Below, piece after piece: positions 1-64,000 of a stretch of DNA of 64,000 bases. The translations under genes and the position numbers were made by a program. The notes beneath the pieces are model-generated. The model was not told where the DNA came from and did not search any database. It saw only the letters and a list, made by a program, of their open reading frames with translations. Numbering within the stretch: the stretch's first letter is position 1; the number at the start of each line of letters is the position of its first letter. Source of the DNA: Nymphaea colorata (taxonomy: Eukaryota > Streptophyta > Magnoliopsida > Nymphaeales > Nymphaeaceae); assembly GCF_008831285.2 (NCBI RefSeq), contig NC_045141.1, forward strand, positions 25,905,315 to 25,969,314. The letters are read 5' to 3'.

Positions 1-819
1 AGTCTCCCGCGAGCTCGGGAGGGAATCGGCACCTAAATTCGCTGCTCCTTCCTGGACCTGGGGGCGAGGGCGTGTGATCCGAGGGAGACTCAGGGAAGCG
101 ACTCGGTGGTGGACTCCCCGAGGGTCGCGGATCAGCCGGGAGGGGGCGCTTTTTTCACGGCGAGAGTGCTACCGGAGGGGACGAAGAAGGCCCGCGAGTT
201 AAAAGGGGCCGAGCGGGTTCCCGCGTACACGAAAGCCGTGAAACAACGAGGACGGTTGATTTCGGCCCCGTTGCTGACGTGTACGGCTCAGATGGTTTCG
301 AACTTCCTCGAAGTTTTGTCTGCGTCTTCCTCCTCTGCACGCAAATTCAGGGAGGGTCGCCCTCGGTTTTTAAACTCTGACTAACTGCCCTCCCGAAGAC
401 TCAGAAATTACAAGAAATCCAGTGGCTTCCTCACGTAATTTGGGGTAAACTCATGCGCTAAGTTACGTTTCCCTCGTGCCTTTAAAAAAGGGCCACCCTA
501 CAGGGAAACTGCCTTGAGGCGTCAACCTCGGCCAGACCGGGACGGTAAAACGGGTCGGGTCATTCTAAATTGCCATTCTTAAAATCAGATCTTGATTTGG
601 ATCCATATCCAAGTTTGGATCAGCAGGAAACCTCGTTCCCGAACTCGAATCTTCTTATAATTGTTGGGTCCCCCCACCCTTCTCTTTCAACTTTTTCCCT
701 GGGAAAACGACTGTTTGAGAAAATGATGGGTAAGGTTTTTGGCTTTCACATTATTATCGAGGCCAAAGGTGTGGAAGGAACCTTGGTAGAAGCACGAGAA
801 AGGCTATCCAGACCACGTT

Positions 820-889
820 CATGGTGTTTTTATATGTTTCATTATTCATTCATGGTGTTTTTATATGTTTCATTATTCATTCATGGTGT
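820..889. repeat. 31-bp tandem repeat, about 2.3 copies
   Basis: The unit begins with catggtgttt and recurs at 820, 851 and 882, the third copy being partial. The copies are identical where both are complete. It lies in the AT-rich spacer and has no evident function. Confidence 0.85.
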
Positions 890-1102
890 TTCATTTGGCA
901 AGGGTTTCACACTTCTGCTGCCAAACACATTCTTTTGGTGTGCTTTTTTGACTTTCCAGTGGGAACACCTTTTCTATGAAAGTGGACTCGCTCGCACCTG
1001 GGAAGTGGTTTCATACTGTTTGTGACAACATTTTTTGTTTCAACTAATTAGGTGCCCAAAAAATTCTAGTCACTTTTCAATATAATAAATCAGAATATAT
1101 AT

Positions 1103-1208
1103 CATACATTATGTATACATATATCTCTTGATTCATTGAGATTTATGTGCTGTAGTTGGTCATCATAATGTATACATACATTATGTATACATATATCTCT
1201 TGATACAT
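1103..1208. repeat. 30-bp direct repeat with a palindromic core
   Basis: A segment that starts catacattatgtatacat and ends in ctcttgat occurs at about 1103 and again at about 1172. Just before the second copy the sequence ataatgtatacatacattat forms an imperfect palindrome. This is probably the remnant of a small terminal-inverted element or slippage in AT-rich DNA. Confidence 0.6.
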
Positions 1209-3465
1209 ATGTATGCTTGCTTCCGCGAGAAATTAATTATCCAGTGGCAAACCCATGATCTCTAACTGCTTCAAATCCTAAAAGGAGAAATTCTGTACTT
1301 AGTTTGAAACTTATGGGACATCCTATACTGTTCAAGAACTTAAGTGGATCAATAATTTAAAAAGGTATAGCTGAAACAACTTCTTGTCCGCCATGAACCC
1401 TTGTCCACCTTTAAGAACTGTTCATATTAAACTCATGATGGAACTTTACTAAAAACTCATGAATCAATTCATTTCGAATAAGTAAGACACCAAAATATCA
1501 ACATAATTTCATTTGAATGAACCGGCTTTAACTGTATATCATTCAATTTCCATGATATAAAGTATAAAAATGTCCGTGTTGTCTTCAACAACTATCAGAT
1601 ATAATATTCTAACCAATCACTTTATGCCACTTCAAAAATCAATGGTTGTTCAAGTGCCAAATGCTGTTCAGATAACTGACTCATTTGTTTGAACTAGCCA
1701 ATCCGAATGCAACTTATCAGCCGATCTGATAAGATTTGGCTACTTCATCTTAACAGCAAGTGTTTAAAGGGTGTTGTATCTTAGTTTCTTGTTTATGATG
1801 CATTAATCTTGCACCTGCTTCATTTCTTCTTCTTCTTCTTCACACTTTCATATTGTACCTTGGCAATTAATTAATTCTGACGGAATATTTGCTTTAAAAT
1901 GGTCTGATTGCCGGAGAAGTTTCGTCCCTCCCTCATCCCCATGGTGGCGCAAAGAGAGAAGGTCGCCGGATTCTGTAGGAGAAGTCACCGCCGATGCAAC
2001 GTGATGGGAAAGATGCTTACTTTAGAGTTGCATTTGAGCTGTTAGCACATGAGGTTGCTTAAGGATCATTTCCCGTCCAGTCCTCCAACATGACAAATCA
2101 ATTCTGAACCTTATGAAACAGTTATTGCAATTTCTACATGTCATATGTCCTGAAAAATCAGTGGTCTTTTCTTTCTGTTATAGTTAATCTCATGCATTGT
2201 CGCCGCATCTACTGAAATTTATCTGTTTCAATTGGCTTGCATGAAGCAGTAACAATTGAGATGAATGAGAATTCACAGATGAATTCCAAAGATTCCTACA
2301 ACATCTTGCAAAGGGAAAAGGCCATTTATTTAAACCGTCGGTCGAAGAACAATGTGAACAGATCGGAAACCCTCACGGGTGAAGCTGGATTTGTTTCACA
2401 CTTGAATGTAGATCTAGCAATCTTTGATAATATCTGTTCAGCAAAGACGGGATTGAACTAATCAAAACCATTGCCATGTTCACATGTCAAGTCCACTCGT
2501 ATCTCCATCATCTACGGTGTGGGGCTAGGAATGTTTCTTTGCGCTATAGTTTCAAAATTTTAATTGAGACCGAAATATAAAATTCTCAAATTTTTATACA
2601 TGTTAAACTAAAGTTTCTGAAATTTACATATAAGTTTTCGAAGTTTTAGCTCTGATACGGATAAAGGTAGAAGTGTGGAGAGATGGCTTGCAGTTTCACT
2701 GATCAGTGCTTGTTTAATTGAAGGCAACGTTAATTTTTTGGCTCAATTTGTGGAATTCATTTAGTTTGTTTATTGTTTGGAATTTCACCTTTACGTATTT
2801 CAATTTTGTTGGGTCTCTTTTTCCATACTAGCAAAGATATGGTATGACAAACTTGAATACCAACAGGCTACGAGCATGAAGATAAATTAAAGCTCAAAAC
2901 TGAAACAGACGCCATTTTTTAAACAAGATTACTGCAGTATCTGTCTCGTTCGATTTTAGTTGTTCGACGTGTTCAAGAAACAAAAGGAGGGAGAAGAAGA
3001 GCTTGGGTTGGGAGCCACGAGAATACAGTAGAGACCGGAGAATATGAGCATCAAGAGAAACAAAGCAACATTCCATGGCGAAACTCATGCAAATAAATGC
3101 TTGGGACCATGGAGGCGGCCAATTCAAAGGCATTTCCCGAGTCTCCTGCATTTTGGAGAAAGAAAATGCCACACCCTAGCTCTATCCGATTAAGTTGGAA
3201 GAGAATCAGTGTCAGATCCAATAGCTCAATTCTTTCATTCATGGCTCTGCGAAACCATTGGAGACAAAAGCAGTTTCTCCATGAGCCAGTGACCAGGGTC
3301 ACCCTCCTTCGGCAACACCGTCATCATTCATCACCGGCAACAGATAAAAGGATAAACCAAGAACATCAGAACATCATCATCGCGATGACCACCACCATCT
3401 TGATCTCATCATCTTCAGAGGCTACGCGTCGCATGCCAATTAATCCACTAAAGTGACAATCCCCG

Positions 3466-3765
3466 GAATATGGACGTCGTCGTCCTCCACGAGGAGAGCC
3501 TACAAGTCGGTGTACAGCCGACGGGAATCCGGCGCTTCGGCTTCTGTCGAGTCTCGCCGGGCGGCAGCATTGGGGCTGCAAGTCGGATCGCCGTTACTGA
3601 TCGAGCGTGCCACCTGGAAGGGTCCCGGTGGACAGGAACTCGTGGGCCAGGTAGCACGCGCGGGAATGATGGTAGGTCGGCAGCCGCGGCCGCCTCAGCT
3701 GGGGCGCTTCGCCTCTCTGCCGTCAATCCCGTCTTTTCATTTTCCTTCGCTTTTGACGCCGTCGC
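3466..3765 (-). pseudogene. Dead copy of the small conserved plant protein encoded at 8954-9361
   Basis: Read on the minus strand, this stretch follows the gene at 8954-9361 in order: a basic start beginning AS-K (parent ASKKRRFKDEIDA), then AYLAHEFLSTGTLPG (parent ACYLAHEFLSRGTLLG), then YTDL followed by a stop, and finally ALLVEDDDVHIPGIV (parent VLLKDDGVHLPGIV). These pieces lie in different frames, so several indels and at least two stops separate them, and no continuous product is possible. It is a duplicated, decayed copy about 5 kb from the intact one. An independent functional gene is very unlikely. Confidence 0.75.
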
Positions 3766-3835
3766 GTCTTAGTGAAGTTTGCATGCGCCTTTTTTTCGTG
3801 CGTCGGTTATGTACGTTCTTTAAAAAAAAAAAGGT

Positions 3836-3968
3836 GTTCTTGTAATTTAAAACGATGCGTTTTTTAAATTAATTAATTTAATTTTAAATTTTTATTTTAA
3901 TCTATTTTTTATGTAAATAAGAGGTACTTTTGTCATTAACTATATTAACACATAAAATTTTATGCACC
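3836..3968. repeat. Dispersed AT-rich repeat, copy 1
   Basis: This segment runs from gttcttgtaatttaaaa through a T-rich stretch to gtcattaacta and an end like gaaattttatgca. A second copy, similar over its whole length, lies at about 23449-23606 in intron 1 of the F-box gene. Both copies are in the same orientation and share the end with the gtcattaactat motif. The family is not recognised; it may be the end of a larger retroelement. Confidence 0.6.
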
Positions 3969-3970
3969 CA

Positions 3971-5991
3971 GCGATCAAATGAGAAAAACAAAGCAGGAAT
4001 GGAAAGCTCAACAGAGAAAGATTCCTCTTGTAAATTAGGAAGAAGAGGGAAGACAAGCGCTAAGCTATTTGCACTCAATGAAGAGCTCGTTTGATAACAG
4101 TTCTAGATATAGGAGGAATTAGGATGTCATGCCATGTTTTCCATACATATATTGTGCCTATAGATAGAACATTGATATGATGAAACCAGGAACAAATAAC
4201 GTGTCTGCTCTGTCGGGCGTTTGATAATGGTAAGATTAATGTGCCTTAAATCTCAGCTTTTCATTCAAGTTTTGAGCCTCAATCAAACTCACCTGTTAAT
4301 TAAAAGTTTGAATTTGATCAGTTACAGCTCTATTGAAATTTCTTCGACAACATGTAATTGACGTACAACTAAGTTGGAGAAAAGCATATGGTTAAATAAT
4401 TCGATCAGTTCATTTTTAAACGGCCTTATATATTATTTCATGCAAAGGGAAATAACTGGTGTGTATTAAATGCAACGCACTACGCACGACATTTTTCGAT
4501 CGAGAGAGACAGAGATGTTGCAATATAATCGCTGACCATGCGGACGGTGTGAGCAAAATGCAAGTTTCCCTCTTTCCTTCTCATGTCACGGCCGACAACG
4601 TGACGGTTGGACGTACGCCAGTGGACCTACCCCTCTGTGCATTGACACGTGAGGGGCGGGTTAATTTCTACTCCAGGAGAAGCACCCTATCGAAATCTCT
4701 CCATCGTCATCAATCTTAATCGGTTGGCGTCGTTCGTTCTTCTCTGCCGACTCCCTGCTCTGATTTTGCTTCACCTCATAGAATCAATGGCGTCTTCTTT
4801 GTTTCTCGTCTTCATGACGACATGAACTCCTTCATCAGCAGCCGTAGCATTCCACTGCCTCGTGAGTGCTAACTCCAACCCGACGCCATGGACAGATAAC
4901 AGATTTGAAAACTGTGAAATAAAAAGAAAGCCCGAAGAAGGTAGGAAATATGTCAGCACAGTTGACGGATCTGTTGCGGCCGGCTGGAGAGACTCATTCC
5001 CTTGTATCATCAATTGTCCTCTGTCCCTCCTTTTTCCCTTGCTGTTACACTCAGTCACATCTCCATTGCATCGTAGAGGGCCCCTCAGCTAGAATTTCAA
5101 CCGGAGGAGCCAGAGCCTCAGCTCCGTCCGGTGATATTCTTCTCTGAAAGGAAATGAATGATCGGTGTGATCATCAGAACCGACGGCGACGATGGCAGGC
5201 CGCCGTTTATCACCTGATCTCCTCTAGAATTGCAGAATCGGATTGTTAGAGAGTTTGCCTTGTGCGTCTTGTGAAAGCGATCATCCGGTTGCGTCTCTTC
5301 TTTCTAGTTAAGCCACGCTTTTTGTGTTTTGTATTAGACACATCCCAAGCGAAGTACATCTGTTTTGTATTAGACATCCTACGAAACCATTTCAAAAAAT
5401 TTTAACATAGAAAAAAATTGTACAGTTGATTGTTAAATGAGATCCGATTCAATTCTAAGAAATGGTGTTCGAATTCGCATAAATATGAATTTAATTTTAA
5501 ATGTATATCCAATGCTTTTACATTTTAAAAATCGGTTAGATTTGTAAGTGTAAGAATCAAATTCAGATCACGCCAAATTGTAAACTCGGATGAATTCTAT
5601 CTAAATATATAAATATCTATAAAGCAGATAATATCTCTAAATAAAATTTGATCGGTTGACATTCGTAAACAAAGAATTCCTTTCTGTGTTTGGGTGTAAC
5701 ACGCAAATCGGATCCAACCCGGATGACAACTGTACATTAATATTATATGAACTTAAAATATCTACATTTACTTTTAAAGCTTTTTCCAAAAGGGAGGCCG
5801 ACGTATTCGGTTACTACTTGCAGCCCGTGAGCGGGGCCCATGGCTCTCTCCCCTTTCGGTCGAAGGCGTGGGACCCACGTCCAACCTTTTGGCGCTTCGG
5901 GTTCCTCGACTCGGCGCCGGACAGCTCGGCTCAGCCACGGTTATTTGGAGAGTTCGTTTCTATCCCATTCTCTCTCTCTCTCTCTCTCTCT

Positions 5992-6028
<37 letters not shown>

Positions 6029-6454
6029 TAGTTAACTTTAATATAGATTAAGAGAAGGTGGAAATTGGTTTGTCAAGAACATAGTGATGGATTTGACATC
6101 GGAGCCATACAGTTTTACTCAAGAGAGTACATATATATACGTAAATTTTAATTTAGGAGAAACAAAAAAGGACCGTTTTGTATAATGTAAAATATCATGA
6201 TGCCAACGATAACTTATATCATTAAGTTATATGTGATTCTAACTATGCCAATGGTTCACAAAGTAAATAAAAATTTGTTGCCTAAAAATCAGTTATTATA
6301 TTGGCATTAAAAAAGGTTTGTAATGTGATAATAGTTTGTGATGGTTTTAACAATAATTTATGCTCCTTTTTAATGGGTATTTTTTCATTTGATGCATAGT
6401 AAACCATGCAGTTCTCCGGTAGGGGAACTAGTTCAATAACCTTAATGTTTTAAG

Positions 6455-6496
<42 letters not shown>

Positions 6497-8950
6497 TAAA
6501 TATATGAAATTATTAACATAAAAAAAAGTAAAGTTTGTGAGGGTAGTGTAGGCAACTGCCCAACTAGCCACCATGTGGTTCCGCCACTGACCGACTCATG
6601 CAGTCGATGGGGCTGAAGGAGGCTGCGTTTGTCCTCCCTTTCTTCTTGAGATGGTAAACCAGGAAGGAAGTTAGAAACGAAAAGACGCTTGATCGAACTT
6701 GAGGCCAGCTTTTGCCGTTTGTGGGCAAAAACAAGAGATAGACATTGGCAGAATCAATAGTGCAAGACCTGTTTTTGAGATAATAGTTAAAAGGTGAAAG
6801 GCTATGTGCAACTCTGCTGAAATGTGTTCTCACCGAACAACTCGTGGGCCTCTCAAGCCCAGATCTTCTCATTATTGAAAAATCTCCATACGTTACAGCA
6901 ACATTTAAGCTTAAATGGATCCATCGTCATCTATTCATCTGTAAGCAACTTTGAATTTCACATCGTGGAATTAAAGACATATGAAACATATGAGAAGCTT
7001 GTTTGTCTGGTTTTATATATATATATATATAACAAGTAACTAACAGGCCCTCATATACGAAACTTGATAAGAAGGATCTAAGCCATCGATTTCGATGAGA
7101 TCAAATGGTGAAAATTAAATTGTAAACATAAACGTTTTTTTTTTTTCAAGTCTGAAATACTCCTGGAAAGAGAGAGAAATTTGATAGGAAACTCATTTAT
7201 TTCCTCTTTTGAAAAGGTGCTTTGGGTTATTGAAAAAGAGGTTTGACTTCTATATGTGCAATTTATTCTCTACCGTCTAACCTCATCAAGTTCGATATAT
7301 AAGGGTCTGCCGGTTCTTTTATATAGGTAAGGGTTTCGTTTAAGGAAATTCATTTATTTTCATTTTTTCTCTCTCCTCCTTTAAAAAGTATTCTCCACCA
7401 TCTGATTTTTTTAGAGTTGACGGCTGAGATGATTTCTTTCAAAGTCTGGTATATGAGGGTTTGTATGCATATGTGTATATGCCCCACTGTTAGACCCATT
7501 GCTAGTCCATTATCCATGAATGCTTCAATATATAGGACACAAAATTCAGAAGCCCTCACTTTCCTCCAAGGAACTTTGTTGTATGATGGATATTTATAAA
7601 AATTGAAAATTCACACAACTCCAAACGTACTCAATTTGGATGCCTGATGACAATAAATAAAACAACGTACTCGAAGAATCTCTGGCTTGGAGTATGCGAT
7701 GTATAGTACAGCGCTGATCATCAGATCAAGGGACGACGATTAAGAAGAAAAGCGTGAATTTGGAATTAAGATTGCGTTATTTTCAATCAGAAACGTTACT
7801 AACTCACTGCGTTATCGAATTGGAATTTACTGACGCCATCAATAATTACAAAGGTAGAGAAAAAAGAAAATAACCTTGTCCTCGGTTGACTCCAAGAAGG
7901 CGAGAAGAGTTTTACGCTCTTAGCAATATTATCACAGACCAAAATGCATGGGAATTACCATTTGAAGCCAATTCCAGAAACCTTGGATGTAATCAAATTA
8001 TCAGTAACTAGAATATATTAAAAAATATGGTGTGAAAAAGATTTTATATACATATATGTACACGTCTACATGCATGTATGTATATATTTGTGTATTATAT
8101 GGTTTACCAACTTTACTTTTATGAAAGAATAAAGCATGGTAGCCTTAAGATCCAAACGTGCACCCACCCGGTTTATTGAAACTAGACATCAGAAGAAATC
8201 TGTTGAGCATAAAAGTAGACAAAACAAATTAAAAAATAATGTGAAATACCGCTACATTCAATGGATGCTTCAATATTTGGACTAGAATAAGGCGGGTTGT
8301 AGTATTTTCTAGATGCTCTACTTCTCTTGCTTTGGAGTTGATGAAATGGTAGCATTCGCCAAGAAAGCTCCGCCCAACTGGCTAAAAGGTCATCAAACTG
8401 AAGGAGGTCAAGAATGGTATCAAAAGTAAGAAAAGAAACGATTTGAGGGCACGCATTTATTTATCAAGAACAACAGGAACGTTCTGAAAAAGATCAAACG
8501 AGCAGACGTAAGAGTAAGGGTGGATTCATGAGAACGCAACCACAAAGACCATGGGCTCACACCCACCCCGCCACTCGGCCATCTCGGGCTCGTTCTCTTC
8601 GCGGTGAGTTTCGTAGACTCAACTGGAGTAGCCGATCAAAGAATGGGAGCCAAGAACGCGGCTTCTCAGAAAAATTAGTCACCACAACAATCTGTCAGTA
8701 TTTCACAGCCCCATAAGGATGACGATGATCATGACGATCATCATCCTGGAATTATCACCACACTAATCAACAACAACAACAACATGAACAAAAAAGCAAG
8801 AACAGCAACCGGACATCGTCATTATCAATATATCATCAGCATGAGTTCGTCGCCACGACCATTGATCACCTTCATCCCACCATGGGCATGGGCAACCCTT
8901 GAAGGTGCCTGGAACTCCGAGTGACAACATCTGCAACGTCCGCATCCGCC
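3971..8950. other. No recognisable gene; AT-rich spacer with microsatellites
   Basis: I find no supportable coding region on either strand. There is a (CT)n(TA)n tract near 5969-6027, a (TA)n tract near 6460-6492 and a short one near 7013-7030. Segment 6549-6590 resembles the end of the hAT-like element described at 10165. The open frames at 4459-5147 overlap each other on both strands and match no family I know. Confidence 0.5.
6549..6590 (+). mobile_element. hAT-like element end (remnant)
   Basis: The sequence contains ggcaactgccca, then gccaccatgtgg, and ends ttccgccactg. The same blocks appear in reverse complement at the left end of the element at 10165-10347, and the ccgccactg end is typical of plant hAT termini. 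The opposite end of this copy was not located. Confidence 0.4.
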
Positions 8951-8953
8951 GGC

Positions 8954-9361
8954 TCACATACCGATCCATCTGGCGAGCTGACTGGGGTTGACGATGCCCG
9001 GAAGATGGACGCCGTCGTCCTTGAGGAGGACGGACACGTCGGCGTACGTCTGACAGGCTCCCGTCGAGGCTCCACCCGGTTGCCGTTCGGCTTCAGCTAA
9101 ATTCTTCGGCTCGGAGGAAGCCGTCCGAGTCGGCGCGTCGTGACGGTCGAAGGCGCGACCGAGGAGGGTCCCACGTGAGAGGAACTCGTGGGCCAGGTAG
9201 CACGCCAGGAGGTGGTTGGTCGCGGTCGTCTGCGGCTTCGACTTCGACTTGAGCGTCGGCTGGCTCGGCTCTGTGCCCTTCGACGCCGGGGCGTCAATCT
9301 CGTCCTTAAATCTCCTCTTCTTTGACGCCCTTAATTCCACGTGGCAGTCGCTAGACATCAT
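8954..9361 (-). CDS. Small conserved plant protein (resembles proteins annotated as embryo sac development arrest 6-like)
   Basis: A single-exon frame encodes 135 residues. The N-terminal third is basic (KKRRFKDEID, about residues 14-23). The central block LLACYLAHEFLSRGTLLG (about residues 51-68) and the C-terminal block DVSVLLKDDGVHLPGIVN (about 109-126), followed by a short LARW-containing tail, are the conserved parts of a small land-plant family that I recall from genome annotations under the name EDA6-like. The biochemical function is unknown, and the name is from memory. The Met at 9361 is chosen because it opens the frame just ahead of the basic block. A TATA-like site lies upstream at 9724-9731, giving a CT-rich leader of roughly 330 nt. 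A broken duplicate lies at 3466-3765. Confidence 0.7.
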   Translation of the reverse strand: MMSSDCHVELRASKKRRFKDEIDAPASKGTEPSQPTLKSKSKPQTTATNHLLACYLAHEFLSRGTLLGRAFDRHDAPTRTASSEPKNLAEAERQPGGASTGACQTYADVSVLLKDDGVHLPGIVNPSQLARWIGM

Positions 9362-9723
9362 AGGGGCGCTCTTCCCACGTCAGCAAAGCAATCGCCCGCT
9401 AAAGAGGAAGGAAAAAGAGGAGAGAGGACAACGAAAGGGGGAAAATTTTTCGACAAGTAAAGGCGGAAGGAACGAGGGAAGCTGTGAGAGGAACGCGAAT
9501 CCGGCTATGGCCGTCAGGGACCTCCGGCAAAGTAGGCCGGAAAACGGCGAATCTCATGCCGAAAAATAGTCCCGGCGAGAAGCGCGTGCACTTCGGCGTC
9601 CACAGAAGGACAGAGAGAGCAGACGAGAGGGAGAGATTGGGGGAGAAGAGAGAGAGAGAAAAAAAAGAATCAGAGAGCCACTGAGTTGGGGAAGGGGGAA
9701 AGACAAGCCCCCCCAGGTCGGTG

Positions 9724-9731
9724 TATATATA
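9724..9731 (-). promoter_or_regulatory. TATA box of the gene at 8954-9361
   Basis: The minus strand reads CCC-TATATATA-CACC, followed by a pyrimidine-rich stretch down to about 9600. Its position fits a transcription start near 9695. Confidence 0.5.
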
Positions 9732-9749
9732 GGGATAGGGCGTCGAGAA

Positions 9750-11400
9750 CGCCATCGGATGAGCATAAAATGTCGAGAACGCCACTAGGGCACGGAGAGA
9801 CGTTTGGAGTATTACGTACGACACCCTTGGGTACCAAAAGAAAGACGCAAAGGTACAGAGGGACGTTTTCGGGTATTCATCTTCATATTGCGGTCCACAT
9901 CCCCAATCGGATCATACCCGAAACATCATGGTTTGATCCATATGAACGGGTCGGATTCGGGTGCCATCTAACTATGGTTGGTATTTGACTTAAGCTGTTG
10001 GACTTGGTCCCAATGGACTTGGATTTTGGACTGAAAAAAGTATAGTGAATCCAATCAAATTCGACCGAGATCTGGATCATATTTTCTTAAACACATATGA
10101 GACATTTGGAGTCGTGTTTTCTTCTTTTCAATGGGAAATGTGTTCGGAGTATATAAACTTTGAACCAGTAGGGTAGCCACATGTGGGCCAGGGTGGGCAG
10201 TTGCCCACTCCAGTTCTTTAAAATTCATTTATTGTTATATTGAAAAATTAATATTTATTATATATATATATATATATAGGTGCCCTTCTAGATATAAATG
10301 TTTATAAACATGTGTCCCTCCAACGAATTTTTCTAGTTCCGCCACTGCAGTGAGTCTATTGTTTTATCGTGAAAAACTATGTCATATTATTTCTCGTACC
10401 TGTATTATTATATCCACCAAAATAGAATTTGGACACACTTTAACACTTTTTTACATCTAAACTGATTTAAACTACTTAATTTTTTGGATTCAGTTTTTTT
10501 AGAGTTATTGTTCATTAACTTGTAATGTTTTTATTTATATCATTGATCTATTTAAATGTTGTGTATATAGATATTATTTTCTAAAATTGTTGTCTTAAAT
10601 TGGCCCATTAGGCTGATTTTAGTAACACTTGCTTGAAATATTTTCTCATTTAGTATTCTTTGCTGGGTTGTTGATAGGCTTTCTTATTTTACAGAACATA
10701 GAGGTGGGGGGCTCATTTTGTTCGTCGAAAACACACAGGATCCATTTCTAAGGCTTACTGAATTTGTCCTTTAAATTTCTGTCAAAAAATATGTAAGTTC
10801 TTGGTGAATTGTGTGAAAAATATGTGAAATTGGCCTTTAAACAACGATTGATAGACCATGGGGACAATATTTCTCTACATTGGGTCAAAAGAAAGGTCTG
10901 GAAATCACCATCTCCTAAGGATTTTCACGTCTTCGTCACTCCATGTACAGGAAAAATGAGTATCTGCAGAATCACGTTGTTAAAATGTTATGAAATCTTG
11001 GCCACTAATTGTGGCAATCAATGTGCGCCACCGGAGTAACTTTTCATCTTGGGCCACAGCATTTGTTTTCAAAATGGTTAAGATGAGAAGGACTGATGAT
11101 AGAGAGATCTTTCGTAAGATGCCTGTAGGGCTGCCCAACTAAGATCACAGTTAAATTTAAAACATTAAGGTTAGTATTAATCTATCGGCCAAATGGTTTG
11201 AATTTCTCTTCCTGATTTGGAAGGAAACGGACATCTCTGTCTGCCCATGCCCATATAAGCCTGTAAGTCTAGCACATTAGATCTCCCTGCAGATGTCACT
11301 GATCTGAGATCAGTTATTTGAAATTAAGTTCTTACCCATCATAGTTACTACACATTCCAAGGGTTTTCTTTATTCCAAAAGATTAAACTATCTTGCAAAC
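9750..11400. other. No recognisable gene apart from a short hAT-like element
   Basis: This is an AT-rich spacer. The open frame at 10809-11039 matches no family I know. I see no RNA gene. Confidence 0.5.
10165..10347. mobile_element. Short hAT-like non-autonomous element
   Basis: The left end starts cagtagggtagccacatgtgg and carries gggcagttgccc; the right end finishes ctagttccgccactg. Read inward, the two ends are imperfect inverted repeats (CAGTAGGGTAG against CAGTGGCGGAA). The interior is AT-rich and non-coding, with a (TA)n run. I could not find a convincing 8-bp target duplication, so the exact ends are uncertain. A related end lies at 6549-6590. Confidence 0.45.
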
Positions 11401-11860
11401 ATGTGTATTAAATTGAAAACTGTCATCATGGAACTCATGAATGAGTAAATTCAATTTGTAAGATCTGTGGATGTAGGAATTCATTCCGAACCACACGAAA
11501 ACATTTATTGTGTTCTCTAATTTCCCTTCACGGCATAAAAAGGTATTGTGATATGAGGGATTTCAGTAGTAGAAGAACCATCTGCTGTTCATCCTTGAAA
11601 CAAATCGTCATTATGGCTCAAGAAATTTACAAATGTTCAAGAAACAAGATCAAACAATTATTGAGTGTGTGATAGGTTTTAAATTCATTCCTGATGAGCT
11701 TGCTGTTATAGGCAAACCCACAGATGATGAAGACAAAGTCTTTTGGCTTGGTCATGGGTTAGGCTTACGTTATGAAACCTTCATGGCATAGTGATATGTT
11801 TTTTCTGTTAATCGAGAAGATGCTGAAGACCCTCAGGATTGACCCAGCATAGTTGCAGAG
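11400..11860 (+). mobile_element. Ty1/copia fossil, 5' part (LTR end and gag debris)
   Basis: The segment gtggatgtagg...ccgaaccaca near 11467-11495 is the same signature seen in the copia LTRs at about 28091 and 36100. About 200 bases further on, the plus strand codes DELAVIGKP and DEDKVFWL (11690-11760), which match the conserved part of copia gag (UBN2-type domain). The order LTR then gag is that of an element's 5' end. It is broken in several places and no complete frame remains. It is old. Confidence 0.6.
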
Positions 11861-11869
11861 GGAGAGATA

Positions 11870-13780
11870 GAGAAAGTTCCCAGGCCCTGAAGCGCCGGAC
11901 CACACATAAAGGAATCTATTCCTTTATCTTTGGACAAAAAGTTTCTTGCAGCATCGACCACTTATCCCCAAAATAGTTAGTGATGGAAGGAGATAATATA
12001 ACAAAGACAGCTTCACCTTGGACTAAAATTCCCACCATCAGACATGTCAATTTCTTTTCCGAGCACCTTCTGACGGCTATTATCAACCGCGCGTGCCAAC
12101 CAGTTCCAGGTCCTGAAGACCAAAAGATTTGATCAGATATTTGATTCTCTTACAAGCTTTTTGACAACTGTTTTGGTTCTTTCACATGGGTTTAAGCACC
12201 AGAACTGGCTCGTGTGCTTTTCGAGAACCAGGAGTAGGCAGCCACGGCTAAATGATACCGACTCAGACATTAAAACTCTTAACCTTTTTTGGACTTGAAG
12301 GTACCAAATACACACCTGCCATATGAAGAAACAGTAAGGGATCTCCTCATTACAATTTTCAACCATACATGGGCCTGCAAAATATTTACCATGCTCTGTT
12401 TCAACTCAAACATGATCATAACTCATCAAGAAAGAATACACACTGAAATCTGCATATCAACAAATATAAAGATAATAAGAAACCATCAAGTCAAATCTGA
12501 CATATATATGTGCGTGTGTGTGTGAGTATGTCCGTATGTATGTCTACAGCACACACTCTTTGGAGGAATTGAAAATTTTGTTATGTTTGAGAGTAGAGAG
12601 GTAGTAGAGATACCAGAGAGGAATAAGAGAACGACCACCCATCAGAATCATCATTACGTGAAGAAAAGATAAAAAGAACCCGCTTTGGAACAGGCTTTGC
12701 TCGTATCCTAAAGCACATATAAAAGACGAAGAGACATTGTTTGTACTTGCGAGTATAATTGATGCAGAAATGTTGAGGGACTTCCTGTTCTCCTTCAGCA
12801 GAAAAAGGGAAAAGTTCCCTGGCTCTGGTTTATAGCACGAGGGACTTCCTGTTCTCCTTCAGCAGAAAAAGGGAAAAGTTCCCTGGCTCTGGTTTATAGC
12901 ACGAATTGGGTACCTATGAAAGGCGTTATGGGATCGCGAAGTGACCAATACTCATTTCTGGTACCATTCCTTCATAATAGCAATTTCCCAAATCCAGAAG
13001 TTAGCGAGTAGAAAGAAGGCTCTCATTTTGATTGTTCAACTCATGGTAGGGAGATCTGAAAAAAAGCTGGTTTTCAGTACCTTCATAGCTTAGACAGATC
13101 TTTTGATGGCAATTCACCAGACACCTCGGTCTTCGAAGACGGTGGTCTTAGGAAAAGACAACGGGAGGCGTAGCTTTGGAAATCATAGGGACTCCGCAAG
13201 AAGTGTTCTCATCTGCCGTAAGAAAACGCCATAAAGGAAAGAAGAAAGAAGGAAGTCCAATCCACAACTTCACTGAAATTAGTGAGTTATCAGTTACTTG
13301 AAGAATTGAAAGTCTTGAAGAACTGAAAGTTTTGAGGATCCTTGACTTGGATTAGACCTTTGCGTGTGTGTGTGGGGGGCCTAGTCATGGGATTAGAGCT
13401 GAACGTATCAAAAAGCCCAGATTTTTGGTGCTAAAACCACGTCAAAGTAACTGATTGCCTTTCTGAACTCCTGAAACAGGACTTGGTAAGCTTACTTAAC
13501 ACAGCTTCCTTGAATTTTTTGTCAGTTTAAGCAGATCGGTTCATGATAGCAAGAGACGATTTCTTTTAATGCATTGTTCACATGCACACTTTTCGTCAAG
13601 TCTAATGTAAGTGTGCCAGATTCCCCGAGTTCAAGTTTCTGGTTCCCATAACCTGAACAAGGTCCACGTTTGAACAGTAGTTCAGGAAAATACTGTCCAT
13701 AAGCTTAGCATGGTTTTAATCTAACAGTCTCAGCATGGGTCTTGTAAGGGAAGCAGAAAGTTAAAGGGAAGGCAAAACAA
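11870..13780. other. No recognisable gene; probably includes the 3' flank of the PPR gene
   Basis: No protein family is recognised on either strand. The part next to 13784 should contain the 3' untranslated region of the PPR gene. A perfect tandem duplication lies at 12775-12902. Confidence 0.5.
12775..12902. repeat. Perfect 64-bp tandem duplication
   Basis: The unit from 12775 to 12838 (starting gagggacttcctg, ending tatagcac) is repeated without a single difference at 12839-12902. Identity in non-coding DNA points to a recent event. Confidence 0.95.
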
Positions 13781-13783
13781 GAA

Positions 13784-15538
13784 TCAATGGGCAAACTCTT
13801 CTATCTTTACCATTCTATTCAAAAGATTTAACAGTAGATATATTTCGTTACATTGTGGATGAGTTCTTTCTCCAACTAAAAACTCATGAACAATTCCATC
13901 AACCTCGATTAAACTACAACCGGGATTCTTCTGCACTCCTCGGTCTATCATCAACCCCCTCAACCTCATCACATCATCCCACTGGTCAATTGATGCATAT
14001 AAATTCGACATAAGCACATAGGTACCGCTATCCTTATGTTTCAGCCTTGCCAATTCCTCTGCAACATTCTCATTCAACAAATGATGACTTCCATGAATCA
14101 TGAAACCGCTCACTAGAGATCCCCAGACAAAAGTATCAGGTGCCATTGGCATTGTCCTCACAAAGTTCAGAGCCTGCTCTAGATGGCCAGCACGACTCAG
14201 AAGATCAACCATACACGTATAGTGCTCTATAGAAGGCTCAATTTTATGAATCATACGCATGCCATGAAAAATTTCTTTTCCCTTGTTAACCATTCCTGCA
14301 TGAGCACATGCAGTCAAGATTGATACAAACGTAATACCGTTAGGCTTAATCCCTATGTTCTGCATTTGTTCGAAGAGCACAATTGCCTCCTCGCAGCATC
14401 CGTGCATGGAGAAGGCACATATCATAGCACTCCATGAGCATACATCCTTTTCTCTGTTCTTGAAGAAGATAAATTTGGCACCTTCAAGGAGACCACATTT
14501 AGAGTACATATCTATAAGAGCTGCACAAAGCATGTCATCCACATTAAACCTGCTCCTCTCAATGTATGCATTAATCCACATCCCCTGCTCAAGAGCTCCA
14601 AGATGCGCACAAGATGACAGTGCACCAACAAGTGTAGCTTGATTAGGCTTAACTTTCTCTATCATCATCTCATTGAAGACATCCAAGGCTTCTTCAAACC
14701 TACTGCTCTGCGCCAATCCAGTTATCATACCACTCCAGGATGACAGGTTCCTGCAGGGCATCTCACAAAACAACCTGTGAGCCTCATTGACAAATCCTGA
14801 TCTCGCATAACCGACAACCATGGTGTTCCAAGACACAACATCACGTTGAGGCATTTCATCAAACAACTTCCTAGCACTTCCAACGTCGCCCACCTTCACA
14901 TATCCAGCGATCACAGCATTGTAACTAGCAGAATTTCTCTCTGGCATCTCATCGAACAGTTTCCTCGCCATGCCCAAGACCCCAGATTTAGCATAACAAC
15001 CAAGAATTGAGTTCCATAGAATCACATCCCGTTCAGTAGTTTCAGCAAATACTTGGCTTCCACACTCGGTCAACCCACACTCAGCATAAAACCTTATAAG
15101 AGAACTCTGTGTGTGCATGTCAGAGTGATGCCCACTGCTGAAAAGCTTTCCATGAATGCACCTGCCGAATTCAAGAGCCAGGAGGAGAGAACAAACCTTG
15201 AGAATAAACGGATAGGTGTAGTTATCGGCATTTGTTCCCTCCCTCCTCATTTTTAGGTACAAGAGAAGAGCTCTTTCAGGGGAACGGGAGCCATCATTAG
15301 AGTATCCTCTGATCATTACGTTGTATGAGAATGTGCTCGGTTTTTGCATCTGGGCAAAGATCAGAGATGCCAATTCCAGGTCGCCCTCCTCAGAGGTAGC
15401 AGAGAATGACACGAGGTTCGCAAGAGAAGATGAGTGGTTCAAAACGCCTGTTTGGATGATTAAAGAAAGCGTCTGTTTAAGTTCCGCCATGGTTTTGCAG
15501 GCTTTGGATAGTTGGTAGATTATGGATATGCAAATCAT
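13784..15538 (-). CDS. Pentatricopeptide repeat protein, PLS class, E/E+ type
   Basis: One uninterrupted frame encodes 584 residues, as usual for this mostly intronless family. After a leader containing CKTMAELKQ (about residues 13-21) there are tandem PPR motifs of mixed P, L and S type; typical pieces are FSYNVMIRGYS, RDVVSWNTMVVGYARSG, MYSKCG and HYTCMVDLLSRAGHLEQA. The C-terminus has the E and E+ regions (GTYVLMSNLYASIDQWDDV, then NPGCSLIEVDGIVHEFLVG) and ends about 25 residues later with no DYW domain. Such proteins bind organellar RNA one base per repeat and usually act in C-to-U editing or processing, with any deaminase supplied in trans. The organelle and target cannot be read from the sequence. 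Met1 is the first in frame; Met17 (MAELKQ) is an alternative start. Confidence 0.92.
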   Translation of the reverse strand: MICISIIYQLSKACKTMAELKQTLSLIIQTGVLNHSSSLANLVSFSATSEEGDLELASLIFAQMQKPSTFSYNVMIRGYSNDGSRSPERALLLYLKMRREGTNADNYTYPFILKVCSLLLALEFGRCIHGKLFSSGHHSDMHTQSSLIRFYAECGLTECGSQVFAETTERDVILWNSILGCYAKSGVLGMARKLFDEMPERNSASYNAVIAGYVKVGDVGSARKLFDEMPQRDVVSWNTMVVGYARSGFVNEAHRLFCEMPCRNLSSWSGMITGLAQSSRFEEALDVFNEMMIEKVKPNQATLVGALSSCAHLGALEQGMWINAYIERSRFNVDDMLCAALIDMYSKCGLLEGAKFIFFKNREKDVCSWSAMICAFSMHGCCEEAIVLFEQMQNIGIKPNGITFVSILTACAHAGMVNKGKEIFHGMRMIHKIEPSIEHYTCMVDLLSRAGHLEQALNFVRTMPMAPDTFVWGSLVSGFMIHGSHHLLNENVAEELARLKHKDSGTYVLMSNLYASIDQWDDVMRLRGLMIDRGVQKNPGCSLIEVDGIVHEFLVGERTHPQCNEIYLLLNLLNRMVKIEEFAH

Positions 15539-15539
15539 G

Positions 15540-18500
15540 GTCTATAGCCAAGAAGAAATTCCAGAGAGAGAGACAGGGATTAGCGCGAGTTTGTGAAAAA
15601 TGGCTTATTCAATTACTGTCTGTTTGGACGAGGAGTAAAATCAATCACCGAAGGATTCATCGGCCACAAGAAATATTCAGGAAGCTAGACTAAATTTCGA
15701 ATTGATCTTACGTCAAAATAATTACAATTTTCCGAAAAGGATATCAAAATAAGAAGAATGGGAATACGGAAAACCAAATTAGCTTCCATGGGCGAATTCT
15801 CCATCTCCCTGATTTTAGAAGCAAGTTTAGTGACAGAGACTGAGGCGGCTCGTGTCGATCCCATCCAGTTGGTTCAAGGAAAACTGTTGCTCTTGCAACA
15901 TGTTTGTTGGATCATAGAAGAAAACCACATCTTCCAATCACGAAAAGAAGTGCTTCCAGAGCCATCTCTGACGTCGATAACAAGAGCAGCGACCTGACCG
16001 CTAAAATAAACGGATAACAATTCATAACGGAAGGATGTGATTTAGGAGAAAACCTGTATCCTAGTTAAAAATGTCATTTCATAGCCCAGACGATGATTTC
16101 AAACATGACCTTTTCTTAAGACATTTTTGTGGGTGCCGAAGAACACAAGAACAACATGCTGGTTCTCGTGGCAATCCATCAAGTCTAGCACAATATCCCT
16201 AGCAGATCATTTCTAGGTAGGTCTCTATGTTGTCATCTAATTGCAGAAGAGCAATAGTTCAATTACAGTAGTTCACTTCTTATCGTCGTATTTATCTGGC
16301 ACGTACAGGCATGCTAACTAAGCGGCAGCTTATTTGTGACAGAAAAGGAGAAATAAATGATCGAATAATGTTAATTTGTATTTGGGTGCCCTTGTTCAGT
16401 GCATAGGGATCGCTTAGAAGAAAACAAAGTTATAATTTGAAGATATTGCACCTCATCTCTTACATTGTCACACCAAGAATAGTTATTTTTTTTTTATTTT
16501 TACGATATTTTATTATTAATATTAATGCGTTTCCTTTGTAATTTCTTCTAAATGCTCCTCCCTTTGGATCGTGGTAACAAAAGAGTTGGAGAGGTTGCAT
16601 GGGTAGAGTAGTATTAAGTGGAAGACATCTATATTTGGTAAAGAAAAAAGGAATCAAACTTAAGCAGCATTTAAAGGAAATTCTCTTTTTTCAAATGCTA
16701 AACTTCTGACACATATATGATCTTGACGTCTAAAATCTATGGTACGTGGCCAGAAGGAGGATTTACTAATTAAAGAAAGGATGGATTTCGCTAAGGGTAG
16801 AGTTGGTTTCTCTGCAGACTAATATATTTTGCCAAAACCTATGAAATTTAAACACTTCAAATGTATTATCCAAATATTTGAAATTAAAGTATGATAAATG
16901 AAAAAATTATTTGTTTGCCCACACCAAAGCTGGGTTGGTGACTCTAATCCCCTCAGTGAAAAAATCATGGCTCTGTCATTGTGTTCATGTAATAATGTTA
17001 TGAGCTGCTTGTAAGACCCTCAGATGAACGAGCTCTTGCGAGCGAAACTGGTTATCTACACACCTTTGTGTGTACAAAATTGAATATGCAATGATCAAAA
17101 TACTTAAGTAAAAAAAAAAAAAAAAAAACTTTTTTATAAGAAGAAAATAGGATATACAAACAAAATAAAAGTCCAAAAAATACATTTATTTATAAAAATT
17201 TCTAAAACACCCCCACCACCCTCTTTTATTTTGTTCGGTGTATATTTGTCGAATCAAGTCTGCCGGTTGGTGGAGACAATAATACCCATAGGTTGGCTTG
17301 AATGAGCTGGTACCCAAACCAGGCAAGCTCACACGCACCAAGCTTCTCGAAGCTGCAACTCAACCTAACATGGCTTCTCCTCGTTGGCCGAATCATCGCC
17401 TTCATTAGCTTTCCACATGGAAGAAAAGAAGCCGTCCGTCGTGCATTGCACAATCATTTCAGGTAACGTGGTTCATTAAATGCAAAGATCTTCCTCTTCT
17501 TCATTCTCTGGCCACTATCCCTACGTGGCCCCGCCACCCGTGGCCTCCCTTGGCTGGAAAATGTAGATTTCGCCATTCGGATTTGACATTGGAGAAACCT
17601 TCTGCCTCTTGATGCATCGGGTGCTGCCTTTAGTTACTGTGATTCAGCTAGGTGATGCAACTCTCATTTTGCAAACTTAGGAATCAATAAATGAAAATTT
17701 ATCAGAGTATGAGATCAAGAAACCTTCTTCCTCTTCTTACCTCAGTCACTTAAAAGTGTCATAAAAAAATAGTACATCGGTGCTGCCCACGGAAACAACA
17801 AAAACAGTATGGTAGGCAACATGCTTCATAAATAGCACTACCGATGGCGATCGCATATTCCATAAATGCGGCCTACCAATTCTCCGCACTTCCGACGCTT
17901 CCAGAAAACGAGCATAAAATTTTACAACCACTTCACCAGATCTACCGAGTAAAGTAAATGATTCGGAAAGCCTCTCAGGCAAGTTTCCTAAATCTGTCCA
18001 TCGTAGATCCAAACAGAAATTTTAAATGAGAAACATGAAAGTCATAACTTTTTCTATTCTATCCTGTTGGATGAAAGCTTTCAGCCATTGAGAAATTTTA
18101 AAATCTTTTCCTCCAACAACAAACTCTAGCTTGAGATGAAAAGGGCGCAGAAGAGTAGGCTTTTCGATTTTTATTTTTCTTCTCAGAAAACTTATCCAAC
18201 TTAGTGATCAGTCCATTAATGAAGATTAACCTGGAAGACCTCCCCGAAAGAGTAAACAGGAAGAAAATGACCACAACTCTCTCTCCCCTTCTGTCGGTGT
18301 GTGTGTGTGTGTATGAGAGAGAACAACTCATCTGTATCATGGCTACGCATGACATTGGATTTTAGAGCTCAAAAGGTTCGAAGGGAGCAAACTGAAGTTC
18401 ATTGGTACACGGAAGTGTCCGCTAGGCCACTGTTTACATTGAAGAAGACCTCCACCACTCACCTGCCACACTTACAACTACGGGAATCGTTTTAAAAAGG

Positions 18501-18690
18501 TATTGGGGTTTCCACTACCACAGATAGAGATGGCTGTTTTCTTTCGGCCATGTGTTTGACCAGAAGCTTTGGAAACGATGGGATGGATCCATCTTATCTG
18601 TCAGCGGAGAGGAATGAGAGCTCGCAAGGGGGCTGGCATTTACTTCTCAACCGTAAATCGGTGGGGGTGCATTCACTGCTTTGTGTTCAT
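15540..18690. other. No recognisable gene; AT-rich spacer
   Basis: Open frames here (for example 15758-15997 plus and 17746-18012 minus) match no family I can name. A segment near 17170-17245 resembles one near 21825-21885 (tacatttatt and gtgtatattt blocks), possibly debris of one repeat family. There is a run of 18 A bases near 17110 and a short (GT)n near 18298. Confidence 0.45.
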
Positions 18691-18697
18691 TGCGCTC

Positions 18698-18704
18698 TAT
18701 ATAA
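18698..18704 (+). promoter_or_regulatory. TATA box of the glycine-rich protein gene at 18779
   Basis: TATATAA lies 81 bases ahead of the ATG, inside ctctatataagg. A (GA)n tract at 18756-18774 occupies the expected leader just before the start codon. Confidence 0.7.
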
Positions 18705-18778
18705 GGAGTTAGATTAGATCATCCGAAGGCAGCACAACTCGGCGTAGCTACTACTGAGAGAGAGAGAGAGAGAGCAAC

Positions 18779-20248
18779 ATGGCTCGAGGGGTGGGTATGG
18801 CGAGCAGAGTGGGCCTGTCATGGCTGGTTTTGAGTCTTTTCCTTGGCTGTGCTTTCTGCAGAGTGATGAGGAAGGATAAGCAGTACAATGGTGAGGAGCT
18901 CTTTGCCTTCGGCAAAGGAGCAGGTTTTGGAGGTGGTTTCGGTAGCGGTTTTGGAGGTGGGAAAGGATTTGGTTTTGGCAAGGGTGGAGGACTGGGAGGA
19001 GGGGTCGTTGGGGGTTTTGGTGGTGGCGGTGGCGGTGGTGGTGGTGGTTTTGGTAGTGGTGGTGGATTTGGTGGCGGCTTTGGTGGTGGTCATGGAGGTG
19101 GTTTCGGTGGTGGATTTGGTGGAGGTCATGGTGGTGGTCTTGGAGGTGGTGCAGGTGGTGGAGTAGGGGGTGGCATTGGCGGTGGCCATGGAGGTGGTCT
19201 GGGTGGCGGCATTGGTGGAGGACACGGTGGTGGAGCTGGAGGAGGTGGAGGTCATGGTGGTGGTCTTGGAGGTGGTGCAGGTGGTGGAGTAGGGGGTGGC
19301 ATTGGCGGTGGCCATGGAGGTGGTCTAGGTGGCGGCATTGGCGGAGGTGGAGGTCACGGTGGTGGCATTGGTGGTGGAGCTGGAGGTGGTGTAGGTGGGG
19401 GTCATGGAGGTGGAATAGGTGGTGGTGCTGGTGGAGGAGTTGGCGGAGGTCATGGCGGTGGAGTTGGTGGTGGACATGGGGGTGGTGTAGGTGGAGGTAT
19501 TGGTGGTGGGCACGGTGGTGGTGGTGGTCATGGTGGAGGTCATGTAGGTGGCCGGCATGGTGGTGGTGTGGGTGGCGGTGCTGGTGGCGGTCATGGCGGT
19601 GGTATAGGTGGAGGGGCTGGTGGAGGTGGTGGTGGTGGTGTAGGTGGCGGTGTTGGTGGTGGTGTAGGAGGAGGTGTTGGTGGTGGCCATGGAGGTGGAG
19701 TAGGTGGTGGAATAGGGGGAGGCCATGGAGGAGGTGTAGGAGGTGGTGCTGGTGGAGGAGCTGGCGGAGGTATTGGTGGTGGTCATGGAGGTGGTATAGG
19801 TGGTGGAATCGGTGGCGGTGCTGGTGGAGGAGCTGGCGGTGGTATTGGTGGTGGTCATGGAGGAGGTGTAGGAGGTGGTGCTGGTGGAGGAGCTGGCGGA
19901 GGTATTGGTGGTGGCCATGGCGGTGGTATAGGTGGTGGAATCGGTGGCGGTGCTGGTGGAGGAGCTGGCGGTGGTATTGGTGGTGGCCATGGAGGTGGTA
20001 TAGGTGGTGGAATTGGTGGGGGTGCAGGTGGAGGAGCTGGTGGTGGTATTGGTGGTGGCCATGGAGGTGGTATAGGTGGCGGTGCAGGTGGTGGAGCTGG
20101 CGGTGGCCATGGAGGTGGAATTGGTGGTGGTAGTGGTGGAGGGTTCGGTGGAGGTGCTGGTGGTGGTGGAGGGTTCGGTGGAGGTGGTGCAGGATTCGGC
20201 GGAGGTGCTGGTGGTGGCCATCGCATCTTTTCTGGAGGCTTCAACTAA
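18779..20248 (+). CDS. Secreted glycine-rich protein, probable cell-wall structural protein
   Basis: A single-exon frame encodes 489 residues. The N-terminus is a signal peptide (hydrophobic core WLVLSLFLGCAFC, about residues 15-27). A short charged stretch follows (RVMRKDKQYNGEELFAFGKG), and then about 430 residues made almost wholly of GGX triplets, mostly GGGHGGG, GGGIGGG, GGGAGGG and GGGVGGG with some F early on and at the end; it closes with HRIFSGGFN. Such proteins are exported to the plant cell wall, and the many His residues are a distinctive feature here. DNA-level copies are clear: a block of about 95 bp at 19121 recurs at 19247 (126-bp shift, in frame), and longer units repeat between 19730 and 20110. 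The long open frames on the other strand are by-products of the GGN codons. Confidence 0.88.
   Translation: MARGVGMASRVGLSWLVLSLFLGCAFCRVMRKDKQYNGEELFAFGKGAGFGGGFGSGFGGGKGFGFGKGGGLGGGVVGGFGGGGGGGGGGFGSGGGFGGGFGGGHGGGFGGGFGGGHGGGLGGGAGGGVGGGIGGGHGGGLGGGIGGGHGGGAGGGGGHGGGLGGGAGGGVGGGIGGGHGGGLGGGIGGGGGHGGGIGGGAGGGVGGGHGGGIGGGAGGGVGGGHGGGVGGGHGGGVGGGIGGGHGGGGGHGGGHVGGRHGGGVGGGAGGGHGGGIGGGAGGGGGGGVGGGVGGGVGGGVGGGHGGGVGGGIGGGHGGGVGGGAGGGAGGGIGGGHGGGIGGGIGGGAGGGAGGGIGGGHGGGVGGGAGGGAGGGIGGGHGGGIGGGIGGGAGGGAGGGIGGGHGGGIGGGIGGGAGGGAGGGIGGGHGGGIGGGAGGGAGGGHGGGIGGGSGGGFGGGAGGGGGFGGGGAGFGGGAGGGHRIFSGGFN
19121..20110 (+). repeat. In-frame higher-order repeats inside the glycine-rich gene
   Basis: A block of about 95 bp starting ggaggtcatggtggtggtct at 19121 recurs at 19247, differing by one base at its end. 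Between about 19730 and 20110 a unit coding the order HGGG-I-I-A-A-I (each followed by GGG) recurs about four times with silent changes. All shifts are multiples of three. Confidence 0.75.
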
Positions 20249-20249
20249 C

Positions 20250-22580
20250 CCTCTGTCTTTGTCTTCATCCTTAGTAGCGGGTTCAGGCGGCAACTCTTTT
20301 CATCCTTTCGTGTTGACACCAAACAGATTTGCTTCTGTGCTCCGCTTCTTCATGTTCAGTATTAGTAGCTCGTGTTTGCAAGAGAGAGTCTCTCTCTCTC
20401 TCTCTCGCACTATCATCTCTCTTAGTAAACTATTCTGATGCAATCCTGCGGGTGTTAGTAAACTATTCGGTATTAGTAAAATGAAACACTATTTCATATG
20501 CATTGACATATTGGTTCAGTTCCATCACATACATGATATATGTGCACGGGCATTAATACAAATTAAAGGAGACGTGGGCCTTGGGCATTTAAATGTGTTA
20601 AATGCACATAATATTCTAAAACAATGTCACTATGGACTGTCTTTTAATGCTTTATGCAAGTTGCGCTCAAGATCATCGATCGAATTCACGTGGTTGAAAG
20701 GAAACTCGATCCATGACCGCCATTTTCCCTTGCTCACCACTTTCCCATCCCCTGAAGAGTTGGCTTTCCTGCTTCTTAGTTACTCAGCAAATCCTGGGTA
20801 ACTAGATTTGGAAACAAAGCAAACTTTCCACGCAAACGAGAGAAAAAAAATCTGTTTCCAAGGTTCAAATTCCACTTCGAGGAATGGGTGGGTACATGAT
20901 CGCAATAATAGAAAACTGATACATATTGGTAGGATTTCATCAGCAAGAAAAACATCAGACCGATAATTTTCAAACAGATATAAGATCCTACATTTTGAAC
21001 AAAACATTTCTTTTATTCGATTTTAGGTTTTCTCAACAGAAGAAATGCATCCTTACAGTTAGTTACAAAGCTCAAAATAGAACTTATAGATTGATGTCAC
21101 AGAGAAAGAAGAAAAATCTCATAAGGACAACAAATTTAGGACAACATTGAAGAATTACTTTTCTTAGCCAGGCACAAAGTAGACAATTTGTCATCTAGAA
21201 AGCACAAAGGGTATCACAAGGAAACTCTAGCTAATTGATATAGGCACATTTTTAGGAGAACCTGTAGACAGTTTGAGAATACAACTTTTAATGAAGAAAC
21301 CTGCGTAAAAATATGTGATCTCAACAGGTACCATTCGTTAAAAATTAATTATCATATACATTCTTTCATGGCTATTTGACTAGCTTGATTATACTTCATG
21401 TTGATACCAGTCATACGTCAGTAATAAGATCCTGGCGTTGATTCATATCTTCTTTCTTTCCACATAAATATGCAAAAATGAATTAAACTGTGCAATGTTG
21501 AATACAAATCTGTTAATTCTTTATTCAACAACTCAATGTTCAAGATTACAGCAATTGTAGCCTCTCCGGTATATTACGAGTTGATGGCCAGCGGCGTAGC
21601 GACGTGGCCACGGCGGGAGTGACGTTGCTTTTTATTCATATTTAGTTACTTTGGCTTGCGAAGTATCCAATCACGTCGGCGTCGGTTAGTATCTTTCCAT
21701 TTTTTTAATCTCTACTTATGTTTTTTTTTTTTTAAATCGATGATGGTTATAAGCGAAATTTGTCATATAGGTATTTTTTTTTTTGTTTGAGAGGATAAAA
21801 AAGAGATTGTAAAAAAATCAAAACTCTAAAAAATACACTTCATTTTCAAAGATACTAATCCCTCTTTTTTTTAGCCAGTGTATATTTACTGTGCAGAGGA
21901 TTAATCTCATAAGAAGTGGGAAAGTATTTGTATTAAACATTGCATGACGTACTTTGAGATCGAGTTGCGCGCACTTTGATGCATGCAACAGATATAAACT
22001 CAATAGAAAAAAGACAGGAGTTGAAGAATCGGTGGGGCATTTTCTTAGTCAAGAACAAAGTAGACAATTTTATTATCTAGAAAATAAAAAAAAAATGGCA
22101 TGACAAGGAAACTTTAGCTAATTGATATAGGCACATTTTTAAGAGAACCTCTAGACAATTGAGAATACATTTTCTAAAGAAGAAAGCTGCATAAAATTAT
22201 ATGATCTCGATGAGTACCGTCCACTAAATATTAATCTACATAATTCTTTCTTGACTGGTAACTTGGAAACGATCTAGGCATGTACGTAGCTTGTTCATTT
22301 TTCTTGCAATTGTTTAAAATTGGATTTTTATTACCTTTTAGTGTGAAATAAGGATATTTTATAACCAGACCAAATATATGCATGGTAGCAATCAAAGAAA
22401 TTGTTAATATGACAAAAGGCTGACATACATCAACATGAGGGATAGTTTGACTCGAGAGTCCACAGACTCGATCCCTCCACTAATTATTAGGGAAAAAAAA
22501 CATACTCTTACTAGTGACTGACATCGAACACCACAGCAGAAAAAGTTTGATGCTCCTTTCATATCGAGCTGCAGCTCCCT
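20250..22580. other. No recognisable gene; 3' flank of the glycine-rich gene, then spacer with a direct duplication
   Basis: The first 200 bases hold a (CT)n tract and are likely 3' untranslated sequence. The rest is AT-rich and has no recognisable protein. A diverged direct duplication occupies 21146-21370 and 22020-22255. Confidence 0.5.
21146..22255. repeat. Diverged direct duplication, about 225 bp, 875 bp apart
   Basis: Segment 21146-21370 and segment 22020-22255 share long blocks in the same order: acaaagtagacaatttt, ctagctaattgatatagg, cacattttta-gagaacct and tatgatctc. They differ by many substitutions and small indels, so the duplication is old. They may be the ends of a decayed element or a segmental duplication. 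Confidence 0.7.
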
Positions 22581-25086
22581 TCACAACGAGACCAAGATCC
22601 TTGCCTTCTGAAACTCTCTGCCTAACAGCAGAAACCTCCTCATGATCGCGAGCTTCTCAAAATAGCTTCTCCCATTGGCGACCTTGATTTTGACGACCTC
22701 CAGTGCACTCGCCTCCTTGAGCAAGATCTCCATCATTCGGTGTTCTCCCTCCCTCCCTCCAAAGTCTTCCACCTTGAGTGAAGTGAGGCGAGGGACTGCC
22801 AAAGCAGGAAGTTCGAGCGCTCCCCTTGCCGGCGTATCACGAGAACTCTCACCATTGGAGCCTCGAATCTACAAAAGACAGACCGAGAAAAAAAACCGGT
22901 AAGTTGTAGATTGCAGTGAAGAGAAACGCCAGAAAATTAGCAACATAATCAACTAGCAAAGCGCCCTGATTCGGGAGTTCTGTTTTTACCGTGAGAGTCT
23001 GAAGGTTAGGGCAACGCACCAACAAGAACCAGAGTCCTCCCTGGGTTGTCTCTATGTCCACGACGAGCTCTTCCAGGTTCCCAAGTAGAAAATCTTCTGA
23101 AGTCCTTGACCTTTCAATGTCTCCTATAACCTTCGCACCAGTGAAGAAATGCAACAAATTTAGAATCAATAACAAGGGCAGGATCGATAAGCAAAAGGCC
23201 CTGCAGAGTGGGATGAAATTTTGAATGAGAGAAAAGCCCCAAGTGATCTCCACCCCCATGCCATAACTGCAAAGCTATGCCAATGGGGTGAGAGAAAAGA
23301 GAAAATAAAAGCTACTCTTTCAACTGACCACCTACCAGCCACCTGAGCTATGAACCAACCTTCACGACGAGGCACGGTGAGATGGGATCTGGCGAGTAAA
23401 AGTTGAGTGCACCATTTTTCATGCGCCATGCAGTAGTAAAAGAAGGAGCATGTTTTTGTAATTTAAAAAAAAGCATGTCCTTTCCTTTATAGTCATTTCA
23501 CTTTTTTTATTTTTATTTTTATCGTACCAAAAATTTGTTTTTTTCTATGTAAACAAGAGGGTAACTTGTCATTAACTATGACTAGTGCACGAAATTTCAT
23601 GCACAAGTATACCACATATAAACAGCTTTGAGATTTGGCGGTCACTTGTGGTTCACCATGATTGTCGCCCATACAAGTTCACATGTAGGTGTACAATATA
23701 GCACTGTTAAAGAGATTCTGTCTATCCTATTGAAATGGTGACAAAATGATGGTGACAAAATGAAGGGGACGCCATGTGTGCAATTTTTAATTTGAATTGT
23801 TTCTTTATACATTTTTTGTTTATTTTCAAAAGGTAGTTTTTTGATATTTTTAGCGTATTCACAACCGATTCACCTGACTTGTTGACTCACTGAATTGGTA
23901 GCCTCACGGTTATCAAACCCAATGTTAATGACACTTACGATACAATTTAATGTAGAGTAGGTACACTCAAGGCTTTTCCTGTTAAGAGTGGACACCTAGT
24001 CATTAAAATTCACATTGAAATAAGTAAGAACTTAATTAAAATAAGAAAGCTCGAACTATAAGCATCAGAAGCAGAAATCTCCTTTAATCTGAATTATTAA
24101 TCTTCATTCTCAAAGGATATTGAAACGAAAGCCGAATCTATAAATCAAAGAAAGAGAGAAGGAGATGGAGATTTTACTCGCACAGAGGTGGCGCATAGTT
24201 GTAAAGACTTGACGTGCTGAATGGCAGCGACGGCCTTCCTCAGGCGAGGCATCAGCCATCCGTTCAATCCATGAAAGCCGAATACTGCACGCGACAGAGA
24301 CCGCAGGTTCAGGTGATCAAAGTCCACAAAGCAGCCCCTGTATTCAAAAACCACAAGGTTGGGCAGATCGATCTGCACCTTCCTCCAGCCGGTGGAAGAA
24401 TTGGTACGATTAACGCTCAAGTTCTTGAGCGGCGATTGTTGGCTGCGGATGATGACCCGCTCACCAGCCTCCAGCTTGCAGTTCTCAGCGGTCAGGTTCT
24501 CAAGATGCACCAGATTCTCGAGCATCAGAGACAAAGAATTTGCCCATAGAGACAAGTTGCGGAGATGGATGGTCCTCAGAGAACTGGGCTGCCCATGAGG
24601 ACGCCGTTTCAGGAGAGATCGAGGAATCTCTGGATGAAACGACCTGCTCAGATCAAGATCGAGGTCCAGCTCTTGCACCCTTCTTTTGTTGAGGAGGGAG
24701 CGAACCCATCGATCGAGAGTGGTAGCATGGGACCTGTGGCTCACAGAGAAGAGGATGTGGGCGCTGGTGAGGGCATCGGTGCTGAGGGAGAGGCACCGAT
24801 TCACCATCCTGATGAACAGCTCCTTGGCCTGGGCCTCCCTCCTTGCTCGCTCGACGAACCAGTCGGATGAGTGGAGGAAGAGGAGGTTGAATGGGTTCCA
24901 GCGCGGGTGGGATGACCGGAAGCCCCGCTCGTCGAAGGACATGTGCGGGGCGGAAGTCCAGAGGTACCTCCACCTCCTTGAAAGGACGCTCGTCCTGGTT
25001 AGGTCCTTGAACGGGATGAAGGAGAAGATGTGCTCTATCAGCGGCTGGGGGAGAGCAGTGATGGAATCATCGGCTGGTTGCTCCAT
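22581..25086 (-). CDS. F-box / LRR / FBD domain protein, three exons
   Basis: Proposed exons are 25086-24178, 23130-22990 and 22868-22581, all joined in phase 0 with GT-AG borders, giving about 445 residues. That is the normal length for plant F-box/FBD proteins. Residues 7-50 form the F-box (ITALPQPLIEHIFSFIPFKD, then RTSVLSRRWRYLWTS), which binds SKP1 in SCF ubiquitin ligases. The middle has leucine-rich segments (LRTIHLRNLSL, LENLTAENCKL, LPNLVVFEYRGCFVDF). Exon 2 continues the LRR part (LEELVVDIETTQGG, CPNLQTLT). Exon 3 is FBD-like (GEHRMMEILLKEASALEVVK, then a ...MRRFLLLGREFQKARI segment). The substrate is unknown. Intron 1 (1,047 bp) contains the dispersed repeat also found at 3836. A TATA-like site lies at 25203-25209. 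The exon 1 donor is the least certain border. Confidence 0.82.
23449..23606. repeat. Dispersed AT-rich repeat, copy 2, in intron 1 of the F-box gene
   Basis: This copy starts gtttttgtaatttaaaa and ends aaatttcatgcac after gtcattaactatgac. It is the counterpart of 3836-3968 and lies antisense to the F-box transcript. Confidence 0.6.
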
Positions 25087-25202
25087 CTCAGATGGCTATA
25101 CGTCTTAGAAACAACAGAGACCTTCTTTCTGGTTTCAATGGTGCAACTCCCCCTTGCCTTCCTCTTCTCTCGGGTGTATTCCTCGTGTTGGGGCCACCTT
25201 AA

Positions 25203-25209
25203 ATTTATA
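25203..25209 (-). promoter_or_regulatory. TATA box of the F-box gene
   Basis: The minus strand reads CCTATAAATTT, about 117 bases before the ATG at 25086, a usual distance for a plant promoter with a short leader. Confidence 0.5.
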
Positions 25210-25299
25210 GGCAAAAACATAGAGATACCAGATCTTGGAGTTGGCTTCTGCAAGGTGCTCAATCTATACAGTGTGTTCAAGGGCCAAGTATTGTAACAT

Positions 25300-26960
25300 T
25301 TTTGCACCCAGTACCCATGATTTTTTTTTTTTATATATTTTTTCAGATTTTATATTGGCAGTCCTATTATATCTCTTTACTTAAATGGTTGGAAATATTG
25401 GAAATGAGCTTGATTTACAGGTTAGTATTTCACAAAGTAGCTCATGTCCTTAACTTGCACAAAAATCTTCTGCATCTTAAAAGTTGATATAAAATGCCAT
25501 TTTCTGAATTAATTAAATTTGTTTTCCAAAAAACTCATGGGGGCGACGTAAATTTCTATCGACAGCTGTCAAAAATCTATAGGGCATTCTTTCAATTTGT
25601 GGAAAATGGCTTCTTTTGGGGTAGGTGGAAGAAAAAATTCAAAATAGAAACTTTACTTATTTTTTGCTTTATTAGGCCATAAAACCGCCGCGAGAATCAC
25701 CATAAAGCGCGTATTTTAGATTTTTCCGTCTATACTTAAGGCCTTCATGATTTTTTGCATGCTAAATCTGTTGGTATCTAATACTAAAAGCCTATATATT
25801 AAGGATGTTCAGCAAGTCCAGCCAATTCAAGCTCTCGAGTGGAGCTCAACTCATTTGATAAAGGAGTCGAGTTCTAGTCAAAAAATAGATTCTTAAATTT
25901 TAAATAAATGAGTTGAGTTCGAGCTATGCAAAACTCGAGCCATTAAGCTCATGAGGAGAATATGTAATTAAAAGGCAATTCACATATCATCACAGCAAAC
26001 AAGCAGCTCCACTGCCATTCCTACTCATGTTAAATATCTTTTTCTTTTTTACATAATGGCAGGGCCAAGCTTCAGCCAAATCTTGACTCAAGCCTAGTGG
26101 AGCCAAATCGTCGAGCCGGGCTGAGCTTGAGCAAGCCCACATGAGGTTGACTTGAGCTTGAGCCTCAATTAGCGGTCTGCCTTTTGAGACTCGAGGAGAG
26201 TTCAAGCAGGCCAAGTTCAACTAGGACTCAGCTCATGTACATCCTTCTAGATATATACAAGGTTAAGTATGAGAATAGTTTGAATTTAAATATTTTAATT
26301 AGTTGTTATTTTTTAATTATAATAATGTAGATGTGCTATTGCATATGCTTCGTTTGATAATGGCAGAATATTGGTGATAATTTTTCCAAACACCAAACTT
26401 GGGCTTTTTGTTAATCACTAATTTTTGAAATGCAATAGAATCCAACATATATATGTTTGAATCTCTAGTGTTTGAAGGCTTCAAACTGTCTCTATAGATC
26501 ATATTTATGTGGTTATCTTTCAGTATAGCAATTGAACGTACTGGTATTTTAGGTGCATCCTCTTATAATCTTGTAGATAAGGTTTCTAGTAAAATAACCC
26601 TGCTAACTATTTCACGTACCTTGCATGTTTTTGCATGCGGCTGAGAATCAATGCTCTCGAGGCTTAACACTACCGAACCTGTGCCTAAATGACGAAAATG
26701 CCCCCATGCGTTAACATGGTGAAACCTCCGTACTATCATCAAACTCAAAGGAAAATTGGAATAATTGAAATTTTCATTTCAATTCCAAGTTGAGAAGGAA
26801 ATTTCTGCAACTTTGATTCGAACACCCCCTTACTGAATGCTTGCAGTGACTGATGGACCACCGGCACCGTCTACCGGTATTAGAGATGTCTTCTTTTAAC
26901 ACCTTTCTAGATCTCTCGCCATAGTTGTTGTTACCTGTTACCAAGAGTTCACATCCCGAC
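25300..26960. other. No recognisable gene; spacer with a GAGCTCGAGC-type repeat patch
   Basis: Between about 25815 and 26240 the sequence is full of variants of gagctcgag / gagcttgagc on both strands, a common form of plant repeat debris. The rest is AT-rich and I see no gene. The last 60 bases are the leader of the DBR stub at 26971. Confidence 0.45.
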
Positions 26961-26970
26961 AGAGAAAGAG

Positions 26971-27076
26971 ATGGGAGGAGAAGGAGAGGTGAGGAAGAAG
27001 CAGGTGGTGCTAGTGGGCTTCCCCAAGGAGGAACGTATGGTCCTCACCTCCACCGACCATCAGCTTGAAGCTCCCA
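26971..27076 (+). pseudogene. DBR copy A: exon-1 stub of an alkenal double-bond reductase
   Basis: From an ATG at 26971 the frame codes MGGEGEVRKKQVVLVGFPKE, then a stretch related to the start of the other DBR copies but lacking the RQHV residues. Similarity stops near the codons for QLEAP, where copia-type sequence begins. No further exon belongs to this copy. It is the first and shortest member of the DBR cluster, and its loss fits insertion or rearrangement at the copia junction. Confidence 0.7.
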
Positions 27077-27077
27077 C

Positions 27078-28170
27078 TTGTTACTTTGGTACTTATATAT
27101 GTAGATGACATAATTATCACAGGTAAAAACAGTCTCAAAATCAAGAACGCAAAAGAATTGCTTCAGAACACCTTCGACATAAAGGATTTGGGAAGGTTAA
27201 AATATTTTTTAGGGATAGAGATTGCTCAATCGAGGAAATAGTTGTTTATGTCACAAAGAAAATATGTCATTAATCTATTCAAAGAAACTAAAAAACTTGG
27301 ATGTCGCCCTGCAGATACACCGGTGGTTATCAACCACAAAGAAGATATCACTGAGAGAAATGACATCCCAAAAATTTCAAGATATCAACGATTGGTAGGA
27401 AACTTGTATATCTCAATGTTACAAGACCCAACATCACTTATGCAGTAAACCTTGTAAGTCAGCATATGCATGATCCAATTGAGAAACATTGGAGTATGGT
27501 TGAACGGATTCTCAAGTATTTGAAAAAGTCTCCTGGCCAAAGGATTATTATATAAACTAATGGCCATGTCAACATTAGAGCATATTTTGATGTCACACCC
27601 TTCTATTTAAAATTGGCTTAGAATTTAATTCTTTTACGCCAATGCATTGCGACAATCAAGCTGTCATACACATTGCAACAAATGCCGTATTTCATGAGAG
27701 AACAAAACATATAGAAATTGACTGTCATTTCATACGAGAAAAAGTTGAGAATGGTGAAATCCTCACACCGAGTTCAAGACAATTTGAAGATAGATTAACC
27801 AAACCGAGTTCAAGACAATTTGAAGATAGATTAACCAAAACCATATCAAGAAAAGAGAATTACATATACAATTAACAAGTGGGGCTGCGATGATTTGTAG
27901 AGGGTGAGTGATGAGAAAACAGTTGCAACATCACGCATGGATTTGTAGAGTTTTCCTTTTTTATTAACTCTCCTCATGTTACCATGCCAACGTTGAGTCC
28001 ATAGTGTAAATCTTTCCTCAACGTATATATACTCCTTGTAAGTCTGGAAAACGTGAAATGAAAAACAAGACTGCGTGATGTTCTTGCCGTGGATGTAGGA
28101 TTTACAAATCCGAACCACGTAAATCCGTGCGTGCACACATTCTCTCCTCTTCTTCTCTCAAAATTTAACA
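27078..28170 (+). mobile_element. Ty1/copia fossil, 3' part (reverse transcriptase end, RNase H, 3' LTR)
   Basis: Only the 3' part is present. It starts within the reverse transcriptase at the YVDDIIITG motif (27100-27126), continues through DIKDLGRLKYFLGIE, and reaches the RNase H region with [14 protein letters not shown] and [13 protein letters not shown] near 27642-27760. A short sequence is tandemly repeated at 27768 and 27804. After a purine-rich tract at about 27880, a 3' LTR of roughly 285 bp runs to about 28170 and carries the gtggatgtagg...ccgaaccacg signature. The element is broken in several places and is clearly not active. It separates DBR stub A from DBR pseudogene B. Confidence 0.8.
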
Positions 28171-30748
<2,578 letters not shown>

Positions 30749-31351
30749 GTCGTGGTCACATTCAGAAGATATGTGAAGAGAATGTATTGGAAGACGCCAG
30801 AACACACATAGAGTAATCTGGTATCTATCGGCCGGCGGTTGGTTGTATGGGCCTGTTGTGAAAATCAGGGTCATTGATGAGGATGCTGGATTGTCCTGTT
30901 GGATGCTTAAATTAATGTTCTGACTTTAGCCCTTGTGGTTAAATCCACAAGCCTTTCCTGTATCTCTTTTTTCTTTTTTAGGAGCATATACATACGAAAT
31001 ACGTTTTCATATTCTTCGTATAGTTCCTGCATAGTTTACGGTGGCTCTGTGTTTCTGCTGCCAAGTTTCCAATTTGGGCAAACTAACCATTTGGACATCA
31101 ATCTGACGATTAAGGCAAGAAAGTGTCGAGCTTCACCAGATGAGAGACTTTGTGGCAAGGAATGTCCCTACCTTGCTGCTACCCTTCACCGTCACCTAAC
31201 AGCCATCGGTAGCTAAAAGCGGGTCTTGGTTGCCTTTTGAATTTTTTTTTATCTCAGGTGGAGGGAAGACTGAAACCGAAATAAAGGGGAGAAAGAAAAA
31301 AATTCTGTTTTCAATGAAATGGAGCAGGTTTACCTACCGGTGGAACAACGG

Positions 31352-31450
31352 AAATTCTCTTAAAAGCGATGAATCAAACAGTCAAAATTCTCTTAAAAGC
31401 GATGAATCAAACAGTCAAAATTCTCTTAAAAGCGATGAATCAAACAGTCA
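31352..31450 (+). repeat. 33-bp tandem repeat, three identical copies
   Basis: The unit aaattctcttaaaagcgatg plus 13 more bases occurs at 31352, 31385 and 31418 without differences. The length is a multiple of three, so the surrounding open frame repeats the peptide NSLKSDESNSQ, but nothing else suggests that the frame is used. Confidence 0.95.
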
Positions 31451-31909
31451 AGGATCTAATTGGGTCTCCTGAATGGTCCGTCCTAAGGAAAGTAGGAAAC
31501 TTTTTGCTAAAATTGCAGAAAAGCGAGAAAATAGATACCTGAATGAAAGAATTAGATGACAATCAATAACATTTAAAATCTTATAAATCACAGAACCTTG
31601 TCTAAAGGAGCAGAGATGCTTTTCTAAGCATGCATCCTCAATTTCTAGAAACTACATACCACACGTTTTTATATTTAAAATCTAAACAATGCAGATTAAC
31701 TTGATCGTTCGAAAGAAAATTGTGGAAATTTTGTTATTAGAATGGGATCAAAAGATATAGGAAATGTCTTTTTATGAACAATACAAATTTTAAGCTTCAA
31801 TAATTTGGTTTTGGTCGTTGCATAAGAATCACCTTGACTTCTTAGTGTAAAATTTTGTACATCACATTTAAATTGCAGAACATATCCAAAAACAATTTAT
31901 AGTGGCAAG

Positions 31910-31975
31910 AGTTAACGTCTTCATTAAAGAGGCTAAAAGCGAAACAGTTAACGTCTTCATTAAAGAGGCTAAAAG
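31910..31975 (+). repeat. 36-bp tandem duplication
   Basis: Sequence agttaacgtcttcattaaag and the bases after it (ending ggctaaaag) occur at 31910 and again at 31946. The two copies are identical over about 30 bases. Confidence 0.9.
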
Positions 31976-32310
31976 AAAGTAGCCTGATCCTTTAAAAAGG
32001 AAAATAATGGATGAAGAGATTATTATCAAGAGCTCGAGGAATTACAACAAAACCGCAAAGGGTTTGACCAGAAGAGAAAACAAAGATGTGAAAAACTGAA
32101 CCGCAACACTCACAGGAACAATTTTCAATTCAAGTGTATTTAAAAAAAAAAAAACTTCAAGCGCGCTTTAATCATTTGTATTGGTCAGTGCTAAAATGTT
32201 AATTCAGTTCATCTTTGTGGCCGCTGCCCAAAGATAAAATGCATGCCTTACCTAATGCTTGAAATGCAACTTCAACGCCTTGCGCGTCCCCATTAAGCCG
32301 CGGACACACG

Positions 32311-35896
<3,586 letters not shown>

Positions 35897-35915
35897 TGAT
35901 AACCAGTGAGTACTT

Positions 35916-36171
35916 TGTTGAGGCGACGGCTAGTCTGCAGCAAGAGTAACTTTCCTCTTGTGCAGAAGTTTTTTCCCTTTGGTTGTTTTATTTCCTTTGT
36001 TGTTCCCATCGGTTCTCCTCAATATATGTCTGTAAGGGTGAACCACCAAAAAAACAAGAAAGAATGAAAAGAAAAAGTCTGGTTTTGTTCGTTCGTGGAT
36101 GTAGGCAACAATAGCCGAACCACGTTAACTCTTGTTTATGTGTGATTGCCATCTTTCTTCAACATTTGACA
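35916..36171 (+). mobile_element. Solo copia LTR behind DBR gene C, looks whole
   Basis: The 256-bp sequence starts TGTTGAGG and ends CATTTGACA, has the gtggatgtagg...ccgaaccacg signature of the other copia LTRs here, and is flanked by a 5-bp target duplication, tactt (35911-35915 and 36172-36176). The matching place behind DBR copy D (40790-40794) has a single tactt and no insert. It is therefore a solo LTR that arrived after the C/D duplication, and young relative to the other copia debris here. Confidence 0.85.
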
Positions 36172-36176
36172 TACTT

Positions 36177-37854
36177 TATCAGGCAAAACTGTCTGCAACT
36201 GTTTTTAGATGTGTTACAGTGGGATTAAATCATATAATTATGGACCAGCTGCATCGTCTGACTTAGTTTGGCAGCTACAAATGTTGAAACTGAGCCTTAA
36301 TATTGCACACGATTGTGGTTCTTCAATCAAGTCTCCGTAGTTGTTATTTGAGCGACAGAAAGTGTTATGTTTCATTTCTTTTGAGCAATTATTTTTTCCC
36401 TTCGAAAGAAGATGAGATTCTCCCTTGTCACTGGAATCGTCCAAGCCGCTTGTACCAATTGGCCATGATATCCAGGAGGAAGAATTGAGATCAGTTCCCC
36501 CATCTATTGAGTCACTCAACACCTTTGATGGGAATCGTCTCATACAATGGGCTCTCCTGTTAAGATGAAACCGGATGGCATCTTAGAGATCATCAATCCG
36601 AATCTGTTTAAATTCATATATGAATTCAAATCACCTTTTAAATATGTTACTAAATTTGAGTCGCATTACGAAATGTTAAGAACCAACTTTGAATATGTAT
36701 GGATTGGAAACTGGATCTTATTGGATATTTATTTCAAACAGAAGCCATATCTGATGAGATGACATTTTTTATATTTGAATATAATCTTATTTATTAATTA
36801 AATATTTTTTTTCCATATCTGATTTTGTGGGGACAAAATCTGATCTATTGACATCCATAGTTAAACTCCTTTCTTAATCTAGAAAGAAAAAGCTTCTATG
36901 GACCGATTTTTCTTACAAATGCATTTATAGTCAACCTGAATTTGTATACCAGCTGCTTTTTCTTATCCAATAAAAAAGGTCCTATCGAATTTGCTGCCAA
37001 GCGATAACTACCATTTCACCATCGAGCACAAAAGGGAGAACAATCGCTTCATTAAGGGGGATAAAGAATCAGATATTTTCCTTTCCCATTAGACGAAAAT
37101 TCAACAAACAAAGAACTAGTGAATTACTAACAACTGCAAAAATCGAGGAAATAATTAAAAGGAAAGCAAAAGCTTATCGAGACCCAGTAGCAGCTGCAAA
37201 GGAAAAAACTTAGGTCGCTCATTTCGTTTGTTTAAAGTTTCAAATAAGGGCCAAAATGTGTTTACAATTAATCAAGCAAGTTCTTAAAAGGCTTGATATA
37301 GCTGCTGGAGCTGTGGGGCGTCAACTTGTTCTTATCTCTCGACTGTCAATATTGGACAAAAAATCATTCCTAATCAGTGTAGCAACTTCTAATTTGTCTT
37401 CTCGATAGCCAATATACCGACAAAATGAAAATTCACTAACAAAATTGAATGATGTCACAAGAAACACAAAAAGTCAGCAACATACAAAGAAAACAAAGTA
37501 TCCAAAGAAGCCAACAAACAAAGGAGAGAGAAGTAGAAAGAAAAATGTCATTCATAATCATTCTAGCACCATCTCATTTCTCTATTGAGGGGAACACCAG
37601 AATATCACAAACGGGTGCAACCTTGAGGAAGCACCTGTTTGATCAATCCTATTGGCAGAGTCCCCAGATGTTGCACATGAAAGGCGTCTCAAGCTTGTTC
37701 ACATGCATGTGGTGGCAGAGCATACGACACGTTGAGGCTTATAACAGTTTTACCTATTTATGAGAGAGAGGGAGACAGAGATACTTCAGCACACAGAGAG
37801 AGAGAGAGGGAGAGAGAGAGAGAGAGAGAGCGAGACCGGCAGAGAACGGGAGAG
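36177..37854. other. Spacer between DBR C and D, part of the duplicated unit
   Basis: This spacer is matched, with modest divergence, by 40795-42574 behind copy D. A conserved segment near 36414-36545 (matching 41034-41203) contains a short open frame in the second copy, but I recognise no family. No gene is annotated. Confidence 0.65.
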
Positions 37855-40775
<2,921 letters not shown>

Positions 40776-40794
40776 TCATGACCAGTGAGTACTT

Positions 40795-42478
40795 TATCAT
40801 GCAAAACTGTCTACAACTGCTATAGGATGTGCTACAGTGGGATTAAATCATATAGTTATGGACCAGCTGCATAGTCTAACTTAGTTTGGCAGTTAAAATA
40901 TTGAAACTGAGCCTTAATATTGCACACCATTGTGGTTCTCCAATCAAGTCTTCGTGGTTGTTATCTTGAGCGATATTAAGTGCTATGTTTCATTTATTTT
41001 CTCTCAGCAATTTTTTTTTTTCCCTTGGAAAGAAGATGAGATTCTCCCTTGTTACTGGAATCGGCAAGGCGCTTGTACCATTCCGCCATGATATCCATGA
41101 GGAAGGATTGAGATCAGTTCCCCCATCCATTGAGTCACTCAACACCATCGGCTACTTGTCTCCTTTGATGGGAATCGGCTTATACGGAGGGCTCTCCTGC
41201 TAAGATGAAACCGGATGGCATCTTAGATATCATCAGTCCGAATCTGTTTAAATCCATATATGAATTCAAATAACCTTTTGAATATAATATTTTTTATTAA
41301 TTAAATATATTTTTTTCATATCTGATTTTGTTGGGACAAAATATGATCTATTGACATCCATAACTAAACTCCTTTCTTAGGTGCGATCTCGAAAGAAAAA
41401 ACTTCTATGGACCAATTTTTCTTAACAAATTCATTTATAGTCAATCTGAAATTGTCTACCAGAAGTGGGGCCATAATAATTGTTGAGATGCAGCTGCTTT
41501 TCTTATCCAATAGAAAGGTCCTATCTAATTTGCTGCCAAGCGATAACTACCATGTCACCCATCGAGCACAAAAAGGAAGAACAATCGTTTCATTAAAAGG
41601 GGATAAAGAATCAGATCTTTTCCTTTCCCTTTAGACGAAAATTCGACAAACAAAGAAGCAGTGAATTACTAACCACTGCAAAAATCGGGGAAATAATTGA
41701 AAGGAAAGCAAAAGCTTACGGAGACTCAGTAGCAGCTGCAAAGGAAAAAAACTTAGGTCGCTCATTTCGTTTGTTTAAAGTTTCAAATAAGGGCCAAAAT
41801 GTGTTTACGATTAATCAAGCAAGTTCTTAAAAGTCTTGATATAGCTGCTGGAGATGTGGGGCGTCAACTTGTTCTTATCTCTCGACTGTCAATATTGGAA
41901 AAAAAATCGTTCCTAATTAACTTCTAATTTGTCTTCTCGATACTCAATACCTTAACAAAATTGAGTGATGAGAAGTCACAAGAAACACAAAAAGTCGGTA
42001 AAATACAAAGAAAACAAAGTATACAAAGAAGCCAACAAACAAAGGAGAAAAAACGGAGAGAAGAAGAAAGAATATTGTCATTTCTAATCAATCCAGCACG
42101 AAAAATATCATTTCTAATCAACCTTGCACCTTCTCATTTCAACACCAGAATATCACAAACGGTCCAATAAAAAAAATGACATTAAAAAAAATAAATTTTT
42201 TTAATTGCATCATGTATTTTAATTCAATTTTACTTTACCTGAATCGAGAAGTTGCAGTCGATCCCACCCTCAAAAAAATCTTGCTCCCCCGATCAATCCT
42301 ATTAGCGGAGTCCCCAAATGTTGCACATGAAAGCCGTCCCAAGCTTGTTCACATGCATGTGGTGGCAGAGCATACGACACGTTGAGGCTTATAACAATTT
42401 TACCTATTTATGAGAGAGAGAGGGAGACAGAGATCCTTTATCAGAGAGAGAGAGAGAGAGAGGGAGACAGAGATCCTT

Positions 42479-42525
<47 letters not shown>

Positions 42526-42574
42526 GGGAGACAGAGATCCTTCATCAGAGAGAGACCGGCAGAGAACGGGAGAG
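40795..42574. other. Spacer between DBR D and E, part of the duplicated unit
   Basis: This matches 36177-37854 in order and orientation. It includes the leader of gene E with its expanded GA minisatellite (42413-42560). The frame at 40985-41203 is open for 72 codons but unrecognised, and its counterpart behind C is not open in the same way. Confidence 0.65.
42413..42560 (+). repeat. GA-rich minisatellite in the leader of DBR gene E
   Basis: Three units share the core gggagacagagatcctt followed by atcagagagag and are separated by (GA)n runs of different length; the third has ttcatc for ttatc. Copy D has a single related unit (gggagacagagatactt at about 37769). Confidence 0.85.
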
Positions 42575-45447
<2,873 letters not shown>

Positions 45448-45626
45448 GTATAACGGTAACTAGGTGAGGGTTTTACCAGTCAGACTGTTCAGAACTAGTA
45501 GGAGGTGTGTTGCAGCTCTAGCGGTATGTTACCTACTGAGCAGCAATGCGTTTGCTGTAGTAAAGTCTAATGTGGTCATTGTAGTGTCAATCGGAACCGT
45601 GTAGCTGCAGAATATTGTCGTTATCC

Positions 45627-45632
45627 AATAAA
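45627..45632 (+). terminator. Likely polyadenylation signal of DBR gene E
   Basis: AATAAA lies 180 bases behind the stop codon, a normal distance for a plant 3' untranslated region. Plant signals are loose, so this is only suggestive. Confidence 0.4.
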
Positions 45633-45639
45633 GGCTTGA

Positions 45640-46340
45640 TGTTGTTGGTTTCAGAACTAGAATTATCTTGAATTTCTTTTCTTTGCTTTCAATCACTGTT
45701 GTTCCCCCCTGTTCTAAACGAAATGAAATGCTCTCTTTGGTAAGCATTCGCTGCAATGCTCCAAACTGCTTATACGTTTCTGCCAAGAAGATTCAGAAGC
45801 AGACACAATGAAACTGAGCTGTTATGACTATAACCCGTAATCCGGTGCCTGACATCCAACCATATGAAATTGTCGCCCCTTCTTAAGCCACCTTTAGTTC
45901 TGTGGCATCAACCATCGAGGGAGGAGCAGTATGTTTTGAAGGGTGCGGGAGCTTAGCTCCTGGTTTTGTATGTGTTTGAGTTTATGCGTTCGGTTAGGCG
46001 CAAGCTTATGGACCAGCCAAAATAAAATACGTGGTCCTCAGACAGCGCGAAGATATACTTGTGGATTTAAGAAGTTGAGACACTCATCTGTTTCTTTTCA
46101 GCTAGAGTAAAACCAATGATTCAGATTGCAATTTAACTACAAAAAGCTCAAGTGTTGCAGCAGTAAGTCCAATCAAGAAACTGAGAAAATATCCTTCATT
46201 TTGGACTACTTATGTATCTCATCCCTTCTTTATCCCAATTTTAGAGAACTTCTAAATCCGTCTTTCCAACATCCCTCTGCTTCAAGCATCTCCCACATTG
46301 CCAAAGTCTAATTACATGAGGCAACAATTTTTCATTCAAA
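45640..46340. other. No recognisable gene between DBR E and the first Harbinger-like element
   Basis: This is AT-rich sequence with no protein family recognised on either strand. Confidence 0.5.
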
Positions 46341-46796
46341 TTTAGGCCACGTTTGATGGCACCGATTTTTTAGAGGGGAACTTTTTCTAGGGGAAAATCT
46401 CCATGGAAAAATGTCAGAAGGGTAAAATTCCCTTCTTCTTGTTTCAGACCATGTTTGATGGTCTGGAACTTTTTTGAAGGGGAAAAAATGCCTAGTTTGA
46501 TAGGCAGGGAAATTTTTTCAAGAAAAAATTTTTTGACCGTCATGGTAAAAAACTGCAACTGACCATGCACCACCTACACACATCATGCAATTCAGCCTGG
46601 AAAAAAATATTTAAAGCCATTCAATAAAACCCTGTGTAATGTACAACATAAACGCTACATCGTTCAAAGCCACTGGAATCATCTACAAGTTACTTGGTAC
46701 GTTACCTCCAGCCCCAATGAGTGCCAAGAAGACATTCTCTCTATCTGTCAGTCCCATTTTTCCTACCAGAACTTGCTGTGGGCCTATTTGGCAAGT

Positions 46797-47175
46797 CTAG
46801 TGCCTCGTAATGTATCTCAAACAACCACATTTGCATTATTGGGGCTACATCCTGCTGCAACAAGAATTGATCCACTTGAACTACAAGGAAAATGAAACTG
46901 AAACTATAAAAGGATGACAAACTTGTCACATTTATAACCCATTCTGTACAACAAACATAGGATGCATAGCTTTGAAAGCAGACAGTTGATTCTGTGGGCT
47001 GGACATTGTTCGTGCTTCCAACCTCAAGTAACCAGGTGCATACAGTTCCATCTGATGAAGAAGTAGCCAAACGATGTCCACAATGATCAAATCTTAAAGC
47101 TGATATTGATGCTAAAGCATAAGGGGCAGGAACATTTGCAGCAGGAAGAATGCCATAAGTGCAGAAGGCCAAAAA
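46797..47175 (-). pseudogene. Captured exons of a DmX/Rabconnectin-3-like WD40 gene
   Basis: On the minus strand the first piece codes GILPAANVPAPYA, then ALRFDHCGHRLATSSSDGTV and CTWLLEVGS, and continues to QPTESTVCF (about 47155-46960). The second piece, after an intron with a plausible acceptor at 46881, codes SGSILVAAGCSPNNANVVV, then TGA where a WD40 Trp is expected, then DTL. Both fit the C-terminal WD40 part of the large plant DmX-like proteins (RAVE-type V-ATPase assembly factors) as I remember them. Retention of an intron shows that genomic DNA was captured rather than a spliced message. It is a fragment with at least one nonsense codon. Confidence 0.65.
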
Positions 47176-47179
47176 ACAT

Positions 47180-47263
47180 TTCATAAAAAAGAAGCTGGAC
47201 TAAGTAGTCCATTTGTGCATCAGTCCATGTAAGATTCTCCCTTGATGTACCATTATCCTCCAT
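47180..47263 (-). pseudogene. N-terminus of a MYB/SANT-like (Myb_DNA-bind_3 type) protein
   Basis: From an ATG at 47263 the minus strand codes MEDNGTSRENLTWTDAQMDY, then LVQLLFYEMF. The WTDAQM...V-QL---E pattern is the start of the plant MYB/SANT-like domain found in Harbinger accessory proteins and in domesticated L10-interacting MYB proteins. After about 28 residues the similarity stops and sequence of the WD40 fragment begins, so the domain is incomplete. The stretch is short and the call rests on pattern memory. Confidence 0.5.
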
Positions 47264-48956
47264 GTTAATGATTTGCACAAGCGGATTAATAAAGCAATCT
47301 TGTACCTGAAACAGTAAAATTTTGAATTAAACAAAAGAACAGAAACAAATCTCAAGAGGCCAACATGAATAACAAAACTGTACCAACTTTCCCTTCCCAA
47401 ATGGTCAGAACAAATATGATGCATACTTCAACACTTGAGTTGAATCAATTTGTTCAGTAGCAGATGGACTTAGGCTCAGTTCATGGATTGCCTTTGACTG
47501 TGTGATCTTAATAAGGTTTCAGAAAGAGAGAGAGAGAGAGAGAGAACGAGAAAGATGGATAAAAAGCTCACAATGTTGAACAACAAAAAGGAGAGGCCAA
47601 TGGCAAACTGCAACCCACAGAAATCCTTGAATAATTGAGCCCATAACTTTGTAGAATTAGCAGTATCGAAAATGTAAACTAGATTCAAAACCTTATTAAG
47701 ATGACGCAGTCAAAGGCAACCCTAAACAGAGGCAGATATGCTCTCTTTTGCCTTTCTTAGTTTCTAAGGCAGCAAGATAATAAAATGCAAGTCTTATCTG
47801 CTAATTAACAATTTTAGGAATTCAAGCACATGACAATTCACCTCAGAGTTTCATTCATACCCACAGATACAAATTGACACCTACTGACCTAGTTGCATAT
47901 ACTCACATATACACAAAGGTGCATGCTTGCTACATTTGCCTAAGCGTGATTGAATTAACACATGAACAAGAAAATAAACATAACTGAATGAGCTATAGAG
48001 GCACATACAATCACAATCAGTATCAAAATGATGAACACTTCCAATTGGGGCAAAAACAATGTTCCTTGTTTTACAATGCCAAGTACAAAGAACTCACAAA
48101 GGAAATAGCTTGAAGCAAGCTATTTACATAACAAACTCTTTTACAGTTTTACTTTGATTGGTTCAAAACAGTAGATGTTCCCCAATTAGCACCAATCCCT
48201 CTCACAAAAACCAATAGCATGGAACCAAAGACTAAGCCCAGAATCAGGTAAGGCAATCCCATTTTAGTCCAAAGCCTGATCTTCAAACAACAAGCTCTGA
48301 AATAAAATGTAAGTAAAATCAAGATTTTGGAAAGGACAGAAAACTCCAGGAATACATAAACGGGATTAAGAACCAGGATGTTGCAGAAGACAGAAACTTT
48401 CAAGAAAACAGAAAATGATTTGGGTATAATAAGATACCCAAAAATACTAAACTTCAACGAAGTTCTTCTAAAGTTCTTCCACCAAGATCCAGAACGTGTT
48501 TCAATCATGCCAAAGAAAAAGGATCTAGCAAATACTAGCTTTGGAAGAAAATGCCACTAAAATGGAGATCTTGGAGAAGCATGAAAACTTCAGACGGACG
48601 TCCAGTAAAGAGGAAGCAGACGAACATGGTAGCTGTCAAAACTGAAGACATGTATACCTTGCATTTTTGAGCTGGGAAAAAAAAAGAACACTTACAGCAA
48701 TATCCACTATGTTGTAAAGGACTAAAACAAGATTGGCAGGCGCTGATAAAAGAATATGCATAAGATAGCTTTAATAGCACATAGTAACCAAAAAGATAAA
48801 AAGAAACGGTTGTTCAGGCCATTGAGATTGAGGACGTAAGAAGGGAAGGATCACCCATGAAGCAGCGGAAGGAAAAAAACATATGGCGATGAATAGAAAA
48901 AAAGACAGAATGCAGGGATGGCGTACCTCAACTTCTTCGAAATACCACGACGGCTG

Positions 48957-49070
48957 GAGGCAGAGCAGCGGCGGTGGTGGAGAGCACGGCGAGCGGACGA
49001 CGACTAGAGGCAGAGCAGCGGCGGTGGTGGAGAGCACGGCGAGCGGACGATGGCTGGAGGCAGGAACGAG
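48957..49070. repeat. 50-bp GC-rich tandem repeat inside Harbinger-like element 1
   Basis: The unit cagagcagcggcggtggtgg with the following agagcacggcgagcggacga recurs at 48961 and 49011, with a partial third copy at 49061. The complete copies differ only near their ends. Confidence 0.85.
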
Positions 49071-49123
49071 AGCGAAGAAACGAGTGATGAGACGCCCTAA
49101 CGGGCAAAAAATTTGTCTCTGCC

Positions 49124-49177
49124 AAAAAGTCGGACCCTCCAGGGTCCGACTTTTTTCCAGGGGAAAATTCCCCTGGA
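49124..49177. repeat. Two adjacent near-perfect palindromes at the right end of element 1
   Basis: The first has 15-bp perfect arms (49124-49138 and 49141-49155, AAAAAGTCGGACCCT) around two bases. The second has 10-bp perfect arms (49156-49165 and 49168-49177, TCCAGGGGAA) around AA. They lie back to back about 115 bp inside the right terminus. Confidence 0.9.
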
Positions 49178-49294
49178 TCCAACCCTTTACCCGGGGAAAA
49201 AAACCTGCGTTTGATTGCATCAGGAAAAGCCGTACAGATTTGGAAAATTTACCCTGATGCACAGTGAAATCCCTGTGCATCAAACGTGGCCTTA

Positions 49295-50627
49295 GGGCCC
49301 GTTTGATGGGCGGGTGAAATTTAACGCGGTAAATTTACCATGGTAAATTTTTCTGGAAAAATTTACAGGATGAAATTTCTCCCTCTTCCAATTTGAGGCC
49401 TTGTTTGATGGGCGAGAAGAATTTACCGTGGTAAATTTAATCCTGTTTGATGCACATGAAGAATTTAACATGGTAAATTTAACCATGTTTGATGCACATG
49501 AAGAATTTAACATGATAAATGTTGTTTTTGTTGTGTCTTCTCCTCTCCAAATCTGACTTGGGAGATCACAAAGGAAGGCATCAAAAGGTTGTTCTTTGTT
49601 GTCTGGCATTCAAGACCAATACATCAAGGTTCCTCAGAAAGCCCCTCTTCCAACTCATCGATCACACCATTAATTTAGTTAAACATATCCAGAACGAACG
49701 CATAATCAACAAAAACCTTAATTTGAATATAGAGCGATTCAGAACTTGATGCATTCATAAAACCCAAGGTTCAATAAGATACGACCAACATATGTTTACC
49801 AATAAATTATCACTTCATTTCATTGTGTACAATACTACCAAATAACAGCATATGGTCGGCCATGAAACCAGAACAGAACGCATATACACTGCAGACTCTG
49901 TATTAACGAGTACCAACTCCCCCAAACCCTAAAAATTCAACAACCAAACTCTACATCTTAGCCATAAAGTGCACTCCCTTGCTGTGAAACCTCTTCATGA
50001 TCCTCCCCACCTCTCCACGGTCTCCATCGAAGCACGCCAAATCTTAATTCTTATCAAACCAATCTCTCTATTCCGGCAACAGAGAGGTCAGGATTAACTG
50101 ATCAGCTTGTTTCTCAAGGTTGAATTAATGAAAGAGAAAACCCTGCAAATGAATCAACTTGGCATCTTCAAGCCTGCGCTTTTTTGTCCTAACAGCTGCC
50201 TTAATATTCTTTTTATTTGCCCTGACTTCACTTTGTTTGCTGCTTTCAAGGCTTGCGCCTTCGCATCAGGTTTCTAAGCAGGAGCTGTACGCAGAAATTT
50301 CAAATAAGGTGACTTCTGTCAAGATTGCCACATGCACTGCAAGATCCTAAGAATTTAATAAGGAGCCGAACATAGACAAGTGCCTCGCATGGTACTGGAT
50401 CATAATCATAATCATAAAGGTTATCCCAAAAAGAAGTTGGAAGGAAAAGAATTTTAGGGAAAACAGCTGAAAAATGTCCCTTTTCAAGAAGCAAGGTGCC
50501 GGTGGAGATGATGAACTCCACAAGGGAAGCAGACCTAAACAAATTGTTGATGATATAAGACAGTTATCATGCCACCAAATACTGCACACACACATATACA
50601 CAGATAGCGAGAGAGAAAGGAGCGACC

Positions 50628-50672
<45 letters not shown>

Positions 50673-51246
50673 GTAGGCGACTTAGCGACATTTGCTCACT
50701 GAAGCATAGCGATGGCTCTCTGAAAGGCCTGGTTTCCATTGTTGGTCCTCCTCGATCACGAAGGATAGAGAGGAACCATCTGGAACCGATTGCAAGAGAG
50801 AGACAGAGAAAAACAAATTGGGCGTTTTTGAAAAAGGGACACATCGAGAGCAAGAGAAACCCTTACATGAGAGGCGACTGTGGCGTTGGCGAATCGGCAG
50901 AGGAGCGGAGCAGAAATGGCGGAGCAGCGACGTTGAGAAAGGCCTTTGGTGCGACGGTGAGAAGACGGTGAGAAGTTTCTTTGTCAGGGAGGAGCAGCTG
51001 CAGAGAAGGAAAAGGGTGAAATACGACGGGAGGAGAGGGTGTCGAGCGGGTGAAATTCCACCCGCTCGAAAGTCCGAGGTGCGAGCTCGGACTTTCGAGC
51101 GGGTGGAATTTCACCCGCTCTCTTTTGCATTAAACGGGGTGAAATTCACCCCGTTTGATGCGTTTTTGGTGGGGCGGGTGAAATTTCACCCGCCCGTACC
51201 GTTTTTTCTCTCTTCTCTCATTTTTCCCCGCCTATCAAACCGGGCC
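49295..51246. mobile_element. PIF/Harbinger-like DNA element 2, adjacent to element 1
   Basis: The left end is GGGCCCGTTTGATGGGCGGG and the right end read inward is GGCCCGGTTTGATAGGCGGG, with TTA on both sides (49292-49294 and 51247-51249). The left TTA is also the right target site of element 1. The 1,952-bp interior has no recognisable transposase. A frame at 50159-50350 (plus) would code a hydrophobic stretch after a non-ATG codon, and I do not support it as a gene. The left end has a subterminal 42-bp repeat (49444 and 49486, core tgtttgatgcacatgaagaa). The right end has four stacked palindromes at 51044-51195. There is a (GA)n run at about 50631-50670. Confidence 0.68.
51044..51195. repeat. 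Stack of palindromes at the right end of element 2
   Basis: There is a perfect inverted repeat with 35-bp arms (51044-51078 and 51086-51120) around a 7-base loop; each arm is itself nearly self-complementary (GAGCGGGTG...CACCCGCTC). Next comes a 35-base palindrome with 17-bp arms and one mismatch (51127-51161, containing ACGGGGTGAA). Last is a perfect 24-base palindrome (51172-51195, GGGCGGGTGAAA and its complement). Confidence 0.95.
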
Positions 51247-51249
51247 TTA

Positions 51250-54165
51250 AGGTGGCAGTGGAAAGTATCCCTTTCAGAATAATTGCATAGATAAGGTTTT
51301 GCATTTGCCTAGCAAAAACAGTTCATACTTTTTAATAGTTCAGTCCTGTCAAATGAACAACTGAGGGATCAACGGAGACATGAATAACATACAGCACATT
51401 TTGACCCCTGAGATGAGTCGCGATGACACAGTCTTTGAAAGCTGCATTTGCAAAGCAAGCAATTGCATTTGGTCGACAGCAAATCGTCTAAGGTTGTAAA
51501 GAACAGCATCATGAAATAAGCACAGAGGAAAAAGAAGGAATACCTTTGCAAAAAACACAGTGAATCGGAAGCAATGAACACAACGGAACCTGATTGACTT
51601 ACTAACATTTTCATTGGAGGATAGAAATTACCAAGGCTGTCGCCAACTTTGACAGTTTCAATCCTTCCTTCCAAACGATGGCAAAGCTAACCTTCCCAAA
51701 CAACAGTGGTCGCTGTTTCTACTCCAAATTCTGCAAGTTTGCGTTTGGTGTGCCGTTACTGAATCTTTTCGCCATGAAGCAATCGCCCAAGCAGAAGTTC
51801 TTGAGGCGTCGGCCCAGAAATCTTATTTTTCTAAAAAACATCAAAATAAAAAGCCCTTAGGAACTTTTTAGAAGTTGCAAAATAAATACGTAAAAGGTTT
51901 TGCTAAAAAGTTGATAATTAGTATTTTTCTAGTTGGTGGTCTATAAAAAGAAAAGTAATTCGGTTTTCATCGGCCTTTGGTAGGTGAAGTGAGGCACATG
52001 CTCTACCTTGGATATCTCGTTGAAAGATAGCAGCTACGCACCTTGGTAAGCTACCCATCTAGTAATAAATTCTCTGTTACCTAGTTATGGATATCTCTTC
52101 AAAATGCATCTTGGGAGTTGAGCTTTTGACCAATTTTCCACTTGAAAACCATATAGTACTGCGTTTGTTTAAGCTGGACAAAGTGTCTCAGAGGAATAGA
52201 TTTTGGATTTTGTCCACAGCATACCAGGTAATTAAACTAAAGAAATACTCAAGCCGAATGCTATCGATACCTTTTTCTTTAAATTGATGACACCTTTCCC
52301 AAAATTTCTATGCCATTCCTAAGGGGTGTTTGTTCTGTTTTTGACTAAATATCCATATATATATTGCTAAGATACTTTGTTTTCATAGTTCAATAATGTA
52401 AATAGACAATGGACTAAGAGTTAGTGGTACTTGGTCTATATTTCTGTTAATTTTTTTTACTTGTGTCTCACTTTTTCTTTGTCCCAGTAATTCTAGGGGT
52501 GGTAAAAAAAAAATGAGAGGGACTTATCGTTGGAGCTGTGTCTTAAAATATCTGAGCATACCAAGCAACCAACAAAAGTACTACTGCTATAGAAATCCTA
52601 AGACATGTTGACGCTTTCAAACACGCCATCCAGTTCAATCCTTAAATCTCAACATCTAATTATATGGAGATAAGATACAGAGTATCCCAACTGCTCAATA
52701 TTTGAAATTACAAACATTGGTTAAGAGGTAACTTTAAGCAGCCATTGCAACAGTAAAGTTAAACCATATTTTAAAATTTTTGCTTGTAACAGGATTCCGA
52801 GACAACACAGGATTCCAATAAATGAAAACCCTAAAAAAAAAAAAGGAAAGGTATATGATTACGCTTTTTGAGCAAAAAAAAAGGATTTTTGCTCCATATT
52901 CGATGTTGGAACCTTTCAAAAACTCATAGTGATAGATCGCTGGCATGTGCTAACCAGCCTCGCATAGTAATGAAAATTTAAAGCGTGCAACATTTAAGAC
53001 GCTTCCTTTTTCCTGTATCAGTTTTCTTATTTTTACGGAATACTGCGTCTCCATTTGTACAGATTCACCTTTCTGATGGCATGATTTGTCGTTCCACTGA
53101 ATATAAGAAGCTACCAACTTAGAAAGGTAACGAGATACAACTGCGGCCCTTTTGATCAAGTATATGGAATACCAGTTTTCTTTAGTTGTTTCTTAGTTAG
53201 GGAAAGTGCTTTCAAAGAATAAAAATTTTCCCGAGAAGAAATTAAGACGAGGGACCAAAGGCCTGCTTCCGCCAAGTGCCGCGTTCTTGCTCTTCAAAGC
53301 ACTGACATCCTCCTCAGTGCCATACTATCTTTCTGCAGTTCATGAGGCAATCCATGTGACATGTGCCTCCTTTCTTCACACTCTCTCTCTCTCTCTCGTA
53401 TACATATATATGGTTAACACCATCATTCTCCACTTCCTCATCTAGATTCCATTACAAGGCCAACCATAAACACCCATTACTTCAACATTTACTCTTTCCA
53501 ACAGGATGCTTTCAAATGGTCAAAAAGAAAAAAAAGCCAGTCTCTTATTACAAGAAGTAATCATGTGAATCCAGAAGATCTAGAATTTTTTCTTTGGCAG
53601 ATTACCTTTAGAAGTTATCTGCAGAACCCTCACTTTATATGTATATATATTACCTGCCTGACTTTTCTTGAAAGCTATCTGTACTGGCTTAGTGCAAATG
53701 CCTGTCAAGTTCACAGGAGCAGGAGGAGGTTGGAGAGAGAGTTTCGGTTAGAAAGAATTACTTTTCGAACTAAAAGAACAGTGTTGGGAATTACAAAGTT
53801 TTACATGCTTGAACCTTATGTCGTTTACCTCCAGGCCTTCTCCCAGTTGTTTGCAAGAGTAAGATACGTGTATGAGAAAGAATGAGAAAATTGTCCAGAG
53901 TTGTGGTCAAAAGGAGGATCCTAAACGGAAAATTCTATGGCACAAGGGAGCGTTAATAACCCATCGCAGAGCCAGGGCAGGAGCAAGAATAAGTAAAGAC
54001 CCACCAACCAGGCCTGACGCCGATATAAATCCGGCGAGCTGTAGACTGAGCACCGGTGGGGCCACAGGCCATCCATGGACTCCATCAATTCCCTCCCCAA
54101 TTTCGTTGGGATCTCACAACAACATCATTAAGCTCGCATTCAAAGCCCCCAACCACCCCTCTCTG
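51250..54165. other. No recognisable gene; AT-rich spacer
   Basis: Open frames such as 51678-51860 and 53565-53885 match no known family. A short (CT)n tract lies near 53380-53397. Confidence 0.5.
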
Positions 54166-54172
54166 TTACTCC

Positions 54173-54179
54173 TATATAA
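54173..54179 (+). promoter_or_regulatory. TATA box of the glycine-rich gene at 54263
   Basis: TATATAA lies in cctatataactt, 90 bases before the ATG. A short GA-rich leader follows. Confidence 0.65.
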
Positions 54180-54262
54180 CTTAATGTTAGAAGTCTCAGT
54201 TCTCCACCACCTGACTCTAGAACTCTGTAGGGAGAGAGAGAGGGGGAGAACGAAAGCGAGAG

Positions 54263-54675
54263 ATGGCGAAGAAGGTGTTCTTTGTTTTTGTAGTGGCTGC
54301 CTTGATAGCAGCAGTAGCGGGCGCTAGGGAGATGCCGAGCGATGCAGGGTTGCAGGATGAGAAGAACTTCATAGTGGGGAGTGGCATCGGAGCCACCGGC
54401 GGAATCGGCAGCTTCGCAGGAGTCGGGCCGCTTGGTATTCCTTTCGCCGGGTCGGCGGGGCGGGGGGAATAGGCGGTGGAATCGGTGGTGCGGGGGGGCT
54501 GGGTGGAGCTGGAGGACTTGGTGGTCTCGGTGGGCTCGGCAGCGGCGGCCTCGGTGGGCTCGGCGGGCTTGGTAGTGGGATTGGTGGCGGACTCGGCGGC
54601 GGGGGGCTTGGTAGTGGGATTGGTGGCGGATCTGGCCTCGGTGGCGGTTCTGGCATCGGAGGCTTCCATCCATGA
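54263..54675 (+). CDS. Small secreted glycine-rich protein with a one-base frame break
   Basis: The ATG at 54263 starts a clear signal peptide (MAKKVFFVFVVAALIAAVAG), followed by AREMPSDAGLQDEKNFIVGS and a short linker. The frame then enters a GC-rich run near 54445-54472 and stops at TAG (54470-54472). One frame over, starting in the same run, about 70 residues of GGIGGGIGG, GGLGG and GSGIGGG repeats continue to a natural end GGFHP and TGA at 54673-54675. The whole looks like one gene of about 137 residues lacking a single base around 54447. Either the allele is broken or one base is missing from the assembly in this G-rich stretch. The full product would be an exported, probably wall-associated protein. 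The TATA box and leader look intact. Confidence 0.68.
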
Positions 54676-54689
54676 ACCGTGCTGGTTTG

Positions 54690-56840
54690 CTTAGTAAAAA
54701 GATAGGCAAGCATCTTATATAGGCTTTTTTTCTTTGTGTGTTCTTTGTTCTTCGTTTTGGCTTCTTTATCCTTGGTCTGTTTTAGTTGCGTTTATAAGAG
54801 TCGGTGAAGTGCGTCGATGTAATGAACGCAGAACGTGAATGTATGAGGGTTTGTGTTTGTGTTCCTGGAAATCGTCTTCTTGTTGCGTTTGATGCTTGGA
54901 CGTAAAATAGTTTGAAGTTGCTTTGCTTGCCGTCCATCTGAAGGATGAACGGCTCTGATAGCGTTGAGAAATATACTACTGTTTTTAAAGTAAATACGGA
55001 CGGCCGAGATGAATGGAAGAGGAAGAGATGAAGATCTTTAAGGTCGTACTCGGTACTTAATTTTGAACTGTTGTTCTATGTGTTACATCCAACGGTGACA
55101 GGTGACCTTGTGCATGGCGTCGAGAAGGACACGCGGTCCATCACTGTTTGCTTCTTTTCTTACAACAGAAAAATTACAACAGCGCGGATAGGTTTTGAGC
55201 TATTCGCAGAAACACTACATATATTTGAAAAAATTACAACTTTACGGCTAATTAAGAAATTGATTTTCTACTACATGTCTCCGGTAGCTGATCAGACATG
55301 TCTATAAATATTAATGTCAACCGACGTTGCTTCCTTAGACGTATATCAAGCAAGGTCAAACTACCTAATTATTTCAGGTGTACTTATGCAAATGTGCTAA
55401 AAATGTAGTATATTTCCTTTTCAAATTTGAGCATATCAAGAGTAGCATAAACACGCTTCGAAAGAGAGTTTACAATTTGACCATGTTGAAACATTTTTGA
55501 AATTCTAATTAAGCATGTTCGTAAGAAAAAAAATTTAAAGCTTAAGTTTTCAGTGCTTTAAAATATTTTTAAAAGCTCAAGTATGTTTCTCAAAAATACG
55601 CTTAAGTTTCTCACGTACTCACAAAATCTTGCTTATGAATGGTATTTTATAAACATTAGAGTTTTAAACGGTAAGGTTTTTTTTCGAGTATAATACGGCG
55701 AACTTAAGAAAACAAGGTAAATTTTTAAAAATTTTAAAAAACTAAAACTGAATAAAAAAATGAAATAAGTAAGACAAGTAGATTTGCAACAAATAAAGAT
55801 AAGTAGATTTGTAACAAATAAAAAATGAAAAAAGAAAAAAAATTATTTGACATTAAAAAAAAACTGAAAAGGTGCAAAAAATGGTTAAAAACCCATTTTT
55901 TTCGTTTTTAATGTTCTTTTTCAATGCATTTTTAAAAGTTTTAAACGGCTAGTTAATTTATCACATTTTTTCACGTTTTAAAAAAAAAAGTGTTTTATGT
56001 GACTATTTTAGTACCAGTAAGGAACTTTGATTTGAATTCTTTAACGTTCTCTAACACGGAATACTTTCATACATATGAATTTTGACTTTTTTCAATTCAT
56101 AAAATTAAATTAAATTAGCAGAAGGAGCGCACTCTTTTCAAATACTAATATTACAGACTATAATTAATAAAATAAAAATAAGAATATATGGAAGCATCAG
56201 AGGCAGAGCCACATCTGCATAGTTTCCTTATTTTCAAATTCACATCTTAAATATTTGTTATGTTGTGTATACAAAAGTGGGATGTGAAAATATGTGAAGA
56301 GTACTCCTTCTAGATATAGTAATAAATGATGTGCTAAGTTAGTATCAGGTGTGAGGACATCCGTTCTCGGTCGTCTAAACTTCCGACCATCGTCACTCAA
56401 TCGATCGACCAACCATCAATGCGATTTAAAGCTACCTGGGTGTGTTTGTTTCGTAGCGGATCAAATATTACTAGCATTTCAAATCTATAAATTTAAAGGT
56501 CGAACACCCCTTCCTCGCTTTATGCAAAAGACATTCTTTTCAATTACTTGTAGCCTATCAAACACGAGACTGCCTCGGAGAGAGAGAGAGAGAGAGAGAG
56601 ACTCAAAGATTGGCTTTATTGTGATATAAAGAGATTGATAACCAAACAACAAAGGACGAGTGGTTCAAACTAGAAGCAGACAGACACTGGGGAGTGTTTA
56701 ATCATCTCCAAATCACAGCACGCTAAAACCAGAAACTTGATTACTGGGAATTACTTACTACGACACTCGATTGAAGTGGGAAACTGCTACAGAGTCACTA
56801 GTTAACTGGTTAAGGACAAGTTCCACAGCCACTTCCACGC
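54690..56840. other. No recognisable gene; very AT-rich spacer
   Basis: Between 55380 and 56190 the sequence is mostly A/T with aaatttttaaa-type runs. Nothing coding is recognised. A (GA)n tract lies at about 56579-56602. Confidence 0.55.
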
Positions 56841-56852
56841 AATGCAATTCTT

Positions 56853-58124
56853 TCAACGACCGTGATCACCTCCTTTTCCAGGGCCACCGCCACCGCCACC
56901 GCCACCACCAATGCCAACTCCAATGCCCTCGCCAACACCACCGTTTCCATACCCCATCCCGACTCCATATCCTCCATTTCCGCCGTATCCGTATCCCATC
57001 CCATATCCTCCGCCGCTGCCGCTGCCGTAGCCGTAACCATAACCGACTCCTCTCCCACCATTTCCACCACCGCCGCCGCTGTCGCCCCCTCTGGGCGTTT
57101 CACTTCCTCCGGATCCACCACCTCTCCCAATTTCTCCACAATTTCCATCATCGTCTCCATTGCCATCTCCAGAACCACAGTCACCGCCGCCATTTCCCCC
57201 TCTTCCACGGCGTTGGCTGCCTCCACTAGGATTTTCTCCTCCACAATCTCCACCATCATTTCTACTACCTCCTCCAGAACCACCACTTCCTCCTCCTTCT
57301 CCTCTTACAGGGCGTCCGCCACCTTCACCAGGATTTCCTCCACCTCTTCCATTAACGTCACAATCACCCCGTCCCGAGCCACAGTCACCACCACTTTCTC
57401 CTCCTTTTATAGGGCGGTTACGGCCAGATACTCCACCACCTTTTCCATTGCTACAGTCACCTCCTCCAGAGCCACAATCACGACCTCCTTCTCCTCCACC
57501 ACCTCTTCCATTGTTACAATCATCACCTTTTCCGGAGCCACAGCTACCATCACCTTCTCCTCCTCTTACAGGAGGTTGTGAACCTTGACCAGGAAAGCCG
57601 CCAGCTCTTCCATTGCCACAGACTTCCCCTCTAGAACCACAGTCACCACCATCATTACCTCCTCCTCCCTCTCCTCTTCCAGAGTGTTGGGCACCTTGAC
57701 CAGGGTTTCCCCCGGCTCTTCCTTCATTACAATCTCCTCCTCTGGTCCCACAATCGCCATAGCCAGAGCCATGGCCTCCTCCTCTACCACCGGCACCACC
57801 TCCCACAGGAGAGCGGCCTCCCTGACCAGGGTTCCCACTGCCTCCTCCACGGGGAGCTTGGCCACCAACACCAACACCAACACCAATTCCAACCCCTCCT
57901 CCTCCGCCACCGCCATCACACGGAACGGCCGCGCCACCAATCTCTCCTGAAATGTTGCACCTGATCTTTTCATCTACCAGTGGATGCGGAGGCACATTCC
58001 TAGCGCCATCAATGTGAGAAACATGGAAAGCTGAAGAAAGAAGAAGAAGAAGGAGAAGCATGATAATCTTGATCGTGCTTGCCTTCTCGTAAAGATGCAG
58101 AGATGGGGATGAGAGGATGGCCAT
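56853..58124 (-). CDS. Secreted glycine-rich protein with repeated Cys pairs
   Basis: The open frame encodes up to 423 residues. The Met at 58124 lies only 13 bases from a TATA-like box (58137-58143), so translation more likely starts at Met22 (58061), which gives a standard signal peptide (MLLLLLLLSSAFHVSHIDGA) and about 402 residues. After a short polar region (RNVPPHPLVDEKIRC...VPCD) the mature protein is Gly-rich with many repeats of the form DCGSxGGDCxNGxxGG, each bringing a pair of Cys about six residues apart, separated by GGNPGQG and Arg-containing linkers such as RPVRGEGGG. The last 90 residues change to a Tyr-rich form (GYGYGYGSGSGGGYGMGYGY). The Cys pairs could cross-link the protein and the Tyr residues could be oxidatively coupled in the wall. 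I know no exact family match. Confidence 0.8.
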   Translation of the reverse strand: MAILSSPSLHLYEKASTIKIIMLLLLLLLSSAFHVSHIDGARNVPPHPLVDEKIRCNISGEIGGAAVPCDGGGGGGGVGIGVGVGVGGQAPRGGGSGNPGQGGRSPVGGGAGGRGGGHGSGYGDCGTRGGDCNEGRAGGNPGQGAQHSGRGEGGGGNDGGDCGSRGEVCGNGRAGGFPGQGSQPPVRGGEGDGSCGSGKGDDCNNGRGGGGEGGRDCGSGGGDCSNGKGGGVSGRNRPIKGGESGGDCGSGRGDCDVNGRGGGNPGEGGGRPVRGEGGGSGGSGGGSRNDGGDCGGENPSGGSQRRGRGGNGGGDCGSGDGNGDDDGNCGEIGRGGGSGGSETPRGGDSGGGGGNGGRGVGYGYGYGSGSGGGYGMGYGYGGNGGYGVGMGYGNGGVGEGIGVGIGGGGGGGGGPGKGGDHGR

Positions 58125-58136
58125 GCACGTAGAAGG

Positions 58137-58143
58137 TTAAATA
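58137..58143 (-). promoter_or_regulatory. TATA-like box of the Cys-bearing glycine-rich gene
   Basis: The minus strand reads CCTATTTAACC. A start about 30 bases downstream would fall near 58107, after the first in-frame ATG and before the second (58061), which is why the shorter protein is preferred. Confidence 0.45.
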
Positions 58144-58144
58144 G

Positions 58145-59640
<1,496 letters not shown>

Positions 59641-59642
59641 AG

Positions 59643-59810
59643 TGCACCATTGCACATGCTCTAGAGAAAACAAAGTATCCACATTCAGATATATATGGGA
59701 GAAAATGTAAGGACGGATATCACATTTCTTGTTCAATTTAGAGCTGATCTATTTGCAATGAACAGTTCTGATTTCATTATCACTAGCTCATTCCAAGAGA
59801 TTGCAGGAAG
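59643..59810 (+). pseudogene. Sucrose synthase exon fragment
   Basis: After a good acceptor (cattgtgcag) the frame codes [18 protein letters not shown], then KDGYHISC. One extra T near 59731 shifts the frame, which then codes [20 protein letters not shown] and QEIAG up to a GT donor at 59811. This is a single internal exon of sucrose synthase (family form [18 protein letters not shown] ... FTADLIAMN ... DFIITSTFQEIAG). No other sucrose synthase exon is seen nearby. It is a dead fragment that still has both splice sites. Confidence 0.82.
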
Positions 59811-60228
59811 GTACGCTTCTGCTTTTTTGGAAGTATTTTCTAATTTCATTTCCTTCATCTACGGCTATCCATTTAGTGGACTCTATAAAGTATTTTCTTT
59901 CTTGGTTCTGAGATGCTTTCATTCTTTGGAATAGGACCATTAGTGCATCCATATGTCGTCCATAACCTGGACCGTTAATGATTTCTCCGGTTGTTGTACA
60001 AAAATCTATCAGGTTTTATGAACAGATATGTGTTGCATTGATAAATGTAAATTAGTTCATGCAGAACCTAGGTGATTGGACCTTTGTAAAGTTAGGATCC
60101 TGCAATTGTTGTTTTTTTCCTGAAAATTTTCCATTTGGTTTAGCTTTTCTCTTTTTCTAGTTATGATTGGTTACTGCACGATCATTTCATTCTGCATGAG
60201 GGATTCAGTGTGGAAACTCAATTTGCAG

Positions 60229-60520
60229 GTTAGTGAGGGCGAGGATACATTCTTGACAAATGGAGGAGATTCGAAGAAGGAAGATGTGGCTCTGTGGCAA
60301 GATGGGTTGACATTGATGTTAGTCACTGATGGGGAGAAGGGTTGCAGATATTTCGCCAAGGTCTACTTTGTTTTCCCATTTTCTTGGGTTTCTTTCTAGT
60401 TTGACAAAGGGCCCTATAATGGCTAACAAATTCATGACCGAGAATCTGCTCTGTGTTACAGAATATCAAGGGAAGAGTAGCTAGATTCTCTGTGAACATC
60501 ATCCATTTTAACAGTCTCAT
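60229..60520 (+). pseudogene. Fructokinase (PfkB family) exon fragments
   Basis: The first exon (60229-60360, 44 codons, with acceptor and donor) codes VSEGEDTFLTNGGD, then LWQDGLTLMLVTDGEKGCRY and FAK, matching the middle of plant fructokinases (VSxxExxFLT ... LWHPxLKLLLVTxGExGCxYxxK). After a short intron, a second exon starts at 60462 with IKGRVARFSVN and then loses similarity where the family has its GAGD active-site motif. The active site is absent, so no enzyme could result. It has the same orientation as the sucrose synthase fragment 420 bp upstream. Confidence 0.78.
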
Positions 60521-60529
60521 AAAATTTTA

Positions 60530-61600
60530 TTTGCACTCGAAAAGCAAGCGTTCTGTACTTGTAAATTCTTAATTAAAATTTTTAACAGGAAGATTGCATT
60601 CATATAATCCGTCACTGGAAACCATAAGAATGAAAAGTCCATGTTCATGATGGTATTTCAGATTTTCCATAATTGCCTTCATAGCTGACCAACATGAAAA
60701 CAACAGAAAAAATGCATGTAGTAAGAGCTTTTCCATGCTATCATATATGTGCTTACATGCATAAGTTCACAAACATTTATCTGTGCTGATAAAATAAGTT
60801 CACAAACATTTAAGGCTTGTTTCTTACAACCCAATTGACAATACAGCTCTAGTGAGGCTGAAATAGAAGTAATGCAAACATCAACCATATCTGAAGGGAA
60901 CTCGAGGAGATCTTGCCGGAGTCTGAACGATTTATAAGTTCTTCAAACACGAGTTAACAGATCGGGATCGACGTTATTTCCTTCTGGTTTCTCATTTTCG
61001 AGAGTGGAACAAGAATTCCGGATTGTGAAGGTGGACTGCCGTTTCTGGTTGAAATGAATCAAATTCGTTTCTAATCTCAAGTTGATCTGGAATACACTCG
61101 AATCAAGAATATTGTGAACGGTTCGGGATCCGACCCGTCCGAATCAACGGTGGCGAGGTTTTGGCCTCGACATTCACATGCCAACAAGGCACGAACAAGG
61201 TCGCTTAAGCGGATACGTGTAAAGCCCAGATCCTCTTACCAATCGACCCAGGGCTTACCACATTTACTCACTTATCCTTTAGCTTACAACCGTATCTGGA
61301 CCAAAGAACGGTCTCGAAACAGCCGCCATAGTGCGTAGTTTTGCTCTCTTCTTGAGGGCATCATCGTCCATCTATTTTCTACGCAAAAGACGGACTTAAC
61401 CTCGTGTATTATTGGACACAAGGCCAATCAAGGAGGGCCCTTTTCGTCCATTTATCTGCATCCTACGTGGCATGGCCGATGAGGTGGCACCAGGATGTAC
61501 AAAGGACGACCGCTTGAGGTGACGTGGAACCGCAAGAAAGGCCCGTCCTTGTGCTATAATCGGTATGTGTGAACATGGCCGTTATTCCGTCCAAGTTCAG
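60530..61600. other. No recognisable gene; upstream region of the TPR gene
   Basis: A 19-base direct repeat (ataagttcacaaacattta at about 60764 and 60795) is present. The last 500 bases are the likely promoter region of the gene at 61679. I see no coding sequence. Confidence 0.5.
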
Positions 61601-61610
61601 CGCGTTCCCG

Positions 61611-61617
61611 TATAAAT
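61611..61617 (+). promoter_or_regulatory. TATA box of the MS5/SDI-like gene
   Basis: TATAAAT in cccgtataaatgaagg overlaps an in-frame ATG at 61616, which therefore cannot be the start; the ATG at 61679, about 65 bases downstream, is used. Confidence 0.65.
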
Positions 61618-61678
61618 GAAGGCAGGTGAGAGGAAGGGAGCCGAGGGGCTGACCAGGAGTCGCCAGAGACGCACAACG

Positions 61679-63921
61679 ATGGACGGAGCAGTCGTCGGGA
61701 AACTCCCGTCGCCGCGAAAAGTTGTCCGGGATCCGGCAAGTCCTACGGCCGTGGGGGAGCGGAGGGACCGCTTCCACGTTGTCCACAAGCTTCCGGCCGG
61801 GGATGGACCTTACGTGCGTGCCAAGCACGTCCAGGTCGGTTATTTTCTTGCCTTGCCTTCAGCTGGACTCCACAATGCGAACTTCTAACTGTTGATTTGA
61901 ACAAATTTCTGCATCAAAGAGCGATTTGCGATCGTAATTTTGTGTTTGGAAAATTATTGCGAGCGGAATTTCTCCTTATCCTTTTTTTTTTTTCTTTTCT
62001 CTTCACTTAATCTTCTGCTTTGCTCCTCTGCTGATGATTCTGATGTCGATGAGTTTGGTGAAGTATGAGATTTATGTCCTGGATCGACGTCGTCCATGGT
62101 GACTTGATCTCTTAGTTGTGAAATCAGATTGTTTTCTAGGTGGATATGATTTGCCGTGATCTCACCAAAAGGTCACGAGCACGCAGAGATCAAAGCGCGT
62201 TCAGATCGGACTTCTAAAATTCACAATTTGGCCCAAAACTTTCTCAATAAGTTGCGGCCAATTGCTATAGGAGTGCAGACCCGAGATAGGTTTACTTTCA
62301 ATACATCCTTATCTAGCGATGTATTTTGTAATATAATACTTTTGATAAATATAGTTCTGCTTAATCATAACCTGCTAAATGATATCTGTGAGTCTTCATC
62401 TTCTGTTAATGATCTCAATGGATATAAAAAACTGACATCGATCGACGTCTTTCTGTTGAACGTCTTAAGAAGGAAAATGTTAAGAAGCATGATTTATCAC
62501 ATGTTCGCATATGATACGATTTAACTGTAAAGTTGGCACTTGTCAGAGCTTAGGTCTCGTCTAAAAAGGTTAGAGATGTGAGACCTATTTTAGTATCATA
62601 CCGAAAAGGTGAAGCTTTACATGTGATTTCGACAGATCCGTTGCCGAAGATAATCATTTTGTCTTTTCTTTTCTTTTCTTTGGAACATTGTTTTCTGAAT
62701 AATACCGCAAATACCTTGGGAAGCGTCGATAAATTCAGTGCCTCAAGTTCGGTATACTCGGGAGCTTTTATATATATAGAACCTGGATTGCTATAACCAG
62801 CCGGATACACACACACGCATTGCAATGGAGCGTGCGTGTGGTTAGAAGCTGGATCCCGGCCACGTGTGTGTGTGGGTACTTATAAAAGTTTATGGTTGCT
62901 GAAAGGTGGTTTTTTTTAGGGGGGTTAGATCCAACGGTGCAGACGCATAATGTTTTGTAATGTAAAAATAGAAAAAACAAGAAAATCATGTGTCTAATTA
63001 AATTTTATAAGCCTAAAAAGCTAAGACTATTAATTTACAAGTTCTTATGAAATCTAATTTACAAGTATAATTTTCATGCTCTTCTTTTTTATCACAAATG
63101 ATAGAGAGCTAAGACATATAGGCGGCAGAACTGAAAGTGGAAACCAAGATATATATTTGATCCTAATAAATTAACTAAAAAAAAGGCACTACAAGTGTGG
63201 CTTTAGCAATCCGATTAATGCAATTAGATAGATAATTCACCAAAGCCATATCTAAAATAACTGTTGTAAAATGCAGAGAAAAGTCCATTTTGAGCTGCCG
63301 AGCTTCATTTTTAGGAATGAAAAGAGCCAGCTGCGCTTTTTAAGCCTGTATTTATCTTTGTAACGCGGTTTGCTGTTATTTCTTACTCATATGGAGGAGC
63401 TTCACATCTAAATTAAGTTAAACAACTAATAATCTGCAGGTTGCTAGATATTCTAATGACCATCAGAATGAGATGTCAATAAGGACAAACATTACTTGAA
63501 TACATGAATGGATAACACCACAAATAGAGAACTGTACTAGCGAATCAAATTATATAGCCCAATTACCGTACGTATAATCACAATTTGATGAACAGGTGTT
63601 GCGAAATCGAAATATATATTTGCAGCAGCATTTTGAAAGAAGTTTTGAGGGATCAATTTTAGTGAGTTATTCTTCCTCCTGATTCCAAGTACTTATCCGT
63701 TGGTGCAGTTGGTTGAGAAAGACCCAGACGCAGCCATAGTCCTGTTCTGGAAGGCTATTAATGCAGGGGACCGTGTCGACAGCGCTCTAAAAGACATGGC
63801 TGTTGTGATGAAGCAACAGGATAGAGCAGAGGAAGCCATTGAAGCTGTCAAATCTTTCAGAAGCCGATGCTCCAAGCATGCTCAGGAGTCCCTTGACAAC
63901 ATTCTCATCGACCTCTACAAG
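61679..63921 (+). CDS. MS5 / SDI-type (sulfur-deficiency-induced, POLLENLESS3-like) TPR protein, 5' part
   Basis: Exon 1 (61679-61834, 52 codons) codes a start MDGAVVGKLPSPRK and ends HVVHKLPAGDGPYVRAKHVQ. Exon 2 (63709-63921, 71 codons) continues with LVEKDPDAAIVLFWKAINAG, DRVDSALKDMAVVMKQQDRA, EEAIEAVKSF and ESLDNILIDLYK, ending at a GT donor; the phases agree. The VxHKxPAGDxPYVRAKHxQL-EKDP block and the following TPR-like helices are the hallmark of the plant MS5/TDM and SDI1/SDI2 family. SDI proteins act in the sulfur-starvation response by restraining glucosinolate synthesis; MS5/TDM acts at meiotic exit. Which branch this gene belongs to cannot be decided without the 3' exons, which lie beyond 64000. 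Intron 1 (1,874 bp) shows no other gene. Confidence 0.9.
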
Positions 63922-64000
63922 GTAAAGGAAGAAAATGAAAATGACAATTGGTTCCTACAATAAATAGTTAAGCGTTTTCTTATGCTAACTTTTTCACTTG

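Follow-up and report, generated by a model that had tools for sequence, protein, structure and literature searches.

A stretch of 64,000 nucleotides on contig NC_045141.1 of Nymphaea colorata (assembly of 407.8 Mb; hereafter, the window) holds two transposon-like elements, E1 and E2, that lie back to back with one TTA in common. The locus raises three linked questions: which transposons these are, how they came to share a target triplet, and what the palindromes packed into their ends may do.

Boundaries and interiors of the two elements

TTA triplets were read directly at 46342–46344 (left target-site duplication of E1), 49292–49294 (common to E1 and E2) and 51247–51249 (right target-site duplication of E2). 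E1 (46345–49291, 2947 bp) and E2 (49295–51246, 1952 bp), both on the forward strand, were recovered by a scan of the whole window for terminal inverted repeats (TIRs) with G(N)5GTT beside TTA/TAA, allowing at most four mismatches in 14 positions and requiring equal duplications and a length of 200–5000 bp. The scan returned three pairs only: E1, E2 and the pair formed by their outer ends. Sixty dinucleotide shuffles of the window gave a mean of 0.017 pairs and a maximum of 1. The initial annotation had proposed two elements with related inverted repeats and TTA at 46342, 49292 and 51247; its coordinates proved exact to the base, and all three triplets were verified. The ends of E1 are identical at 14/14 positions (GGCCACGTTTGATG; left TIR 46345–46358, + strand; right TIR 49278–49291, − strand). 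Those of E2, GGGCCCGTTTGATG (left TIR 49295–49308, + strand, its start identical in four full-length sister copies) and GGCCCGGTTTGATA (right TIR 51233–51246, − strand), differ at 3/14.

At the sequence level, the interiors of both elements are unlike those of the coding relatives described below, and a Pfam scan of 20 of the 51 listed open reading frames (ORFs) found no transposase in E1 or E2. One E1 segment (46629–47186, − strand) is without match in two coding relatives and includes a WD40-like fragment at about 46933–47112. Its Pfam matches (WD40, E = 0.002; WDHD1 WD40, E = 0.0014) fall below the curated cut-offs, and its PDB match is a WD-repeat chain (E = 0.00048). Next to it lies a 94-bp remnant of a Myb-type ORF1 exon (47187–47280, − strand), which has no Pfam match when taken alone and is 97.9% identical to positions 5412–5505 of the coding relative AUT1, within the latter’s Myb_DNA-bind_3 ORF. 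Two more transposon-derived blocks (E1 1065–1334 and 1441–1671, within 47409–48015, + strand) are 95% and 99% identical to AUT1. E2 is internally deleted relative to its four sisters of 2247–2319 bp. Its deletion scar lies at a 4-bp AGGA microhomology (50090–50093), where the sisters carry ~359 extra bases that include an ACBP-like exon.

Copies elsewhere in the genome and their coding relatives

The annotation’s proposal required further genomic copies bounded by the same ends, and such copies exist. Among E1-type left ends, 40 of 108 candidates were scored and 30 were fetched, E1 itself included. An intact start at the predicted point was found in 27 of these 30 (L027 without one G), and the other three were truncated. 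The triplet preceding the 27 intact starts was TTA in 13, TAA in 11, TGA in two and CTA in one. For E2-type right ends, 40 of 327 first-look candidates were scored, E2 among them, and four besides E2 matched at 99–100%. The triplet after the 20 fetched right ends was TAA (9), TTA (4), CTA (2), and TCA, TGA, TTG, CGC and CTT (one each), with CGC and CTT coming from one truncated and one shifted end.

Full-length copies with TTA-type flanks were likewise found: one E1 sister (2981 bp, TAA duplication, 99.4% identity over aligned bases) and four E2 sisters, each with its own TTA/TAA duplication. E2 and its four sisters are 99.4–99.6% identical over aligned bases, and this family looks recently active. 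Outside the window, equal duplications flank 15 of the 16 bounded elements (13 TTA/TAA, one TCA, one TTG), a set that excludes L047 for its truncated right tip and takes in L015, L024 and L025 from a scan requiring equal duplications, so that the unselected count is 12/14, L047 included. L048 is without its last base.

The annotation had also called for an autonomous partner with a DDE transposase, and a partner of this type was found. AUT1, a 6.3-kb element on contig C2 with a TTA duplication, has a TIR equal to that of E1 over 14 bases. Its transposase matches DDE_Tnp_4 (2.4e-14) and Plant_tran (1.8e-8) in Pfam, and its second gene matches Myb_DNA-bind_3 (2e-15), that is, a Myb/SANT-type ORF1. 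One AUT1 exon had 280 candidate matches in the genome, of which 150 were scored; a transposase exon compared with the PDB gave nothing relevant. L078 is an E2-type coding relative with an ORF that, on visual inspection and from its DNA similarity to AUT1, resembles the Myb-type ORF1. L078 leaves the final 38 bp of E2’s right end unmatched, and the AUT1 proteins were read as separate ORFs; thus, an intact source is not proven.

Judged from their sequence, E1 and E2 are non-autonomous PIF/Harbinger elements because of their ends, the duplications around their sisters, and AUT1 with E1’s TIR and two proteins. The features of this superfamily are a 3-bp TTA/TAA duplication, seen in the window pair and 13 of the 16 bounded elements outside it; TIRs of ~14–25 bp with G(N)5GTT, seen here with the 3/14 difference between E2’s ends; and a DDE_Tnp_4/Plant_tran partner with equal ends and a Myb/SANT-type ORF1, as in AUT1. 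The Harbinger identity proposed in the annotation was thereby borne out.

Some relatives hold what look like host-gene fragments, as in Pack-TYPE elements, and these are candidate cargo. Matches above the curated cut-off lie within the bounded relatives L039 and L044 (PPR_2) and L024 (NAD_binding_10). An ACBP match in L033, tested among the long E2 sisters, fell below its cut-off (E = 8.1e-4). GH81 (L042) and WRKY (L043) near E2-type ends were not counted as captured because their left boundaries were not seen. The same reserve applied to FKS1 in L020 and in L018, in neither of which a right boundary was seen (the L018 match was also below its cut-off), to a KIP1 match in L049 that did not reach the cut-off, and to NAD_binding_10 in L029, an element with a truncated left end.

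Palindromes and GTTTGAT repeats at the ends

The annotation had described strong palindromes at the right ends, and when the window is divided into 250-bp bins, the two richest in palindromes do fall at the element ends: bin 51000 (E2 right end) and bin 49250 (E2 left end with the last palindrome of E1). Folded as single-stranded DNA, the last 217 bases of E2 were extreme (z = −16.0) and the last 202 bases of E1 gave z = −5.8; smaller palindromes abound in the left ends too (z = −4.9 for E2, −4.1 for E1). The E2 right end holds a long palindrome with 35-bp perfect arms and 7 bp between them (51044–51120), retained across the family; a second (51127–51161), which includes a GTTTGAT opposed in direction to the right TIR; and a third, GGGCGGGTGAAATTTCACCCGCCC (51172–51195). 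Palindrome scanning and folding placed those of the E2 left end at 49317–49336, 49343–49366, 49420–49437 and 49467–49489, and those of the E1 right end at 49124–49155, 49156–49177 and 49255–49282. Both AUT1 and the E1 sister share the first of the E1 palindromes; the second is present in the E1 sister and in variant form in AUT1.

Direct GTTTGAT repeats occupy the left ends, on the + strand. In E1 they start at 46351, 46453 and 46495 (46351–46501; spacings 102 and 42), and in E2 at 49301, 49403, 49445 and 49487 (49301–49493; spacings 102, 42 and 42), where a 42-bp unit is present in 2.8 copies. Spacings of 102 and 42 bp are near whole helical turns. GTTTGAT at +7, ~+109 and ~+151 (within 2 bp) was found in 17 of 18 elements; L048 is without the second and third left copies, and L015 without the opposed right copy. 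Dyads of the GGKRAAATTYMCC type numbered 0 in all 18 interiors and 1–7 in each right end, and left-end dyads were missing in L023 and L028. In 16/18 elements the right-end palindromes surpassed every one of 30 Markov controls, the exceptions being L025 and L015. The layout of palindromes and GTTTGAT copies is a trait of the family that holds consistently across the 18 elements examined. Because the elements were picked by similarity to the E1/E2 ends and the dyad motif was defined post hoc, neither the layout nor the enrichment counts as an independent test.

We also asked how the palindromes fared as copies diverged, using an alignment of 17 E2-type right ends; of the 20 fetched, L033, L034 and L047 had been set aside before the count. 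In this alignment 95.0% of pair cells were still paired. Both-sided changes occurred at 7/64 pairs, a number reached by 10/500 shuffles, and comprised 11 cells vs 5.0 in shuffles; kinship of the copies inflates these paired-change counts. The count of further pair types was not above shuffles (387/500 at least as high). One pair is T-G in 17/17 copies, which is a mismatch in DNA and a wobble pair in RNA.

Origin of the arrangement and possible role of the ends

Taken as a whole, we consider it very probable that E1 and E2 are non-autonomous members of one PIF/Harbinger group that proteins of relatives would mobilise. Coding relatives such as AUT1 would supply the transposase and the Myb-type ORF1 that recognise the ends, and the excised element would insert at TTA/TAA with duplication of 3 bp; relatives’ proteins may in this way have moved E1 and E2 themselves. 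One element would then have entered the TTA flanking the other, leaving the shared middle triplet. The GTTTGAT repeats and GGKRAAATTYMCC-type dyads would act as putative docking sites, probably bound by the Myb-type ORF1, and would assist assembly of the transposition complex. Counting against this explanation are the 3/14 difference between E2’s ends and the two equal duplications of 15 that are not TTA/TAA.

The annotation’s view that one element landed at the target duplication of the other is supported by the order E1–TTA–E2 together with separately flanked sister copies. PIF elements prefer the target CWCTTAGWG. A C precedes the TTA at the E1 right end, as in 10/16 bounded relatives, which is weakly compatible with E2 having been the second to land. 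Could 46345–51246 instead be one composite element, mobile as a unit, whose internal ends are relics? The outer ends likewise form a TIR pair (3 mismatches) flanked by TTA, and fusion of adjacent insertions is a published route to Pack-type elements (PMC8903248). However, the junction pattern occurred once in the assembly, as an exact match with 0 mismatches (the pattern tolerates none, so decayed junctions could escape, and some head-to-head or tail-to-tail forms lie outside its reach), and each of the five sisters (one of E1, four of E2) stands alone between duplications of its own. Because the junction was found once and the sisters lie separately, the composite is very improbable. A junction seen once between two repetitive families might also be an assembly mis-join of two copies. 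We hold this to be the least credible reading: a mis-join would be unlikely to fall precisely on a lone TTA with a complete end on either side, and both outer flanks match themselves alone within the window. The joined flanks, too, match nothing else there, and the tandem gene copies in the window therefore yielded no paralogous empty site.

The palindromes may stem from error-prone repair where ends were excised or nicked, or may act as RNA hairpins feeding small-RNA silencing, rather than as docking sites. Template switching can create palindromes, and both the extreme single-strand folding of the E2 right end and the invariant T-G pair would suit these alternatives. Set against this, pairing survives divergence in the 17 aligned ends (with kinship inflating the figure) and one dyad type is confined to the ends, absent from 18/18 interiors; we regard these alternatives as possible, on balance doubtful. 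Going beyond docking as such, the lineage might carry two unlike multi-site arrays (left direct GTTTGAT; right stacked dyads) read cooperatively by the Myb-type protein, with the short TIRs mainly cutting sites, so that varied cargo including gene fragments is mobilised and a TTA beside its own ends accepted. This fuller scheme is unlikely as it stands, and we offer it tentatively.

Comparison with known systems contradicted the annotation’s statement that simple inverted ends characterise known PIF/Harbinger elements: subterminal tandem repeats of 60 bp, at one end or at both, are carried by MtPH-A6-4 of Medicago truncatula (PMC2213677). The Medicago MtPH families resemble ours in their G(N)5GTT TIRs (e.g., GGGTCCGTTTGGTTC) and TTA/TAA duplications, and in that several have a DDE transposase and orf1, many members are non-coding and MtPH-A6-4 has subterminal repeats (PMC2213677). 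In contrast to the 60-bp direct tandem units of MtPH-A6-4, which were not found in the E1/E2 family, here the left ends carry GTTTGAT at fixed spacing and the right ends palindromes; ‘palindrom’ does not occur in the text of that paper. Pack-PIF elements of maize and rice also enclose host-gene pieces between PIF ends, and 12/13 local pairs of maize PIF elements have equal orientation, as do E1 and E2 (PMC8903248). They differ in family and host, and the fragments here are candidate host-gene pieces. In rice mPing/Ping/Pong, too, a DDE transposase and a Myb-type ORF1 mobilise non-autonomous elements, with activity governed by TIR, sub-TIR and internal sequence; this system differs in its described 15-base TIRs and internal regions that aid or hamper movement (PMC2836001, PMC9921582), and ‘hairpin’ is absent from PMC9921582. 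Because the layout is consistent in 18 elements and had no match in the open-licence literature searched, it seems fair to regard the E1/E2 group as an undescribed family within a known superfamily, one whose ends follow an unusual design of putative function.

These data add a recently active-looking Harbinger family with gene-like cargo in a water lily, one of the early-branching flowering plants. The junction with its shared TTA cleanly illustrates the adjacent insertions thought to precede Pack-type elements (PMC8903248). The family comes with coding relatives and with an end layout precise enough for binding and excision assays, and if the arrays do dock ORF1, this would shed light on how Harbinger systems with two proteins choose their ends.

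Ends, target sites and copies of the two elements

TTA occurs at 46342, 49292 and 51247, as the initial annotation had claimed, and these triplets bound two adjoining non-autonomous elements, E1 (46345–49291; 2947 bp) and E2 (49295–51246; 1952 bp), whose end bases match at 14 of 14 and 11 of 14 positions, respectively. We scanned the whole window for G(N)5GTT preceded by TTA or TAA and matched by an inverted partner (≤4 mismatches in 14), with an identical target-site duplication and a separation of 200–5000 bp; the motif and mismatch rule were taken from PMC2213677. The scan returned three pairs (E1, E2 and their outer pair), against an average of 0.017 pairs in 60 dinucleotide shuffles. All of the superfamily features examined here were found, and E1 and E2 therefore belong in PIF/Harbinger.

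E1 starts ~900 bp downstream of the last gene copy in a tandem array of similar genes (32263–45444; exons include 35486–35893, 40365–40772 and 45049–45444), which we take to be 2-alkenal/NADP-dependent reductases. The window also holds long glycine-rich reading frames at 18758–20245 and 56856–58136, whose two bins have the strongest GC skew, a 585 aa reading frame at 13787–15541 that is PPR-like by eye, and two-copy tandem duplications at 39885–40250 (180 bp, 96% matches) and 12775–12904 (64 bp, 100% matches).

The genome search covered an assembly of 407,766,735 bases in 783 contigs. When E1 bases 1–301 were the query, 40 of 108 candidates were scored and 30 made loci, including E1 itself; the E1-type left end was intact in 27 (L027 lacking one G) and truncated in three. 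The triplet before the intact ends was TTA in 13, TAA in 11, TGA in two and CTA in one. The final 247 bases of E2 gave 327 candidates, of which 40 were scored, including E2, and 20 made loci; four others among the scored matches were 99–100% identical over the query. Joining contiguous stretches yielded one full-length sister of E1 (2981 bp, duplication TAA, 99.4% identity across aligned bases) and four of E2 (2270 bp, TAA; 2261 bp, TAA; 2247 bp, TTA; 2319 bp, TAA), the five E2 copies being 99.4–99.6% identical across aligned bases. Other copies with the same ends, a check suggested by the initial annotation, are thus present, and the sisters have their own duplications. The window copy of E2 lacks ~359 bases present in its sisters, with the break at an AGGA microhomology.

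Equal duplications flanked 15 of the 16 elements outside the window with both ends seen, the exception (L048) lacking the last base; because this count omits L047, whose right tip is truncated, and because L015, L024 and L025 were picked by a scan requiring equal duplications, the count free of such selection is 12 of 14. Two bounded relatives, L041 (16–1706; TCA/TCA) and L046 (33–1705; TTG/TTG), have equal non-TWA duplications, and target choice therefore seems slightly looser than TTA/TAA.

Coding relatives and proposed mobilization

An autonomous-type partner with a DDE transposase, which the initial annotation had suggested looking for, was found in AUT1, a 6291-bp element at C2:28057029–28063319 obtained from L009 and L051 (a locus with an E1-type left end). 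AUT1 has TTA duplications and a terminal inverted repeat (TIR) identical to that of E1 across 14 bases, and its ORFs match DDE_Tnp_4 (2.4e-14), Plant_tran (1.8e-8) and Myb_DNA-bind_3 (2e-15). At locus L078, an E2-type left end (GTTTGAT at 1074, 1178, 1220 and 1263) and an E2-type palindrome region enclose DNA 78–83% identical to the AUT1 transposase and Myb region; the last 38 bases of E2 are unmatched in this locus. In E1, 94 bp of the Myb exon survive, along with two AUT1 blocks in changed order. One AUT1 transposase exon had 280 candidate matches genome-wide, of which 150 were scored; many of the scored matches contain internal stops, often a single TAG. The family is large, and many of its copies are broken.

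Transposition of PIF/Harbinger elements depends on two proteins, a DDE transposase and the Myb-type ORF1, and ORF1 of the zebrafish element was shown to bind the TIRs and to be required for nuclear localization of the transposase (PMC2836001; also PMC9921582). On the simplest reading, the transposase and Myb-type ORF1 of coding relatives would have mobilized E1 and E2, and a later insertion would have struck the TTA adjoining an earlier element. The E1–E2 junction pattern occurred once in the assembly-wide search, which therefore gave no sign of spread of the unit with its junction intact.

Layout and palindromes of the ends

We compared 18 elements, comprising E1 and its sister, E2 and its four sisters, AUT1 and ten relatives. 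Counted from the left end, 17 of these carry GTTTGAT at 7, 109 and 151 (±2 bp), with an additional copy at 193 in E2 and its sisters; at the right end the motif lies at position 7 in all 18 and, oppositely directed, at 77, 87 or 88 in 17. Dyads, short palindromic motifs defined as GGKRAA(W)1-2TTYMCC with ≤1 mismatch, number 0–2 in the left and 1–7 in the right 250 bases of each element (window background, 0.008 per 250 bases), and none occurred in any of the 18 interiors. Because the ends were inspected before the dyad motif was composed, and because the search for elements itself used their ends, this layout describes a common design and is no independent test of it.

The strong right-end palindromes claimed for both elements were borne out. 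Palindrome content was highest of the whole window in bins 51000 and 49250, the latter containing the E2 left end and the last palindrome of E1, and single-strand DNA folding gave z = −16.0 and −5.8 for the right ends of E2 and E1, and −4.9 and −4.1 for their left ends. In two of the 18 elements, the right-end palindromes did not exceed composition controls.

We regard the GTTTGAT copies and dyads as putative docking sites; rival explanations would make the palindromes by-products of repair, or RNA hairpins. Of the 20 E2-type right ends fetched, 17 were compared (L033, L034 and L047 excluded); in these, the three palindromes kept 95.0% of pairs, falling to 30–53% when columns were slid by 1–3, and both-sided changes occurred in 7 of 64 pairs (11 cells versus 5.0, sd 1.9, in shuffles), all figures that kinship among copies inflates; one pairing measure for these 17 ends was not above shuffles.

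The contrast first drawn with simple ends in known PIF/Harbinger elements fails, because complex subterminal repeats occur elsewhere in the superfamily (PMC2213677). Literature searches of open-licence papers did not find this palindrome layout, and 'Harbinger' is absent from the main text of the Nymphaea colorata genome paper (PMC7015852).

Element interiors and gene-like cargo

The share of DNA resembling the two coding elements (AUT1 and L078) is 44% for E1 and 26% for E2; among 15 further elements, the value is 18–47% in 14 and 100% in L015, which is a plain deletion derivative. The unmatched part of E1 includes a WD40-like stretch (E 0.0014–0.002, below curated cut-offs; 0.00048 against a PDB WD-repeat chain). 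Longer E2 copies contain an ACBP-like exon (L033 being the one tested; E = 8.1e-4, below cut-off), which by coordinate arithmetic falls almost wholly within the segment missing from the window E2. Matches above cut-off were PPR repeats within bounded relatives L039 and L044, a NAD(P)-binding fragment within bounded relative L024, and FKS1 (L020), GH81 (L042) and WRKY (L043), each of these last three in an element with one boundary not seen. A long NAD(P)-binding reductase fragment is present in L024, L025 and L029 (Pfam NAD_binding_10 in L024 and L029; L025 by eye), and presumably resembles divinyl chlorophyllide reductase. These elements have likely captured fragments of host genes. If real, this capture would match that of Pack-PIF elements, as described in PMC8903248.
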